A DNA stretch of 64,000 nt. Source: Cerasicoccus sp. TK19100. GTDB taxonomy: Bacteria; Verrucomicrobiota; Verrucomicrobiia; Opitutales; Cerasicoccaceae. Shown one piece after another: positions 1 through 64,000 of the stretch. Every line of letters starts with the position of its first letter. Position 1 is the first letter of the stretch. Under the pieces are notes generated by a model that saw only the letters and a list, made by a program, of their open reading frames with translations, had not been told where the DNA came from and did not search any database. The DNA is taken from NCBI RefSeq assembly GCF_027257155.1, contig NZ_JAPWDU010000005.1, positions 372,001-436,000 of the forward strand. The letters are read 5' to 3'. The position numbers and the translations under genes are program-made.

Positions 1-377
1 GGGCTCAGGAATGCCGTTACTTGCACCGCAGCCATATCGGGTTTTGGGCTAACGTTCAGGCGAACGGTTTGTGCTTCGCCCACGACGGCGTCTTTGCGGC
101 TCCCGTAGGAAAGCATGCCGCCAAAGCCGCCATCAGCCTTCATCCAATACAAATCCGCCGCCAGCTTTGTGCCCACTGGCACGGGCTTGAGAATGGTTAA
201 ACGGACATCAAAGGGTTCCCCCACGTGTACGCTTGACGGATACTCAATCGTGGCCCAATCCGACTCTTCGGTGACAGTCTCCTGGGCGCTTGCCGGCAAA
301 GCAAAAAGAACGAGTCCAAGTTGAAGTGCAATGGTTTGAAAAACTTGCCGCATGCGGCGGTAATGCAGTCTTATCAT
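1..377 (-). CDS. Secreted protein, N-terminal fragment cut by the window edge
   Basis: An open minus-strand frame runs off the left end. It begins with ATG at 377 (or 353, eight codons later). The N-terminus has basic residues, a hydrophobic core LQLGLVLFALPASA and an Ala-X-Ala-Gln cleavage site, so export by Sec is likely. The visible mature part (about 95 residues) has beta-rich character with phrases such as VHVGEPFDVRLTILKPVP, reminiscent of extracellular immunoglobulin-like or thiol:disulfide interchange (DsbD N-terminal) domains. That resemblance is only suggestive because most of the protein lies outside the window. It is divergent from the LacI gene at 586 and they share a 208-bp intergenic region. 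No strong ribosome-binding site is visible before either start. Confidence 0.65.
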   Translation of the reverse strand, partial: MIRLHYRRMRQVFQTIALQLGLVLFALPASAQETVTEESDWATIEYPSSVHVGEPFDVRLTILKPVPVGTKLAADLYWMKADGGFGGMLSYGSRKDAVVGEAQTVRLNVSPKPDMAAVQVTAFLS

Positions 378-585
378 AGGGGCTAAATTGGGTAAAAACG
401 TATTATATTAGACTGCCAATGAGAACAAGCAATTCAGGCCCAAGTGATATCGTTCACAGACCGGTATGAGGCCCGCAGATCGATTATTGGCTGGATTTAA
501 AGAGCCGGAATGAATAATTGTTTTATCTACACTGTCGTTACCCATTCCCGGCTTTGGCCGATGAAACCGAACTGCATTTGCGGAC

Positions 586-1620
586 ATGAATGACCACACA
601 CCTCCGGTGACCATGAAGGACGTTGCCAAAGCGGCGGGCGTCGCTGTCAGCACGGTCAGCTATGCGCTGAAGAACAATCCAAAGATACCGGCCGCTACCC
701 GTGAGCGAATACAAACGGTTGCAAAGCAAATTGGCTACAAGCCGGACGCCTATGTGTCCACCTTGATGGCGCGGCTGCACAACAAGCGCCTAAAATCGGA
801 ACAAGCAGTCTTGGGCCTATTGGTTGAGCAAGGCATCATTGATTTGCTGGACATCGTTCCGTATCATCGGGACTGGCATCAGGGCATGCATGACCGGGCC
901 AATGAATTGGGCTATAAAATTGACCGCTTTATTTGGGAGCCGGATACGCTGCCGGCCAAGAGCATGGTCACTTCGCTGGTTACCCGGGGCATTCGCGGCA
1001 TCCTCGTCGCGCCGTATTTACAAGGCGCGGCCAAGCTGGACTTTCCCTTTGAGAATTTCGCTTGTGCTAGCACCGGCGTTTCTTTGCGTAAACCAGAGCT
1101 CCACCGAGTGACGACGGACTACGCCTACAGTATGGAGCTCGCCTTCGAAAAACTCCTCCAATACGGCTACCGTCGGCCGGGACTTGTGGTCCCCAAACCA
1201 TTTAATTCGCATACTGGCTCGGCCATTCTCGGCTGCTATCTATCCATACAATTACTGAATCAAGAGGTGGAAGCGATACCAGCATGCCTGACTGAAAACT
1301 ATGAAGTCGATGCGGCTGAAGTGCTCCCGTGGTTTCGCCAATACCGGCCTGATGTATTGCTCGTCGTGCAACCCACTGAGGTTGAAGCCATCATCAGTCA
1401 GGAGTTTTCTATTCCTAAGGAGGTCGGCTTGATCGACCTCACGCGTGACATCCCGGAGAGGTATTCCGGAGTTCGGCAGTCTGGCTATCAGCTCGGGCGG
1501 ACGATCGTTGAAATGGTGGTGAACCAAATCCACCAAGGCGTCGTCGGCGTCCCCCAGTCCAGTAATACCACCTTAATTAAAGGTGAGTGGATCGAAGGGG
1601 AGTCATTGGTTACGCGCTAA
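586..1620 (+). CDS. LacI-family transcriptional regulator
   Basis: This is a 344-residue one-component regulator. Residues 9-32 form the LacI helix-turn-helix (TMKDVAKAAGVAVSTVSYAL), followed by a hinge (IGYKPDAYVSTLMARL) and a periplasmic-binding-protein-like sensor core of about 280 residues, the normal length for the family. It presumably binds a palindromic operator and responds to a sugar-like ligand, but the ligand cannot be read from sequence. It is divergent from the secreted-protein fragment on its left and separated from the cohesin operon on its right. A paralogue of the same architecture lies at 32610. The start ATG at 586 gives a complete HTH; no later start would. Confidence 0.93.
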   Translation: MNDHTPPVTMKDVAKAAGVAVSTVSYALKNNPKIPAATRERIQTVAKQIGYKPDAYVSTLMARLHNKRLKSEQAVLGLLVEQGIIDLLDIVPYHRDWHQGMHDRANELGYKIDRFIWEPDTLPAKSMVTSLVTRGIRGILVAPYLQGAAKLDFPFENFACASTGVSLRKPELHRVTTDYAYSMELAFEKLLQYGYRRPGLVVPKPFNSHTGSAILGCYLSIQLLNQEVEAIPACLTENYEVDAAEVLPWFRQYRPDVLLVVQPTEVEAIISQEFSIPKEVGLIDLTRDIPERYSGVRQSGYQLGRTIVEMVVNQIHQGVVGVPQSSNTTLIKGEWIEGESLVTR

Positions 1621-1779
1621 AAATTGCTGACTAAAGCAAAATGTCACTGGAGTAACCTTGATCCTGATAACGTAGAATATTGGCTTTAATGGCCAGACTG
1701 AATGCTTTCGTTGGCATCTCAGAAATCGAAGCTGAAATTAGGTGGCAAGTGTTCACCTAGTAGATGGTTCCAGTAATTG

Positions 1780-2703
1780 CTACTGAACCGACAGCATTAG
1801 AAAGATCGAACGTTCACTTTCACGGTCTTCTAAGGATTGGCTACTCCGAACAGTGATGAGTTTCATCTCTTCGTCGATTATGTCTTCAGCAACAGTGACA
1901 CTTGCAATGGGAATAGGTGTCCAGGCGTTTAGATCATATGATTCATAAACTCTAAAGATGAGCCCGTCGGTTTCGTCGATCCGCCGACGAAATTCAAGCG
2001 AAATATATTTAGAGTCATCGACTTCGACTTGCTTATACTGAGGCATGATAGACAGATCATCCCGCTTATTAGGATTTCCTCCAAACGCTAGTTCGAAAAT
2101 TTGGTTGATCGAGTCGCCATCCGGGTCAGATTTTGGATCATTATTTAACGGATTTAATCCATATTGAGCCTCCCACCAATCGGGTAATCCGTTACGAGCA
2201 TTATCAAAGTTGTGGTTATTGGTAATACGAATGGAGCCACTGTTTACTGTAACGGCGTTGGTCAACGCCAAGTTTTTCAAAGCGCGGTCATCGCCGACCT
2301 TAAATGAAGCGATCGCCAGATCCGAATACAGATCAGTTGTCGCTCCTGAATTTGCGGTGAATTCCAATATCGCTAACTGTCCTCCACCGCCGGACATGTT
2401 CTCTGATCGAATGAATGAGAGGTTTAGCACGCCATTGCTTAGTTCGTGCTCTAGGTCGAAATTTATGCCTAATTGGCCAGGAGTTACTTTGCTCAACTTA
2501 AGCACCGATGAATCGAAGTTAACCTGAATCTCGATGGAGGCAATGCCTGCAGTATCGTCAATGATTACTGGCGTATGGACAATTGAACCAGGACTCACCT
2601 CATAATCTGGTATGGAAACTTGATACGCATGAGCATAAGGCAGGTTAAAAGCCGCTAGCGCTAATGAAAAACCAATAAGCCGAATTATATTATTTCTGAT
2701 CAT
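1780..2703 (-). CDS. Secreted cohesin-domain protein with a TSP3-like segment
   Basis: A 307-residue protein. Residues 1-26 are a signal peptide ending AHA. Residues about 29-160 have the features of a cohesin domain (alternating beta strands; IEIQVNFDSSVLKLSKVTPG followed by GGQLAILEFTA). Residues about 170-215 hold a calcium-binding thrombospondin-3-like segment (NGLPDWWEAQYGLNP, DPDGDS) common in Verrucomicrobiota exported proteins. The last 90 residues are a small beta domain. Its ATG overlaps the stop of the upstream gene by 4 bp (ATGA), so it is translationally coupled as the last gene of the operon. Cohesins bind dockerins, and the preceding gene ends in one; that the two interact is inference. 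The DNA is AT-richer than the window average. Confidence 0.85.
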   Translation of the reverse strand: MIRNNIIRLIGFSLALAAFNLPYAHAYQVSIPDYEVSPGSIVHTPVIIDDTAGIASIEIQVNFDSSVLKLSKVTPGQLGINFDLEHELSNGVLNLSFIRSENMSGGGGQLAILEFTANSGATTDLYSDLAIASFKVGDDRALKNLALTNAVTVNSGSIRITNNHNFDNARNGLPDWWEAQYGLNPLNNDPKSDPDGDSINQIFELAFGGNPNKRDDLSIMPQYKQVEVDDSKYISLEFRRRIDETDGLIFRVYESYDLNAWTPIPIASVTVAEDIIDEEMKLITVRSSQSLEDRESERSIFLMLSVQ

Positions 2704-5700
2704 TCGATGGAAAGCCCCCTTAACATTCTTTTAATAAGGACAACGTCCCCAGCGGATAATTCACCATCGCCATTTAAGTCTCCAGCAATGATTTCTGTAT
2801 CAGTTGGGTCTGGCGAATTGGATTTAGACAATGCTTTGAGAATGTCCTCATCAGTTGAAGTTACCTGACCATCGCCATTTAAGTCTCCAGGAAGGAAGGT
2901 ATTTGCAACTTCCATGCTTGCAGGTTCACCGATATTGACGTTAACCGAGTATCCTGATTCAGCATGAAGTTCGGCGGACTGGACATAAATGGTGGTTTGT
3001 AGGCCAAGTGTTGAGGAATCATCCACGTAGAATTCCAAGACAAATAGCTTTCCTGATCCGCCTTGGATAGAACCGCTCAAGCCGTTGATAGATAACAGCC
3101 CATTCGCAGTCGCTCCATCATCATTGAAATTCAGTTCTTGGCTGAGCGAAGTCTTAAGCACACTTGGTTGGCCATCAATTTGTGTTCGAGGTGTAATTAC
3201 GGCGGGATCATAGTTTATGTCGATTTTTAATCCCTCGCCTGTTAATCCTAACGAATTATCGATCGACAATTGCACCTTCACTTTTTTTGCGGGTTGGCCA
3301 CGAATTGATCGTAGAGATAGACTGACTTCGCCGGCACCAGCTGATACCAATTGAGAAGGCGTACTTTCCAAGATGATTGGTTCCGTATTGCCAGGTTGCA
3401 GGTAGCTAGTGATAGAAGTTACCTGATAATGCAAGAGCTCTCCAATGCCGGCCGTCTGGTCAAGGTATTCAGGGAGGGGCTGAGCTTCATCCAGCAGACT
3501 CTCGAACGGATCGACAAGTTCTTCTGCCCTATAGATAAAGTATCCGGCTATGCGCGATTGCCAGCTTGGATCCCAACTTAATAGAATGCTATCAGCGCCA
3601 GTGGTGGCTTTCAAGCCGGATGGCCGTCCAACATGAGGATCAGATAAGCTAATTAAACTTCCGTTCTCTAGTCCGGCAATCAAGTCGACATCCCCGTCGT
3701 TTTCCAAGTCGACGGCTGCTATTTTTAGGCCTTGGGCAAAGCCAGAATGCGTGCCGCCCCAAACCTTGCTCCTTAATGTGAAGTTATTAGAACCATCATT
3801 ATAGAACTCCCAGATTCGACCTTGTTGGTCGGACGCCAGCACATCTAGCGAGTTATCCTGATTAATGTCACTCACGCTTAGACTGACACCATTGGTGACG
3901 GGTTGACTGAGAAAGTCATGATTGTAAGCGCCGAAGTAGGGGGTGCTTTGGGTGTTTTCGAAGTAGCGCACAGTGCCATCGGATAACATCGCAAATAGAT
4001 CCGCGTAACCATCATTGTTGAAATCTGCCAAAGACGGGATCAGCATGCTTGTATCCATTGTTAGCTCGAGAATGGTTCCGCTATCGTTGATGTTATCCAT
4101 GGAAGGTATTAGATAGAGAATGTTTGTATCGCCACCAACCACGAGGTCATCCAGACCGTCGCCATTCCAATCCCCACCGGCTATGACCGGATTTTGCAGA
4201 TTAGAGATCAGATCATTTAATGTCTGTGTGGCTTCCACCTTGCGGAAATTTAAAAACCTCGTGTTGCCAATGTTTTCATATATCCACAAGCCTCCCGCGT
4301 GAGCGACAAATAGATCGAAGTCCTCATCTCCGTCCCAATCCGCGACCGCAACCGATGATTGACCGTCAGTTATTACACCATCCTGACTTTCTGAATTGGT
4401 TGAAAAAAATGGAGTGAGGACGCCGTCGACTAATGCTAAAGAAACGTTTTCATAGAATTGGAGATCGACAATTACTGATTCGGAATCGCCCCAAAATACC
4501 CCCCCTGGCGTGGTGCGAGTGTAGAAAATTGGACTGCTGGTATCTTCAAATTCTTCCAACAAGGTGTAGCCATCTCCATCGGTATCCGAATCGGAGCTAT
4601 GGTCCAAGGTCCCATAATAGTATAATTCATAGGCATCCCGGATAAAGTCATTATCTGAGTCGCCTTCAGCATAATGAGCTATTGCTTCAATATCTTCGCC
4701 ATCTACTTCAAAACTGACCTGTTTTTCGGAGACTCCCCAATTATCAGTGATACGCGCTCCATTAATACTCCAGTATGCGAAATCGGGGTCATCAATATTC
4801 GCAGTTGTTTGCATATGTCCATTAACGACAGTGCGGACTACTGTCGGAATGATTCCTTCAGGATTGCTAGCTATTTTATACTCGTGGAAGTTACCGAAGT
4901 TAATACTTATCGAATTTGAATCAGCCCAAAAAATACCACCTTTGGTCTTATAGCTTGAGAAAACCGGGGGAGCGCCTGAATCATAATCTTCGCCGATGGT
5001 TACGCCGTCGCTATTGGGATCAGATGATCGTGAATAGGCGAGGTCGCCAAAATAATAATATTCGTAGTAATCTGGTAAACCGTCACTATCGCTGTCTCCA
5101 GCAAATACAAAGGCAATGCCTTCCCGGTCAGCATTTACCATTTGAAAAACCAGTCTGGTAATCGCAACGCCCCAAGCGTCTTCCTGTCTCACGCCATCGA
5201 GTGTCCAATAGCCAAATCCTTCTTCGAATGCGAAGTCTTTCGAGGTGACGGTATAGCCGGAATCTACTTCTTTGGTATACTCATAAAGGCCTTCTGGTTC
5301 GGAGCGAAGTAAAAAGGTTATACCATCCTTAAAATCGATGGTGATGGAATTAGAGTCTGCCCAGAAAAGGCCACCTTTGGTTTTCGTCTGGGCAAACAAT
5401 GGGTGAGCTCCGGTAAGAAACTCTTCTCTCAATATCGTTCCATCGCCGTCGTCGTCACTAATCGCAGATTTACTCAGATCGCCAAAGTATTCAATCTCGA
5501 ACCAGTCGGGCACCAAGTCATTGTCTGAGTCAAAGTCATTTGGTAAATAATGTGCAGTGGTGGTCGTTTCTTCGAGTAATACGAAGGAAACTGGATTGAT
5601 CGAGCGCCCCCACGCATCCCTGTATGATTCAAGAGGATGTGAATCAATGGACCAATGGGTAAAGCGATAGCCTTCATAGCTATTTGGAGCCGTGTCAGTT

Positions 5701-5912
5701 TTGTAAATTTTACCAGTTTCCCGATACGACATTGACGGGTAGATAGCATTGATGACTGAAGCATCAGCATCATTCACTGACTCCTTTGTTAATGCAACGA
5801 TGGCAGCTTGGCTGGTGTTCAATGCCAATGTTACGATCACCAAAGTAAGGGCTGCTCTAAGTGAATAAGAGGCCTTTATTGAACTCAGTGTTTGGAAATT
5901 TCCAAGAAGCAT
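2700..5912 (-). CDS. Large secreted FG-GAP / Fn3 / cohesin / dockerin protein
   Basis: I use the ATG at 5912 (1,070 residues), not the TTG at 5978. The ATG lies after the upstream stop and directly precedes a signal peptide ending NTSQAA. Residues about 130-470 hold three copies of a module pairing a calcium-type DSDNDxxPDxxExxYFG segment with GGxFWADSNSI. Residues about 485-755 are FG-GAP/VCBS-type repeats (DWDGDEDFDLFVA, DWNGDGLDDLVVGG), typical of beta-propellers. Fibronectin-III follows at about 757-850, a cohesin-like domain at about 857-1005, and a type-I-like dockerin with two calcium loops (DLNGDGQVTSTDEDILKAL, DLNGDGELSAGDVVLIKRML) at about 1008-1068. Carrying both cohesin and dockerin, it could act as an adaptor on the cell surface. 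No catalytic domain is recognised. Confidence 0.87.
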   Translation of the reverse strand: MLLGNFQTLSSIKASYSLRAALTLVIVTLALNTSQAAIVALTKESVNDADASVINAIYPSMSYRETGKIYKTDTAPNSYEGYRFTHWSIDSHPLESYRDAWGRSINPVSFVLLEETTTTAHYLPNDFDSDNDLVPDWFEIEYFGDLSKSAISDDDGDGTILREEFLTGAHPLFAQTKTKGGLFWADSNSITIDFKDGITFLLRSEPEGLYEYTKEVDSGYTVTSKDFAFEEGFGYWTLDGVRQEDAWGVAITRLVFQMVNADREGIAFVFAGDSDSDGLPDYYEYYYFGDLAYSRSSDPNSDGVTIGEDYDSGAPPVFSSYKTKGGIFWADSNSISINFGNFHEYKIASNPEGIIPTVVRTVVNGHMQTTANIDDPDFAYWSINGARITDNWGVSEKQVSFEVDGEDIEAIAHYAEGDSDNDFIRDAYELYYYGTLDHSSDSDTDGDGYTLLEEFEDTSSPIFYTRTTPGGVFWGDSESVIVDLQFYENVSLALVDGVLTPFFSTNSESQDGVITDGQSSVAVADWDGDEDFDLFVAHAGGLWIYENIGNTRFLNFRKVEATQTLNDLISNLQNPVIAGGDWNGDGLDDLVVGGDTNILYLIPSMDNINDSGTILELTMDTSMLIPSLADFNNDGYADLFAMLSDGTVRYFENTQSTPYFGAYNHDFLSQPVTNGVSLSVSDINQDNSLDVLASDQQGRIWEFYNDGSNNFTLRSKVWGGTHSGFAQGLKIAAVDLENDGDVDLIAGLENGSLISLSDPHVGRPSGLKATTGADSILLSWDPSWQSRIAGYFIYRAEELVDPFESLLDEAQPLPEYLDQTAGIGELLHYQVTSITSYLQPGNTEPIILESTPSQLVSAGAGEVSLSLRSIRGQPAKKVKVQLSIDNSLGLTGEGLKIDINYDPAVITPRTQIDGQPSVLKTSLSQELNFNDDGATANGLLSINGLSGSIQGGSGKLFVLEFYVDDSSTLGLQTTIYVQSAELHAESGYSVNVNIGEPASMEVANTFLPGDLNGDGQVTSTDEDILKALSKSNSPDPTDTEIIAGDLNGDGELSAGDVVLIKRMLRGLSIE

Positions 5913-5928
5913 GGGACTGGACGTCAAT

Positions 5929-8664
5929 TTACTGGAGCTTTTCTGTGACCGCGTAAGAATTCTTGTCCCCAGCAGCAATTAATCGCACATTAGTGAGATT
6001 TGCCGGTACATTGGTCTGCCCATAGTCATTATTGCCCCACGCGACTACTGAGCCGTCCGCTTTAAGAGCCAATGCATGTTCTCGGCCTGCGGATATGGCT
6101 ATGACGTTAGTTAGGCCAGCGGGCACATCGCATTGCCCATCGCTATTATTGCCCCAAGTGACAACGGAGCCATCCTCTTGAAGCGCCATGGCGAAGTTAT
6201 AGCCCGCGTCAATGGCTTTGACGTTGTCTAAGCCTTCCGGTACATCGCATTGGCCGGAACTGTTATAACCCCAGGCAACGACTGTTTTGTCTTCGCGCAA
6301 TGCCAGAGAGAAACGGTAGCCAGCAGAAATAGCAATTGCGTCATTCAAGCCTTCCGGTGGCGTCGTTTCGCCTGAGGAATCATTTCCCCATCCGATGATC
6401 GTGCCATCAGATTTTAGAGCCAACATATGTCTTCCGCTTGTGGCAAGGGCAATGCTGTTATCAACTTCGTCGGGAGTGGTTACGTAGGACCCTCCATCAT
6501 AGTTAATTACATTGACGTAGCCACCTTCCTGTTGATAGATTATATAGGAGCCACCACAATCAAATAACGTTATTTTCGGATCAAACTCTGCATCGTCATA
6601 AATGTAATCAATACCGCGAAAATCGCTATAACCTCCCCATGAGCTATAAGTTCCACTATCCCTGAGCGCGGTCACGTGTGTTTCGCCAGCGGAAATTTTT
6701 CTTAGATCCTGTGTATTCTTCGGAATGGATGCGGTTTGGCGGTATTCATTATCTCCCCAAGCATAAATAAAGGCTACGCCATCATAAGGCTGATCGATTG
6801 CATACCATCCGTATCGATGCGAGTTAATATAACCACCCCAAGGGAGCGGTGCGCCGCGTATACCCGTCCGGGCAATTTCTGCAAAATTAATTTCTTCAGA
6901 TGTTGCCAGAGCCTTATTTGCTAACCTCATGAAGTACGGCACCGCATAGGCGCTAATCGAATAAGAGCTAGTGAGTTCGAAACCCTCAAACACTCCACTA
7001 TTCTCATTCGCAATGATAGCTCCATCAATTAAGTCCAATCCCGGGTCCAAGCGGGCGATTTGCCAAAATAAGAGGTCTTGGATATTTGCTGAAATACTGC
7101 CGTAGGTAAGTTCTTCATGCTCTCCAGCAGCAGGTATGGTGGTCCAACTAAAGCCTAGAAGCTCCCGACTATCTTGGCATAAAATCTCAAATTTAATATT
7201 GATTAATTCAACGTCCAAGTCTGCTGCTACGTCCCACGTTAAGATTAGCTCCGTATTTGTTGGAATATCTTCGCCGATGTTAGCTTCTGTGCCATCAATA
7301 AAAGTCATTGGGCGGATGACGTTATCGAAGTCGCGTCCATGGCCAACGAACACCAGTGGATAGGCTCTGACGGTCTCATCGTTTAAATCAGAAATACGGA
7401 ATATAACATCCAGATACGTAGTGCCTTCCCGCATAGCGGCAGAAATAATTTGAACTTCTGGCTCATCAGACAGCTGCTTGTAGGGGCGAAAACGAATCAC
7501 GCCATCCTTGAAGTCATACATCACTTCATGGTCTTGATATAGCACTTGGCCCCAATTTAGATCACTACTCTTGTTATCGTCGACAGTTACCTGGTTTTTG
7601 CCACCATCGTTGACGCTCAGAAATTCTAAGTTGAAGGCATCATATACTTTGTCACCAATGCTTCCCGCGCCATCGATATCTAATGTTAACCTAACGTCCT
7701 CAATAAGAATATTAGTGGAATCAACTAAGCCAGCATTGCTCAAACTACTGAGGCTGTTTGCTGGGAGGTTAAAATCACTACCACCGATATCCGGCACTCC
7801 GGTTGCGGCTCCAACCGCCACTAGGTTGTTGGGATAACCAACGGTAGCTCCATTAATTGAAAGTGGGTATTTGCTGAAGGTGTTGAATCCTGTCGTGGGA
7901 AAGATCCGACCATCACCTGGTTCAAGCGTTGTCGCGTAGGGAAATAGATCTGCAAAATCATTGCCACCTGAATCATCCATAATAATGCGCAGCACCGGAT
8001 TTTCCGAATCCAAGTGGATGGTGAAACCCTTGGCATTGCTTATCTGTCCCAGAGCGGAAAAGAATTGGCTTGATGTAGGAACTCCAGAGTTGGAATTTGA
8101 GAATAACCCTGTTCCGAAAAGGCCATAATAAGTTTCGTGGAGTCCAGGTTGATCTACTGAGAATTTTTCGTTCCAAGTTGTGGATGTTGGCAGGTTGTTA
8201 GCTGTCGCCTCAGTGACTTGGCCTACTGTCATACTGGGAATTGTCAGGTAATCATTACCGGATGCATTGCTTAATGTGACAGAAGTGGTTACTGGTATGA
8301 TCGTGCTAAAGTTTACGCCGTTGTCAATTGATGTACTTTGATTTACCGCTCCGCTGATACTTTGAAAGTCACCCCAGTATTGCCGATCTGGCCGATAGGG
8401 TGCATCTGGGTATTCAGGAGATGGCTCGCTCGGATTGGCATAACTGGAATATCCTGCGAATAGACCTCCAGTGCCGGTGTCTAATTGAAATAAACGCGGT
8501 TCCCCGCCACCAATCTTCAGATAAATGCCGTAGGTCTGTTTCGTATTTTCACCACCAATATCCACAACATCGCGTTGAAGCGGTATCTCAATAATTGAAT
8601 TACTGCCCAGCAGGCTCAGGGTCGCTAGCAGTATTAGAAAGGTAAAAGAGTGCTTATTATACAT
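5929..8664 (-). CDS. Secreted pepsin-like aspartic peptidase fused to RCC1-type repeats
   Basis: A 911-residue protein and first gene of the three-gene operon, ending 16 bp before the next ATG. A hydrophobic leader occupies residues 1-22. Residues about 25-395 look like a two-lobed pepsin fold. The first active-site motif is FQLDTGTGGLFA (Asp62), a flap-like region is near 96-120, and a second motif PDIGGSDFNLP (Asp292) sits where DTGTS/DSGTS is expected. The lobe ends with VLYQDHEVMYDFKDGVIRF, matching the family's LG..FLR..Y.vFD....IGFA pattern. A linker domain follows. Residues about 640-911 contain RCC1-like blades (AISAGYRFSLALREDKTVVA, WGNNSDGQCDVP repeated). Bacterial pepsin homologues exist but are uncommon. 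Catalytic competence is uncertain because the second motif has Ile instead of Thr/Ser. Confidence 0.78.
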   Translation of the reverse strand: MYNKHSFTFLILLATLSLLGSNSIIEIPLQRDVVDIGGENTKQTYGIYLKIGGGEPRLFQLDTGTGGLFAGYSSYANPSEPSPEYPDAPYRPDRQYWGDFQSISGAVNQSTSIDNGVNFSTIIPVTTSVTLSNASGNDYLTIPSMTVGQVTEATANNLPTSTTWNEKFSVDQPGLHETYYGLFGTGLFSNSNSGVPTSSQFFSALGQISNAKGFTIHLDSENPVLRIIMDDSGGNDFADLFPYATTLEPGDGRIFPTTGFNTFSKYPLSINGATVGYPNNLVAVGAATGVPDIGGSDFNLPANSLSSLSNAGLVDSTNILIEDVRLTLDIDGAGSIGDKVYDAFNLEFLSVNDGGKNQVTVDDNKSSDLNWGQVLYQDHEVMYDFKDGVIRFRPYKQLSDEPEVQIISAAMREGTTYLDVIFRISDLNDETVRAYPLVFVGHGRDFDNVIRPMTFIDGTEANIGEDIPTNTELILTWDVAADLDVELINIKFEILCQDSRELLGFSWTTIPAAGEHEELTYGSISANIQDLLFWQIARLDPGLDLIDGAIIANENSGVFEGFELTSSYSISAYAVPYFMRLANKALATSEEINFAEIARTGIRGAPLPWGGYINSHRYGWYAIDQPYDGVAFIYAWGDNEYRQTASIPKNTQDLRKISAGETHVTALRDSGTYSSWGGYSDFRGIDYIYDDAEFDPKITLFDCGGSYIIYQQEGGYVNVINYDGGSYVTTPDEVDNSIALATSGRHMLALKSDGTIIGWGNDSSGETTPPEGLNDAIAISAGYRFSLALREDKTVVAWGYNSSGQCDVPEGLDNVKAIDAGYNFAMALQEDGSVVTWGNNSDGQCDVPAGLTNVIAISAGREHALALKADGSVVAWGNNDYGQTNVPANLTNVRLIAAGDKNSYAVTEKLQ

Positions 8665-9185
8665 TTTTTAAAAATCGTATGAACTAATATCAGCACTACT
8701 CTAGTTGGCGCCAAGTAAAAAACTCTGCGATGGTAGCCAAAGACACATTGTATTTGATGTTGTGCCACACACTGAGCTAGATAACTAAGCTGACGGCTTT
8801 TATAATTTTTGGTTAGTAACAGTATAAGGCTGTTTCATGTCGTGACTGTGAGGTTTTACAAGATAGCCGTTTGAGGCGTCTTAGCTACTGCAGATTGGAT
8901 GAGAAACTGCTCATCAATCTACCATTCTGACAGTGGTTTCGGATGAATGAATGCTATTTGAGTGATCGATCACCTAAAAATGATTATTAATTGATCAGTC
9001 GATATCCCGTGCACCTTACTATAGGCCCTCTAAGTCAATAGGGTGGCGAGCGGTGCTTAGTACACTATGCTATTGTACCGCGATTGGGATAGGTAACTTG
9101 ATCAACTGACATGGTCGTATTTAGTAAATGACTTGGTCAGATTGTCAAAAAAAATGACGATGTCATTAAATTTATTTGCCTACTG
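8665..9185. other. AT-rich intergenic region upstream of the secreted-protein operon
   Basis: About 520 bp with no convincing gene in any frame. It must contain the promoter of the minus-strand operon beginning at 8664. A perfect 12-bp palindrome gtgatcgatcac lies at 8962-8973, with a central CG as in LacI-type operators. Related TTGATCA/TGGTCA words recur around 8991, 9100 and 9133. A regulatory role is only a guess. Confidence 0.4.
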
Positions 9186-9311
9186 TCATCCACCAAAGTT
9201 AAGGTAGGTCTCCGAATCAATTTTTCCGGCCTTTAACCATTCCTTTGCCCAAGCATAAGCGTCAAAGTCAGCATTCAGGAAAACTCCCTTAAGCCAGGGA
9301 CTTAACGTGTG
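9186..9311 (-). pseudogene. Possible C-terminal remnant of an unidentified gene
   Basis: A minus-strand reading frame ending at 9186 encodes a plausible protein tail (SPWLKGVFLNADFDAYAWA, then KIDSETYLNFGG). Upstream of about 9311 the same frame simply becomes the antisense of the HU-like gene. The natural 5' part therefore appears missing. The family was not recognised. The call rests on the protein-like composition of the tail and the abrupt change at the junction. Confidence 0.3.
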
Positions 9312-9938
9312 GTATGGCACACCGGTGCTACCGTAGGCTTCGAGGAATTTCAAGACTACCGCGAGGCCAAGAGCGCCCTGAGCGCCACACAACTGATGCA
9401 CGACTGGATAGCCCTCAACGCCGCCAAAGGGCAGGAGGTTGACCTTGGTCCGCTGGGACGTTCGCGCCTTGGCATGAAAGGTTCGTTTACCGGCTCGCCC
9501 AAACGCATCCTGGATAAACAGGTCACGCTGACGCTTGCATGGATTTTTCCCCGGAAGTTAAAAGAGCGGGTCGCCAACGCTGGCGCGAAGCTCGTCCGCA
9601 AGCGAGTCGCCCCCGTAGTCAAAGAACCTCTGGTCCAGCAAATCAAGGCCGTCGAGGCCAACGGCCAACTCCACCCAGCAGCGGATATATACGTGCCGGG
9701 TCAGTTCATCCGCATTTACGGCGCCCGCTTGAAGTTCAACCCCGCCGCCGAGGACGAGGGCGTCTTTATCATTAAAGGTAAGCAGAAGCCGCGTCGCCTC
9801 ACGGAAGCCCTCCGCATCACGCAGCAGGAATTACTGGTCCGCATCCCGGATGATGTTAGCGGCCAGTGCAAGCTGCGCGTCGTCCGCCGACATCCGGCGA
9901 AAACCGGAGAGCTGTTGTGGGGAGAGCTGTGGAGATAG
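9309..9938 (+). CDS. HU-like DNA-binding domain with C-terminal Ig-fold (DUF4469-type), probably 5'-truncated
   Basis: A 209-residue frame starting at a GTG just after an in-frame stop. Residues about 8-95 resemble the HU-like family with added domains: GFEEFQDYREAK, then GQEVDLGPLGRSRLGMKGSF, the conserved arm region where a Gly-rich turn precedes KGxF. Residues about 110-209 match the Ig-like DUF4469 pattern (YVPGQFIRIYGARLKFNP, EGVFII, LLVRIPDDVSGQCKLRVVRR). Normal family members carry about 20-30 further N-terminal residues completing the first helices, and none are encoded upstream. Start and functionality are therefore doubtful. It converges on the giant ATPase gene, whose stop is 9 bp away. 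Confidence 0.6.
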   Translation: MVWHTGATVGFEEFQDYREAKSALSATQLMHDWIALNAAKGQEVDLGPLGRSRLGMKGSFTGSPKRILDKQVTLTLAWIFPRKLKERVANAGAKLVRKRVAPVVKEPLVQQIKAVEANGQLHPAADIYVPGQFIRIYGARLKFNPAAEDEGVFIIKGKQKPRRLTEALRITQQELLVRIPDDVSGQCKLRVVRRHPAKTGELLWGELWR

Positions 9939-9947
9939 ATTTCTGAA

Positions 9948-12900
9948 CTATTGTTGTTCTTTGTCACTTTCTGGATTAGCCTTCGGAGTCGGCGTATCAA
10001 TCCCCGTATGGCGGAAGAGAAGGTGGAAAGCCTCCAGGATTTGGTCGAGCGTGTGGTCGGTCTTTTCGTCGAGGGAGAGCTTGGGCAAGACGACGCTCTG
10101 GCGGTTGGCCAGCTTTTCGCCGAGCTGCTCAATGGCGGCGGCGAGTTCGGCGTTGGCAGCGCCTTGTGGCTTGGAGGCGGGCTTGGGCTTAGTGGACTTT
10201 TCCAAGCTGGTTGCTAACTGTTGAAGTAGGGCGGACGCTTCGTCGGAAAGGCCAAGCGTGGGAGCTGGTGGTTTGGGTAAAATCGACGCCAATTGTGCAA
10301 TGGTTTCTTCGTCGAGTTGGATGGGCTGCTGTGGTTGTGGCTTGGGCAACAGTGCGCCGAGTTGGGCTAAGGTGGTTTCGTCGATTTGCAATGGCTTGGG
10401 TTCGGGCGGAGCGGGGAGCAGGGCGCGGAGTTTATCCAGCGTGGCGTCGTCGAACGATATTGGCTGACGCATCGCGGTAAGGCGTTCGCCGAGGAGCGCA
10501 AGGCCGTCGCTGAGGGCCATGTTGTTGTCCGCGAGTTGGGACACGACTTTGTTGACTGGATCTTGGTCGCCACCGCCCATGATCTTGTTTTTTGTGAAGC
10601 GTTTTTTGATCTCGTTCCAGCGCTCTTCTTCGGGCGGCGTGATCTTGCCTTCGAGTTGGCGGAACTTGAGTAAGTTGGCCTCCGCGCCGTCGGTGAGGGT
10701 TTGGGCTTCGTTTTCGTAGTGGTCGTCGATCAGGGACTCCACTTCGTCGTCCGACATGATTGGCAAGAGCTTTTCGGCAATGCGGTTCATATTACGATAG
10801 GAGCCTTGCAGCTTAAAGGGCGGCTCGGTCCGGTATTCGTCAGCTTGCGCGGCGCTGCGAATGTATTCCATATTGACGCGTAAGATGGTGTCGCGGACGC
10901 GCATCATCTTCTTCATGACGCCGACCATTTCCTCGACCTCTTCGCCCGAGTAGCTGGCTTCGAAATCTACGCCTTCGCGGATGCCGGTCTTGGCGATCTT
11001 GATGACCGCGTAAACATCCTTCCGGCTGCGGTTGGACAGCGGGCGCAGGGCGGCGTTGGACGTGAGTGAGTTTTCGAGGTAACTATCTTCGAATGCGCTG
11101 CTGTGTCCACCAATGATGTCGCCGAGGTTGTAGGTGTCGGCGCGGTTCGCGAGCATGTCCGGTATCTGGAATTTGCCGCCGGTCTCGGTGTAGGGATTAC
11201 CGGCCATGACGACGGCTACCTTCCGCCCCTTGAGATCGTAGGTGCGCGCCTTGCCCTTCCACACGCCTTCGATTTTGCGCTGGGCGTCGCAGAGGGAAAT
11301 GAACTTCTGCAAAAGCTCGGGATTGCAGTGTTGGATGTCGTCGAGGTAGATCATCACGTTGTCGCCCATTTCGAAGGCGAGATTTAGCTTATCGATTTCC
11401 TCAGCGGCAGCCTTGTTCGGCGCTTCTTCAGGATCGATGCTGGTGACGTGATGACCGATCGCCGGGCCGTTGATCTTCACGAAGGTGATGCCCAGGCGGT
11501 TGGCGATGTATTCCATCAACGTTGTCTTACCGTAGCCCGGCGGCGAGATGAGCAGCAGCATGCCCATGCGGTCGGTGCGCGCGTCTTCGCCGGCCGTGCC
11601 GATCTGTTTAGCCAGGTTGTCGCCGATCATCGGCAAGTAAACTTTATCGAGCAGTTGGTTGCGGACAAAGGCGGACATGACGCGCGGCTTAAGCTCGTCG
11701 AGACGGAGGTCTTCGCGGAAGAAGTCCACCAACTCACCCTTGCGCTCCTGGAAGCGGCGGTACATCGGGACAATGTTGCGTTCGTGCTCGCGGAGCTTGG
11801 CGAGGAATTTATTATAGTGCAGGTGTAGCTGCTTGGCTGCGATGACTTGGTGGTCGCCGCGCAGGCCGTCGATGTCGGTCTCGATGGGAACTTCCACGAC
11901 GTGGCGTTTTTCAATGGGACCTCGCAACAAATGCGCGGCGGCTTCGTCGAGGTAATCAAACTGATTTTCCGGTGAGTTCTGCGCCAACATATAACCGCGT
12001 ATCCAATCGCGGAGCACTTGGAACTCTCCGGCTGCGTTGCCGCGCATGCCCGCACGCGCTTTTTCGAACTTGTCCGTGAAGCGCTTGGCGACGAGCTCGT
12101 GATGAAAGCCATCCGCGAGCGTTGCAGCCTCGTAGGAGACGGCGAAGGAGTCGGTGTCGACGAGTTCATGGAACAGATAATCGGCGGCTTCTTCGGCCAG
12201 CGAAAGGATGACGCGATTTGCTTGAGCGGATGGCGGCGATGACGAAGCATCGCCCTCCAGTTGTCGCGACTTTATTGGAGGGCGATGCTTCGTCATCGCC
12301 GCATCCTGCTGGCGAAATATCTCTTGATGGAACAGCTCCGACTCCTCGCAGAATACCGCGATGCGCTTGGTGAGCTCGCGGATGTAGCCTGTCTGCGTTT
12401 TATGCTGCGGGAACAGGCGGAGCATTTCGCCGAAGGCGTCGACCTTAGCTTCGAGCAAATCATCGTCCGGTGTGCGGCCAAGAAAATGCTGCCAATAGAC
12501 CAAACCGCAGGCGCGGGCCTCGGGCGAGTAGCGTAGCAGGCCGGCGGCTTGATGAATCGTCAGCAGCGCGTCGATTAACTTTTGCGCGTCTTCATCGTGA
12601 ACGCCCTTGATGTAGGCTTCCTCGTAACGTGGAGCCATGAATTTTTGGACGAAAGCCAGGCGAGCTTTGTCATCCAAAGCTTGGTAGTCCGCCGCGGTGA
12701 TCGCCAGCTCGGACTTGGCGTCTGGCTTAACCGTTTCGAAGTGGCGCAGCAGTTTGTAGGCGAGATACTCACCGCGGTAAACGGCGTCACTCTCACTAAC
12801 GGTTTGCATGTCCCACACCGGCTTGGTGGCGTTGAGTTGTTCGTCCTTGATCGGATCGAAAAACTGCGTGCCGGAAAGGTGAAAATAAATCTGGCCTTCG

Positions 12901-15536
12901 CGCTGGACGGTGGTCAGCGCAAGCTCTTGCGTGTTGACGCTGAAGTGGTGGCGACCGAACTTGATGATATCGTCGCCATCGGCAAAGAGCTCTTGTTTGT
13001 CTTTGAGCTGGCGGATGGCGTCGCTTTGGACAGTCTTGAGCTGGCCGAGGATGTCGTCGCCCTTCAGGTTTTCGCCGATTTCGCCAAGTTCGTCTGCGAT
13101 GTCGCGCACCTTTTCGACCATGAGGTCGCTGGCGAAGTAGCCGTTGATATCGGTGAGTTCCTTAAAGCCTTTGGCGCGGTTTTCAATACCGGTCAGTATT
13201 CGCTTGGCGCTGGCAAGCAGGCGTGTGGTCTGCCGGTTGCGGGCCTCCTGCAGCGACATCTTTTTCGTCTCAAACGCGTTGTAGAGCTCGTCGCGTTTGG
13301 TAGCGAGCTGGTCGAGGTATTCATCGAAGTCCGCGTAACGCCCCTCCAGCTCCTCGAGCTGCACCATGAGTTTGGTCAGGTAGTCGTCGCACTGCTTGGG
13401 CGTCTCGCAAAGGTCCAGGTAGTTCGTGACGGCTTGATTGAGCAGCTTGAGCTGAGCATTGAACTGAGCGGCACCCTCGACGAGCATCAGCTCTTTGCGG
13501 CGACTCTTCAGGTCGTTGCGCACCTGGTTGAGGCGCGAGTAAATATTGGAAATCGAATCGATGATGCGCGTGGTCTGCGTCGCGTCGTCGATCTTCAGGT
13601 TACCTACGATTTCGATCAACAGCTCCAGCTCGGCGCCAGCTTCGTCGAGGCGCTCGTTGATCTCGTTGGCCTCGGTGACTTTCTCGATGGCTTCGATCGC
13701 GGCTGCTTGCTCTTCAACGGCGTTGCGATACGGGTCGAGCGCTTCATCGAGCAAGAGGAATTCGACGGCCTGCAGCGCGACTTGGTCGGAGAGCTCCTTG
13801 ACCTGCGATTCGAGCTTTTCGGAAAGCGGAACATCGGCATATCGCAGGTCGCGCAACCCAATGATCTCGCCGCGAATGGTGCGCAGGTCGGCGAGGCTGC
13901 GGACGAAGCCCATGATGTCGTCCGGTCGTGTGGAGCTGACCTCGGTCGTGAGCTTGCGGACACGCACGCTGACGTTGGTTGTTTGCTCGTTGGTGGACTT
14001 GCGGATACGCTGGACTTTGTCGAACTCGTCGATCGCACTTTGCGCAGTCTTATTGATCGTCTGGAGCGTCTCTTGGATGTTGGCGGCCTCTTCACTATTG
14101 AGCCAGAAATAGGTGTCGAGGATGTCGCTGCTGAGCTTGACGAGATCGACGTAAAGCCCGGTGTAGCTTTCCTCTTTTTGCAGGAGGTTGTAGACCTCGT
14201 AGCACTCGCTCATGCAGCGGACGACTTCCTTGTTGCCGACCTTGAACAGGTAGCTGTCGTCGTTGCCCGTGGGGGGTAAGTCGTCGCTGGTGAAGGGGGT
14301 CTGCCAGATTTGCAGCGAGTGGTGCTTTTGCGCTTCGCCGTCGCCGCGGAAGTAGATCAGCTCGCCATTATCGAAGAAGGTGAAGCCATTGCAAATGATC
14401 GGTGTGGCGACGGTTTGCTCAATGAGGTTGTAGCTCATGAGCACGTATTGACCGCTGACACGCTCGTAAAATGAATAGAGGAAATCCTCACCGTTGGGCG
14501 ACTTGACGAGACGCTCGAACCACATGTTGCTCAACTCGCTGTCGAACAGTTTGCACTCGCCGCTGTGGAGGTAATAACCGTTGGCAAAAATGACGCCCTG
14601 GTCTTCGGGCAGCGCGACGCAGCTCGTGCCAATGGCGTCGGTGCGGCGAACTTCTTTGACCTTGTGATTGTAGATGAAATAGCGCGTCTGCTTCTCCTGA
14701 TAGGGGAGGATGCGCAGCAGAATCAGGTCGCCGACGACGGCGAAAAAGATGTCGGCGTCGTCGAGGGTTTGGTCGGCCTGGTCAACGGGCTCGGCGTAGA
14801 TGCCTTCGCCTGAGGTGGTGTTGTCCTCGACCTTAATTGTGAGGTCACCGCCGACGCATTCGACGAAGATTTTGTCCTCGATAGAGATATGTGGGTGCAA
14901 TCCGCCGCGCTGCATGTCGCGATGGGCGCGGGTCCACTTGAAGGAATGCTGTTCGGGAAACGTATACTCCGGGTCAAAGCGATTGCCCAGATACTCCAGC
15001 CCGTCGTCGGTGATGATCCACTTAAAGACCTTGATGTCGCGGATGTCCTCACTGATGCGAAACGCCATGAACAGCTCGGCACCGCGCCGCAGGAACTTCA
15101 CGAAAGACGTGGCCTTATAATACTTGTAGAGGTAGGCAAAGTCGTCCTGGAAATCGCGGTTGTTGATCAGGTCCAGGGGCTCGGCATGGAAGGTCTTGTC
15201 GCTTGGCTCAAAGCGATAAACCGAAAACACATCGCCGACCTCCATTTGTGACTTCAGGCCGAGCTTGACGTTGTAGCCAAAGAGGAAACGCCCGCCGGGC
15301 AGAGCGATCATGTCGCGCGCCGTGCAGTTGTGCTCGGTGGTGATGCGGTCGGTGCCGATGAGCTTGTTTTCGATGGCACCGAAAACGTCCTGCCGGTTTT
15401 TATTGAGCGTTTGCAGGCGCTCCAGCAAGGCGGCGGACTGGGTGTCCAGCCGCTGCCGGATGACTTCGTAGGCTCCGCCTTCGAGCTTGGGCGAGGGCGC
15501 GGCTTTGTTTTCAGTTTCTGTGGCGGTGTCTGCCAT
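9948..15536 (-). CDS. Giant AAA+ ATPase of the DUF3686 ('DNA repair ATPase') type
   Basis: 1,862 residues, last gene of a four-gene minus-strand cassette. The N-terminal ~470 residues are beta-rich, with propeller-like strands (PGGRFLFGYNV, ELFMAFRIS). Residues about 480-870 are long coiled coil. A helical middle follows. The AAA+ module has Walker A SPPGYGKTTLMEY near residue 1333, Walker B MIYLDDIQH near 1395, and a sensor-1-like VVMAGNPY, most like MoxR-type ATPases. The tail (about 1690-1760) has three 22-residue repeats of the form hxhD-E-x-TLAQL-x-x-hLPKP. Residues about 1079-1101 are encoded by an inverted repeat that looks like an in-frame insertion. The 'DNA repair' name is historical database wording. 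Here the neighbours suggest work at flotillin-type membrane domains. Function is unproven. Confidence 0.85.
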   Translation of the reverse strand: MADTATETENKAAPSPKLEGGAYEVIRQRLDTQSAALLERLQTLNKNRQDVFGAIENKLIGTDRITTEHNCTARDMIALPGGRFLFGYNVKLGLKSQMEVGDVFSVYRFEPSDKTFHAEPLDLINNRDFQDDFAYLYKYYKATSFVKFLRRGAELFMAFRISEDIRDIKVFKWIITDDGLEYLGNRFDPEYTFPEQHSFKWTRAHRDMQRGGLHPHISIEDKIFVECVGGDLTIKVEDNTTSGEGIYAEPVDQADQTLDDADIFFAVVGDLILLRILPYQEKQTRYFIYNHKVKEVRRTDAIGTSCVALPEDQGVIFANGYYLHSGECKLFDSELSNMWFERLVKSPNGEDFLYSFYERVSGQYVLMSYNLIEQTVATPIICNGFTFFDNGELIYFRGDGEAQKHHSLQIWQTPFTSDDLPPTGNDDSYLFKVGNKEVVRCMSECYEVYNLLQKEESYTGLYVDLVKLSSDILDTYFWLNSEEAANIQETLQTINKTAQSAIDEFDKVQRIRKSTNEQTTNVSVRVRKLTTEVSSTRPDDIMGFVRSLADLRTIRGEIIGLRDLRYADVPLSEKLESQVKELSDQVALQAVEFLLLDEALDPYRNAVEEQAAAIEAIEKVTEANEINERLDEAGAELELLIEIVGNLKIDDATQTTRIIDSISNIYSRLNQVRNDLKSRRKELMLVEGAAQFNAQLKLLNQAVTNYLDLCETPKQCDDYLTKLMVQLEELEGRYADFDEYLDQLATKRDELYNAFETKKMSLQEARNRQTTRLLASAKRILTGIENRAKGFKELTDINGYFASDLMVEKVRDIADELGEIGENLKGDDILGQLKTVQSDAIRQLKDKQELFADGDDIIKFGRHHFSVNTQELALTTVQREGQIYFHLSGTQFFDPIKDEQLNATKPVWDMQTVSESDAVYRGEYLAYKLLRHFETVKPDAKSELAITAADYQALDDKARLAFVQKFMAPRYEEAYIKGVHDEDAQKLIDALLTIHQAAGLLRYSPEARACGLVYWQHFLGRTPDDDLLEAKVDAFGEMLRLFPQHKTQTGYIRELTKRIAVFCEESELFHQEIFRQQDAAMTKHRPPIKSRQLEGDASSSPPSAQANRVILSLAEEAADYLFHELVDTDSFAVSYEAATLADGFHHELVAKRFTDKFEKARAGMRGNAAGEFQVLRDWIRGYMLAQNSPENQFDYLDEAAAHLLRGPIEKRHVVEVPIETDIDGLRGDHQVIAAKQLHLHYNKFLAKLREHERNIVPMYRRFQERKGELVDFFREDLRLDELKPRVMSAFVRNQLLDKVYLPMIGDNLAKQIGTAGEDARTDRMGMLLLISPPGYGKTTLMEYIANRLGITFVKINGPAIGHHVTSIDPEEAPNKAAAEEIDKLNLAFEMGDNVMIYLDDIQHCNPELLQKFISLCDAQRKIEGVWKGKARTYDLKGRKVAVVMAGNPYTETGGKFQIPDMLANRADTYNLGDIIGGHSSAFEDSYLENSLTSNAALRPLSNRSRKDVYAVIKIAKTGIREGVDFEASYSGEEVEEMVGVMKKMMRVRDTILRVNMEYIRSAAQADEYRTEPPFKLQGSYRNMNRIAEKLLPIMSDDEVESLIDDHYENEAQTLTDGAEANLLKFRQLEGKITPPEEERWNEIKKRFTKNKIMGGGDQDPVNKVVSQLADNNMALSDGLALLGERLTAMRQPISFDDATLDKLRALLPAPPEPKPLQIDETTLAQLGALLPKPQPQQPIQLDEETIAQLASILPKPPAPTLGLSDEASALLQQLATSLEKSTKPKPASKPQGAANAELAAAIEQLGEKLANRQSVVLPKLSLDEKTDHTLDQILEAFHLLFRHTGIDTPTPKANPESDKEQQ
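12233..12302. repeat. 27-bp perfect inverted repeat inside the ATPase gene
   Basis: Arms 12233-12259 and 12276-12302 are exact reverse complements, separated by a 16-bp loop (12260-12275). The unit is divisible into the reading frame and encodes a polar, low-complexity stretch (RQLEGDASSSPPSA) between helical segments. Size and composition resemble the REP-like palindromes found between genes elsewhere in the window. It is best read as an in-frame insertion of such an element. Confidence 0.85.
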
Positions 15537-15566
15537 TGGGTGAGGCTGCTTTTGTGTTTTGGTTCT

Positions 15567-15646
15567 TGGTGCTTAGTTCTTGGTTTCAGTGATGGGAGTC
15601 GCTGCTAACGTTGTGTCAGCAACCAAGCACCAAGAACTAAGCACCA
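15567..15646. repeat. 18-bp inverted repeat between the ATPase and flotillin genes
   Basis: tggtgcttagttcttggt at 15567-15584 is repeated in inverted orientation at 15629-15646. The arms fill most of the 126-bp gap between the flotillin stop (15663) and the ATPase start (15536). In mRNA it could form a long hairpin that attenuates or protects the operon transcript. It may equally be a mobile palindrome of the 'cttagttcttgg' kind. Confidence 0.7.
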
Positions 15647-15662
15647 GGGCACGATCAACTGA

Positions 15663-17711
15663 TTAGTTTCTAATCAGTTGATCCAAGAACTCACCGGCTT
15701 TTTTGCCGCTGATGCCGTATTTGTCGGCGAGGGAGAGGAGGTCGTTGGCTTCCTTTTTATCCTGGCCTTCAGCCTGGTCGCCGATGCGGGTGAGCAGGGC
15801 GGCGATGGACAGGTTTTTAATGTCCTCTGAGCTGATGTTGAACTGCTCGGTCCACTCCTTGAGCTTGGTCTTGAAGTAGTCGCTGTTGCCGTTGAAGAAC
15901 GTGTCCTTTACGTCGGTGAGGGCGCGGGAGTTGTCCATGAGGCGGTCGATGGATTTGCCTCGGGTCACGGCACCCACGACGCGGTCGTAGAAGTCCGTGC
16001 TGCCGCCGACGATGTCGACCTTGGTGTTCTTGAGCGCTTCGCCCAGGACCTTAGCCTGATGCTCGGCGATCTTCTCGTTGACCTCGATTTCGGCGAGTTC
16101 GACTTCCTTGTCCTTTTGCAGGCGCAGCTTGAATTCCTCGTGTTCCTTGCCGGCTTCGTTGAAGACCTTCATGGCCTCGGCCTTCTTGTGGATGCCCTCG
16201 GCTTCGGCGAGATACTTTTTCTCGTCGGCGCTCGCAGAGGCGGCTCCCTTTTCGCCAATGCCCTTGGCTTCGGCCAGGTATTTCTTTTCGGCAACGGTGG
16301 CCTCGGCTTCGCCTTGTTTTTGGAAGGCGGCAGCCTTGGCTTCCATAACGCTGGCTTCGCCCAATCCGACGGCGGCAGCTTCGGCGCTGCGACCTTCGGC
16401 GAGGGTTTTCTTGGCGGCGGATTCGCGGCCGGCAGCGGTCTCGTGGGCCTCGGCGGAGATGACTGTTTCCTCGGCCTTTAGTTCGACGGCCTTCTTGGAG
16501 GACTCGGCCTTGCGGACCTCATGGTAATAAAGTTCATCGGCCTTGAGCTGCTCGGCTTCTTTGCTGGCCTGAGCGGTCTTAACCTTTTCAACAAGCTGTT
16601 CTTCGGCGCGTTGTTCGGCCTGGGTAATGGCGACTTTCTTCGCACGATCAGCACCGGCAAAGGCCTCGGTATCCTTGATCTTTTCCTGCTCTACGACGAC
16701 GGTCTTCTCGACCATTACGCGTTCCTTAATGACTTCCTGAATCTCGCGCTTTTCCTTTTCAACGGCCTTGTCCTTCTCGATGTCGGCGAGCTGGGTAACC
16801 TTGTTGCGCTCGACGACTTCCAACTGGCGGTCGCGCTCGACGCGTTCGGTTTCAATGGCGTCGGTGCGCTGCTTATTCTTTTCAGCAACGATGATCTGGC
16901 GCAGCTTGTTCTCCTCGGCGATGGCGAGTTCTTCCTCGGTCGCGATGCGGGCGGTTTCGGCGCGGAGGCGCTGTTCCTCGTGCACCCGGGCGGCTTCGGC
17001 TTCTTCGCGGGAAGTGATGACGGCGATCTCGCGCTTCTGCTTTTGCTCGGCCTCAGCCTGTTGCTTCTCCAGTTCAAGGACGGCTTCGCGGGCTTCGACG
17101 TTTTGCTTGGTGATCGTCTTGATGCGATCCTGGTCGATCTGGTTGGCGAGGATCTTTTCGCGCGAGGTGCGGTCGGTGATCTTCTTAATACCCTCGGCGT
17201 CGAGGATGTTGTCCGGGTTGAGCTCGGTTAGGGACGTTTGCTCGAGATCATCAATGGCGACGTCGTCGAGAATGTAGCCGTTTAAGTCGACACCAATAAC
17301 CTTGATGATTTCATCGCGGAACTTTTCACGTTCAACGTAAAGCTCTTCAAAATCAAATTGCTTACCGACCGTTTTGAGCGCTTCCGAAAATTTGGCATCG
17401 AAAAGCTCCTTGATTTTATCAATGTCGCTGGCTCGCTTACATCCGATTGTTGTCGCGACCTTTTTGACGTCTTCGATGGTGTCGTTGATACGCACGAAGA
17501 AGTCGACGGTGATATCCGCACGGATGTTGTCTTTACAGATGAGTCCCTGCTTGCCACGGCGATCGACACGGACTCGTTTTACTGAGATATCCATGTCTTC
17601 CAGCATGTGGAACACCAGGATTTGCCAGATGCCTGAGAAGGAGACTTTGATGCCTCCGAAGCCGGTCCGGACGAGTGCCTGACCTTGCGGGGTTTTGCGG
17701 TATATCATCAT
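15663..17711 (-). CDS. Flotillin-family SPFH/coiled-coil protein (YqiK-like)
   Basis: 682 residues. Residues about 1-190 form the SPFH (band 7) domain (GQALVRTGFGGIKVSF; DVKKVATTIG; NGYILDDVAIDDLEQT). Residues about 195-560 are a charged Glu/Ala/Lys/Arg coiled coil with an internal repeat (DEKKYLAEAEGI twice). The last 120 residues are a globular flotillin C-terminus. Flotillins oligomerise on membranes into cage-like scaffolds. Unusually there is no N-terminal transmembrane helix: the protein begins MMIYRKTPQGQALV, immediately at the SPFH domain. Anchoring probably depends on the co-encoded NfeD-like protein. It lies 52 bp downstream of the small SPFH gene and 126 bp upstream of the ATPase gene. 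Confidence 0.93.
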   Translation of the reverse strand: MMIYRKTPQGQALVRTGFGGIKVSFSGIWQILVFHMLEDMDISVKRVRVDRRGKQGLICKDNIRADITVDFFVRINDTIEDVKKVATTIGCKRASDIDKIKELFDAKFSEALKTVGKQFDFEELYVEREKFRDEIIKVIGVDLNGYILDDVAIDDLEQTSLTELNPDNILDAEGIKKITDRTSREKILANQIDQDRIKTITKQNVEAREAVLELEKQQAEAEQKQKREIAVITSREEAEAARVHEEQRLRAETARIATEEELAIAEENKLRQIIVAEKNKQRTDAIETERVERDRQLEVVERNKVTQLADIEKDKAVEKEKREIQEVIKERVMVEKTVVVEQEKIKDTEAFAGADRAKKVAITQAEQRAEEQLVEKVKTAQASKEAEQLKADELYYHEVRKAESSKKAVELKAEETVISAEAHETAAGRESAAKKTLAEGRSAEAAAVGLGEASVMEAKAAAFQKQGEAEATVAEKKYLAEAKGIGEKGAASASADEKKYLAEAEGIHKKAEAMKVFNEAGKEHEEFKLRLQKDKEVELAEIEVNEKIAEHQAKVLGEALKNTKVDIVGGSTDFYDRVVGAVTRGKSIDRLMDNSRALTDVKDTFFNGNSDYFKTKLKEWTEQFNISSEDIKNLSIAALLTRIGDQAEGQDKKEANDLLSLADKYGISGKKAGEFLDQLIRN

Positions 17712-17763
17712 GATAACTTGTGGTTGGTGGCTATGGTTGTTTTATTGTAATGCGGTTTAAGAA

Positions 17764-18282
17764 TCAGTTTATCGCGCCTTGGCTCTCGTTGAACTCGGGT
17801 GGGAATTTGTCGGCATGATCAATGGCGATGTTGTCGACGATCAGGCCTGGCTTAAAGTAGCCATTCGGGGTGCGGCGGAGAATGGCCTCGATAAATGTTG
17901 GTGAGTCATTGATTTCCGCCCAGGAAAGCTCGCCGGCGGCCGTGCGGACGAGTTGCTCGGCGTCGTTGATCAGTTCGGGGATGCGCTCATCGAAATTGTT
18001 CAGGTTTTCGACGCCAAAGTGGGCAGCGGCATCGAGCACGTCCTGTTGGGTGTCATTGACGCGCAAATGGAAGACGATGCTCAGGTCGAAGAGTTGCTGA
18101 TCCTTGGAGATGAGAGGGGTATCCGGACCGGCGAAGTTCAACGAAAGCGTGGAAATACTGATATCGACGCGGTGCGTCTGGTGAACGACCGGCATGGCAA
18201 ACATGCCATCGAAGGACACACGTTGGCCGCCGAGTCCTTCACGGAGCAGGGCTTTTCCCGAGGCTGCCATTTGATACTTCAT
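17764..18282 (-). CDS. Stand-alone SPFH-domain protein, paralogue of the flotillin N-terminus
   Basis: A 172-residue protein that aligns by eye with the first ~190 residues of the next gene: GKALLREGLGGQRVSF versus GQALVRTGFGGIKVSF, and NGYFKPGLIVDNIAIDHADK versus NGYILDDVAIDDLEQ. It ends where the flotillin coiled coil would begin, with no membrane helix. It may cap or seed flotillin oligomers, or be a subunit of a mixed ring; both ideas are inference. Its ATG overlaps the NfeD-like gene by 4 bp (ATGA), implying coupled translation. Without the neighbouring flotillin the domain would be hard to recognise. Confidence 0.8.
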   Translation of the reverse strand: MKYQMAASGKALLREGLGGQRVSFDGMFAMPVVHQTHRVDISISTLSLNFAGPDTPLISKDQQLFDLSIVFHLRVNDTQQDVLDAAAHFGVENLNNFDERIPELINDAEQLVRTAAGELSWAEINDSPTFIEAILRRTPNGYFKPGLIVDNIAIDHADKFPPEFNESQGAIN

Positions 18283-18953
18283 TGGGCACCCTTCGCTTCT
18301 ACTAAGTGAGGGGCTTCGCTGGTCTTGGTGATCCGGTATGACTTGCCGGAGGAGTCTTTGCCCACGATTTTGGCGTGGTCGCCCTTGACCAGCACTTCGG
18401 CACCGTCGTCGAGCACGACATTAAACCGGCAAGGGACGCCGTTATGGTCGATTTCCAGTTGCCCGTATTTTTCCGTAACTTCGGCGGTCAGCACGATGCC
18501 GACAGCGCCGATGAAGGATTCATTCTGTGAGGTGACGCCAAAGAGCTTACGGAATACACGGGCACAGAATCGCATGAACATGCGCGTAATGTAGAGTGCG
18601 ATGGCCATGGAGCCAGCCATAATCGCGATGCCGATACCCCAGACGCTGACCGGGTTGAAGAAGTGGTTCAGTAGCATCATCGTGCCCCACATGAGGGCGA
18701 TGAAGACGCTGAGGGACCACATGAAAGGGGCTTCGCCATCGCTCAGGGCGTAGGAAAAGCGGCCCATCAGGCCAACTTCGCTGGGGTCAATCTCGCCATC
18801 GGCATCGAAATCGAAATCAAAGTCGAAAGCGGCACCGAAGAGCCCGCCAATGATCTGAAAGGCCCAATACAGCAAAACGAGCCCGAAAAGCGCAGTGAAC
18901 GGCAGGTTATACCAGCGCAGGGCTTCGTCGTAAATTTGCTGTAGCAGTTCCAT
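18279..18953 (-). CDS. NfeD/YqiJ-like membrane protein with cytosolic OB-fold
   Basis: 224 residues and first gene of the cassette. Three membrane segments are visible (about 19-42, 73-95 and 100-122). An acidic linker with DFDFDFDADGEIDPSEVG lies between the first two. A C-terminal beta domain (about 145-210; GAVGIVLTAEVTEKYGQLEI and DDGAEVLVKG) has OB-fold character as in NfeD and YqiJ proteins. These proteins are classic genetic partners of flotillins and are thought to tether them to the membrane. The promoter must lie in the 110-bp divergent region shared with glk. Confidence 0.85.
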   Translation of the reverse strand: MELLQQIYDEALRWYNLPFTALFGLVLLYWAFQIIGGLFGAAFDFDFDFDADGEIDPSEVGLMGRFSYALSDGEAPFMWSLSVFIALMWGTMMLLNHFFNPVSVWGIGIAIMAGSMAIALYITRMFMRFCARVFRKLFGVTSQNESFIGAVGIVLTAEVTEKYGQLEIDHNGVPCRFNVVLDDGAEVLVKGDHAKIVGKDSSGKSYRITKTSEAPHLVEAKGAQ

Positions 18954-19063
18954 GTCAGGGGGGCAGATTGTGTTTGTCGTTTTAACTTTGATTTGTCCAG
19001 TATAGTCGAAGCAAGCACTACCATACTATTACATTAAATTCGTTAGATTATAATCCCACATTT

Positions 19064-20128
19064 ATGCGCACAACCTGGCATTCCACCGAAACTTCCTTTA
19101 ACCGCTACCTGCTGGCGGGCGATATTGGCGGCACCAATAGTAATTTGGCCGTCGTTGGCGAGACCGACGGCGACTTCACGCTGCTCGTCGAATGCGTCTT
19201 CCCCAGTGCGGAAATCAACGGGCTGGTGGAGCCGATCAAGCAAACCTTGGCTGAATCTGCCAAGCGCCTGAGGGACATCCAGATCGAGCGCTGCTGCATC
19301 AGCGGTGCCGGGCCGGTGGCAAACAACTACTGCAAGCTTTCTAACCTGCGTTGGAACATCGATGGCGACGAGATTGCCGAGGCCATCGGCATTCCCACGA
19401 TCGTCATCAACGACTTTTTGGCGATCAGCTATGGCGTGCCGCTACTCGACGTAAACAACCCTGAGCAGATCACCCAGCTCGCGCACTCCGATGGCAGCCT
19501 GTCCGAGCGCTCGGGTGATGTGTCGCTGGTCATTGGCGCGGGGACCGGCCTCGGCGTGGGCTTTGTGATCGACCACGGCGGCAAAATGGTGGCCTATCCC
19601 TCCGAGGGCGGCCACGCAAGCTTCGCCAATTTCGACGCCGAAACCAGCGAGCTGAAGCACTACGTGACGCGAAACACCAACTACGCCTCCGAGGTGGAAA
19701 TGCTGGTCTCCGGCCGCGGGCTGACGAATATTTTCAATTTCTACCGCGACGTGCGCAAGGTCACGATGCTCGGCATCCTCAAGGACATCGACGAGGCTCC
19801 GGACATGGATAAACCGGCAATGATCGGTGCCCACGCGGCCAACAACCCAGTCTGCCGCGACGTGCTACGCTTGTTCATCAAGGTGTATGGTCGTATTACG
19901 GCAGACTTCGCGACCGTGCTCCTGCCGTCCAATGGGATTTACCTGGCGGGTGGCATTGTGGAGAAAAACGAAGATTTCTTCATCGATGGTCGGCAGTTCA
20001 TGTATTACTTCGAGCAGAATTTCCGCCCGAACATCCAGGAGATCCTGAAGCGCTTCCCGGTCTACATTATCCGCGAATACAGCATTTCGCTCTATGGTGC
20101 GGCCAATGCGGCAGTGTTGCTGGACTGA
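19064..20128 (+). CDS. glk: Glucokinase
   Basis: 354 residues (family about 320-350). It phosphorylates glucose with ATP to glucose-6-phosphate in the cytosol. The N-terminal phosphate-binding loop GDIGGTNSNLAVV is at residues 19-31, and the sugar-binding/catalytic IVINDF has Asp117. GAGTGLGVGFV and PSEGGHASFA supply further ATP- and glucose-contact loops, and the second ATPase loop is YLAGGIVEKN. The short N-terminal extension before GDIGG is usual. It is divergent from the flotillin cassette with no obvious functional link, and is followed by uvrB on the same strand after 155 bp. Confidence 0.95.
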   Translation: MRTTWHSTETSFNRYLLAGDIGGTNSNLAVVGETDGDFTLLVECVFPSAEINGLVEPIKQTLAESAKRLRDIQIERCCISGAGPVANNYCKLSNLRWNIDGDEIAEAIGIPTIVINDFLAISYGVPLLDVNNPEQITQLAHSDGSLSERSGDVSLVIGAGTGLGVGFVIDHGGKMVAYPSEGGHASFANFDAETSELKHYVTRNTNYASEVEMLVSGRGLTNIFNFYRDVRKVTMLGILKDIDEAPDMDKPAMIGAHAANNPVCRDVLRLFIKVYGRITADFATVLLPSNGIYLAGGIVEKNEDFFIDGRQFMYYFEQNFRPNIQEILKRFPVYIIREYSISLYGAANAAVLLD

Positions 20129-20283
20129 CCTTACTCAGGCTGGCTCCAGATAAATCGGCAGAACCAGTTGCCAACACCATTGGGGACGTAGGTGCTCGCG
20201 GGCAGTTTTTGGTTTTTAGGGGGTGAACTTACGAACAGAATTCTGTTGGTTGCTTTTCGTCGATCGCTTGGTAATGTCTGTCT

Positions 20284-22326
20284 GTGGATTTTAAGCTACA
20301 GTCAGAGTATGGCCCGCAGGGCGATCAGCCGGGTGCGATTGATGCGCTGACGCGCTCGATTCGTGCAGGCAATCAGTTTCAGACGCTGCTCGGGGTGACC
20401 GGGTCGGGTAAAACCTTCACCATGGCCAATGTCGTGCAGGAGCTGCAGCGGCCAACGCTGGTTATCTCGCACAACAAGACGCTGGCGGCGCAGCTTTACT
20501 CGGAGTTTAAGAGCTTTTTTCCAAACAATGCGGTGGAGTATTTCGTGAGCTATTACGACTACTATCAGCCCGAGGCCTACGTGCCGCAGACGGACACCTA
20601 CATCGAGAAAGACTCCAGCATTAACGACGAGATCGAGCGCCTGCGCATCGCCGCGACGAGCTCGCTGATCAGCCGCCGCGATGTGCTCGTGGTGGCGAGC
20701 GTGAGTTGCATTTATGGTTTGGGCTCGCCGGAGGATTTTCGCGAAATGATGATTCCCCTGCGCGTGGGGGAAGAATACGGCCGCGACAAGTTTCTAGAAC
20801 GGCTCGTGGAGAACCTTTACGAGCGCAACGACATCCAATTGACGCGCGGTAAATTCCGGGTGCGCGGTGAGGTGGTCGACGTGTTCCCCGCCTACATGGA
20901 GAGCGCGATACGCATTGAGTTCTGGGGCGACGAAATCGAGGCCATCACCGAGCTGAATCCGCTGACTGGTGAGATGGGCGAGCGGCTGAACCACTTCCAG
21001 CTCTATCCGGCCAACCAATACATTACCCCGCGCCGCAAGTTGGAAACGGCGGTGCAGGCTATCCGCTCCGAGTGCGATCAGCAGGTGAAAACATTTGAAA
21101 AAGACCGCCGCCTGATCGAGGCGCAGCGCATCAAAATGCGCACGGATTACGACTTGGAGTTGCTTCAGGAGATGGGCTTTTGCAACGGCATCGAGAACTA
21201 TTCGCGCCACCTCTCCGGCCGTGAGCCCGGTGAGCGCCCTTGGTGCCTGATCGACTTTTTTCCGAAGGACTTCCTGCTCATCATCGACGAGAGCCACGTG
21301 ACAGTCCCGCAGATCGGCGCGATGTATCATGGCGACCGTTCGCGCAAGGAGCGGTTGGTTAACTTCGGGTTCCGCCTGCCGTCGGCATTGGACAATCGCC
21401 CGCTCAAGCCGGACGAATTCTGGGACGTGACGGGGCAGTGCGTTTTCGTTTCGGCTACGCCCGCAAAGCTGGAGATTGAGAAGTCCGCGGTCATCGCGCA
21501 TCAGGTCGTACGGCCCACGGGCTTGCTCGATCCGCTGATGGAGGTGCGCCCGATCAAGGGCCAGGTGGAGGACTTGATTGGCGAGGTGAAGAACGCCATC
21601 GAACAGGAGGAACGTGTGCTCGTGACTACGCTCACCAAGCGCATGAGCGAAGACCTGACCAGCTACATGCGCGATGCGGGGATACGCGTGGAATACCTGC
21701 ACAGCGACATCGATGCGATCGAGCGTGTGGAGATTCTGCGTAATCTGCGCCGTGGTGAATTCGACGTGTTAGTTGGCGTCAACTTGCTGCGAGAAGGGTT
21801 GGATCTGCCCGAGGTGGCGCTGGTCGCGATCCTCGATGCCGACAAGGAGGGTTTCTTGCGTAGCGAGACGAGTCTTATCCAAACCGCGGGCCGCGCCGCG
21901 CGCCACGAGAAGGGCCGGGTGATCCTGTACGCCGACGTGATGAACGACTCGCTCAAGCGCACGATCCAGGTCACCGAAGACCGCCGCGCCAAGCAGATCG
22001 CTTTCAACGCGGAAAACGGCATCACGCCGCGCAGTGTTCGGCGTGCGGTTCAGGCCAGCCTGCATTCGCAGGAGGCGGCCGAGAATCCGGTGGACTTCAA
22101 GGCCTCGGGTGGCGATGAGGACGTGGCCGCCGTGCTTGCTGAGCTGGAGGCCGAAATGCTGGAAGCCGCTAATGACTTGCAGTTTGAGCGCGCCGCCGTG
22201 CTTCGCGACCAGATTGACGCCTTGAAGAACGGCGCTGCCACGAGCAAGAGCGGTTCCGATGGCGGACACACGACCCGCCGCCGCAAGCGCGCCAAAAAAG
22301 GCAAGAATATGAAGTGGGGGCGCTGA
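20284..22326 (+). CDS. uvrB: UvrB, excinuclease ABC subunit B
   Basis: 680 residues starting at a GTG, the only start that gives the canonical N-terminus. UvrB is the damage-verifying helicase-like subunit of nucleotide excision repair. Visible signatures are Walker A GVTGSGKT (37-44), the beta-hairpin region [20 protein letters not shown], helicase motif II IIDESH, motif [11 protein letters not shown], and the C-terminal UVR coiled coil [20 protein letters not shown] that contacts UvrC. The last 20 residues are a Lys/Arg-rich tail. Its partner uvrA begins near the right edge of the window, so the two are about 41 kb apart. Confidence 0.97.
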
Positions 22327-22458
22327 GGTCCTGGTCGGTCTTTAAAACTGACCATCGGTCAGCGCGTCTCTTGCCGGGGTGAATTTTGGATTGGCAATAG
22401 GAGCAGATGCTTGCCATGAATTTCCACGCAGCAGCAACGCAATCCTCCCTGTTTTATC

Positions 22459-23493
22459 ATGCCATACTCTGCCGAACACCTCGCGGCTCCCGCGGTGTCA
22501 GACCAGCCAATCTACGATCTGATCTATCATTGCCTGGCGTTGCCGACCTTGGCGGTCGCCAGTGAGTTGGGGCTTTTTACGACGCTGTCCAAGCAGCCAA
22601 TGACGATTGCATCCACGGCGAAGGCGTTGTCGCTCACAGAGCGTGCGGCCGAGGCAATGATCAGCGTTGGGGCGGCGTCAGGGTTCCTGCAACGCGGGGC
22701 TGATGGATGTTTCTCGCTAACGGAAATGGCGTGTACTTACCTGCTGCCGGACAGTCCTTATAGCTATGGTGAGGTGCTTGGCTACGGCTCTGTTGTGAAC
22801 ACCGGTAGCTACGCGCTGGAGTCGATTCGCACGGCGATCGTTGACGGCTCGAAACCCGCTGATGCCAAGGTGATTGCTGCCTCCGATCTTGATGCCGCAG
22901 AGCTGAAGCCGTTGTTTAAGCTGTTGCACGCGCACACGCTACCGACGGGGGCTGCCCTGGCTGAGCATCGATATCTTGCTGAGGCGCAGCGCCTGCTGGA
23001 TGTTGGCGCTGGTTCGTGCTCGATTACCTGTGCGATTGCCAGCAAGCTGCCGAAGCTAGCGGTAACGGCGTTCGATGTCCCAGTTGTTTGCGAGCTGGCC
23101 CGTGATACGCTGGCGCAGTTTGGCCTGGAGGATCGGGTGAAGCTCATGATCGGTGATATGTTCCGCGAATTGCCAACCGGCTTTGACGCGCATCTGTTCA
23201 GCAACATTTTCCACGATTGGGACTGGGATTCCTGCCTGCAACTGGCCCAGCAATCATTCGCAGCCTTGCCGCCGGGAGGCCGTATTTTGATCAGCGAAGT
23301 GCCGATCAATGAAAATCGCGATGGCCCGTTGTTTGCCGCTTGTTATACCGTAGCAATGCTGATCCGTGAGAAGGGCAAGCAGTATGCCATCAGCGAATTT
23401 GCAGCGATGCTGGAAACGGCTGGTTTTATCAATTTTGAGAGCCAGCCACTCTTCGGCTACTACCACTTGATCACTGCGCAAAAGCCTGACTAG
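22459..23493 (+). CDS. SAM-dependent O-methyltransferase (hydroxyneurosporene/acetylserotonin type)
   Basis: 344 residues. An N-terminal winged-helix dimerisation domain (ALPTLAVASELGLFTTLSKQ) is followed by a Rossmann methyltransferase: motif I LLDVGAGSCSIT near 182-193, then AFDVPVVCELA, and the family's FSNIFHDWDWDSCLQLA, where His is the usual general base of plant-type O-methyltransferases. These enzymes methylate hydroxyl groups of small molecules, including carotenoids (CrtF). The convergent neighbour is a lycopene-cyclase-like protein, which makes a carotenoid substrate plausible but not shown. The gene ends 4 bp before a REP-like repeat. Confidence 0.85.
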   Translation: MPYSAEHLAAPAVSDQPIYDLIYHCLALPTLAVASELGLFTTLSKQPMTIASTAKALSLTERAAEAMISVGAASGFLQRGADGCFSLTEMACTYLLPDSPYSYGEVLGYGSVVNTGSYALESIRTAIVDGSKPADAKVIAASDLDAAELKPLFKLLHAHTLPTGAALAEHRYLAEAQRLLDVGAGSCSITCAIASKLPKLAVTAFDVPVVCELARDTLAQFGLEDRVKLMIGDMFRELPTGFDAHLFSNIFHDWDWDSCLQLAQQSFAALPPGGRILISEVPINENRDGPLFAACYTVAMLIREKGKQYAISEFAAMLETAGFINFESQPLFGYYHLITAQKPD

Positions 23494-23497
23494 AGTA

Positions 23498-23549
23498 GGG
23501 CGCTTCGTGCCGCATAAGCGAGGCTATGGGCTGGGCGCTTCGTGCCGCA
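23498..23549. repeat. Pair of direct 17-bp REP-like words at a gene junction
   Basis: gggcgcttcgtgccgca occurs at 23498-23514 and again at 23533-23549. The first copy abuts the methyltransferase stop codon. The second overlaps the end of the lycopene-cyclase gene and encodes its last residues. This placement directly at 3' ends is shared by the other short repeats in the window. Confidence 0.6.
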
Positions 23550-23919
23550 GCTTTCTCGGCAGAAACAGAATGAAGCTCTGCGCCACGAGCATAGCCGTGA
23601 GGTAAAAGAAAAGCCACTCCTCGATGGGGACGCCAAATGGCTTTAACGCGAACTGCGCAAGCGGTGAGGCAACCGCGCCAGCCAGGATGAAGTTGGCGTC
23701 GAAGTGCCAGACCTCAAAATGCACGGCGACGATATCCGTTAAAATCAGGTAGGTGCCTAGTAAGGCGGTGGGCCAGAATATTGCGCGCCGGTTGCGCCAA
23801 AGCAGTCGGTGGAATCCCAGCCATTGCAGCACGATGACGCCGCCCAGCCAAGCCAGCAGGTGGAAGGCGTAGTAGGCGTTGTCAGGTAACCAGTCGGCGT
23901 AGATATTCACGATGTGCAA
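23524..23919 (-). CDS. Lycopene cyclase-domain membrane protein (CrtYc/CrtYd-like half)
   Basis: 131 residues with three to four hydrophobic helices. The last helix region GVPIEEWLFFYLTAMLVAQ carries the PIEExLFF signature of heterodimeric lycopene cyclases, which cyclise the ends of lycopene in the membrane. Such enzymes normally need two homologous halves or a fused pair. Only one half is encoded here and the partner is not in the window. It could act as a homodimer or have another role. The final residues are encoded by a REP-like repeat, so the native C-terminus may have been altered. It converges with the methyltransferase gene. Confidence 0.72.
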   Translation of the reverse strand: MHIVNIYADWLPDNAYYAFHLLAWLGGVIVLQWLGFHRLLWRNRRAIFWPTALLGTYLILTDIVAVHFEVWHFDANFILAGAVASPLAQFALKPFGVPIEEWLFFYLTAMLVAQSFILFLPRKLRHEAPSP

Positions 23920-23962
23920 TCAAATGCGGGCGTGCGCAAATAGCAAGGATTGCCGTAAAAGT

Positions 23963-23993
23963 TGAATCCCGCTCTGGAACAGAGCGGGATTCA
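23963..23993. terminator. Perfect 13-bp hairpin, likely bidirectional terminator
   Basis: tgaatcccgctct (23963-23975) and its exact complement (23981-23993) enclose a 5-nt loop. On the minus strand it is followed by ACTTTT and lies just beyond the stop of the CopG-like gene. On the plus strand it is followed by gtttt. Confidence 0.75.
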
Positions 23994-24030
23994 GTTTTCG
24001 GGGTGAATCTATGAAAGCAAACGCAGAGGG

Positions 24031-24240
24031 TTACTTTGTTGCTTTCTTTTTGAACTTCTTGGGAGGCTCCGATGCCTCAAGTTCACCGGCCAACGATTCT
24101 AGATGCGTGGCGATGAAGTTGGATCGGTTGCGGTTTTCAGTAGCCGCCAGACGATCGATTTTTTCAACCAGATCCTGCGGCAGGCTGATTGAGATTTGGG
24201 TTTTTCCGGGCGCACGCCCATGAGTTTGTTTTTTAGCCAT
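24031..24240 (-). CDS. Small ribbon-helix-helix (CopG/Arc-type) DNA-binding protein
   Basis: 69 residues. The central part KTQISISLPQDLVEKIDRLA forms the beta strand and first helix of a ribbon-helix-helix fold, and NRNRSNFIATHLESLA provides the turn and second helix. A basic N-terminus and Lys-rich tail flank it. These proteins bind operators as dimers, often as antitoxins or plasmid-copy regulators. No toxin-like gene is adjacent, so it is best called a solitary regulator. It is monocistronic, with a terminator at 23963-23993 and 234 bp of gene-free DNA upstream. Confidence 0.82.
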   Translation of the reverse strand: MAKKQTHGRAPGKTQISISLPQDLVEKIDRLAATENRNRSNFIATHLESLAGELEASEPPKKFKKKATK

Positions 24241-24474
24241 AATCTTCCTTGCTTATCAAGAATCCTTTATCGGTAATTAACTGTAGACCCTTTGGCAACA
24301 CATTAAGCACGATATTTTTGTATCAGGCACTTAAACGTGATTGGCTGGGAGTAACACTCAACATACTGATAAACATTTAACGGAATTATTGTATATGTCT
24401 TTAACAATAATTGCGAAAATGTTTCATGCAAGCTGGCATGAACATTATGCAATGCGACTGTCTGGCGTATTTGC

Positions 24475-25353
24475 TTAGCCGTAAATTGAGAGCAGTGTCT
24501 CACCGATCTCGGATGGCGTCGGGGCAACCGCGATACCGGCATCCTTGAGCGCGGCGATCTTGGTTTCCGCGCTGCCACTGGAGCCGGATACGATGGCACC
24601 TGCGTGGCCCATGCGGCGTCCGGGAGGCGCGGTCGTGCCAGCGATGAACGCTGCGACCGGCTTCTTGACGTGCTCCTTGATGTAGGCTGCGGCTTCTTCC
24701 TCGGCGCTGCCGCCGATCTCGCCAATCAGAATGATGGCTTCAGTTTCCGGATCATCATTAAAGAGCTTTACCGCATCGAGGTGGCTGGTGCCATTGATGG
24801 GGTCACCGCCGATGCCGATGCAGGTGCTTTGGCCGTGGCCGCGAACGGTCAGCTGATAGCAAGCCTCGTAGGTGAGGGTGCCGGAGCGGCTGACCACGCC
24901 TACCTTGCCGGGCTGCGCAATGTAGCCAGGCATGATGCCGATGTTGCACTCGCCGGGAGTCATAATGCCCGGGCAGTTGGGGCCAATTAGACGGGTCTTG
25001 CCGCCGGTTTTGATCAGCGCATCCTTTACGGCAGTCATGTCGCGGACCGGAATGCCTTCGGTGATGCAGATGATCAGCTCGATGCCGGCGTCGATGGCTT
25101 CAAGGATGCCGTCAGCCGCAAAGGGAGGCGGGACGAAAATGACGGACGCATTGGCGCCTTCTTTTTCGACCGCTTCGTGCACGGAGTTGAAGATGGGAGT
25201 CTTTTCTTCCCAGGTTTGGCCGCCCTTGCCGGGCGTGACGGCAGCAACGTAATTGGTGCCGTAGGCGATGTTATTCAAGGCGTGCTTGGTGCCGGCCTTG
25301 CCGGTAATTCCTTGTCCGACGACGCGGGTGTTTTTGCCAACGAGGACACTCAT
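24475..25353 (-). CDS. sucD: Succinyl-CoA synthetase alpha subunit
   Basis: 292 residues, usual length. With SucC it converts succinyl-CoA plus ADP/GDP to succinate in the TCA cycle. The N-terminal CoA-binding Rossmann part includes [16 protein letters not shown] and [18 protein letters not shown]. The phosphohistidine loop is [18 protein letters not shown], with the active His near residue 247. It lies 34 bp downstream of sucC in the same operon, the standard C-D order. Confidence 0.97.
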
Positions 25354-25387
25354 GATCGGTATGGTTTCGTGGTTTTAAATTGGATGT

Positions 25388-26578
25388 TTACGCGCCTTCG
25401 GAGACGAGCTTGACGATTTTTTGAGCTGCGTCGGAGAGCGAGTCGGCAGGAGTCAGGGCCAGGCCACTGTCAGCCAGCGCCTGCTTACCTTCGGCGACGG
25501 AGTTACCTTCGAGGCGCACGACGAGCGGCACGGTGATGTCGACGTTCTTAGCGGCTTCGATGATGCCGTCAGCAATGGTCTTGCAGCTCATGATGCCGCC
25601 AAAGATGTTGACCAAAATACCCTTCACGTTCGGGTCGCTGAGGATGATCTTAAAGGCCTCGGTGACTTGGTCGGCATTGGCACCACCGCCCACGTCGAGG
25701 AAGTTTGCCGGGTTGCCGCCGAAGTGCTTGATGATGTCCATGGTTGCCATGGCCAGACCGGCACCGTTGACGAGGCATGCAATGTTGCCGTCGAGTGCGA
25801 TGTAGCTAAGACCGGCATCGGAGGCTTTGACTTCCTTGGGGTCTTCTTCGCCGAGGTCGCGCAGGGCGACGATTTCCGGGTGGCGGAACAGGGCATTGCT
25901 GTCGAAATTTACCTTGGCGTCGAGGGCCAGGATGTCACCCGCAGGCGTGGTGATGAGCGGGTTAATTTCCACCATCGAGCAGTCCTTGTCCCAGAACATA
26001 TTGTAAAGGCCGGTCAGGAGCTTATCGAGCTGCTTGAGCTGCTCCTTTTCGGAGAAGCCAAGGCCGAAGGCGATCTGGCGCTTGTGGAAAGGCATGAGGC
26101 CGGTCGCGGTGTCGATAATGACGCGGATGATCTTCTCCGGCGTTTCTTCGGCAACGGTTTCGATGTCCACGCCGCCCTCGGTCGATGCGATGATGACGGG
26201 CTTGCTCGTGGCGCGGTCCAGCAGGATGGCCAGATAATATTCCTTTTGGATGTCGCTGGCTTCGGTGAAATAGACGGTCTTAACGACGCGGCCTTCCGGG
26301 CCGGTTTGGTGGGTGACCAGCGTGTTGCCGAGCATCTTACCCGCAACCTCGGCTGCTTCGGAGCGGGGCAGGACCTTGACGCCTCCCTTGAAGCCGTCGG
26401 TAAAGGTTCCTTTGCCGCGACCACCGGCGTGGATTTGGGACTTCACCACAACGGTGTCGCCTTCGATAGCGCTAAGCGCCGCGTCAAATTCGGATGCGTT
26501 CTGGGCCGCCTTGCCGGCGGGCACCGCGATGCCGAATTCGGAGAACAATTCCTTGGCTTGGTATTCGTGAATATTCAT
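25388..26578 (-). CDS. sucC: Succinyl-CoA synthetase beta subunit
   Basis: 396 residues, typical length. It starts [20 protein letters not shown], the characteristic ATP-grasp N-terminus. [12 protein letters not shown] supplies the nucleotide-binding loop, MVEINPLI the metal-binding Glu/Asn, and [13 protein letters not shown] the C-terminal CoA-ligase domain. It forms a complex with SucD and catalyses substrate-level phosphorylation. First gene of sucCD; the 174-bp upstream gap to rph contains the probable promoter. Confidence 0.97.
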
Positions 26579-26752
26579 GGGTTTCAGGAAGTGGGCTGGG
26601 TTGGCAGGATGTTTGCCACATCAGGGTTTTGGCAACGCTTAATTTGCTCCGCCCATCTATTATTTTGCCTTTATTGGTCAATGATGCGCGGTTTTTTATG
26701 TCGTAATTAACATAAAACGCCGGGGTGGCTAAAAAATGTCCAACGTGATTAA

Positions 26753-27484
26753 TCAAGCTAATGCAGCGGACTGCATATCGCTAATTTCAGCGATGCCTTT
26801 CTTGGCCAGGGAGAGTAGCCGGTCGAGCTGCTCCTGGGTAAACGTGGCCTCTTCGCCGGTGCCTTGGACCTCGACGAATTCGCCGGCGCTGGTCATGACG
26901 ACGTTGAAATCGACGTCGGCGTCGCGGTCTTCCACATAGGGCAGATCGAGAACTTCGAGGTCCTGCCACACGCCTACACTGACGGCGGCGACGGAGTTTT
27001 CCATCGGATTCTCGGCGAGGACGCCGTCATTCATCAGGCGCTTAAAGGCCATCTTGGCGGCGACGCAGGCTCCAGTGATCGACGCGGTGCGGGTGCCGCC
27101 GTCGGCCTGGAGGACGTCGCAGTCGATCCAGAGCGTCATACCTGGCATTTTCTTGAGGTCGACCACGGCGCGCATGGAGCGGCCGATGAGGCGCTGGATT
27201 TCCACGGTGCGCCCGTCGACGCGGCCCTTGGAGGAGTCGCGCGGTTTGCGATCGAGCGTGGAGTAGGGCAGCATCGAGTATTCGGCGGTGATCCAGCCTC
27301 CCTCGACGCCCTGGGCGTTCATCCAGCCAGGAACGCGCTTCTCGATCGTGGCGCTACAGATGACGCGTGTATTGCCGAAGCTGACGAGGACAGAGCCGGT
27401 GGCGTTTGGCGCAATGCCGGGTTCAAAGGAAATCGGGCGGAGCTGGTCGACTTGGCGACCATCCAGACGGAGGTTTTCGGACAT
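26753..27484 (-). CDS. rph: Ribonuclease PH
   Basis: 243 residues (E. coli form about 238). It is a phosphorolytic 3'-5' exoribonuclease that trims tRNA 3' ends and forms a hexameric ring. Conserved segments are the N-terminal GRQVDQLRPISFEPG, the phosphate/RNA-binding RDSSKGRVDGRTVEIQRLIG, and the active-site Asp region LWIDCDVLQADGGTRTASI. Near-complete family length and motifs make the call secure. It lies downstream of the DUF481 gene but behind that gene's terminator, so it is probably transcribed independently. Confidence 0.97.
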   Translation of the reverse strand: MSENLRLDGRQVDQLRPISFEPGIAPNATGSVLVSFGNTRVICSATIEKRVPGWMNAQGVEGGWITAEYSMLPYSTLDRKPRDSSKGRVDGRTVEIQRLIGRSMRAVVDLKKMPGMTLWIDCDVLQADGGTRTASITGACVAAKMAFKRLMNDGVLAENPMENSVAAVSVGVWQDLEVLDLPYVEDRDADVDFNVVMTSAGEFVEVQGTGEEATFTQEQLDRLLSLAKKGIAEISDMQSAALA

Positions 27485-27519
27485 ATGCGCAGGAAACAGA
27501 TTTCAGGAAAAAGATGAAA

Positions 27520-27552
27520 GCAAAAAGGCGCTCCCGCAATGGGAACGCCTTC
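27520..27552 (-). terminator. Rho-independent terminator of the DUF481 gene
   Basis: On the minus strand AAGGCGTTCCC pairs with GGGAGCGCCTT (one mismatch) across a 5-nt loop and is followed by TTTTTG. It lies 33 bp beyond the stop at 27585. Confidence 0.85.
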
Positions 27553-27584
27553 TTGGAAATGATTTTGCTATCGTGCGCTGCAGA

Positions 27585-28619
27585 TTAGTAGGGGACGCCG
27601 ATGCCGACGATGATCTGCTGCTCGCGTTTAACGCCGCCAGTGCCGACGGTGTTGTCATAGGTCAGTTCGTAAGCGATGCTGGCTTCCACCCATTCAGCCA
27701 GTTTGCTGATCAGCGCGGCGGTGAAGCCGTACTGGTAGTTTTGGGTGTCGCTCGGCTCGACGCTACCGAATGCGGTTTGCTCGAAGCGGACGATTTCGCT
27801 GAAGTGATAAACGAACTCTTCCTTAAGCGTGGCGAGGTTATACCATTTTTGCGAAATGCCTTCGGCGTCCTTGTATTGAAGGGTGTAGGCCGGAATCAGA
27901 TCGAGGGTCATGTCGTCGGTTTCGATGACGTGGAAACCGAGGCCAAGGTCGAGATCAGCCTGGTGGCGGATGTCTTTGACCTGGTTGCGCAGGTAGCTTG
28001 CACTGGCGTTGAAGAACATCCAGTCGTTGATGTCGTAATCGTAGTCGAACTCGGCACCGTATTGGTCCTGGTTCTTGTTAACTCCGCCGTTGGTCTGCGT
28101 CTGGCGGCTGTATTGGTAGTAAATGTCGTAGGCGTAGTGGTGGGGTGCCGCGTCCTTCTTACCATTGAGGTCGAAGTTCACGCCGGTGGTTTCGGTGTTG
28201 GATTCCAGGTAGCGGAAGCCAAAGGAGAGCTTACCGGACCAGCCTTCAGGGATGATGTTTTCGTGGATCCAATTTTGGGTGTCCTTGATGGACTTGGTGA
28301 CGGCGTCCACTTCCTCCTGCTTTTGCTTGGAGATCGACTCTTTGTCGGTGGCTTCTTCGGTGACGGCGGCCGCAGTAGTGGCGTTGGCGACCGCGGCAGC
28401 TTCGGCCGGGGATGGCGCGGGCGGCGCGGGCATCTCTACCGTGGCGTCACTTTCCGGGATGGTCAGTTGGCCGAGCAGGTCGGATTGAAAGGTAATGACA
28501 CCGTTTTCCTTACTGGTGAGCGTGCCGGAAATGCGGTCGCCATTCTTCAGGACAAGGGTGTCCGCGCTTACGGATGCGCAAATCAGGAGTGATGCAAAAA
28601 GAGTCGTCAGTCGGAGCAT
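27585..28619 (-). CDS. DUF481 (YdiY-like) outer-membrane beta-barrel protein
   Basis: 344 residues. A signal peptide (about 1-19, ending ASVSA) is followed by a small beta domain TLVLKNGDRISGTLTSKENG. Next comes an Ala/Pro-rich linker with acidic helices (about 60-105). The barrel-like region has alternating strands (GKLSFGFRYLESNTETTGV, DYDYDINDWMFFNASASYL) and ends on GIGVPY, a typical outer-membrane terminal strand. DUF481 proteins are salt-induced or ion-responsive outer-membrane proteins of unknown transport role. It is divergent from lpdA, with a 186-bp shared promoter region, and has its own terminator. Confidence 0.9.
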   Translation of the reverse strand: MLRLTTLFASLLICASVSADTLVLKNGDRISGTLTSKENGVITFQSDLLGQLTIPESDATVEMPAPPAPSPAEAAAVANATTAAAVTEEATDKESISKQKQEEVDAVTKSIKDTQNWIHENIIPEGWSGKLSFGFRYLESNTETTGVNFDLNGKKDAAPHHYAYDIYYQYSRQTQTNGGVNKNQDQYGAEFDYDYDINDWMFFNASASYLRNQVKDIRHQADLDLGLGFHVIETDDMTLDLIPAYTLQYKDAEGISQKWYNLATLKEEFVYHFSEIVRFEQTAFGSVEPSDTQNYQYGFTAALISKLAEWVEASIAYELTYDNTVGTGGVKREQQIIVGIGVPY

Positions 28620-28805
28620 ACGCGAAACAACCTGAGGGACCGTCCTGACATTTCAAGGACTTTTTGCCGCGTTTTCAAAATGTTGGGTTATTTTCAGTTA
28701 AAGTAACGATTCTTTCCGATCCTTGCGTCGTAGGGTTGACGAAGGGCGACACAGGGGCATTAATGCTGCCTTTTCGACTGATCCCTTTATTGGAGAACAC
28801 CAGCT

Positions 28806-30203
28806 ATGGCAGATACAAGCAGCTATGATTTAGTAGTAATTGGCGGCGGCCCGGCCGGCTATGCCGGCGCGATTCGCGCCGGACAGCTCGGCAAGAAAGT
28901 TGCCTGCGTAGAAATGGAACGCGCCGGTGGCACGTGCCTTAACTGGGGCTGCATTCCGTCGAAGGCATTGCTCAAGAGCGCCGAGCTCTACCAGAAAATG
29001 CTGCACGCCGACGTATTTGGTTTCACGGTGGGTAAGATCGATGTGGACTTCCCCAAGGTGGTTGAGCGCTCCCGTGGCGTGGCCGACCAGATGGCCAAGG
29101 GCATCGAGTTCCTCTTTAAAAAGAACAAGGTCGACTACATCGTTGGCCAGGCGCAGATCAACGTGCCCGGTATGGTCGAGCTGATCTCCGGCGACCGCAA
29201 GGGTGAGTTCCTCTCGGCGAAAAACATCCTCATTGCCACTGGTTGCCGCGCACGCATGCTCCCGGGCCTGAAGAAGGACGGCAAGCAGGTGATGACCGCC
29301 CGCGAAATCCTGGACCGCCGCGATCTTCCAAAGAGCTGCGTGGTGCTCGGTGCTGGCGCAATCGGCATGGAGTTCGCCTACTTCCTCAATGCATTCGGCT
29401 GCGAAGTGACCGTGGTCGAAATGATGGACCGCGTGCTGCCCGTCGAAGACGACGACGTCTCGAAGTTCGTCGAGAAGCAATTTGTAAAGCAGGGCCTCAA
29501 GGTCCTCACCGGCACCAAGGCCGAGAATATCGAAGTCGCCGACGGCAAGGTCACACTCGACGCCGTCAAGGGGGACAAGACTGAGAAGCTCGAAGCCGAA
29601 TCGCTGCTCGTCGCTATCGGCGTGCAGGCAAATATGGACAGCCTGCTCTCGAACCGCGTGAAGCTGGAAATGTTCAAGAATTACATCAAGGTCGACGAGC
29701 ACTATAAGACCAACGTCGAGGGCATCTACGCCGCCGGCGATATCATCGGGCCGCCTTGGCTGGCGCACGTGGCTACCTACGAGGCCGTGCAAGCAGTCAA
29801 TGGCATGTTCAGCCACGGTGAGCCACGTCCTTACGAGCGCTTCCCCGGGTGCACCTACTGCCAACCTCAGGTGGCGAGCATCGGCCTGACCGAGCGCGAC
29901 GTGAAGGAGAAGGGTATCAAATACAAGGTGGGCAAGTTCCCGTTCACAGCTTCCGGCAAGGCAGTTGCCGCCAAGGAATCGGACGGCTTCGTCAAGCTGA
30001 TCGTCTCCGAGCCGGAAGGCGAAATTTTGGGCGCGCACATCACCGGTGCCGAGGCCACCGAGCTCATCGCGGAATATGCCTTGGGCATGGAGCTGGAAGC
30101 GACCTGGGAAGAAATCCACGGCACCATCCACGCGCACCCGACCTTGTCTGAAGCGCTGATGGAAGCCGCCGCCGCGACCCACAACGAGGCGATTCATATT
30201 TAG
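28806..30203 (+). CDS. lpdA: Dihydrolipoyl dehydrogenase (E3)
   Basis: 465 residues. FAD-dependent enzyme that re-oxidises dihydrolipoamide in pyruvate/2-oxoglutarate dehydrogenase and glycine cleavage complexes. The FAD motif is VVIGGGPAGYAGAIRAGQLG. The redox disulfide is GGTCLNWGCIPSK. The NAD motif is VVLGAGAIGMEFA, the second FAD contact is IYAAGDI, and the C-terminal catalytic His-Glu pair is HAHPTLSEAL. A ribosome-binding sequence ttggagaa precedes the ATG at good spacing. No E1/E2 genes are adjacent, so it is a shared E3. It is followed by an AT-rich inverted repeat. Confidence 0.97.
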   Translation: MADTSSYDLVVIGGGPAGYAGAIRAGQLGKKVACVEMERAGGTCLNWGCIPSKALLKSAELYQKMLHADVFGFTVGKIDVDFPKVVERSRGVADQMAKGIEFLFKKNKVDYIVGQAQINVPGMVELISGDRKGEFLSAKNILIATGCRARMLPGLKKDGKQVMTAREILDRRDLPKSCVVLGAGAIGMEFAYFLNAFGCEVTVVEMMDRVLPVEDDDVSKFVEKQFVKQGLKVLTGTKAENIEVADGKVTLDAVKGDKTEKLEAESLLVAIGVQANMDSLLSNRVKLEMFKNYIKVDEHYKTNVEGIYAAGDIIGPPWLAHVATYEAVQAVNGMFSHGEPRPYERFPGCTYCQPQVASIGLTERDVKEKGIKYKVGKFPFTASGKAVAAKESDGFVKLIVSEPEGEILGAHITGAEATELIAEYALGMELEATWEEIHGTIHAHPTLSEALMEAAAATHNEAIHI

Positions 30204-30215
30204 GGAGTGAACATA

Positions 30216-30296
30216 TTAAAGTGAGCAAATTAAAGTTGTTGGGGCTCAGGAGTTGATGCCGTTATCCACTTTAATTTTTAATTTGTTCACTTTAAT
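30216..30296. repeat. 20-bp AT-rich inverted repeat between lpdA and the phosphatase gene
   Basis: Arms 30216-30235 and 30277-30296 are complementary with one mismatch. They contain repeated 'ttaaagt' words and fill nearly the whole 104-bp gap. It could serve as a transcript hairpin or be a small mobile palindrome. There is no T-run, so an ordinary terminator is less likely. Confidence 0.7.
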
Positions 30297-30307
30297 CTTC
30301 AAGAGCT

Positions 30308-30937
30308 ATGCGACTTATCGTCATCCGCCACGGCGAGACTGAATGGAATGTTCAGCATCGCTACCAGGGGCAGCTGGACTCGCCGTTGACTGCGAAAGGT
30401 CGTCAGCAGGCCGAGGCCATTGGCGAACGGTTGAAGAGCTATCAGTTCGACCGGATTATATCCAGTGATTTGGGCCGCGCGGTGGATACCTGCCGCGCGA
30501 TTGCCCAACACCACGAATCGACGCCTTGGGATCAAGATAGCGGTCTGCGTGAGCGAAATTTCGGTGCGCTGGCTGGCTACACCCGGGCAGAGGCCGCTGA
30601 GAAGTTTCCCAACGAAGAGGAGGGGTACCTCCACGGCGGCGCGGATTACATTATACCAGGCGGCGAGAGCCTAAGAGATGTCTTTCACCGCGCGGGCAAT
30701 ACCTTTGACGCCATTGCCGAGCGCTACCAGGGGCAGACACTCTGCATCGTCACGCATGGTGGCATTTTGGGGATGTTTCTCCGGCACGCCATCGGGATTC
30801 CGGTGGAGCAGGCGCGGGCGTATAAGTTCATCAATGCGGCCTACAACGAGTTCTCCTTCGAGGACGGTCGCTGGCTGTTGCACACTTGGGGCGATGCTTC
30901 GCACCTCGGTGGCATTGGCGCAATTGATGATTTGTAG
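30308..30937 (+). CDS. Histidine phosphatase family protein (GpmB/CobC-like)
   Basis: 209 residues. The N-terminal MRLIVIRHGETEWN carries the RHG motif with the phospho-acceptor His8. FGALAGYTRAE and the C-terminal CIVTHGGILGMFLRHAIGIP supply the second catalytic His. Members hydrolyse phosphate from sugar phosphates, alpha-ribazole phosphate or other small molecules, and the true substrate cannot be told from sequence. No cobalamin genes are adjacent. A 59-bp gap separates it from the ferredoxin gene; co-transcription is plausible. Confidence 0.93.
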   Translation: MRLIVIRHGETEWNVQHRYQGQLDSPLTAKGRQQAEAIGERLKSYQFDRIISSDLGRAVDTCRAIAQHHESTPWDQDSGLRERNFGALAGYTRAEAAEKFPNEEEGYLHGGADYIIPGGESLRDVFHRAGNTFDAIAERYQGQTLCIVTHGGILGMFLRHAIGIPVEQARAYKFINAAYNEFSFEDGRWLLHTWGDASHLGGIGAIDDL

Positions 30938-30996
30938 GCCGTCAATGCAACAACCCGCTTGACAGAAGGCGGGCCTCGCGCACATTTTTCTCGTTT

Positions 30997-31233
30997 ATGG
31001 CTGATATCAATGACAAGTGGCCGGAGAATGTTGCCGGTAAATTTTATGTGGATGAACAGTGCATCGATTGCGATCTCTGCCGCGAGACCGCGCCTGACTA
31101 TTTTGCGCGCAGCGATGACGGCGGATACTCCTACGTGATCAAGCAGCCTGAGTCTCAGGACGACATCGACTTGTGCATGGAGGCCCTCGAAGGTTGCCCG
31201 GTCGAGGCGATTGGCGACGACGGCGACGAGTAA
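30997..31233 (+). CDS. Single-cluster 4Fe-4S ferredoxin
   Basis: 78 residues, very acidic at the C-terminus. Cys22, Cys25 and Cys28 (QCIDCDLC) plus Cys67 (GCPVEAIG) form one [4Fe-4S] site. The second cluster's cysteines found in bacterial 2[4Fe-4S] ferredoxins are absent. It resembles the single-cluster ferredoxins of Bacillus and Thermotoga size class. It acts as a soluble electron carrier with unknown partners. A strong terminator follows 23 bp after the stop. Confidence 0.93.
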   Translation: MADINDKWPENVAGKFYVDEQCIDCDLCRETAPDYFARSDDGGYSYVIKQPESQDDIDLCMEALEGCPVEAIGDDGDE

Positions 31234-31256
31234 TCGTTCGCTAACACTAATTTTTT

Positions 31257-31294
31257 AAGCCAAGGATGCGATAAACGCTCCTTGGCTTTTTTTT
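31257..31294 (+). terminator. Rho-independent terminator after the ferredoxin gene
   Basis: aagccaagga and tccttggctt form a perfect 10-bp stem (31257-31266 / 31279-31288) with a 12-nt loop, followed by a run of T. Confidence 0.92.
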
Positions 31295-31453
31295 GTCTGC
31301 TCTCAGAAGTTTTTTTTAACTTACACGAGTAATCAAATCTAGTGGATCGGGAAACCCATTGACAGAAATAACGTGTTCGGTTAATCAAACGTATACATTT
31401 AACGCTATCTCAGCGTTTTCAACGTTTCGCCCCACACTCAACAGACTACTCAT

Positions 31454-32347
31454 ATGCAAATACCTACCCTTCGATCCCTGCGCTTTGTCCCGCTAACCGT
31501 CGCTGGTCTAGCGCTTAGTACGAGCGCGGCCTTTGGCGTTGCTTTTACCACCTTCATCGGCCCGGATGGGGGTAATTGGAATGACCCGGCTAACTGGGAT
31601 AACGGTGTGCCGGATGCTAACGACGAGATATCGCTCGGTGGTTTTCAAGTCGTGGTCACCGACACACAGGCTTACAAGGATTTTGATACGGGAGCGCCTG
31701 ATACCGGCGGCAGCATTGTGATCAACAGCGGTGGCAGCCTGACCAATGACGGCGGCCACCACGCCGCCTGGGGGTTGAGTAGCATCACGATCAACAGCGG
31801 TGGTGCGTTCATTAACGATCCGGCAACAGAGGGCGGTGTTGCCCGACTACGTGTGCCCACGACAGTGGCGGCCGGCGGTACGCTCGTTGGCTTTCAGCAG
31901 TTGCAATCGACCATCAACGTGAGCGGCCTTTACCAGCCTTATAATTCCGCATCGGCGAATGTCATTGCCGTCACCAGTACCTTCAACCTGCTCAGCGGCG
32001 GTGAACTGCAATTTGATGTTTTCGGCAACAACGACAGCGAGAGCTTTTCGGTTGCCAGTGCCACCACTGACCTGTCGATCATTGGATCGACGATTCGCCT
32101 CGTTGGCCAGGGTGGTTACACCCCCGGCGTGAATGACACCTTCAACCTCTTTGATGAGGTTGGGGGCACGGTGAACGTCATTAGTGACGCAAGCAATGTC
32201 ATCATGGATGGCGTCATTGCCTGGGACACCACCCTGTGGGAATCCGACGGTATCCTGACCGTGGCCGCAGTTCCGGAGCCCACGACTTACGCGATGTTTG
32301 CCGCAATGGGTGCCCTGGGCGTCGCGCTACTGCGCCGCCGCAAGTAA
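31454..32347 (+). CDS. PEP-CTERM sorting-signal exported protein
   Basis: 297 residues. A signal peptide (residues about 1-29) precedes a repetitive beta-helix-like body with autotransporter-type phrases (GGNWNDPANWDNGVPDANDE; VINSGGSL and TINSGGAF). The C-terminus is a textbook PEP-CTERM tag: VPEPTTY, a hydrophobic helix, then LLRRRK. PEP-CTERM proteins are recognised by an exosortase (EpsH-type) and are typically linked to extracellular polysaccharide. No exosortase is in this window. The protein is predicted to be surface-exposed. It is monocistronic, with terminators on both sides. Confidence 0.93.
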   Translation: MQIPTLRSLRFVPLTVAGLALSTSAAFGVAFTTFIGPDGGNWNDPANWDNGVPDANDEISLGGFQVVVTDTQAYKDFDTGAPDTGGSIVINSGGSLTNDGGHHAAWGLSSITINSGGAFINDPATEGGVARLRVPTTVAAGGTLVGFQQLQSTINVSGLYQPYNSASANVIAVTSTFNLLSGGELQFDVFGNNDSESFSVASATTDLSIIGSTIRLVGQGGYTPGVNDTFNLFDEVGGTVNVISDASNVIMDGVIAWDTTLWESDGILTVAAVPEPTTYAMFAAMGALGVALLRRRK

Positions 32348-32399
32348 GGCAGTCTTTGGGACATCTTGCTGAGGTCTAGTAAGTAGAATATTCGATCAA

Positions 32400-32425
32400 G
32401 CGCCGGGGGAAACTCCGGCGTTTTC
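32400..32425 (+). terminator. GC-rich hairpin after the PEP-CTERM gene
   Basis: cgccgg (32401-32406) pairs with ccggcg (32415-32420) around an 8-nt loop and is followed by tttt. It lies 53 bp beyond the stop codon. Confidence 0.7.
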
Positions 32426-32609
32426 ATTTAGATCGGTCTGTCCGCTAGCACTATCGGGATTCGTTTCGATAGCGAACTCAGCTTCGTTCGGCGAGTGGTT
32501 GCCGCCGCGGGGCGGTAGGGCAATAGCGCTGGGCAAGGTATTGTTGGCCGATGGTTAAACGCTTGCCTATGCTTGCCGCTTTGCCAGAAAATGCGCAGCA
32601 TTACCCGTA

Positions 32610-33617
32610 ATGCCCCGTAGAAACCCGACTCTCCAAACCATTGCCGATATTGCAGGGGTCTCCCGTAACACCGTCTCCTGCGCACTGCGCGCCGATCCGC
32701 GCATTTCGAAGAAAACGCAGGAGAAAATCCGTCGTATTGCCGAGGAGATTGGCTATCGGCCCAACCCGATGGTATCGGCACTTATGCAAAGCCTGCGCCA
32801 ATCGCATGGCTCCGCAAAGTCCGCGAACTTGGGCTTCGTTCACAGCTTTGAGGACCCCGATATCTGGCGTTGCCATTTGTATTATCGCAAGCTGTTTGAG
32901 GGTGCCGAGCAACGGGCCAACGAGATGGGCTACAACCTGACGCCGGTTTGGGGCGCGGAGCCGGGGCTAAGTGTGGACCGCATGACACACATTCTCCGCA
33001 GCCGCAGCGTGCTGGGGCTGATCATCGGGCCAATCGGGTTTCGGGGGCAGTTGCCGATTGACTGGAGCCGGTATCCAATGGCGGCCATGGGTGCTTCGTT
33101 GCGCGAGCCGCAGCTACACCGCGCGGCGACTTATTTTACGCACACCATTCCCCGGGCATGGCAGGAGTTGAAGGCGCTGGGCTATCAGCGGGTCGGCGTG
33201 ATTTACTCAGAGTATACCAATGCGCGCGTGGACTTTGCTTTTGACGCCGGTTGCGCGATCCTGAACCAGAACGAAGCGGCGATCCCGGTTTTGCGGACGG
33301 AACTGATTACGCCGGACGAGCTAAACCGCTGGCTGGACGAGCATCAGCTCGACGCGCTGATCACCGCTTTTGGCAATCAGGTGCTCAGCTTGTTGCAGCA
33401 CTGCGGACGCCGGGTGCCGGAAGACATTGGTTTGGTCACGCTGATGGCGGATAAGCCGCCGGGTGCATACATTGAGCGGGACTGGGGTGCGATTGGCGCG
33501 GCAACGGTGGACCTCGTGGTCGGCCAGCTCTTGCGCAACGAGCGGGGTATCCCAGCCAAGCCTAAGACCGTGCTCATCGAGGGAGAGTGGTTCCCGGGTG
33601 ATTTAATCGAGCGTTAG
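32610..33617 (+). CDS. LacI-family transcriptional regulator
   Basis: 335 residues. The helix-turn-helix is TLQTIADIAGVSRNTVSCAL (residues about 7-26), the hinge is IGYRPNPMVSALMQSL, and a sugar-binding-protein-like sensor domain follows. It shares architecture and several phrases with the regulator at 586, for example AAMGASLREPQLHRA versus ACASTGVSLRKPELHRV, so the two are paralogues from an expanded Opitutia-type family. The target is unknown. It is flanked by the PEP-CTERM gene and a photolyase on the same strand, neither obviously a regulon member. A weak hairpin lies 124 bp downstream. Confidence 0.93.
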   Translation: MPRRNPTLQTIADIAGVSRNTVSCALRADPRISKKTQEKIRRIAEEIGYRPNPMVSALMQSLRQSHGSAKSANLGFVHSFEDPDIWRCHLYYRKLFEGAEQRANEMGYNLTPVWGAEPGLSVDRMTHILRSRSVLGLIIGPIGFRGQLPIDWSRYPMAAMGASLREPQLHRAATYFTHTIPRAWQELKALGYQRVGVIYSEYTNARVDFAFDAGCAILNQNEAAIPVLRTELITPDELNRWLDEHQLDALITAFGNQVLSLLQHCGRRVPEDIGLVTLMADKPPGAYIERDWGAIGAATVDLVVGQLLRNERGIPAKPKTVLIEGEWFPGDLIER

Positions 33618-33740
33618 GTCGGTGGAGATATTGCAGGTAAGGGTACGCGTTGATCTGCTCTGGTGTTTCGTCTGGTGCCGGGGCTGCTGGCTGTGCTATG
33701 ATAGGGGCGAAAGTTGTGCAGTGCAGCTACTTATAATATC

Positions 33741-33768
33741 AGCCTCTCATTTTTGGGAGGCTTTTTTA
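33741..33768 (+). terminator. Hairpin with T-run in the 33618-33999 intergenic region
   Basis: agcctctc and gggaggct pair (one G-U) around an AT loop and are followed by tttttt. It probably ends the LacI transcript. The rest of this 382-bp region holds only the small frame at 33805. Confidence 0.8.
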
Positions 33769-33804
33769 TTTGCTCGGGGTAACCAATTTCATAGCTTAAC
33801 CTTA

Positions 33805-33948
33805 GTGAGAAGCGCAAAGTATGAGCGGACCAATGTCCGGCGTGTTCGTAAGGAACGAAAAAGCAAAATACCGCTGGTATTGACCATCGGAGGGATTGCC
33901 TTGGGGCTGGTTGCTGCCTGGGCAATTTGGATTGGTAAAATCCTTTGA
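33805..33948 (+). CDS. Possible small single-span membrane protein
   Basis: A 47-residue frame from a GTG at 33805. The N-terminal half is strongly basic (ERTNVRRVRKERKSK). The C-terminal half is one clean hydrophobic helix (IPLVLTIGGIALGLVAAWA, then IWIGKIL), so it would be an N-in membrane peptide. It lies just downstream of a terminator and upstream of the photolyase gene. No ribosome-binding site is visible before the GTG and no ATG exists in frame, so it may be a chance frame. The protein-like composition is the only support. Confidence 0.35.
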   Translation: MRSAKYERTNVRRVRKERKSKIPLVLTIGGIALGLVAAWAIWIGKIL

Positions 33949-33999
33949 GTTTTTAGCCCGTCCATTTGCGCTCTGCGGGGGAGTCACCCATACTAAGCC

Positions 34000-35442
34000 G
34001 TGTCCGCTAACCAAGCTCCAAGTATCATCTGGTTTCGCCAGGATCTACGCATTCACGATAACCCCGCCTTACAAACTGCTATCGAGCGTGGTGGCCCCGT
34101 CGTGCCGGTCTTCATTTACGACGAAAAAGGGGAGGGCAAGTGGGGCTTCGGCGGCGCGAGCAAGTGGTGGCTACACCATGCGCTCAACGATCTATCCAGC
34201 CAACTGGACGACTATGGCCTGCGTCTGATCATCCGCCGGGGCAAGTCCGGTGAAGAGCTGAAGCGCTTGCTCAAGGACTCTGGCGCAGAGGCGGTTTTCT
34301 GGAACCGCCGTTACGAGCCGGACGTGATCAAGCGGGACAAGCTGATCAAGGAAAGCCTTACCAGCGAGGGCTTTGAGGCTAAGAGTTTTAATGCGTCCCT
34401 AGTCTTTGAGCCGTGGGAAATCAAAAACAAATCCGGCAAGCCATTTCAGGTCTTTACGCCGTATTGGAAGCACTGCATGCAGCAGAAAATCGCCCCGCCG
34501 GTTAGTGTGGACCACCAACAGGCCAAGGCACCCAAACAATGGCCCGATTCGCTGGCTGTGGAAGAGTTGGCGCTCTTGCCGGACATTGGCTGGGATACCG
34601 GCTTCTACGATGCCTGGACCCCCACGACCGCCGCCGCGCGCCAGCGGCTGGGCAAGCTGGCCGCCAGCAACGCCTCTGGCTACACTAAGAACCGTGATCG
34701 TCCGGATATGGACGGCACCTCGCGCCTGTCGCCGTACCTGCACTTTGGCCAGATCGGCCCGCGCGAGGTCTTTGCTGCCTTCGACAAGCACGACTCCGAC
34801 GGGACCAAGGGCGCGCGTAAATTTTTGTCCGAGATCGGCTGGCGCGAGTTCTCGCACCACCTGCTGTTTCACTTTCCGCACACGCCCACGGAGCCGCTGC
34901 GTGAGGAGTTTAACCACTTCCCGTGGGAGATGGATGAGGCCTATCTCCAGGCTTGGCAAAAGGGCGAAACCGGTTACCCGATCGTTGATGCCGGCATGCG
35001 TCAGCTTTGGGCGACCGGCTGGATGCACAATCGCGTGCGCATGATCGTGGCATCGTTGCTGGTCAAGCACTTGCAAATCCCGTGGCAGGAGGGTGCCCGT
35101 TGGTTCTGGGATACGCTGGTCGACGCAGATTTGGCCAACAATACCCAGGGCTGGCAGTGGAGCGCGGGCTGTGGGGCGGACGCCGCCCCGTATTTTCGCG
35201 TGTTTAACCCTATCCTGCAGGGCGAGAAATTTGACCCCAACGGCGACTATGTCCGCGAATGGGTTCCCGAGCTGCGGCCACTGGACACCAAGGTGATTCA
35301 TCAGCCTTGGGAGGCTGACCTGGATCAGCTAGGCGGAGTGGTCATCGGTCGTGACTATCCGGCACCGATCATCGACCATAAGCAGGGGCGCAACCGAGCC
35401 TTGCAATCCTACGAGAAGCTTAAGGCGCTGCGCAGCAAGTAA
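34000..35442 (+). CDS. phrB: Deoxyribodipyrimidine photolyase (class I CPD photolyase/cryptochrome family)
   Basis: 480 residues starting at a GTG. It uses blue light to split cyclobutane pyrimidine dimers. The N-terminal antenna-binding alpha/beta domain begins IIWFRQDLRIHDNPALQTA. The FAD domain contains TSRLSPYLHFGQIGPREVF, the EIGWREFSHHLLFHFP segment, and the signature WMHNRVRMIVASLLVK followed by DADLANNTQGWQW. FRVFNPILQGEKFDP closes the flavin pocket. Length and motifs are standard. With uvrA and uvrB in the same window this provides both light and dark repair of UV damage. Confidence 0.95.
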   Translation: MSANQAPSIIWFRQDLRIHDNPALQTAIERGGPVVPVFIYDEKGEGKWGFGGASKWWLHHALNDLSSQLDDYGLRLIIRRGKSGEELKRLLKDSGAEAVFWNRRYEPDVIKRDKLIKESLTSEGFEAKSFNASLVFEPWEIKNKSGKPFQVFTPYWKHCMQQKIAPPVSVDHQQAKAPKQWPDSLAVEELALLPDIGWDTGFYDAWTPTTAAARQRLGKLAASNASGYTKNRDRPDMDGTSRLSPYLHFGQIGPREVFAAFDKHDSDGTKGARKFLSEIGWREFSHHLLFHFPHTPTEPLREEFNHFPWEMDEAYLQAWQKGETGYPIVDAGMRQLWATGWMHNRVRMIVASLLVKHLQIPWQEGARWFWDTLVDADLANNTQGWQWSAGCGADAAPYFRVFNPILQGEKFDPNGDYVREWVPELRPLDTKVIHQPWEADLDQLGGVVIGRDYPAPIIDHKQGRNRALQSYEKLKALRSK

Positions 35443-35734
35443 ATGGGCCAGAATATGTCTGGGTAAGTGCTTTTGCCCCACGTATCTGGTTAAAATTATG
35501 CAGCATTTTGCGTAATATAGACACAGAAGCGGGGCAAATTCAGCCAGTTCGTGCTGTATGCACATGCTCAGTTTGCTTGCTGGTTGCGCAAAAGAAACAC
35601 GGTTACCGATCAAATTTGTCCACGAGTTCCGGTTTTGGATGAATGGATTTCATGAATTCTAGTTGGTTCCGTTCATAGGGTTTATGCGTGAACCGAGATC
35701 ATGGCAGATAGTTTGAGAAGTCAAAATTGGGAAA
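35443..35734. other. Regulatory region upstream of amt
   Basis: The 377-bp gap before amt contains no supported gene. Its 3' part carries a sigma-54 promoter (35735-35752). The remaining ~290 bp is where NtrC-type enhancer sites would be expected. TGC/GCA-containing words (near 35498, 35555 and 35580) are present, but none is a clean enhancer match. Confidence 0.4.
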
Positions 35735-35752
35735 TTGGCACGATGGGTGCTT
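35735..35752 (+). promoter_or_regulatory. Sigma-54 (RpoN) promoter of amt-glnK
   Basis: ttggcacgatgggtgctt matches the -24/-12 consensus TGGCAC-N5-TTGC. The invariant GG and GC are spaced 12 bp apart, as required. Predicted transcription start is near 35762, about 58 bp before the amt ATG. Nitrogen-limitation control of ammonium transport by sigma-54 is the usual arrangement. Confidence 0.8.
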
Positions 35753-35819
35753 TTAAGGCGCCTCTCAGTAAAACTCCGGTTATCCAACGGAAAAATTCTC
35801 AATCCAACAAACTATATCT

Positions 35820-37337
35820 ATGATCATGAAACTCAGACTCCTGAAATTCTTGATGCTTATGTTCGGACTCGCGATAGGTAGCGCGTCTTGGACTTTTGCT
35901 CAGGATGTTGACCCAACGTCGGAAGACCTCCAGGTTACGGCTGTAGAGCTGGACACCGAGGGTGAGGACTACGATGAGTTAGCATTAGACGCGAAAGCGG
36001 TGCTGCTCTATGAATTCACGCAAACCGGTGGGCAGATGAGTGATCTGACGCCTGAGCAGCAAGCAGCGGTGAAAGGATATTTCCAACGCTACGAAGTTGC
36101 GCCGTTTTTCACAATAAGTAACCTCTGGATTCTTATTGCAGCAGCTTTGGTGTTCTTGATGCACCTCGGTTTCGCAACGCTTGAGTCCGGTCTTTCGCAA
36201 AGTAAGAATACGGTCAACGTTCTATTTAAGAATGTCTTTATCATCTGCATGGGATTGATCTCCTACCTTTTGGTTGGATTCAACTCAATGTATCCTGTGG
36301 ATGCTTGGATTATAAAAGGTGTTTACGCGCTTAACGGTGCAGTTACCATGGCTGACTATGGTGGCACGTTCATTGAATACGGCGGCACAGGTCTCTGCAT
36401 GACTGGTTGGACGGACTTTATCTTCCAAGCGATGTTCGCAGCGACTGCGGCTACGATTGTGTCCGGTGCTGTTGCTGAACGTGTGAAGCTTCCCAGCTTC
36501 ATGATTTTCGCCACGCTTTTGGTATCTTTTGCCTATCCTGTAACTGGCTCCTGGAAATGGGGCGGTGGCTGGCTCGACGGCATGGGCTTCTATGACTTCG
36601 CAGGTTCTTCACTTGTGCATGCCTTCGGTGGTTTCGCTGCCCTGGCCTGTGTGATCTTGCTTGGCGCTCGTAAGGGCAAGTATCTCGAGAACGGCAAGAT
36701 CAAGCCGATCCTCGGTCACTCGATGCCGCTCGCCACGATTGGCGTCTTCCTTCTGTTCCTCGGTTGGTTCGGATTTAACGGTGGTTCGGTTCTTTCCGCT
36801 GACGCGGAACTGGTTTCTTTCGTCTTCGTGACGACAGCAATGGCCGCTGCCGCTGGTGGTCTGGCTGCCATCGCAGTATCCTGGGCGCTTCTCAAGAAGC
36901 CTGACCTCTCCATGGCCCTTAACGGTATCCTGGCCGGTCTGGTTGGTATCACCGCTGGCGCTGACTCCGTCACGCTCCTTGGCTCGGTCCTCATCGGCCT
37001 GATCGCTGGTGCTCTGGTAGTTGTTTCCATCCTATTCTTCGACAAGATCAAGATCGACGACCCGGTCGGCGCGGTTTCCGTGCATGGTATTTGTGGTGTT
37101 TGGGGCACGCTCGCTGTAGCTATCTTCCAGCAGGAAGGTGCCGGCTTCAGCTTCATGACTCAGCTCATCGGAACGCTCTCGATTTCCGCATTCGCCTTCA
37201 TCTTCTCCATTATCTTCTTCGGCATCCTGAAGGTTACCATCGGTATCCGCGTCAGCGAAGAAGAGGAAGCAGAAGGCCTCGACATCGGCGAACACGGGCA
37301 GGAAGCTTACCCGCAGTTTGCTCCTGACACCAAGTAA
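35820..37337 (+). CDS. amt: Ammonium transporter (Amt family) with signal peptide and N-terminal extension
   Basis: 505 residues. Residues 1-27 form a cleavable signal peptide ending TFA. An extracytoplasmic, partly acidic segment (about 28-95) precedes 11 membrane helices. Family hallmarks are NLWILIAAALVFLMHLGFAT, ATIVSGAVAERVKLPSF, the first pore His in GSSLVHAFGGFAAL and the second in GAVSVHGICGVWGT. The channel conducts ammonium/ammonia and is gated by GlnK, encoded 62 bp downstream. The length beyond the ~400-residue core is due to the leader and the extracytoplasmic extension, seen in some Amt proteins of other phyla. A sigma-54 promoter lies upstream. Confidence 0.95.
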   Translation: MIMKLRLLKFLMLMFGLAIGSASWTFAQDVDPTSEDLQVTAVELDTEGEDYDELALDAKAVLLYEFTQTGGQMSDLTPEQQAAVKGYFQRYEVAPFFTISNLWILIAAALVFLMHLGFATLESGLSQSKNTVNVLFKNVFIICMGLISYLLVGFNSMYPVDAWIIKGVYALNGAVTMADYGGTFIEYGGTGLCMTGWTDFIFQAMFAATAATIVSGAVAERVKLPSFMIFATLLVSFAYPVTGSWKWGGGWLDGMGFYDFAGSSLVHAFGGFAALACVILLGARKGKYLENGKIKPILGHSMPLATIGVFLLFLGWFGFNGGSVLSADAELVSFVFVTTAMAAAAGGLAAIAVSWALLKKPDLSMALNGILAGLVGITAGADSVTLLGSVLIGLIAGALVVVSILFFDKIKIDDPVGAVSVHGICGVWGTLAVAIFQQEGAGFSFMTQLIGTLSISAFAFIFSIIFFGILKVTIGIRVSEEEEAEGLDIGEHGQEAYPQFAPDTK

Positions 37338-37369
37338 TGGTTTGAGTCTCTTCTTGATTCATTGCCTGA

Positions 37370-37738
<369 letters not shown>

Positions 37739-37767
37739 GGGCCGCCTTGCACGAACATCAGTTTTCG

Positions 37768-37799
37768 AACCCCGCTGGTTTGCGCCAGCGGGGTTTTTT
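37768..37799 (+). terminator. Rho-independent terminator of amt-glnK
   Basis: aaccccgctgg pairs with ccagcgggg (37768-37778 / 37785-37793) and is followed by six T. It lies 30 bp after the glnK stop. Confidence 0.95.
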
Positions 37800-37876
37800 G
37801 TGCCCGCTTCAAATTGTTGGGCGAAGCACAAAAGTGATTGGCAAATGCCGAGTTAGCAACAAGATCGCTCCTTAAC

Positions 37877-39016
37877 ATGGCGCAGACTCAGGCTACAGCG
37901 GAACTGGATGTCCAGCGGGCGGGCGACTCACTGGTGTTGGAACTGGCGGGCGAGTGGAAGTTTGGTGCCGCGATTCCGGATTTTTCTCAAGTGGAGTCGC
38001 AGTTCGGCGAAGGCAAGCCGCCGTCGAAGCTCGCCTTTGAGTCCAGCAAGGTCACCGGTTGGGATACCGCGCTGATGACCTTTCTGCAAAAAGTCGGCGA
38101 CTTGGCCAAGCTGACCAAGACCGACATGGATCTATCCGGCTTGCCTAACGGAGCCGAGGGCCTCCTCAAGCTAGCGACCGCAGTGCCGAAAAAAGAGGGC
38201 ACCGGCCGCGACCAGAAGCACGAAGGTTTTTTCACTAAGGTCGGTAACGCCACCATTGCTTTCGGCAAAGAGCTCAGCGAGACTATCGAATTTATTGGCG
38301 AGTGCACGTTGTCGCTGTTGCGGTTTTTCAAGGGCAAGGCGCGCTTCCGCTGGACGGATCTTTGGGTCATTGTGCAGCAGACCGGCGCTGAAGCGCTACC
38401 CATCGTATTGCTCATTAACTTTTTGGTCGGCGTGATTTTGGCCTTCGTCGGCGCGGTGCAGCTCCAGAAATTTGGTGCGGATATCTACGTAGCCGATCTG
38501 GTGGGCCTGGCGATGGTGCGCGAAATGGGTGCCATCATGACGGGGATTATCATGTGTGGCCGCACGGGGGCTGCCTTTGCCGCCTCGCTCGGCAGCATGA
38601 AGGTGTCCGAGGAAATTGACGCGCTCAAAACACTCGGCCTCTCGCCAATGGATTTTCTGGTTCTGCCGCGGATGCTCGCCCTGTGTATCATGATGCCGAT
38701 GCTGGTGCTGTTTGCGGATTTCATTGGCATACTGGGCGGTATGATAATCGGCACCTCGATGCTGGATGTCACCGTTTCGCAGTTTGTTAATCGCACCATC
38801 GGTGCCATCGATCTGGCCAATTTCTCAACCGGCATCATCAAAGCGATTGTGATTGGCTTCATCGTGGCAGGTTCCGGTTGTATGCGGGGCATGCAGTGTG
38901 GCAGCAGCTCCGCTGCGGTCGGCCAGGCAACGACGTCCGCCGTGGTGACCGGTATCACGCTGATCATTGTGGCCGACGCGGTCTTTGCGGTGCTGTTTAA
39001 CATCCTCGGGCTGTAG
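37877..39016 (+). CDS. MlaE-type ABC transport permease fused to an N-terminal STAS-like domain
   Basis: 379 residues from the ATG at 37877; the upstream TTG at 37838 would add 13 unlikely residues. Residues about 1-95 resemble a STAS domain (SLVLELAGEWKFGAAIPDF; VTGWDTALMTFL; TDMDLSGLPNGAEGLLKLA), as in MlaB. Residues about 140-379 are the MlaE permease with five to six helices and the family signatures IMTGIIMCGRTGAAFAASLG, EEIDALKTLGLSP and GCMRGMQCGSSSAAVGQATT. MlaE complexes move phospholipids between inner and outer membranes with an ATPase (MlaF) and an MCE protein (MlaD). Neither is next to it here, where an MFS gene follows instead. Fusion of the MlaB-like part to the permease is known in other phyla. 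Confidence 0.92.
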   Translation: MAQTQATAELDVQRAGDSLVLELAGEWKFGAAIPDFSQVESQFGEGKPPSKLAFESSKVTGWDTALMTFLQKVGDLAKLTKTDMDLSGLPNGAEGLLKLATAVPKKEGTGRDQKHEGFFTKVGNATIAFGKELSETIEFIGECTLSLLRFFKGKARFRWTDLWVIVQQTGAEALPIVLLINFLVGVILAFVGAVQLQKFGADIYVADLVGLAMVREMGAIMTGIIMCGRTGAAFAASLGSMKVSEEIDALKTLGLSPMDFLVLPRMLALCIMMPMLVLFADFIGILGGMIIGTSMLDVTVSQFVNRTIGAIDLANFSTGIIKAIVIGFIVAGSGCMRGMQCGSSSAAVGQATTSAVVTGITLIIVADAVFAVLFNILGL

Positions 39017-39045
39017 TTTTTATTACTGGGGTATTGCTGTAGAGC

Positions 39046-39121
39046 TCGCGCTTGCGCGATGCAGCACCCTGATGGCGGAGAGGCAATGACGGCATCGCGC
39101 AATAAGCACGAGCCCTGCAGC
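39046..39121. repeat. Imperfect inverted repeat after the MlaE-type gene
   Basis: The left arm gctgtagagctcgcgcttgc (39046 onward) and the complement of gcatcgcgcaataagcacga (39093 onward) share a stem of roughly 28 bp with mismatches and a short indel. It is REP-like and lies 30 bp downstream of a stop codon. Confidence 0.55.
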
Positions 39122-39233
39122 CGTGAGAGGCTCATGTCGAACTCATTGTGGTAATGGCTCTGAATCAGGAGAAAACATTGCCGGTGGCGCGGTTCGTGCT
39201 GGCGTAAGTAGCTGATTGGATTAGGCTTATTTC

Positions 39234-40565
39234 ATGGGTGCTATTGCTGAAACGGACTCGCACGTAGAAGGCCCCGGGGGATTTCGGGCGTGGATGATTT
39301 GGGGCGTGGCCTCGTTGTTCTATCTCTACGAGTTTTTTGTTCGCGTGGCCCCCTCGGTGATGGAGCCGGAGCTGCAGGCCTCGTTCGGCCTGACCGCGGG
39401 CGCGCTGGGCGGGGTGCTCGGCATTTACTTTTATATTTACGCGCCGATGCAGCTTTTTGTGGGGCCGGCGTTGGACCGCTTTAGCGCGAAAACGATCCTC
39501 GTTCCGGCTTGTTTTCTGTGCGCCGTTGGCTGCATTTTCGTCATGTCCGGTCATCAAAGTTACACCTTGGGACTGGCGCGACTTTGCCAGGGCTTTGGCT
39601 CGTCGTTTGCCTTTGTCGGGACCATGTATTTGGCGACACAGTGGTTCCCCCGGCGTCGGCTTGCGCTGCTCTCCGGCCTCACCACTTCGCTGGGTATGCT
39701 CGGTGCCATCGTGGGCAACGCCGGCATTGCGGCGGCGGTGTCCGATTTCGGTTGGCGTATTACGATGAAGGACGCCGGTTACTTCGGCTTATTCGTCATG
39801 GTGCTGATTCTGTTTATCATTCCGCACCGCCCTCCGCACAAGCAGACCAAGGCACCCGAAAAACTCAGCAAAATGCTGCTCGGCTTGAAGAAGGTTTTGC
39901 TTAATCCGCAGACCTGGCTCGCTGGCGTGGTGACCTCCACGCTGTATCTGCCGCTATCGGTGATCGGTGCCTTATGGGGTGTGCAATATATTATGGCGCT
40001 AACCGGAGAAACGAAGGTCGAGGCCTCGGGCGCGGTGTCGATGCTTTACGTGGGCTGGCTGGTTGGAAGTCCTTTCGCAGGCTGGTTGTCTGAGCACATC
40101 GGGCACCGGCGTTTGTTGCTGGCGGCCTCATCGTTGCTGACCGTTGGCGGCACCTCACTGCTGCTGCTCTTTAAGTCGATGGATTTGTGGGGCGTTTATG
40201 TGCTGATGCTCCTGATCGGCCTGGTGTCGAGCCCGCAGGTGATCGGTTTTGTGGCGGCCGTGGAGCACAACGAGCGCAAGTTTAGCGGCACCTCGATCGC
40301 CGTTACTAACATGATGGTCATGCTGCTTGGTGGTCTTGGCATGGCGCTTTTTGGCGGGCTGCTGGATTGGTCGGCGGGCTCCGAAGCACTCGGCGATGAC
40401 GGCCATTATTCAATCAATGCCTATCGCCGCGCGATGGCGATGCTGCCAGTGTGCGCCGCGATTGGTGGGCTGGCCGCCTGGCTGCTCCAGGAAAGCATCG
40501 ATCAGGAGGCGCACCAAAAAGCGAAAGAAGAAGCTGCCCAAAAGAAGGCGGAGGCCGCAGGGTAG
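39234..40565 (+). CDS. MFS transporter
   Basis: 443 residues and 12 predicted membrane helices in two bundles. The N-terminal FRAWMIWGVASLFYLYEFFV begins the first helix. The loop 2-3 region PALDRFSAKTILVPACFL corresponds to the MFS DRxGRR-like motif. SPFAGWLSEHIGHRRLLLAA is the second-half counterpart. The C-terminus is a Lys/Glu/Ala-rich tail. It most resembles broadly annotated MFS transporters of the organic anion/D-galactonate group. The substrate is not assignable. Both neighbours are unrelated, and the minus-strand gene's stop lies 11 bp away. Confidence 0.88.
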   Translation: MGAIAETDSHVEGPGGFRAWMIWGVASLFYLYEFFVRVAPSVMEPELQASFGLTAGALGGVLGIYFYIYAPMQLFVGPALDRFSAKTILVPACFLCAVGCIFVMSGHQSYTLGLARLCQGFGSSFAFVGTMYLATQWFPRRRLALLSGLTTSLGMLGAIVGNAGIAAAVSDFGWRITMKDAGYFGLFVMVLILFIIPHRPPHKQTKAPEKLSKMLLGLKKVLLNPQTWLAGVVTSTLYLPLSVIGALWGVQYIMALTGETKVEASGAVSMLYVGWLVGSPFAGWLSEHIGHRRLLLAASSLLTVGGTSLLLLFKSMDLWGVYVLMLLIGLVSSPQVIGFVAAVEHNERKFSGTSIAVTNMMVMLLGGLGMALFGGLLDWSAGSEALGDDGHYSINAYRRAMAMLPVCAAIGGLAAWLLQESIDQEAHQKAKEEAAQKKAEAAG

Positions 40566-40575
40566 TTACAGAAAA

Positions 40576-42048
40576 TTACCGCCGCGGTCCGCGGCGATTT
40601 ACGTGGCTGGAGTCCTCATCGGATTCGCCACTTTGCGGAGCGGGTGTCGCATTACTTTGCGGTGCAGAGTCGATCGTGGCCGACATCGGTAGCGGGAAAC
40701 GCCACTGGCCTTGAGCCTGCTCGGGGTTAACAACGGCACTGGGCTCGCGGACGCCGGTGATCGTGCCCGGTGGCATCTTGTCGGCGTTGGGCGTGATGGC
40801 TTCGCCGGGGCCGGGCTGTGTGTCGGCGGTGGATGGCTCATCCACGGCGGCGAGCGCCATGGCGGAAAGGGATTCGTTGACGGGAGGTGTCGCGTTGGTG
40901 ACCGGCGTCACCGTGGTGATGCTGGCACGCGGAAGATTGTTCGGTTTGGGGGCGGGTTCCGGCGCGGGGGGGAGGCTGTAGTCGAATTCTTTGTCCGACT
41001 GGCGGCTGAGCAATTCCTGCTTGCCGCGAATCGCGCTGATCTCGGTCAACGCCTCGGCGAGCTGCTCGCGGAGATCGGCGTTGCTTCGGGCGAGGTCGGC
41101 ATTGTCTTTGGCCAGCGACTCCTGCCGCACGGTCATTTGGGCAACGGTGGCGGCGGAGAACTGCCGCGCATCGGTGTTCTGCTCGTGGCGTTCGCGGAGG
41201 GCGGCATTGGCTTCGGCCATGGCCTGGTAGGCCTCGCCGGAGCGCAGTTGCTCGTTTTCGCGCGCGAGCTGTTCCTGCTGGGCCTTCATTTCGGCAATGA
41301 TCGCATCGTGCCGGTTCAGCTCGCGGATCTGCGCATCGATCAGCTGTTGCAGCTCGGCAGCTTGCGCCTGCTTGGCCTGCAGCATCGTGTCGAGCTCAAG
41401 GATTTGTTTTTCAAGTTGTTGATAATCTTCCTCGGGCGTCACATCGGAATCGAGGTTGGCGAACATGGTGATCTCGCCGGTAGCCTTGGCGGTTTCGCCG
41501 GTTTCGGGATTGATGAAAGTGAGCTCGAACGTGGCTTCTTGGTAGGTAGGCGCAGTGTAGAAGTGTATGGCTTCTTCAATCATTTCGCCGTCATCATCTT
41601 TCATGAAGATGACTAGATACTGAATCGTGTAGCCGCTGCTTAGAGGCGTCGCAGATTCAAACGCACAAACTATACTGATTACATCATCTTCCTCTTTGGC
41701 TTCGCCTAAAACGACTTGGACTGCGCCCTTATCGGTAGTCGCCTGATAGGAGATCACATAATTTCTATCTAAGGTAAATTCAGCATTAGTGACAAGTGAG
41801 ACATCAGGGACTATTTTACCTCTAACAACAGCGGGTCTCTCATCTGTATGTGAAATTGTTGTCATCGTCCCCGACAACACGCGTGGCGGGCCGATGTCAT
41901 CGCGCAGCACTGGGTCGACGTAGTCCACGTCGCCCTCGAAGACGAACTCAGGCGTGGCGTCGATGTTTTGCGGCTCAGCGGCAGCTTCCTGCGCTAGGGC
42001 ATAGAGCGGGATCAGAATGCATAATGAGATGATGGCGGCGAGGCGCAT
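40576..42048 (-). CDS. Secreted coiled-coil protein of unknown function
   Basis: 490 residues. A signal peptide (1-19, ending ALA) is followed by a beta-rich domain (about 30-195; VQVVLGEAKEEDDVISIVCA). A long coiled coil spans about 205-345, with heptads such as QQLEKQILELDTMLQAKQAQ and ADLARSNADLREQLAEALTE. The C-terminus is a Pro/Ala-rich disordered tail (about 355-490). No family was recognised. Part of the beta domain (DNA about 41640-41870) is visibly AT-richer than the rest of the gene, suggesting a recombined patch. It would be periplasmic or outer-membrane associated. Confidence 0.75.
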   Translation of the reverse strand: MRLAAIISLCILIPLYALAQEAAAEPQNIDATPEFVFEGDVDYVDPVLRDDIGPPRVLSGTMTTISHTDERPAVVRGKIVPDVSLVTNAEFTLDRNYVISYQATTDKGAVQVVLGEAKEEDDVISIVCAFESATPLSSGYTIQYLVIFMKDDDGEMIEEAIHFYTAPTYQEATFELTFINPETGETAKATGEITMFANLDSDVTPEEDYQQLEKQILELDTMLQAKQAQAAELQQLIDAQIRELNRHDAIIAEMKAQQEQLARENEQLRSGEAYQAMAEANAALRERHEQNTDARQFSAATVAQMTVRQESLAKDNADLARSNADLREQLAEALTEISAIRGKQELLSRQSDKEFDYSLPPAPEPAPKPNNLPRASITTVTPVTNATPPVNESLSAMALAAVDEPSTADTQPGPGEAITPNADKMPPGTITGVREPSAVVNPEQAQGQWRFPLPMSATIDSAPQSNATPAPQSGESDEDSSHVNRRGPRR

Positions 42049-42061
42049 GGCGATGATTTAG

Positions 42062-42163
42062 GGTAGGGCGCAATCTCTAGACAAGCCGTTGGCGGAGTGG
42101 TTTCGCGTAACTTTCGTTTTTGCCAGCGTGGCGTGGCGGCTTGTCTGGAGACTGCGCCCTACC
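42062..42163. repeat. REP-like palindrome with 27-bp arms
   Basis: Arm 42062-42088 is complementary to 42137-42163 with two mismatches (shared core gtctggagactgcgccctac) around a 48-bp spacer. It lies 13 bp from the start of one gene and 13 bp from the stop of the next. A third, single-armed copy of the same word is at 48306-48335. Confidence 0.85.
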
Positions 42164-42176
42164 TTTTAAAATCTGG

Positions 42177-43343
42177 CTACAGCTTCGGGAACTTCGTCCA
42201 CTTGGCCTTGGCCTTGGAGGACTTGACGCAGGTTTCGATGAAGGCCATGCCGTAAACACCGTCGTCGACGTCGGGGAAGTCGTAACCCTTTTTGCGGGGA
42301 TACTTGCCCTGGACTTCGTCGCTGATCGCCTCGGCGGCGCTCATGTAAATGTTCGCAAAGGCTTCGAGGAAGGCCTCGGGGTGGCCGGGGGGGATGCGGG
42401 CGGCATCCTGGGAGGCCTTGGACAAATAACCCTGGCCGCGCTTAAGCACTTCACGGGGCTTGTCCGGGTATTTAACGATCAGCTCCATCGGGTTTTCCTG
42501 ATGCCACTCCAGCGAGCCCTTCGTGCCGTAGACGCGAATGTTGAGGTTGTTCTCCTCGCCCGCGGAAATCTGCGAAGCGTAGAGGATGCCCTTGGCGCCG
42601 CCTTTGAAGCGGATGAGCATGTTGCCGTCGTCTTCGAGCGGGCGGCCGGGGACGAAGCTCGTGAACTCGGCACAGATCGAGTCAATGTCGAGGCCGGTGA
42701 TGTAGCGGGCGAGGTTTTCAGCGTGGGTGCCGATGTCGCCCACCGCGCAGCTGGCTCCGGAGCGCTTGGGGTCGGTGCGCCAGGCGGCCTGCTTTTGGTC
42801 CTCGGCTTCGAGGGCGGAGAGCAGCCAGTCCTGCGGGTATTCGGCGACGATTTTCATGATGTCGCCGAGCTTGCCTTTTTTCACGAGCTCGCGGGCTTCT
42901 TTGACCATCGGGTAGCCGGTGTAATTATGCGTGAGGGCAAAGACTTTGCCGGACTTCTCGACGATCTTTTTAAGCTGCTTGGCTTCCTTGAGATCGAAGG
43001 TCATCGGCTTGTCGCAAATCACGTTGAAGCCCGCTTCGAGGAAGCACTTGGCCACGGGAAAATGCATGTAGTTCGGGGTAACGATCGACACGAAGTCGAG
43101 GCGCTGGTCCTCGGGCATCGCGGCCTCGGCCTTGGCCATTTCTTCATACGAAGCGTAGGCGCGTTCGGGGGCCACGTAGAGGTCTTCAGCGGACAGACGC
43201 GAGCGGCCGGGGTCGCTGGAGAAGCAACCGGCAACGAGTTCCATCTGGCCATCGAGGTTGGCGGCCATGCGGTGCACCGCGCCAATAAAGGCGTTACGGC
43301 CACCGCCAATCATTCCATAGCGGAGTTTGCGTTTCAGTTTCAT
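42177..43343 (-). CDS. Gfo/Idh/MocA-family NAD(P)-dependent oxidoreductase
   Basis: 388 residues. The N-terminal Rossmann fold has [20 protein letters not shown]. The family's Lys-Pro catalytic signature appears as [18 protein letters not shown]. The C-terminal alpha/beta domain has [18 protein letters not shown], with the conserved His, and [20 protein letters not shown]. Members oxidise or reduce sugars, inositols and related compounds. The substrate is unknown, though proteins of this type are abundant in polysaccharide-degrading Verrucomicrobiota. It is monocistronic by spacing. Confidence 0.92.
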
Positions 43344-43553
43344 GATAATTTATCGAAGAGCGAAATGCGGATGGCGAATCGCGAAGGGGGAGGGTTTGAA
43401 TTGCGGATTTCGGATTGCGGAATGCAGAATTGAGTAGATGAAGGTGAAACTTTGCAGCGGGGTTGGGTGTAAGTCAATGCGCTGCTTTGGTTTGGCGGCG
43501 TGGAAGTCATCTAGCATTTACAAGGCGGCGGAGAGTCGTTGGGATGCGCGGGA

Positions 43554-44408
43554 ATGACGATGCATCGCATAATGATTTTCTTGGTCGCACTTGGGGTGGC
43601 GGTTTGCTTGAGTGCGGATAATGGCCCGACTGGGCCCGTCTATGTGGAGCCGCTTAAGACCGCCTCTCTCGATGAGATGGGCGGTGATCCGACAGTGAAG
43701 AACGCGGATCAGCCCGACCCGCAGGGCGAGGCGCTTCGGGCTCGCTCTAAGGAGATATTAGACGCGGCGGGTTTTCGCTTTTCCTCTTCCCTGCCGACGC
43801 TGAACCGTCGCGCTGGGGTCCCGGGGAAGTTGCGCCCGGCGAACGAGATTCAGAAGCGCTTGCTCGTCAGTTATGCGGTTTATCTTTACGTAGTATACGA
43901 CGAAAAAACGGTGTCCAAGGACGACATCGGCGCGCTGCTCTCAGTGTATGATTTGCCTGACGAATTTACCCGTGATGAGGCATTGATCATTACCAAGCCC
44001 CGCGAGCAGGCGCGCAAAGAGCATATGGACACCATCGGCTGGAACCTCGAAAATATGGAGGCGCTGGCGTGGATGCTCGGCTACGACGAACAGCCCGCGC
44101 TCGACGGCAAAATGATCGGCGGTAAGCGTCGCGACGCGCTGATGGAGTTCATTGGTGAGTCTTGGCAAGGGCCCGAGGCGTTCGCCAAGACTCTATCTCC
44201 CCGCAGCGAGGCGGACGTGCTCCAGCTCGAAGACACCTTTTACTGCGCGCACAATGCGGTTCGCTCCGCGCAGTTGGGCCACGCTGAGCAGGTCCCGGAA
44301 AAGTTTCACCCGGTGCGCAATGGTGGTGTGATTCACGAAAAACGCGAAGCGTTGACCTGGGCGCTGTCGCCCGGTGTGGAGTGGGACGCGACCGATACGA
44401 GCACTTAG
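43554..44408 (+). CDS. Exported DUF4272-type protein
   Basis: 284 residues from ATG 43554; 43539 (TTG) and 43560 (ATG) are alternatives. A signal peptide (HRIMIFLVALGVAVCLSA) is followed by a short linker. The rest resembles DUF4272 proteins: RSKEILDAAGFRF, EIQKRLLVSYAVYLYVVYDE and NMEALAWMLGYDEQPALDGK. DUF4272 is of unknown function and usually cytosolic, so the leader here is notable. The ending gives a conserved LEDTFYCAHNAVRSAQL helix. It precedes two unknown small genes on the same strand with short gaps. Confidence 0.8.
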   Translation: MTMHRIMIFLVALGVAVCLSADNGPTGPVYVEPLKTASLDEMGGDPTVKNADQPDPQGEALRARSKEILDAAGFRFSSSLPTLNRRAGVPGKLRPANEIQKRLLVSYAVYLYVVYDEKTVSKDDIGALLSVYDLPDEFTRDEALIITKPREQARKEHMDTIGWNLENMEALAWMLGYDEQPALDGKMIGGKRRDALMEFIGESWQGPEAFAKTLSPRSEADVLQLEDTFYCAHNAVRSAQLGHAEQVPEKFHPVRNGGVIHEKREALTWALSPGVEWDATDTST

Positions 44409-44453
44409 ACGGCGGCCGTGCAGCGGGTTGATGGGATGTGATATTAACTATGC

Positions 44454-44996
44454 GTGAAGTGGATTTTACGCATCTTCATGTATGGCGGTTTGGGGCTCAT
44501 TCTGTGGGGCATCTTTGTGCCACGTGTTGGATGTCGTGGCGGGAGCGCGCCTAGTGCAAAGTCTCGCGCACAATTTTCTGGGTATAGCACTGCACTTGAA
44601 GCATTCCACAATGAATACGGTGAGTTCCCGAAAATGTTTCAGAAGACCGGTAGCGTAAATCTAGCCAAGGGGCTGAATGCCGAGCGTTTCGTTATCGTAT
44701 TGAGTGGCCGAGATACGGATGGCTCACGCAACATCGAGGCCGTTCAGCAGCAAGGGAACCGCAAGTGCATACCGTTCTACTCGTTCGGATCAAGCGAATG
44801 GCACACGCCGGAAGGCAGGAGCAAGCCGACGATCACCGATGCCTACGGTAACCCCAATATCGTGGTGGTGGTCGATCTCGATGGCGACGGAAAGATCACC
44901 ATGCCCGTTGACGCCAAACCGACCGAGGTCATTGGCCGGGTGGGGATTTACACGATCACGGATAACCCCAAAGAGTTTGTGTCGACGCATCGGTGA
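44454..44996 (+). CDS. Membrane-anchored pseudopilin-like protein of unknown function
   Basis: 180 residues starting at a GTG. An N-terminal helix (LRIFMYGGLGLILWGIFVP) anchors the protein. The exported part has pseudopilin-like phrasing (YSTALEAFHNEYGEFPKMF; TDAYGNPNIVVVVDLDGDGK, like the GspG C-terminus). The usual Gly-Phe-Thr-Leu-Xaa-Glu prepilin cleavage motif is absent. It may therefore be a non-cleaved relative rather than a true pilin. Its stop overlaps the next frame's region, so the two probably form one transcript. Confidence 0.65.
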   Translation: MKWILRIFMYGGLGLILWGIFVPRVGCRGGSAPSAKSRAQFSGYSTALEAFHNEYGEFPKMFQKTGSVNLAKGLNAERFVIVLSGRDTDGSRNIEAVQQQGNRKCIPFYSFGSSEWHTPEGRSKPTITDAYGNPNIVVVVDLDGDGKITMPVDAKPTEVIGRVGIYTITDNPKEFVSTHR

Positions 44997-45013
44997 AGCG
45001 AGAGGGATATGGT

Positions 45014-45832
45014 ATGCTTGGTCGGTTAATTAACTCGTTGAAAGGCCTCATCGTGGCTTTCGGCCTACTGGCATCAGGCATAACCGCTGCGTTCGGGCTT
45101 AGTCCAGCACCGTATCATTTTCCCGGGGAGGCGGCGTTGGCGGATGTTGTCTTTATTGGAAAAATGGTGAATGCACGCCATATCGAGAACTACACGTTCA
45201 GGCAGTATGGGCAGGCGATGAGTCTCAATGACGTGACCTTGATCGATCTGGAAGTTGTCGAATCTTTCACGCCGGGTTTCGAAAGCGAGGTGGTCGAGCT
45301 CTTTGGGATCAGCACCTTTGGGCTTGGGCTCGGCTATCGGTCTGACATCCGTTATCACAAAGATTCAGTAGCGCTGTTCATGGCGAAAAAGACGGATGTG
45401 GATAATCAATACAGCGTTTCGATCTATGGTTACGCCGATTTGCGCTATCGAACCGAGGAGCTACAGGCTTTGCGCGTATGGAAGGAAGGTGGCTACGAAG
45501 GCGATTTGCGGATTATCTACGATCGCATTTGCGCCGAGAAAGAGCGCTTGGAAAAGGAACGCATTGCACGTGAGAAGGCTTGGAACGATGCACAATTGAA
45601 AAAATTGGAGCCCATTCTAATGATTGCTGATCGAGCCGAGCGCCGCCGACAGCTGATGGCGCTGATCGAGTCGTCGGGCTTTGAAGGGGTGCGTGAAAAG
45701 CAACCCAGCCGGTCCACACTTGAGCCGATGGATTGGCGTGACGAGTTTTGGCGTGTTGTGTTAGGCCACGTCGAGGTCATTGATTTAATCGAGCGCAACA
45801 AGCCGACCGATCAGAGCAATTCCGGCCGTTGA
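45014..45832 (+). CDS. Exported hypothetical protein
   Basis: 272 residues. I chose ATG 45014 because gagaggg lies about 8 bp before it. An upstream GTG at 44993 overlaps the previous gene. A leader (LNSLKGLIVAFGLLASG region ending AAFG) is followed by a beta-rich domain (EAALADVVFIGKMVNARHIE; EVVESFTPGFESEVVELFGI). A charged helical segment follows (EKERLEKERIAREKAWNDAQ). No family was recognised. The domain resembles exported proteins that start 'ADVVFIGKV', often annotated as TIMP-like or hypothetical. A REP-like element begins at the stop codon. Confidence 0.65.
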   Translation: MLGRLINSLKGLIVAFGLLASGITAAFGLSPAPYHFPGEAALADVVFIGKMVNARHIENYTFRQYGQAMSLNDVTLIDLEVVESFTPGFESEVVELFGISTFGLGLGYRSDIRYHKDSVALFMAKKTDVDNQYSVSIYGYADLRYRTEELQALRVWKEGGYEGDLRIIYDRICAEKERLEKERIAREKAWNDAQLKKLEPILMIADRAERRRQLMALIESSGFEGVREKQPSRSTLEPMDWRDEFWRVVLGHVEVIDLIERNKPTDQSNSGR

Positions 45833-45869
45833 CCTCTTGCAGCGGACGCCTCGGAGATGCGTCCCTACC
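45833..45869. repeat. REP-like element abutting a stop codon
   Basis: The minus-strand reading starts ggtagggacgcatctccgag and contains an internal ggacgc/gcgtcc hairpin. It begins at the base after the TGA of the preceding gene, as do other REP-like elements in the window. Confidence 0.5.
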
Positions 45870-45882
45870 TGCCGAGGGGCAC

Positions 45883-45913
45883 AGAAAAACCGCCTCCATT
45901 GCTGGAGGCGGTT
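45883..45913 (-). terminator. Rho-independent terminator of gap
   Basis: aaccgcctcc and ggaggcggtt form a perfect 10-bp stem with a 6-nt loop. On the minus strand it is followed by TTTTTC, 31 bp beyond the gap stop codon. Confidence 0.9.
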
Positions 45914-45943
45914 GAAAATTTACCGTAAGGTTTACGGGTCTGC

Positions 45944-47062
<1,119 letters not shown>

Positions 47063-47174
47063 TTATTCGTGACAAAGCTGGCTGCCGCCGCTTTATGCCA
47101 CGGTTAAAATCGATAATTTCGAAATACTAATGCAAGTCAACTATACTATAAGATAAATTTACCGAAGGCTAGGT

Positions 47175-48095
47175 TTAGCCGGAAATACTTTTGCGCAGTT
47201 CACGGGCGCGTTGATGGCTTGGAGCCAGTTCCAAGGCTTTATTCAAATGAACTCGGGCGGCCTCGGGCATATTCTGGGCAAGGAGCAGCTCAGCCTTCAC
47301 CACGGATACCTCTGCATACCAAGGCGCGGCCTGGCCACAGCGGATAATAAGTGCCTCGGCCTCAGCGGCCTTGCCTTCCTGGCCGTATTGGCGGGCAATT
47401 TCCACGGCGATAACCAGCTCCGGCGCGGGTGTAATTTGTGCGTTAATGCGGTCCTCCCAACTGCGGCCCATCACGGCGATCAGGTTGACGCTCATCAGTG
47501 TGATCCACGCGATGACCAGCAGGCTCGTTGCGCGCCAACCGTGGCGGCGAATCATCGCCTGGCGGCCGCGTTGCTTGTCGCGCCAAGAGGGGAGGCCGCG
47601 CAGAAGCAGCGCCGCGAGCGTCATTGCCAGTCCGAACCCTGCGACGAACAGTGGGAACGAGCTGAATGGCCGCACCAACGCCGGGTAAATGCCGCTAAAA
47701 GGCAGCATCGCCAGCACTGCGATCAGGGGCCCGTAAAAGATCCATGGCTCAACGCGTCGCAGTCGCCAGCCGAAGCGGATGAACAGAACGAGGATCAGAC
47801 AAAAGAACAGGCCTTCGCGCATCACGGCGTCCGGGGCGATGGTAAAAGTCAGCGGTTCGCGCCCCATGGGCCACAGCCAAAAGCCGAGCTGTTCGAGAAT
47901 CAGGTGCGGCGCGCTGAGTAGGCGTTGCCCGAAAGACAGCGGCGGCAGCAGGGGCGTCTCCACTGGCGCAGGTGCCTGCCACAGCCAGTAAAAGCTTGCC
48001 GAGATCACCCAGATAAAAATGGCCGCTGGTAGCAGCGTCTTGGCGCGGAGTTGGTTCACGCCGCTAGCCAAGCCGCAGGGGTGGGTAGTTGGCAA
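47175..48095 (-). CDS. Multi-span membrane protein with C-terminal TPR-like helices
   Basis: About 306 residues. The start is unclear: the frame opens with TTG at 48095, and GTG at 48059 is an alternative. Five hydrophobic helices follow (LLPAAIFIWVISASFYWLW; GLFFCLILVLFIRFGWRL; FPLFVAGFGLAMTLAALLL; SLLVIAWITLMSVNLIAVM). The last 85 residues form two to three TPR-like helix pairs (VIAVEIARQYGQEGKAAEAE; NMPEAARVHLNKALELAPSH). It resembles the C-terminal half of O-antigen-ligase or TPR membrane proteins (TMTC-like), possibly truncated at the N-terminus. No function is assigned. Confidence 0.65.
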   Translation of the reverse strand: MPTTHPCGLASGVNQLRAKTLLPAAIFIWVISASFYWLWQAPAPVETPLLPPLSFGQRLLSAPHLILEQLGFWLWPMGREPLTFTIAPDAVMREGLFFCLILVLFIRFGWRLRRVEPWIFYGPLIAVLAMLPFSGIYPALVRPFSSFPLFVAGFGLAMTLAALLLRGLPSWRDKQRGRQAMIRRHGWRATSLLVIAWITLMSVNLIAVMGRSWEDRINAQITPAPELVIAVEIARQYGQEGKAAEAEALIIRCGQAAPWYAEVSVVKAELLLAQNMPEAARVHLNKALELAPSHQRARELRKSISG

Positions 48096-48126
48096 GACTT
48101 AGCGTGGGGGATGAGTCGGTTAAACA

Positions 48127-48270
48127 GGTGGCGGCCGATATCCCTATCGGCCAGAGGCGAAGATGAATTGATTGAATAAGTCCGTGATGGGTGATTCCCA
48201 CGTGAGTGTTCCTCTTCAAACCATGACTTGAGGTTGCATATTCTGGCCGGTGGGGACACCGGCCGCCACC
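48127..48270. repeat. Inverted pair of a 29-bp REP-like unit
   Basis: The unit reads ggtggcggccgatatcccta and onward at 48127-48155. A diverged inverse copy is at 48242-48270. Each has its own internal hairpin (ggccgat/atcggcc; ggccggtg/caccggcc with a 4-nt loop), and substitutions in one arm are matched by changes in the other. This is the BIME-like layout of REP elements. Confidence 0.8.
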
Positions 48271-48305
48271 CCATTATTACTTGCGCAAAGGCTGACTCAG
48301 ACGTT

Positions 48306-48335
48306 GCGGCTTGTCTGGAGACTGCGCCCTACCTT
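48306..48335. repeat. Single arm of the 42062-type REP-like palindrome, supplying a stop codon
   Basis: The word gtctggagactgcgccctac matches the arm at 42137-42163. It overlaps the end of the carotenoid oxidoreductase gene, whose TAG stop (48329-48331) lies within the element. Confidence 0.75.
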
Positions 48336-49912
48336 AGCCAGCGTTTCTGTTCCTTGAGCATCAGCTTCGCCGTGTTGTGGCCGCTGGCGCCCCAGACGCC
48401 GCCACCGGGGTGGGTGCTGGCACCGGTCAGGTAGAGGCCCTTGATCGCGGGGATCTTGTAGCTGGAAAGCTCGGGCATCGGGCGGAAGCAGAACATTTGG
48501 TCGAACGACATTTCCAGGTGCATGACGTTGGCGCGCAGCATGCCGTGGAGGCGCTCGATCTCAAGCGGGGTCTGGATGTAGCGATCGATGACCTTGGCCG
48601 ACGTGCCCGGGGCGTATTCATCGACGGCGGCCAGGAGCTTGTCGGCCTCGCGGTCGGCAATGTCGTCCCAATGCTCGCCGTTGCGCAGCTCGTAGGGGTG
48701 ATATTGGCCCCAGACAAACATGACGTGTTTTCCCTCGGGGGCAAGGGTGTCGTCGAGGCTGGAAAACGTCATCACGAGCGGGATAGGCTTCTCGGGCGGG
48801 CGGCCCGCCAGGTAGTCGCCATAAGCCGCGTCGAGCGCCTCGCGGGATGGGCAAAGGAGCTGCAGCCCGCGGTGCATTTCGCCCACGCCCTTGTCGTCGA
48901 CTTGGAAGCCCGGGTAGTCGGGCAGACTCTCCATGGCGCAGCGGACGATCATGCCAAAGCCGTTGCCGACGCGGAGCGACTGCGAGCGCTGACGAATTTC
49001 ATCGGGCAAGTCGGGGCAGTCGGCGAGGAAGTTGTCCAGTGTCGTCTTAATGTGCGTTGCGGCGACGACGGCCTTCGCCTCATGGCGGTCGCCGTTTTCC
49101 AGCTCGATGCCGGTTGCGCGGCCATTGCTGGTGATGATGCGCTTCACGGGCGCGTCTTCAAAGACGTCGCCACCGTCGGCGATGATGCGCTTTTTGAGCG
49201 CCTGGGTCAACGCGCCGCTGCCGCCCTTAGCCCGCTTCATCCCCGACTGGTGATACATGGAATGCCAGCCGGCAAAGTCGCCCGAGGCCGCCTCCGAGGG
49301 CGGGGGGCCGCTCTGCGCGGCGAGCCAGATGATGGCCGTGCGCAGAGCCTCGTGCTCGAAGGTTTCCAGGACAAGCTGGCCGTAGGGGCCCATCAGCTTG
49401 CGGATCATGTTCATGTGGTCGCTGCCCTTGAGAGAGCGCCCGAACATCGTGCTGACGAGGTTCCACGGCGTCGGCGGCTTGAGAAAGGCGTCGAACACGC
49501 CCTCGTTGAGCTTGCCCCAGGCGTCGACAAAGGTGCGGTAGGCCTCGGCGTCCTTGGGACTGATCTCGGCAATGCTTTGGCAGGTCTTTTCGACGTCGCG
49601 GTAAAAGGCAATGCCCTTGCCGGGCTGGCCGGGGAGGGGGTAGTAGGCCCAGGGGTCCATCTCCAGGTATTCGAGGCCATACTTTGCGAGCTCGAGATCG
49701 GCGAGGACTGGCGTCTGGTGGATCATCACGTGGGCGGAGCTGCCGACGTCGATCTTGTAGCCGGGAATCTTCGTGGTGTCGGTGCAAACCGCACCGCCGA
49801 CGGTCCCGCGCCGCTCAAACACGGCGACCTTCTTACCAGCCTGCGCAAGGTAGGCGGCGCAGATCATGCCGTTGTGCCCGGAACCAACGATAATTGCGTC
49901 ATACGAAGACAT
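48329..49912 (-). CDS. FAD-dependent phytoene desaturase/carotenoid ketolase-family oxidoreductase (CrtI/CrtO-like)
   Basis: 527 residues. The N-terminal FAD-binding motif is YDAIIVGSGHNGMICAAYLA, and FERRGTVGGAVCTDT is the second nucleotide contact. The C-terminal LYLTGASTHPGGGVWGASGH is the conserved flavin-closing motif of the phytoene desaturase superfamily. The length and the GxGHNG variant fit CrtO-type ketolases and COG1233 relatives better than classic CrtI. Carotenoid desaturation or 4-keto introduction is plausible, but many COG1233 enzymes have other substrates. A lycopene-cyclase half lies 25 kb away. The stop codon is provided by a REP-like repeat. Confidence 0.85.
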   Translation of the reverse strand: MSSYDAIIVGSGHNGMICAAYLAQAGKKVAVFERRGTVGGAVCTDTTKIPGYKIDVGSSAHVMIHQTPVLADLELAKYGLEYLEMDPWAYYPLPGQPGKGIAFYRDVEKTCQSIAEISPKDAEAYRTFVDAWGKLNEGVFDAFLKPPTPWNLVSTMFGRSLKGSDHMNMIRKLMGPYGQLVLETFEHEALRTAIIWLAAQSGPPPSEAASGDFAGWHSMYHQSGMKRAKGGSGALTQALKKRIIADGGDVFEDAPVKRIITSNGRATGIELENGDRHEAKAVVAATHIKTTLDNFLADCPDLPDEIRQRSQSLRVGNGFGMIVRCAMESLPDYPGFQVDDKGVGEMHRGLQLLCPSREALDAAYGDYLAGRPPEKPIPLVMTFSSLDDTLAPEGKHVMFVWGQYHPYELRNGEHWDDIADREADKLLAAVDEYAPGTSAKVIDRYIQTPLEIERLHGMLRANVMHLEMSFDQMFCFRPMPELSSYKIPAIKGLYLTGASTHPGGGVWGASGHNTAKLMLKEQKRWLR

Positions 49913-50132
49913 GCGGTAACCGTGCGGGAAGAATGTGGTATGGCAAGCTTGATGGTGGGTTGGGTGTCAGGTGGCCCGGGTGGCTTGAATGTCAAGTTTG
50001 CGTTGGTTCCGTAGTATTAGGAGTCGTTCATTGGGTTTTGCTTATGAGGCGTATTCATGTAAGAATCGGAAGCGATAAGCTGATTTTGTAAGCGTAAGCT
50101 GTTGGCATGCCATTGGCTAAAGGTGGGTGCCC

Positions 50133-51599
50133 ATGCCGAACAAGCTAAACTTATTGAATCTGAACGACGCCGGCATTCGCACGCTGCACATGGCGTGGTT
50201 TGCGTTTTTCCTGACTTTTGTCATGTGGTTTAACCACGCACCCCTGGTGATCGCGATCCGTACCGCGTTTGATCTGTCCGACGCGCAGTGGAAGGCGCTA
50301 CTCATGCTGAATGTCGCCATGACGATTCCCGCACGGGTGATTATTGGCATCCTGGTGGACCGCTTTGGGCCGCGCCATGTCTTTAGCTTGCTGTTGGTAA
50401 TCGCGGGCTTGCTGTGCGCGTTTTTCGCCCTGGCGCAGAGCTATAATCAACTGGCATTGGCGCGCTTTTTAATGGGCTTTGTTGGGGCGGGCTTCGTGAT
50501 CGGCATTCGGTTGGTGGGTGAGTGGTTTCCGGCCAAACAAGTCGGTCTGGCCGAGGGCATCTACGGTGGTTGGGGCAACTTTGGCTCTGCGGCCGCCGCG
50601 ATGACACTGCCTACGCTGGCGCTGATCTATGGCGGGGAAAACGGCTGGCGCCTTGCGGTGCTGTCCACCGGTACGATCTCTGTGGTTTACGGCATTATCT
50701 TCTTTAAATTCGCCCGCAACACGCCGAAGGGCTCCACGTATTTTAAGCCGAAGAAAAGTGGTGGTTTGGAGGTCACCAGCCGCAAGGATTTCTACTTCCT
50801 GCTCGGCATGAATGTACCGATGTATCTTGCGCTGGGCGTGCTGGCGTGGCGTCTCTCGCCCACGGGCGTTGGCTTGCTGAGCCAAGGAGCGGTGTATGCG
50901 ATCTACGCCGGGCTCTTGGCGCTCTACGCCTACCAGGCCTCGCAAATTTACCGCGTGAACAAGGACATGCTGCGCGATGGCGTGGACGAGATTCACCACT
51001 ACGAATTCAAACAGGTGGCGATCCTCAACGTGAGCTACTTCGTCACCTTCGGCTCGGAGTTGGCGGTGGTTTCCATGCTGCCGGCGTTCTTCATCGACAC
51101 CTTTGGGCTGAGCCCCGTTAAGGCCGGTCTGCTGGCCTCGGGCTTCGCGTTTATGAACCTGGTGGCGCGGCCGACGGGCGGCTTGGTCAGTGATAAATTC
51201 GGCCGCCGCAAGAGCATGATCGTGCTCATTCTGGGCCTCGCGGTGGGCTACCTTGCGCTGAGCCAGGTCAACAGCTCGTGGCCGGTGTTTGCCGCCGTGA
51301 CGGCCACGATGATGTGTTCCTTTTTCGTGCAGTCGGGCGAGGGTGCGGTCTTTGCGATGGTGCCGCTCGTCAAGCGCCGCATGACAGGGCAGATCGCCGG
51401 GATGACGGGTGCCTATGGCAACGTCGGCGCGGTCTGCTTCCTCACGATTTACAGCTTCGTCGATGCCTCGACTTTTTTCATGGTGATCGGCTTTTTCTCG
51501 CTGCTGGCGCTGGGCGCGTCGGTCTTTCTCGCCGAGCCCAAGGGGCACACGGCGGAGGTCATGCCTGATGGCAGCGTCCAGTATATCAAGGTGTCTTAG
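50133..51599 (+). CDS. Nitrate/nitrite transporter (NNP family, NarK/NrtP-like)
   Basis: 488 residues from ATG 50133 (aaggtgg just upstream; the GTG at 50127 is an alternative). A 12-helix MFS protein. Helix-2 carries a conserved Arg ([20 protein letters not shown]). The nitrate-signature loops are [19 protein letters not shown] and [19 protein letters not shown], with the second-half [17 protein letters not shown]. The spacing of NS1-type Gly-rich motifs supports NNP membership. The next gene is DUF4202, which often accompanies nitrate assimilation genes. No nitrate reductase is in the window. Confidence 0.9.
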
Positions 51600-51657
51600 G
51601 CGTGGGTATGATTGTTGACGTCGCACTTGAGGTTCAGTTCAAAAATCTGAAAAGCCA

Positions 51658-51692
51658 AGCTCCGGCGTCGACAGGCACCGGAGCTATTCTTT
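51658..51692 (+). terminator. Hairpin between the nitrate transporter and DUF4202 gene
   Basis: agctccgg and ccggagct form a perfect 8-bp stem (51658-51665 / 51678-51685) and are followed by attcttta. The T-run is weak, so it may attenuate rather than stop transcription. Confidence 0.5.
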
Positions 51693-51694
51693 AA

Positions 51695-52324
51695 ATGATG
51701 GGCATGTTTCAAATTTCCATCCCCGATACTGACATTGCCAACCGCGAGCGCTTTGACCAGACCGTCGCGCGCTTTGACGCCATCAACCGCGAGGACCCGG
51801 CACAAATCACCTTTGAAGGGGAGACACATCCGGCGGAGTTTCTCCTCGCTCAGGCGCTCTGCTACCGGGTCATCCAGCTCGCCCCCGAGGCCTCGGAACC
51901 ATTGCTATTGGCCAGCCGTTCGCAGCATCTGCGCCGCTGGGAGCGCCCCCGCAGCGAATACCCGGAGGGGCGTGCGGGGTATCTAAAGTGGCGCGCCGAC
52001 CTGAAAGTCTTCCACGCCGACGAGACGGCCAAAATTCTTGAAGAATTCGGCTACGACGCGGAAACGATCGAGGCCGTGCGCGAGCTGAATTTAAAGAAAA
52101 ACATCAAGCGCAACGCCGACTGCCAAACCCTCGAAGACGGGCTTTGCCTCGTCTTTCTCCAGTTTCAGTACGAGGGCATTATTGCGAAGTATGAGGCGGA
52201 CAAGGTGATCGACATTCTCCGCAAGTCAGCCGCCAAGATGAGCGAAGCCGGCCTCGCTGCCGCTGGCAACCTCAGCTACTCCCACCGAGGCCGGGAACTG
52301 CTCGGCCAGGCGTTGGCAGGTTAG
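51695..52324 (+). CDS. DUF4202 protein, linked to nitrate assimilation
   Basis: 209 residues, mostly helical. It starts MMGMFQISIPDTDIANRERF and has the family's conserved ALCYRVIQLAPEASEPLLLA, RSQHLRRWERPRSEYPEG and QTLEDGLCLVFLQFQYE. Families with these His/Asp/Glu arrangements resemble HD-type metal sites, and a hydrolase activity is suspected but not established. DUF4202 genes tend to neighbour nitrate/nitrite assimilation genes, which agrees with the NNP transporter 95 bp upstream. Start is ATG 51695; MFQISIPD at 51704 is an alternative. Confidence 0.88.
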   Translation: MMGMFQISIPDTDIANRERFDQTVARFDAINREDPAQITFEGETHPAEFLLAQALCYRVIQLAPEASEPLLLASRSQHLRRWERPRSEYPEGRAGYLKWRADLKVFHADETAKILEEFGYDAETIEAVRELNLKKNIKRNADCQTLEDGLCLVFLQFQYEGIIAKYEADKVIDILRKSAAKMSEAGLAAAGNLSYSHRGRELLGQALAG

Positions 52325-52471
52325 GGACGCATTGGCCTTGCCTCGCTAATTTCGGGATTCCTTTATGAAAAATTCTTCTGGGGCGTGGCTTTGACCTCGG
52401 TTGATATTATTATGTCATAAAATTCCACGAGACTATTGACTTCTTGGGTTTGAGCCCATCGACTCTCGCGC

Positions 52472-55400
52472 ATGCTGTACCATTTGCGTGTCCCGCTCGT
52501 CTTGGTTTTCATGTTTAGCCTGTTGGGTATTGCGTCTTTGCAGGCGCAAATGGATGCCGTGTTGCGGGAACCGCCAGCGATCTATGAGGAGAAACTGGTG
52601 CCGCTCATGACGCCGATAGAAGAGCTGCTGGAGGCGAGGGACAGCTTTGACCCTGAGCAGTCTGATGGCGCATTTCTCCTGCTGGAGGATGTCTTCTACA
52701 TTGATGAATCCGGCAAGCAATACCAATTGCGGCAGCGCTCTTACGTGGCGGTGACTGACGCTGAGGTAGATGATATTTCGGAAGAGGTGCACACGTATCG
52801 TCCACTACGCGGTGAGAAGATTTATCTGATCAAAGCGGCCTCGGTGCTGGAGGATGGGACCGAGGTGGAAATCGACGATGCTGGCATCTTTGTCCAGACG
52901 CCCGAGCGTGAGGCCGACAGCAAGATTTACTCCGGCACCAAGGAGATGAAGCTGATTTACCCGGAGATTAAGCGCGGCTCGGTGACCCACAGCATTGTGT
53001 TAATCGAACAAGACGGGCGTATTCCAGGGCACTTTACCGATGGTTCTAGCTGGGCTAGTTCTTGGCCGCGCAAGCGTCAGCGCGTGGTCGTCGATCTCCC
53101 GGAAGAGTGGGCCGGGCGACTCAAATCCGCAACGAAAGGGCCGATTCCCGAAATGCGCGAAATAGACGTGGAAGAAGAAGGGCGCGTGCGGTTGGTTTGG
53201 GAAACAGACGACATCCCGATCCGCCGTTGGGAGGAGCTCGGAGGCTACGCTTTCGATGTCGGGCCCTACCTGCGTTTGTCTACTCTGGCTGATTGGGATG
53301 AGTTTGCCGCGTGGTATGCGGGCCTATTGGATGAGGCCAATACGCTGACGCCCGAGGTGAAGGCGCTCGTGCAGGAGTGGACTGAGGGCGTGGACTCCCG
53401 TGAGGAGATTATCCGCATTCTCTTCGAAAAGGCGGCGCAGGACATTCGCTATACGAGCATAAATTTCAACAACGGCGGCATTGTCCCGCAGTCCTGCGAA
53501 AGCTTGTGGAAAAACAAATATGGAGACTGCAAAGACAAGTCGAATTTCCTGCGCTTGCTGCTGGCAGAAGAAGGGATCGAGGCGCACCTGACATTGCTGA
53601 ATACGGATCAGTTGGGTTTGGTGGACCCGCGTTCGCCAGACTATCGGTATTTTGACCACGCCATCGTGGCCATCGATGACGAGGAGGGCGGTTATTTGTT
53701 CTGCGACCCGACGATTTCGTATGGCCAGCCGGGGTATCTCTCGCCACGTTCGTCGAACCGCGCGGTCATGATTGTCGATGCGGAGCAGCAGCGGGGTATT
53801 TGGGCGCGGACACCCAAGGTCAGTGCCGGGCTTTATCAACTGGATTTCGACCTGACGCTGGAAACCGACGGTGCGCTGAGTGGTTGGTTGACCTTCGTCA
53901 CGGAGGGCTTTTATGCATCGGGCAGTTATCACCGTTTTCGTAGTGAGGACCGCATCGCTCTGGGAGACGATGTGCGCTCACAGGTGCGGCGCTATTACCC
54001 CGACGCGGAGATTGTCGATTTCGAGTTGTCGTCATACGAGGAGTCTCCCACACGGTTCGAGTTGCGCGTTTATTTGATCAACCAGGGGACGCCGCTGGGG
54101 CCGCAGCAGGCCAATTCAGTGACCTTTCCCAAAGTCGATTGGCTGTTCCCTTATCTGGGCCGTCGCAGTGAAGTGAGCCGTGATGTATTTGTCTGGACGG
54201 ACGAGATCGACATCAAGGCACGCATCACCTTACCCAATGGCTGGACCGCAAACGCTTTGCCCAAACCGATTAGTGTCGAGGCCCATGGTATCGACGCCCG
54301 CGCCAGCTACGAAAAGACACCCAGTGTGGTGACGCTGATGATGAGTGGCGAATTTCTGGAGAGCCGCATTACGCCGGCGGAGTTTACGCCATTTTATAAC
54401 GCCGTGAAAAGCATGTCCGCTTGGTTAGCCACTCCGGTAATTGTGGCACCAGGTGAGTTCGAGGCGAGCGAAAGCCAGGATGATGCGCCAACGCTGGGCA
54501 ATTTCCCGGTCATGCCCACGGGCGAGGGCCAGATAAAGCTGGCACTGGAGAAATACCCACGCAACCGCGATGAGGACCTCTACTGCCAAGCGCTGGAGCG
54601 CGTTATCCAATATTTTCCCAATGACGGCGTCACCGTTTTCCGTGCGAAGATTCGCCTGGGTTGGGTCGACTGGTCCAATGAGCGAGAGGAAAAAGCCTTG
54701 CGAGACATTCGCGAGTTACTGACGACTTACCAGAACGTACTCGATCAGGGAGACATCGGATGGGGGCGCTATTTGGAAGCACTGTGCCTGAGGGATCTTG
54801 GCCGGGATGAGGAGGCATTGGCGGTACTTCGCCAGATTGCCGACAACGAGAAGTTTTACGAGTTTCGACGTGGCTGGGCCGAGTATGAGCTCGGGCTCAT
54901 GCTGGAAGAAGACAATCCTCAGGAGGCGATAGACTGCTTTTACCGGGCAGTGATGTTTGATACCGGGGATGAAACTTACCATTTTGAGAAACTTGCCGAG
55001 GTCTTGCTGGAGCAGGGCGACGGTGCGCGACTGGAGGCGATCTTCAAAGAGTTTTTCCAGGACTACCCGGACTACAACGAGACTTTGCTGATCGCCATTA
55101 CTGAGACCGCTGAAAAGTGGTCGGCCAATGAAAATGCAAGTCTCGTCCCGCCGTTACTGGTTGTCTTGAGAAATGTAAACGCCGGTGAGGCCGGTGGCGC
55201 TCAAGTAATGCAGAAGCTCGAAAACCTCGAAGCTACAGCGGCTGAACAAACGAAATACCGTGTACTACAGCAGACGCTCGCAGACTACATCGCCGAGAAT
55301 GAACCAAGCTTCTGGGCTGCGACCACGCCCGCTGCGGACTTGGAAACCCGCGAAGATTTTATCGAGGCAGTGAAGCATTTCGAGGCTGCTTGGGACAGGG

Positions 55401-58400
55401 ATCGCGCTGCCCGGCACGCGATCGAGAATGTGCTCCGTTTTGAGCCGAATGCGAGTTTCCCATACTACATGTGGCGTGCATGTAATTACTTGGAATGGAG
55501 AGACCGCGAAAATGAAATTACCGACACAGAGCTCACTGATAAACTCCTTTCGCTGGGCGAAATGCTTCCGCCGGACACCGATGATTATAACAACATAATC
55601 TTCAACCGCGCGTTCTACTACCGTAACCGCGAGGAGTTTGCCAAGGAGGTGGAAGTTTACGAGCAAATCGAAGCCATGGAACTTTCCGAAGCCTGGCACA
55701 AGGCGCTTTTTACCCGAAAGGCCATTGCGCAGGAGAAGCTGGGGCAGCATGAGCAGGCCGCCGAGACTTACGTGCGTTTAATGCCGCAACTGGTCGATGA
55801 TGCCGACCCGATGGAGCAGATCAATCGCGCGGTTTTGATTTATCTGGAACTGGGCAAACTCGATGAGGCCAAGTCGATTCTCAATAGTGTGCAAGCCTAC
55901 GAACAGGATGTCTGGTCTGAGTCGAGCTACAGCACGCAGATGGAGAATCTGCAAAAGCTGATGACGTATCAGGACGGGCAGGGTATGGATGATTATTGGG
56001 AGGCGACCGCGGCATGGTGGCCGCAGTGGGAGGCGCTGAAGGCCAAGCTGCCGGAGAGAACTGCTTTGGACGGTGGACTCCTGCCGCCGACCATGATCAA
56101 CGGCGACAGCCTATATAGTAATTTGGCCAAAGAAGCCGGTTCGGACAAGGCCGCCTTTCTCCGCAGCTTCGACCGCGCAATGCGCGCCGCTCGCTGGCAG
56201 CCCGAGGGCAATGCGGCCATTACCTCCTACGGCAGTTTATTCAGCAGCACCTTTCCGGAGCAGGCTGCCGAATGGCGGGAACTCGCCTTGGCGATGCACG
56301 CGAGCATGCCGCTGGATTATGATGAGGCCCTCGCGAAAAGCAGCCTGGTGTGGTGCATGATCAACCAGATAGACCTTGGTCGCCAGGAAGAAGCACTCGC
56401 CACCGCCCAGCAGTTCTACGCAGATTATCAGGGGGAAGAGCCAGCGGACCACATTATGAACCGGCTTTACGGCATCCTCAGCTTGCAGCTCAATGATAAC
56501 CTGGAAGATGCCGCCAGCCGACTTGAGCAGGACTTAACGCTCGACGACACTCATTTACGCGCGAATTCAGTCATCGGTTTGGCGAATATTTATCGCCGCT
56601 TGGGCGATTCTGAGAAGGAGAAGGAGCTGCTCACCGCTGAATTGGAAAACGCAGATGTTAAAGCCTCAGGCAAGTGGTATGAGCGCCTGAAAGACCGGCA
56701 GAAGACAATGTTGCTGGCGGGCAAGACAAACGCGGATTTTCAGAGCGCCGTTGATGATTGGATGGCCGTGCACCAACCAGTTTGGTATGAATACGCGGAG
56801 CCCAAATCGCTCAAAGATTTCCGGTTGCGGAACCTGCCCCGCGTCATGGATAATCCTTACACCGTTTTTAACGAACACGAGGTTTTCAAACTCAAGATGC
56901 TGGTTGCCGAGGCTGAAGAGCTGGAATTGGAGCAACGGCTTGGCTTCTTTAATGACGCGGTCATCTATCGGATAAATTACACCGCTGAACCGGCCCAATA
57001 TCGTCAGATGATCATAGACATTCTCGACGATGAACGCTTCCCGGATCAGGTGCGCCTTTTCTGGACTTTTATGGGGCTGTATTACGCGGCACACCGTGGT
57101 GATGCCGCTGATTTTCAGATTCTGTATGAGCGCCCGGAAGTGTCTCAATTGAATAGCCTGCAAAAGGAATACCTTACCGGTTTAAAGCAACTCGCGACTT
57201 TGGATCACGCGGATGCTGACGCCTTGATTGCTTATGAGGAAGAGCTGCTGGAGAAGGGGACGCTCAACTCGATTGAAGCGACTAACTTTTTGGTCGTTAT
57301 CGATTGGTTGCTAAATCTGGGCCAATACGAGGCTGCCCGAAGGCTGTATCAGCAGACCAAGTCATTGGCGTTTGGGGGAGACGCCAGTCAAACACTGGTA
57401 TCCTGGCGCCTTGAGCTGCTGCGTACCATCAAGGCTTGCGAGGGATACGCGGCGCTCCACGACATCCTCCGCCGTGGCGCACTGGAGCTGTTGCCAGATA
57501 AGGACATGGAGAAACCACGTAATCTCTACCGCCACGAGTCCTTGAGTGAATATGACAGGATGGGCATGGAAGAGGCCTTTGCCATCTTATCTTATTTGGT
57601 GGCCACCGATAACTATCCGCGGGACAGCTTATGGTTCTGGCACCTCTTTTATGGACTCTGTGCTTATCAGCCTTCCATCGACGATGTGGAGGTGATGACC
57701 GTGTTGGCGGAGGCAATCGCTGCTGCGGAGAATGACTCGGATCGCGCGGATTTGATCAGCATAATGTATAGTTCTGCCGACTATGATGAGCCCGCTATTC
57801 GTGAGCGGAGTAGCCAGATTGTTGCTCCTTGGCGAGATGATGTGGGCAGCCCGATGAGCAGCGGCCTGATCAAAGCACACGAGGTGGATGTTGCTATACG
57901 CGGTGGCGACGTGGAAGACATTGAGAACCGGGCCAGTGCGGTTGATCACCCATACAATTCCAACTGGGCGCATCAGCGCATCATGCAGTATTATTTGCAA
58001 CAGCAGGAGAAGGCGAAGCTCGTCAGCTACATCAAATCACTCAGCACGGATGAGCTCATGTCGCCCTCTATGTTGGAACTGACGTTACAGGCGTTTGAGC
58101 TCGCCGCGATGGATGACGAGCGCGAACTGGCCTCGGAAGATGCGCAGCGGGAGGTCTACCTGTCCGTGCTCAATTCGTGGGCAACGGATGACAGCAGTAC
58201 GGCCAGTTGGGCGATGTCGATGGCCGAGGTCTTGGAGCAGCCTGAGTTGCTGCCCGAGGATTGGAAGACGCACATGGCGGCCAATACTATTGGCATTAGT
58301 AAGCTGATGTTTGAGCTGCGAGTGGCCGAGAGTGAAAAGGATTGGCCCAAAGCGGAGCAGTGTGCTCGCGCCATTCTTGAGCGTTTGCCGACTTTCTATG

Positions 58401-58570
58401 AATTCCACTGGCGGCTTGGTCGGGCGCTTTATCAACAGGGGAAGCGGGCTGAGGCGGTTGAACCGCTTGAGGTTTACGCAAAGTATTCCCATGACCAGAT
58501 TGAGTATCCCACCGCGAAAAAATGGCTGGCAGAAATCCAGGCAGAGCAAGAAAGCTCGCGCGCCAAATAA
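52472..58570 (+). CDS. Giant DUF3857/transglutaminase/TPR exported protein
   Basis: 2,032 residues. A signal peptide (LRVPLVLVFMFSLLGIASLQ) leads into an N-terminal DUF3857-like beta domain (residues about 50-250, HTYRPLRGEKIYLIKAASVL). A transglutaminase-like cysteine-protease fold follows, with triad candidates Cys353 (YGDCKDKSNF), His396 (FDHAIVAI) and Asp412 (FCDPTISYG). After a beta domain, residues about 700-2032 are TPR-like helix pairs (LYCQALERVIQYFPNDGVTV; DEALAVLRQIADNE). Bacterial DUF3857-TGM proteins are usually about 600 to 1,000 residues, so the TPR extension is unusually long. It is secreted, possibly an outer-membrane scaffold. It lies 147 bp after DUF4202 and 63 bp before pheA. 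Confidence 0.9.
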   Translation: MLYHLRVPLVLVFMFSLLGIASLQAQMDAVLREPPAIYEEKLVPLMTPIEELLEARDSFDPEQSDGAFLLLEDVFYIDESGKQYQLRQRSYVAVTDAEVDDISEEVHTYRPLRGEKIYLIKAASVLEDGTEVEIDDAGIFVQTPEREADSKIYSGTKEMKLIYPEIKRGSVTHSIVLIEQDGRIPGHFTDGSSWASSWPRKRQRVVVDLPEEWAGRLKSATKGPIPEMREIDVEEEGRVRLVWETDDIPIRRWEELGGYAFDVGPYLRLSTLADWDEFAAWYAGLLDEANTLTPEVKALVQEWTEGVDSREEIIRILFEKAAQDIRYTSINFNNGGIVPQSCESLWKNKYGDCKDKSNFLRLLLAEEGIEAHLTLLNTDQLGLVDPRSPDYRYFDHAIVAIDDEEGGYLFCDPTISYGQPGYLSPRSSNRAVMIVDAEQQRGIWARTPKVSAGLYQLDFDLTLETDGALSGWLTFVTEGFYASGSYHRFRSEDRIALGDDVRSQVRRYYPDAEIVDFELSSYEESPTRFELRVYLINQGTPLGPQQANSVTFPKVDWLFPYLGRRSEVSRDVFVWTDEIDIKARITLPNGWTANALPKPISVEAHGIDARASYEKTPSVVTLMMSGEFLESRITPAEFTPFYNAVKSMSAWLATPVIVAPGEFEASESQDDAPTLGNFPVMPTGEGQIKLALEKYPRNRDEDLYCQALERVIQYFPNDGVTVFRAKIRLGWVDWSNEREEKALRDIRELLTTYQNVLDQGDIGWGRYLEALCLRDLGRDEEALAVLRQIADNEKFYEFRRGWAEYELGLMLEEDNPQEAIDCFYRAVMFDTGDETYHFEKLAEVLLEQGDGARLEAIFKEFFQDYPDYNETLLIAITETAEKWSANENASLVPPLLVVLRNVNAGEAGGAQVMQKLENLEATAAEQTKYRVLQQTLADYIAENEPSFWAATTPAADLETREDFIEAVKHFEAAWDRDRAARHAIENVLRFEPNASFPYYMWRACNYLEWRDRENEITDTELTDKLLSLGEMLPPDTDDYNNIIFNRAFYYRNREEFAKEVEVYEQIEAMELSEAWHKALFTRKAIAQEKLGQHEQAAETYVRLMPQLVDDADPMEQINRAVLIYLELGKLDEAKSILNSVQAYEQDVWSESSYSTQMENLQKLMTYQDGQGMDDYWEATAAWWPQWEALKAKLPERTALDGGLLPPTMINGDSLYSNLAKEAGSDKAAFLRSFDRAMRAARWQPEGNAAITSYGSLFSSTFPEQAAEWRELALAMHASMPLDYDEALAKSSLVWCMINQIDLGRQEEALATAQQFYADYQGEEPADHIMNRLYGILSLQLNDNLEDAASRLEQDLTLDDTHLRANSVIGLANIYRRLGDSEKEKELLTAELENADVKASGKWYERLKDRQKTMLLAGKTNADFQSAVDDWMAVHQPVWYEYAEPKSLKDFRLRNLPRVMDNPYTVFNEHEVFKLKMLVAEAEELELEQRLGFFNDAVIYRINYTAEPAQYRQMIIDILDDERFPDQVRLFWTFMGLYYAAHRGDAADFQILYERPEVSQLNSLQKEYLTGLKQLATLDHADADALIAYEEELLEKGTLNSIEATNFLVVIDWLLNLGQYEAARRLYQQTKSLAFGGDASQTLVSWRLELLRTIKACEGYAALHDILRRGALELLPDKDMEKPRNLYRHESLSEYDRMGMEEAFAILSYLVATDNYPRDSLWFWHLFYGLCAYQPSIDDVEVMTVLAEAIAAAENDSDRADLISIMYSSADYDEPAIRERSSQIVAPWRDDVGSPMSSGLIKAHEVDVAIRGGDVEDIENRASAVDHPYNSNWAHQRIMQYYLQQQEKAKLVSYIKSLSTDELMSPSMLELTLQAFELAAMDDERELASEDAQREVYLSVLNSWATDDSSTASWAMSMAEVLEQPELLPEDWKTHMAANTIGISKLMFELRVAESEKDWPKAEQCARAILERLPTFYEFHWRLGRALYQQGKRAEAVEPLEVYAKYSHDQIEYPTAKKWLAEIQAEQESSRAK

Positions 58571-58633
58571 CGGCTTCTTGCGAGGTCGTCATTTTTCCCT
58601 TTCCCATTGGCGCGGACCCCTTATCGTTCCGGC

Positions 58634-59698
58634 ATGGATTTGAATCCCGTCCGTGATAAAATTGATGCCATCGACCGCGAAATCATCGCCAAGCTGAACG
58701 AGCGCTTCCGCCTGGCGCATGAGGTGGCGCGCGTCAAGGCCGAGGCGGGGTTGCCCATTTACCATCCCGGGCGCGAAGAGGCGCTCATGCGTAAGTTGAC
58801 GGAGATCAACGATGGTCCGCTCAACGAGGCCGGGATCCGCGCCATTTACCGTGAAATTATTTCCGCAATGATCAGTCTCGAAGAACCGTTGACCATTGCC
58901 TATCTCGGGCCGGAGGCGACCTACACCGAACAGGCTGCGCGTAAAAACTTCGGGGCCCAGCCACGCTATGTGCCCATGGCGACTATCCCTGATGTGTTTG
59001 CCGCCGTCGAAAAGGGCGAGGCGCACCATGGTGTGATCCCGATTGAGAACTCCACTGGTGGTGTCGTTATCCACTCGATCGACATGCTCGCAGAGACGAA
59101 CCTGACGATCATCAACCAGATTTATCTGTCCATCGAGCACTGCCTGATCTCCAATTCCTCGCTGGAAGCGATCAAGGAAGTGCACTCTAAAGACCAAGCC
59201 CTGACGCAGTGTCGTGATTGGCTGGCGCGTCATTTGCCGCATGCCCGCCAGGTCGACGCCGACAGCACGGCCCAGGCGGTGAAACTGGCCGGTGAACAGT
59301 CTGGTGTCGCCGCGATTGCCAGCGAGCTCGCGGCGGTCAAATACGGCGTGCCCGTCATTAAACGCAACATCCAAGACGTCAGTAACAACGTGACGCGTTT
59401 CCTCGTGCTTGGCCGCGAACCGGTCGGCGACAGCACGGGCCATGACCGCACCAGCCTGATCCTTTCAATCAACGATGAGCCCGGCGCGCTGGAAAAAGCG
59501 ATTCGCCCATTCAGCTCACGTGGGCTGAATATGACCAAGATCGAGTCGCGCCCCAGTCGTCGCAAAGCTTGGGACTACCTGTTCTACATCGACATCGACG
59601 GCCACTGGCGCGACGAATCCGTTCAAGCCGCCGTTACGGAACTCAAGGCCAGCTGCCCACTGGTCAAGTGGCTCGGCAGCTATCCGGTGAAGGACTAA
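58634..59698 (+). CDS. pheA: Bifunctional chorismate mutase / prephenate dehydratase
   Basis: 354 residues from ATG 58634; the TTG at 58607 gives a non-homologous leader. Converts chorismate to phenylpyruvate for phenylalanine synthesis. Chorismate mutase is at about 1-80 (RDKIDAIDREIIAKLNERF). Prephenate dehydratase is at about 90-270 (YLGPEATYTEQAARKNFG; IPIENSTGGVV; NNVTRFLVLG, with the catalytic Thr). A C-terminal ACT domain follows (LILSINDEPGALEKAIRPF; LNMTKIESRPS), the usual phenylalanine feedback site. The gene order suggests independent transcription from the giant TPR gene. Confidence 0.96.
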   Translation: MDLNPVRDKIDAIDREIIAKLNERFRLAHEVARVKAEAGLPIYHPGREEALMRKLTEINDGPLNEAGIRAIYREIISAMISLEEPLTIAYLGPEATYTEQAARKNFGAQPRYVPMATIPDVFAAVEKGEAHHGVIPIENSTGGVVIHSIDMLAETNLTIINQIYLSIEHCLISNSSLEAIKEVHSKDQALTQCRDWLARHLPHARQVDADSTAQAVKLAGEQSGVAAIASELAAVKYGVPVIKRNIQDVSNNVTRFLVLGREPVGDSTGHDRTSLILSINDEPGALEKAIRPFSSRGLNMTKIESRPSRRKAWDYLFYIDIDGHWRDESVQAAVTELKASCPLVKWLGSYPVKD

Positions 59699-59758
59699 TC
59701 GGCCTCTGTCTCGCCTCGCAAACGTCCCTTAGCGTGGCTGTTAAATCGATCTAACTGA

Positions 59759-59900
59759 GGTAGCGCGGAGCGTCCCCGCTCCGCAAGGATTGAGGTCGAA
59801 AAATCGAAGGTTCAAACGACGCTGTTTGCGCCCATACAGCTTCCAAGAACTGATTTTACTCGTCAGCGCTGCTGGCGTAGCGGGGACGCTCCGCGCTACC
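59759..59900. repeat. REP-like palindrome with 22-bp perfect arms
   Basis: ggtagcgcggagcgtccccg and two further bases (59759-59780) are exactly complementary to 59879-59900, separated by about 98 bp. It lies 60 bp downstream of the pheA stop. A second family of the same size class as the 48127 and 42062 elements. Confidence 0.85.
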
Positions 59901-60014
59901 TTTTTGCAAGTTTTTTTCCATAAATGGCCGCCAAGAATCTTGCCTTCAAGCCCGCATTCCGCCATACTTTCAACATGAAAAGTTGGCGAGCTCCAAGCCT
60001 CGAGAGCATCTTAA

Positions 60015-60102
60015 GTATCGCCGACTGAGCGACCAAGCGTCGCCGACTGTTACCCGAAGCGTCGCCGACGCTTCGACAGAGTGTCGCCGACACTTCCTCC
60101 GA
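60015..60102. repeat. Four tandem 22-bp units with core TCGCCGAC
   Basis: The core begins at 60018, 60040, 60062 and 60084, an exact 22-bp period. Units 3 and 4 extend to perfect small hairpins (agcgtc-gcc-gacgct; agtgtc-gcc-gacact) in which the differing bases are complementary changes. Units 1 and 2 are degenerate on one arm. The array is intergenic with no gene nearby. Confidence 0.85.
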
Positions 60103-60178
60103 GTCATGACCTAAGGTTGGTCAGACACACGGGCTGGTTTGAGGCAACATAAGCCAATGTTTGCACTAACCCTAGGCC

Positions 60179-60236
60179 GCCGCTTCCTCATCCGCCTTGA
60201 GCGAATTCATCAGCTTGGGCAGATACTTCTCGCGGG
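60179..60236. repeat. Direct copy of the 3' end of the AI-2E-type permease gene
   Basis: About 58 bp here repeat 61302-61359, the C-terminal coding end of the permease, with very few mismatches. In the permease frame it encodes KYLPKLMNSLKADEEA. The two copies flank the ~1-kb segment containing the MBL-fold gene, in the same orientation. Confidence 0.85.
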
Positions 60237-60385
60237 GCAGGTGTTAGGAGGTCAGCTGCCAGTCGTGAAGTGGCTGTAGCCACCCGGTTAAGGATTTGTC
60301 TAAGTCTTCGGTTCTTTTAATGGGACAAAGTGCTTCCTAAAAGTTTCCTTTGCCAGTTGAGCGAAAATGCATGTTTAATTAATAC

Positions 60386-61264
60386 ATGCGTCCAAATATT
60401 ACAGCCTCTTCAACCGCGCTCTTTTCGACGTGGGTTTTTATTGAGAATTTCGGTGTCTTGTTGGATGCTGGAGACGGAGTTAGCGCATCCTTGGGTCAGA
60501 AGAGCCGAAAAGTCCGGCATGTGTTCGTGACGCATGCGGACCGTGATCACATCTGTGGTTTGTTGCAGCTCAATCAGCTAAATGCGCGTGACGGCATACC
60601 AGCAATTTACTTCCCGAAGGACTGCGGTTCTTTTCCCGCTCTGAAAGAGTTTTTTTCGAAGTTCGATCCGCAATCGGGAGTCGCTACATGGACTGGACTC
60701 CAAGCTGGTGAGAGCATAAAATTGAAAGGAGAGCTTTTCGTCGAAGCGAGAACATCATTGCATGTAGTATCTGGTGATTTATGCAAAGCGTTAGATTATA
60801 CGATCTGCTCATCACGTCGAACATTGAAGGCTGACTATCGAGATCTTCCCGGAAAGGAAATAGCGGCTTTGCGTGAAGCTAATGGTGAAGAAGCAATAAC
60901 AGAGATGCGAACGGAGAAGCTCATCGGATATTCTGGTGATGCGCCGGAACTGGAGCCGAAACACTGGGAAGGCGTTCGGATATTAATACACGAGGCGACG
61001 TTCTTAGAGACTGAAACCGCACGTAATTCCCATTCCAATCTGCCTCAAGTGCTTCGCGCGGCCTCGCAACTTCAGTTGGAGGCGCTAATACTGATTCATT
61101 TTTCAGCGCGTTACTCTAAAGAAGAAATTGATGCAGCGATTCTGGCTCAGGCAGCAAGCTTATCGCCGAGTTTTCCTATCTATGCGGTGTACCCTGGAGA
61201 GGTGAAAACCGACATCTTGGCTTCGGTTCCCCTCTGGGAACCAAGCGCACCGCCGACTACTTGA
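60386..61264 (+). CDS. MBL-fold metallo-hydrolase, RNase Z/ElaC-like
   Basis: 292 residues. The metal site is VFVTHADRDHICGL (His50, Asp52, Asp54, His55), where the usual HxHxDH has Asp in place of the second His. GYSGDAPEL provides the bridging Asp. ILIHEATF and LIHFSARYSKEEID are typical RNase Z C-terminal motifs. RNase Z trims tRNA 3' ends, but the substitution and the shorter exosite leave the activity uncertain. The DNA is AT-richer than its neighbours and is flanked by direct repeats of the permease gene end, so acquisition by transfer is likely. Confidence 0.85.
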   Translation: MRPNITASSTALFSTWVFIENFGVLLDAGDGVSASLGQKSRKVRHVFVTHADRDHICGLLQLNQLNARDGIPAIYFPKDCGSFPALKEFFSKFDPQSGVATWTGLQAGESIKLKGELFVEARTSLHVVSGDLCKALDYTICSSRRTLKADYRDLPGKEIAALREANGEEAITEMRTEKLIGYSGDAPELEPKHWEGVRILIHEATFLETETARNSHSNLPQVLRAASQLQLEALILIHFSARYSKEEIDAAILAQAASLSPSFPIYAVYPGEVKTDILASVPLWEPSAPPTT

Positions 61265-61291
61265 TACAATTAGGCGATAGCAATTATCTTG

Positions 61292-62488
61292 CTACGCCTC
61301 TGCCGCTTCCTCATCCGCCTTGAGCGAATTCATCAGCTTCGGCAGATACTTCTCTCGGGCGAGGCGCCAGAAGACGAGGAAGAACGCCGTGAGCGGGATG
61401 GCCATGATCATGCCGAGGATGCCGCCGAGCGCGGTGCCCCAGAAGAAGATCGAGAAGATGATCAGCATCGGGCCCATGCCGGTTTTGTCGCCCATGATTT
61501 TCGGCGTCAGCACGTAGTCTTGGATGACTTGCACCACGGCGAAAGTCAGCAGGCAGAAGCCGACGGTCGGCCAGCCGCCGCCAGTTTGAAAGAACGCCAG
61601 CGGCAGCACCACCGTCACACCAAGGATGGTGCCGAGGTAGGGGACGATGTTGCCAAGGCCAACCATGATGCCGAGCAGGATCGCAAACTTCAACCCGCTC
61701 AGGCCAAAGCCAACGGCGAACATCACGGACAAGATCAGCCCGATCAGGATTTGTCCGCGGAAAAACGACACCAGGATGTCCACGAACTGCTTGATCAGAA
61801 ACATGATGTCGTCGCGCCATTTCTTATCGATGAACGAGAGCTGCGAGTCGATGTCGCGCCACTTGTCGCGCTGGTTGTCGAGGAGGTAAAATAGGTAGAC
61901 GGGCACGACGGCGTAGGCCGCGATTTTGGCGAACAAAGACATCAGAATTCCACCAGCGGTGCCGAGGGTTTTCAGCGTTTGCTCGACGGCGGTTTTGATG
62001 CTGGAGCTGTGCTCGGATACGAAGTTCTTGATCAGCACATCAATGGGCTCGCCGCCGGTTTTTTCCGCAATCCAGTCCTTGAGCCAGGGTGCCTTTTCGG
62101 AAGCGAAGTTGACGACGTTGCCCGCGAGCTTGGGGGCGCTGTCGATCAGCTCAATGCTTTGCTTGAAGATCAGCGGCGCGGCATAGGAGGCGAGGGCCGC
62201 CAGGGCGAGGAGCACGAGGGCAAAAAGCAGGCCAATGCTCTTCACGCGGCTGAGCTTGAGCTTGGTTTCGAAAAACGTCACGATGGGCCGGAGCAGGGTG
62301 GCCAGGATCGCCGCCAACGCCACGGGCAGCAGCACATCGCTGAAGGTGTTGACAAAGCTGCGCAGCAGCAGAAATAGCCCGTAGATCGCGCCGAGCACAA
62401 TCACGCCCGCCAGCACGGTGAGCCCCGCGCCGACGATGTTGCGTTGAGTGGGAGAGAGCAGTCGCTTAAGTGGAGCGTTGTCAGCCAT
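61292..62488 (-). CDS. AI-2E-type (PF01594) membrane transporter
   Basis: 398 residues with eight membrane helices, including ILVAAALILATLLRPIV-type N-terminal segments and LIGLILSVMFAVGFGLSGLK. The family signatures are GLGNIVPYLGTILGVTVVLP and MGDKTGMGPMLIIFSIFFWG. Members range from AI-2 exporter TqsA to Na+/H+ and compatible-solute permeases, so no substrate is given. The N-terminal helix pair and the helical extracytoplasmic linker (about 95-180) are normal. The last 19 codons are duplicated at 60179-60236, on the far side of the MBL gene. Confidence 0.93.
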   Translation of the reverse strand: MADNAPLKRLLSPTQRNIVGAGLTVLAGVIVLGAIYGLFLLLRSFVNTFSDVLLPVALAAILATLLRPIVTFFETKLKLSRVKSIGLLFALVLLALAALASYAAPLIFKQSIELIDSAPKLAGNVVNFASEKAPWLKDWIAEKTGGEPIDVLIKNFVSEHSSSIKTAVEQTLKTLGTAGGILMSLFAKIAAYAVVPVYLFYLLDNQRDKWRDIDSQLSFIDKKWRDDIMFLIKQFVDILVSFFRGQILIGLILSVMFAVGFGLSGLKFAILLGIMVGLGNIVPYLGTILGVTVVLPLAFFQTGGGWPTVGFCLLTFAVVQVIQDYVLTPKIMGDKTGMGPMLIIFSIFFWGTALGGILGMIMAIPLTAFFLVFWRLAREKYLPKLMNSLKADEEAAEA

Positions 62489-62658
62489 ACAGTATCCGGA
62501 TTAGAAAGTGATTCAATAACCGTGGCGAGCCCATTTCCGAAGTGTGGTTACGGGCTGCACAGAGCACGATTCTTTGGTCGGATGCTGATAATAGCTGGCA
62601 AGTCGTCCCATCGCCATTACAAGATGGCGTTGCGATTGTAAGGCGCGCCGCGGACGGC

Positions 62659-62940
62659 TCAATCGTCTTCCAAGTGGTCGCTGAGGCCGAGGTCGCGGCG
62701 CACTTGTGGCTCTTCCGCCAGCTCATCGAGGAATTCATCCACGCTGAAATCCGCCACCACGAAGTCGCCGTATTCGAAGGTCGGCGTGAGCGATTGGCCG
62801 CTGATTTCGATCATCCGCTGCATATTGCTGCGGCTGCGGGTTACATCGCGCACATCCAAGTCGACACCGTGTTGTTGAAAGTAAGCGAGTGCCTCATTGC
62901 ACCAGGGGCAGCCTGGTTTGATGTATATGATGGGTTTCAT
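62659..62940 (-). CDS. Glutaredoxin family protein
   Basis: 93 residues. A dithiol active site is present in IYIKPGCPWCNEALAYFQQH. The cis-Pro is in SGQSLTPTFEYGDFVVADFS. It has an acidic C-terminal tail. Small thiol-disulfide oxidoreductases of this type reduce protein disulfides with glutathione or thioredoxin reductase. The short size suggests a soluble cytosolic form. It is divergent from uvrA, with about 120 bp between. Confidence 0.93.
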   Translation of the reverse strand: MKPIIYIKPGCPWCNEALAYFQQHGVDLDVRDVTRSRSNMQRMIEISGQSLTPTFEYGDFVVADFSVDEFLDELAEEPQVRRDLGLSDHLEDD

Positions 62941-63063
62941 TCTTAAGTAATAGTCAATCCCGCAAACCCTTGGCTGGCAACCCTAATCGGACATTTTCGC
63001 CCCCGCTTTCCTCGAACGCAAACGCTCGACAAGGCCGCCGCGAGCCCCAACGATGAACGGCTT

Positions 63064-64000
63064 ATGGACATCCACATCAAAGGCGCGCGCGAACACAATC
63101 TCCGCAATTTGGAGGTGCGAATTCCGCGCGACAAGCTGGTGGTGATCACCGGCGTGAGCGGCTCGGGCAAGTCTTCGCTGGCCTTCGATACGCTCTACGC
63201 CGAGGGCTACCGCAAGTATGTGGAAAGCCTCTCCACGCGCGCCCGCCAACTGCTGGAGCAGGTGAAGCGGCCGGAGGTGGACTTCATTCATGGCCTGTCG
63301 CCCGTGGTGGCCATCGAACAACGCGCAGCCGCCGGTGCGAACCCCCGCAGCACGGTCGCGACCGTCACCGAAATTGCCGACTATGCGCGCCTGTTGTGGT
63401 CCGTTTGCGGCGAACAATTTGACCCCATCGACGGCGGCAAAATCGAACGCCGTTCACTCGATGACTGCATCCGCCGTGTCTATCAGGAGCCGGATAATTC
63501 GCGCCTCATGCTGCTCGCGCCGCTGATGACGGCCCGCGCGTCAGTGATCCGCGAAGAGATTCCCCATTTGCGGCAAAAGGGCTTCCAGCGCGTGCGCATT
63601 GCGGGCACCGTTTACGAGCTCAACGACGCGGAGAAGTTTCCCAGCCAGCCCGGCGAGCTGGAGCTGGAGGTCATCGTCGACCGCATCGTCCTTCGCGAAG
63701 ACCAGCGTTCGCGCATCGCTGACTCGCTAGAGCTGACGTTCCACGAGGGCAAGGACCGCGCGCTAGTGTTGGCGCAGGAGAACCGCGATGCGCCGTGGAA
63801 AGAGATTCGCTTGAGTCGTGCACTGGCGGGCTCGAAGTCGGGCGTGGTTTACGATCCCCTGACGCCGCGTCACTTCTCGTGGAACCATCCCGAGGGCGCT
63901 TGCGAAACTTGCGGTGGGGTGGGGCAGACGCGCCAGTTTAATGAGCAACTCCTCGTGCCGGACCCCTCGAAGTCCGTGAAGAAAGGCGCGATCAAGCCGC
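63064..64000 (+). CDS. uvrA: UvrA, excinuclease ABC subunit A (N-terminal part)
   Basis: The frame from ATG 63064 runs off the window after about 312 codons of a protein normally about 940 long. It begins [20 protein letters not shown], and ABC Walker A is [36 protein letters not shown] and [15 protein letters not shown] are UvrA-specific. [12 protein letters not shown] begins the first zinc-binding module. UvrA dimers find helix-distorting lesions and load UvrB. The frame stays open upstream of the ATG, but no earlier start gives homologous sequence. No strong ribosome-binding site is seen. Confidence 0.95.

Follow-up and report, generated by a model that had tools for sequence, protein, structure and literature searches.

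The four genes described here from Cerasicoccus sp. TK19100 (Verrucomicrobiota) are probably a lineage-specific version of an already described membrane-stress operon, in which an ATP-driven remodeller would work on a scaffold made of flotillin and an NfeD-type protein. In other bacteria the basic gene set has already been recognised as belonging to the response to membrane stress, and the linkage is not new: that of flotillin, a YqiJ/YuaF protein and an AAA+ protein has been published, together with the core idea (PMC11237479, PMC10948618). I call the Cerasicoccus set a variant rather than a plain member because the membrane helix of its flotillin is missing. What is added here is a flotillin module that tracks the ATPase, a predicted NorQ/CbbQ-like core and a predicted propeller in the ATPase, and the loss of the flotillin helix in Cerasicoccus.

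The locus

The window, that is, the whole stretch of 64,000 nucleotides, contains four minus-strand genes spanning 9948-18953. An earlier note on this DNA had read four open reading frames here, and all four were found, with the place, size and strand that it gave them:

18279..18953, minus strand, YqiJ/YuaF-type NfeD protein, 224 aa
17764..18282, minus strand, short free SPFH protein, 172 aa
15663..17711, minus strand, flotillin, 682 aa
15666..16178, minus strand, flotillin C-terminal module (approximately residues 512-682), candidate docking site
15537..15662, minus strand, flotillin-ATPase spacer with an 18-pair hairpin, folding z -4.9
9948..15536, minus strand, DUF3686 AAA+ ATPase, 1862 aa (PF12458 at 614.8 bits, DUF7902, AAA)
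14292..15374, minus strand, ATPase beta-propeller (about residues 55-415), predicted model, mean pLDDT 89.8
10467..11684, minus strand, ATPase AAA+ core (about residues 1285-1690), predicted model, mean pLDDT 82.5

The stop of the NfeD gene shares a 4-base overlap with the start codon of the short SPFH gene, 52 bases separate the latter from the flotillin gene and 126 bases lie between flotillin and ATPase; the set is flanked by a glucokinase gene and by a convergent gene without a Pfam match. Scans found no minus-strand terminator-like site in the 52- or 126-base gap, nor did they find a sigma-70-type promoter ahead of the NfeD gene. The spacer hairpin was considered as a terminator and rejected, because it was not called as one and because its arm belongs to a genome repeat: pattern counts allowing at most two mismatches gave 11 matches in this genome, some of which overlap, but not one in three sister species.

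Distribution of the neighbourhood

Linkage was counted over 89 loci beyond the one described here, each with at least 5 kb upstream of the ATPase gene (23 of 112 loci had less than 5 kb and were omitted). The named loci are the best 80 of 529 candidates and therefore lean towards near relatives; three duplicates (L076, L077 and L101, the same as L079, L078 and L059) were dropped. Among the matches listed, a flotillin lies within four genes of the ATPase in 83/89 loci and the strictly adjacent arrangement is found in 56/89, while 80/89 have both a flotillin and an NfeD protein within that distance and so pass the check that the earlier note had proposed, namely whether an SPFH and a YqiJ/NfeD-like protein occur within four genes of DUF3686 ATPases. 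The flotillin block of L128 is divergent from the ATPase yet still beside it, and the genomes of two unlinked loci (L091 and L097) encode flotillin and NfeD at other sites. Within the home phylum, 4 of 30 testable loci (L070, L072, L074 and L075) lack a flotillin within four genes, and I was unable to find NfeD in four of the 11 genomes searched (L117, L122, G135 and G233).

Across 387 genomes of the phylum, with flotillin called at E <= 1e-60, 33 contain the ATPase and the flotillin, one the ATPase only, none the flotillin only and 353 neither; G233 carries the ATPase without this flotillin. Pairwise distances over 85 loci, taken without species-tree control, correlate at r 0.84 for flotillin and ATPase, 0.68 for NfeD and ATPase and 0.63 for NfeD and flotillin. 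Linkage and co-occurrence alike support the view that the ATPase belongs with flotillin and NfeD. Chance is a poor explanation for the grouping of the four genes, since the ATPase-flotillin-NfeD neighbourhood is conserved across several phyla among the matches listed, co-occurrence is near-perfect and dN/dS within the genus is low (0.04-0.21 in 10 of 12 gene comparisons, those with unsaturated dS).

The NfeD-type protein and the flotillin

Profile, hydropathy and model evidence agree, part by part, with what had been said of the four proteins from their letters. The first, read as a three-helix NfeD/YqiJ-like protein, has three hydrophobic segments by hydropathy, predicted membrane helices starting from about residues 21, 77 and 102, and its family profile matches E. 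coli YqiJ (E 1.1e-11); the soluble C-terminal part after the helices is probably an OB-type domain. YqiJ_N is found in 6 of 13 members of the family, though not in the Cerasicoccus sp. TK19100 protein, whose match to the YuaF structure 2k14 is weak (E 0.029).

The flotillin comprises an SPFH domain, a long charged repeat region and a conserved C-terminal module, and is 54-98% identical to 12 family members. Band_7 was matched at 43 bits by genome search, and a whole-protein Pfam scan missed the SPFH domain. The coiled-coil and C-terminal regions are present and conserved in the family; as to their assignment to a known flotillin domain, no Pfam flotillin model matched at E 0.01 in 25 family members, and a sequence search with the whole protein against solved structures returned no match. 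As had been proposed, the protein has no membrane helix of its own at the N-terminus, and only ten open codons stand upstream of its start (an open frame of 692 aa). Such a helix is present in 88 of 92 flotillins among the loci listed, and the four without it are those of Cerasicoccus sp. TK19100 and its three sister species, whose loci also contain the short SPFH gene. In Cerasicoccus sp. TK19100 and two of the three sister species neither SPFH protein has an N-terminal membrane helix.

Judging by its distribution, the module at the C-terminus of the flotillin is a candidate dock for the ATPase. Of the 387 genomes of the phylum, 32 encode it, and each of these also carries the ATPase; a search at E 0.001 revealed it in no genome outside the ATPase carriers, and it is missing from five YqiK-type flotillins that have no ATPase. 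No clear Pfam or PDB match was obtained for it, and a search of solved structures gave only weak hits (best E 0.051). The flotillin and module profiles were made from ATPase-linked flotillins and favour such flotillins, but the data speak against this bias as the whole reason for the tracking, because flotillin profile scores leave a wide gap (at least 437 bits versus at most 173 for the five YqiK-type flotillins, short SPFH rows aside) and the module search yielded no further genome.

The short SPFH protein

The free SPFH domain announced for this locus is indeed such: a protein of 172 aa with a Band_7 match (29.3 bits, E 1.1e-6), lacking the long C-terminal region and an N-terminal membrane helix. 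Its sequence gave one unrelated weak match only (E 0.74) in a search of solved structures. It seems unlikely that the gene is a duplicate in decay that has no role, with the other three working as the ordinary set. Its rapid divergence would fit decay (identity is 54% with C. maritimus and 38% with G002, compared with 92% and 89% for the flotillin), as would its very long branches in an SPFH tree; however, the reading frame is open in 4/4 Cerasicoccus, dN/dS is 0.05 against C. frondis and 0.21 against C. maritimus (saturated against G002), and a short SPFH-type gene occupies the same slot, between NfeD and flotillin, in two Bacteroidota loci. Whether the Cerasicoccus and Bacteroidota proteins have a common origin was also considered, and nothing was drawn from the tree (45 SPFH domains, from 38 picked loci and the Cerasicoccus sp. 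TK19100 locus) because of those very long branches.

The giant ATPase

The ATPase matches DUF3686, DUF7902, AAA and AAA_5 above the Pfam cut-offs. Its N-terminus, described before as beta-rich, is predicted to fold into a beta-propeller that resembles WD40-type propellers (best Z 10.7, rmsd 6.0, 226 aligned) and is followed in the model by long helices, consistent with a coiled coil. The repeat tail is present as well, proline-rich and not conserved across the family. For the AAA+ core, whose model has low confidence around the P-loop, the solved structures closest in fold are those of NorQ and CbbQ, both MoxR-type, which agrees with the MoxR-like domain recognised earlier. NorQ tops a second aligner (Z 16.4, rmsd 3.5, 240 aligned; the next match of another kind has 13.5), among whose 50 listed matches RuvB does not occur, and NorQ-NorD VWA complexes are among the structure matches; Foldseek, ordered by E-value, places RuvB first (E 4e-6) and CbbQ2 second at about equal E. 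A VWA protein is the usual partner of MoxR proteins. As to a MoxR-type helix-2 insert, the secondary structure of the model runs from strand 237-242 to helix 261-276 with no paired strands in between. Walker A (PPGYGKT) and a Walker B Asp-Asp occur in 110/110 ATPase sequences among the loci listed, and because AAA+ proteins usually have Glu where this Walker B has Asp, ATP hydrolysis is not certain.

Membrane stress, defence or DNA repair

Of the two settings suggested in the earlier note, envelope stress gains from the neighbours of the core and from work on the Pseudomonas aeruginosa bac operon. Among the matches listed, 26 of 112 loci have a PspA-type gene no more than four genes away from the core, and 13 of the 26 have a CesT/Tir-type gene too (both labels come from one representative per neighbour cluster, named by Pfam), and plasmid pQBR103 carries a ten-gene version that includes YjfI and PspA. 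Cerasicoccus sp. TK19100 has two PspA proteins elsewhere in its genome and no PspA gene in the operon. The bac genes bacA-F (PA14_16140-16200) form one transcript by RT-PCR and BacB-F rise jointly (PMC10948618), and PA3728-PA3732 rise in all phage-infected samples (PMC12041424).

The other setting, defence, is not supported by homology searches, and an anti-phage system that senses membrane damage is an improbable reading of the set. The rise upon phage infection might suggest one, as might the presence of ATPase relatives on 12 plasmid records (chromosome-sized in some cases), but the rise fits a membrane-stress response equally well. Moreover, the best PADLOC hit of the ATPase is a weak one to IetA at the P-loop (E 0.0011), the other three proteins have none, no PADLOC protein model of a known anti-phage system matched over most of its length, 50,697 phage records gave no match at E 1e-10, and no defence family was found among nine other window proteins scanned. 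It is very improbable that the ATPase acts on DNA or the nucleoid, as its name in annotated records ('DNA repair ATPase') implies, with its neighbours merely co-regulated, for although it has long helices, the leading Foldseek match and sub-threshold RuvB similarity at the P-loop (Pfam RuvB_N 23.7 bits, cut-off 27; NCBIfam RuvB E 1.4e-5, far below cut-off), CbbQ2 is level with RuvB in Foldseek, NorQ leads the second aligner, the curated Pfam families above cut-off are those given above, and the ATPase is co-inherited almost strictly with a flotillin that usually bears a membrane helix, company which, as had been remarked, the name fails to explain.

Proposed mechanism and significance

If the Cerasicoccus set is a variant of the membrane-stress operon, I infer that the ATPase may contact the flotillin and form a complex with it, whose topology and function could be as follows. 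The NfeD-type protein would anchor the SPFH assembly to the inner membrane, on its cytosolic side, and organise it there, and flotillin would be the scaffold, its C-terminal module recruiting the giant ATPase, which would hold on through its beta-propeller and helical arm. With ATP, the MoxR-type ATPase might then pull on, assemble or disassemble proteins at that membrane patch under envelope stress, with the ESCRT-III-like PspA as its companion in other species. The Cerasicoccus flotillin has lost its membrane helix and the operon has gained the short SPFH protein, which is probably a co-subunit of the ring; given this loss and gain, I propose that anchoring leans more on NfeD. A more specific reading is possible and can be put forward only tentatively: that the flotillin module serves specifically to dock a MoxR-type AAA+ protein, so that HflKC-FtsH would have a counterpart in a second SPFH-AAA+ machine, one without a protease, and that Cerasicoccus has a two-subunit SPFH assembly held at the membrane mainly by NfeD.

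The roles of bacterial flotillins are not well understood, and deleting them may have little visible effect (PMC13086221). Here a flotillin subfamily, co-inherited with a single large ATPase almost without exception, offers a concrete partner, the module seen only alongside that ATPase is a short stretch for functional dissection, and the Cerasicoccus variant provides a natural test of whether a flotillin scaffold can do without a membrane helix of its own.

Comparison with known systems

The closest description is that of Ravi et al. (2024; PMC11237479), who report an operon of PspA/CesT-Tir, YqiJ/YuaF, flotillin and AAA+ proteins together with abbreviated forms. The core three proteins are common to both, and the features of the abbreviated operon are found here: a three-helix YqiJ/YuaF protein, an AAA+ protein with a propeller and long helices (a coiled coil in their description) and a flotillin with Band-7. 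The Cerasicoccus set is not the full PspA-linked form, as no PspA is among its genes; it differs in having no linked PspA or CesT/Tir, in the short SPFH protein as an extra, and in its flotillin, which lacks, here and in three sister species, the N-terminal helix of that operon. The bac operon, likened here by description only, has BacA and PspA, unlike Cerasicoccus (PMC10948618); the closest bac-like sequence compared is plasmid pQBR103, with an ATPase of 40% identity. A study of P. aeruginosa SPFH genes reports no pronounced phenotype upon deletion of one or multiple genes and no conserved operon organisation, and finds paFlo3, the bac flotillin, in just 2/10 other Pseudomonas species; the word 'ATPase' is absent from its main text (PMC13086221). 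No papers on DUF3686, on 'DNA repair ATPase' with flotillin, or on flotillin with MoxR and AAA+ were found in the literature searched.

In E. coli, YqiJ-YqiK is likewise an NfeD-type protein followed by a flotillin, and both are matched by the family profiles; however, YqiK has no adjoining ATPase gene and no C-terminal module, its match ending at profile position 454. HflK/HflC-FtsH is the most familiar case of SPFH proteins that work with an AAA+ machine; the partner here, by comparison, is a flotillin, and a Pfam scan found no peptidase family, and hence no metallopeptidase domain, on the ATPase. Finally, although the MoxR-type NorQ and CbbQ provide the nearest solved folds to its AAA+ core, this ATPase is set apart from both by a large propeller, a helical arm and a flotillin as its partner.

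Results

The four genes of the set are open reading frames on the minus strand, arranged with their flanks as follows:

18953-18279, minus strand, NfeD protein of 224 aa
18282-17764, minus strand, short SPFH protein of 172 aa
17711-15663, minus strand, flotillin of 682 aa
15536-9948, minus strand, ATPase of 1862 aa
19064 (start), strand opposite to the set, glucokinase gene flanking the set
9309-9938, gene beyond the ATPase and convergent with it, no Pfam match

The ATPase matches DUF3686 (615 bits), DUF7902 and AAA in Pfam. Band_7 matches the short SPFH protein at 29.3 bits and, in the genome search, the flotillin at 43 bits, a match that the whole-protein Pfam scan missed. The window's own NfeD protein has three hydrophobic stretches, and its Pfam scan returned neither the NfeD nor the YqiJ family; YqiJ_N is matched in six of 13 members of the NfeD family, whose profile finds E. 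coli YqiJ (E 1.1e-11).

To the 35 ATPase loci from the phylum and genus genomes I added named loci, the best 80 of 529 candidates, which after removal of 3 duplicates gave 112 loci whose ORFs were scanned with profiles of all four families. This set, which includes the best 80 of 529 candidates, has 89 loci whose sequence extends 5 kb or more upstream of the ATPase. Of these, 83 place a flotillin no more than four genes from the ATPase, 80 have NfeD as well as the flotillin within that distance, and 56 show strict NfeD-flotillin-ATPase adjacency in that order. As an internal control, every other neighbour family reaches at most 26 of the 112 loci (again including the best 80 of 529). The phyla represented include Verrucomicrobiota, Planctomycetota, Bacteroidota, Bacillota, Thermodesulfobacteriota, Pseudomonadota, Myxococcota, Fibrobacterota and Lentisphaerota, with Actinomycetota and Deinococcota added through plasmids. 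With both partners so close in 80 of 89 loci, the ATPase belongs with flotillin and NfeD in a real system, and the earlier note, which read the gene by its company and not by the name "DNA repair ATPase", read it rightly.

Nine of the 89 loci are exceptions. L070 has its partners at a distance of five and six genes; near the ATPase of L072, L074, L075, L091 and L097 there is neither flotillin nor NfeD, and L090, L117 and L122 have the flotillin nearby and not NfeD. Whole-genome searches recovered NfeD elsewhere for L090, both NfeD and the flotillin C-terminal module (about residues 512-682) for L091 and L097, a flotillin adjoined by NfeD on a separate contig for L074 (genome G324), and a flotillin on a separate contig, with no NfeD found, for L072 (G135). 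The same searches found no NfeD for L117 and L122, and neither partner for L075 (G233). Among the 23 loci with less than 5 kb upstream, nine genomes were searched for the module; six were positive, one with a 49-position fragment, and those of L087, L096 and L127 yielded no match.

A search of 387 genomes from the phylum found DUF3686 in 34; this flotillin (E <= 1e-60) occurs in 33, each of which also has DUF3686. A looser limit adds five genomes with YqiK-type flotillins (150-173 bits), aligned only up to positions 390-462 of 680, and the DUF3686 search found the ATPase in none of these five. The last 170 flotillin residues, searched alone (E <= 0.001), occur in 32 genomes, every one with the ATPase; the ATPase genomes without the module are G233 and G011, whose flotillin match is limited to profile positions 5-297. 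The match of E. coli YqiK to the flotillin profile ends at position 454, and the ATPase-linked flotillins of Hymenobacter, Streptomyces, Deinococcus and a Pseudomonas plasmid match to at least position 601. Pfam and PDB searches gave no clear relative of the module. Because it is confined, among the 387 genomes, to those with the ATPase and missing from the YqiK-type flotillins of genomes that lack the ATPase, the module is a candidate dock, where the ATPase might make contact.

In the predicted models, the N-terminal 705 residues of the ATPase (mean pLDDT 89.8) form a helix, a beta-propeller (about 55-415) and long helices, and region 1115-1690 (mean pLDDT 82.5, low near the P-loop) holds the AAA+ core. 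The top ten structure matches of this core are NorQ and CbbQ (Z 14.6-16.4), followed by Rea1 (13.5) and ClpA (13.4); ranked by E-value, the leading Foldseek hit is RuvB, with CbbQ2 next. All of the 110 ATPases compared share the Walker A sequence PPGYGKT and a Walker B motif ending in Asp-Asp, the usual Walker B pair being Asp-Glu.

A strongly hydrophobic stretch precedes the SPFH domain in 88 of 92 full-length flotillins, and the four that lack it come from Cerasicoccus, one from the window and three from its sister species. These four also carry the short SPFH gene between NfeD and flotillin. A short SPFH gene occupies this position in two Bacteroidota loci (L093 and L128) as well, which keep the stretch in both SPFH proteins. 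Among the four Cerasicoccus short SPFH proteins, only that of L052 has the stretch. Against C. frondis and C. maritimus, respectively, the short SPFH gene has dN/dS values of 0.05 and 0.21, flotillin 0.04 and 0.09, the ATPase 0.05 and 0.06, and NfeD 0.10 and 0.12; dS is saturated against a further sister genome (G002) for NfeD and the short SPFH gene. All four genes are under constraint, the short SPFH gene most loosely in the more distant pair.

The flotillin-ATPase spacer (window 15537-15662; L078 9540-9914; L079 9525-9935) is a recurrent place of insertion. Six loci, two of them Cerasicoccus, hold a gene there from a cluster named PDDEXK_3 (one member scanned), a GxxExxY-type family. The window has a genome-repeat hairpin in its place: repeats like CTTAGTTCTTGGTGCTTGGTT give 11 matches (two mismatches at most, some overlapping) on six contigs of the window's genome, including 15621-15641, and the same pattern count found none in the three sister species. 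Elsewhere in the window, 1780-8664 encodes cohesin and dockerin domains as well as FG-GAP repeats, adjoining an RCC1-repeat protein, together a group of large proteins that may be secreted, and 52472-58570 encodes a protein of 2032 aa with DUF3857 and several TPR matches.

Discussion

The earlier note proposed that the giant ATPase is brought to a flotillin cage at the membrane; I likewise infer its physical recruitment to the flotillin, as I do the function of the system. In 26 of the 112 loci (including the best 80 of 529 candidates) a PspA-type gene lies no more than four genes from the core, and 13 of these 26 also have a CesT/Tir-type chaperone gene, both clusters being named from a Pfam scan of one representative each. 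PspA is matched in 13 of 17 ATPase genomes checked, and the other four gave no match; the window's genome has two PspA proteins, away from the four-gene set.

PA3728 and PA14_16190 are presumably the same gene. In PMC10948618, RT-PCR shows bacA-F of P. aeruginosa PA14 to be one operon, a single six-gene transcript where the earlier abstract of PMC2587700 had termed the cluster monocistronic, and deletion of bacA raises the downstream proteins, PA14_16190 included, jointly by 6.1- to 13.5-fold. Other studies report that a mutant in the PspA-like PA3731 is biofilm-defective and that PA3731 accumulates upon osmotic shock (PMC2587700), and that PA3728-PA3732, named phage shock proteins, were up in every phage-infected sample (PMC12041424). 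SPFH deletions in PA14 gave no pronounced phenotype, and operon organisation was described as not conserved, in a report whose main text does not contain the word "ATPase" (PMC13086221). NfeD-SPFH operons, including cyanobacterial ones with duplicated SPFH genes, have also been described (PMC2636767).

The plasmid pQBR103 (L168) carries a ten-gene row of YjfI, PspA, a rhomboid protease, DUF2491, DUF350, DUF1190, glutathionylspermidine synthase, an NfeD-type protein (assigned by profile), an SPFH protein and the ATPase. This row seems to combine two Psp-linked operon types from PMC11237479, one with polyamine-type synthase genes and the other being the flotillin-ATPase set. What this analysis adds, a C-terminal module in the flotillin and a MoxR-like core in the ATPase, makes the partnership testable. 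The system is already known in outline from PMC11237479 and PMC10948618, and its Cerasicoccus form is a new variant.
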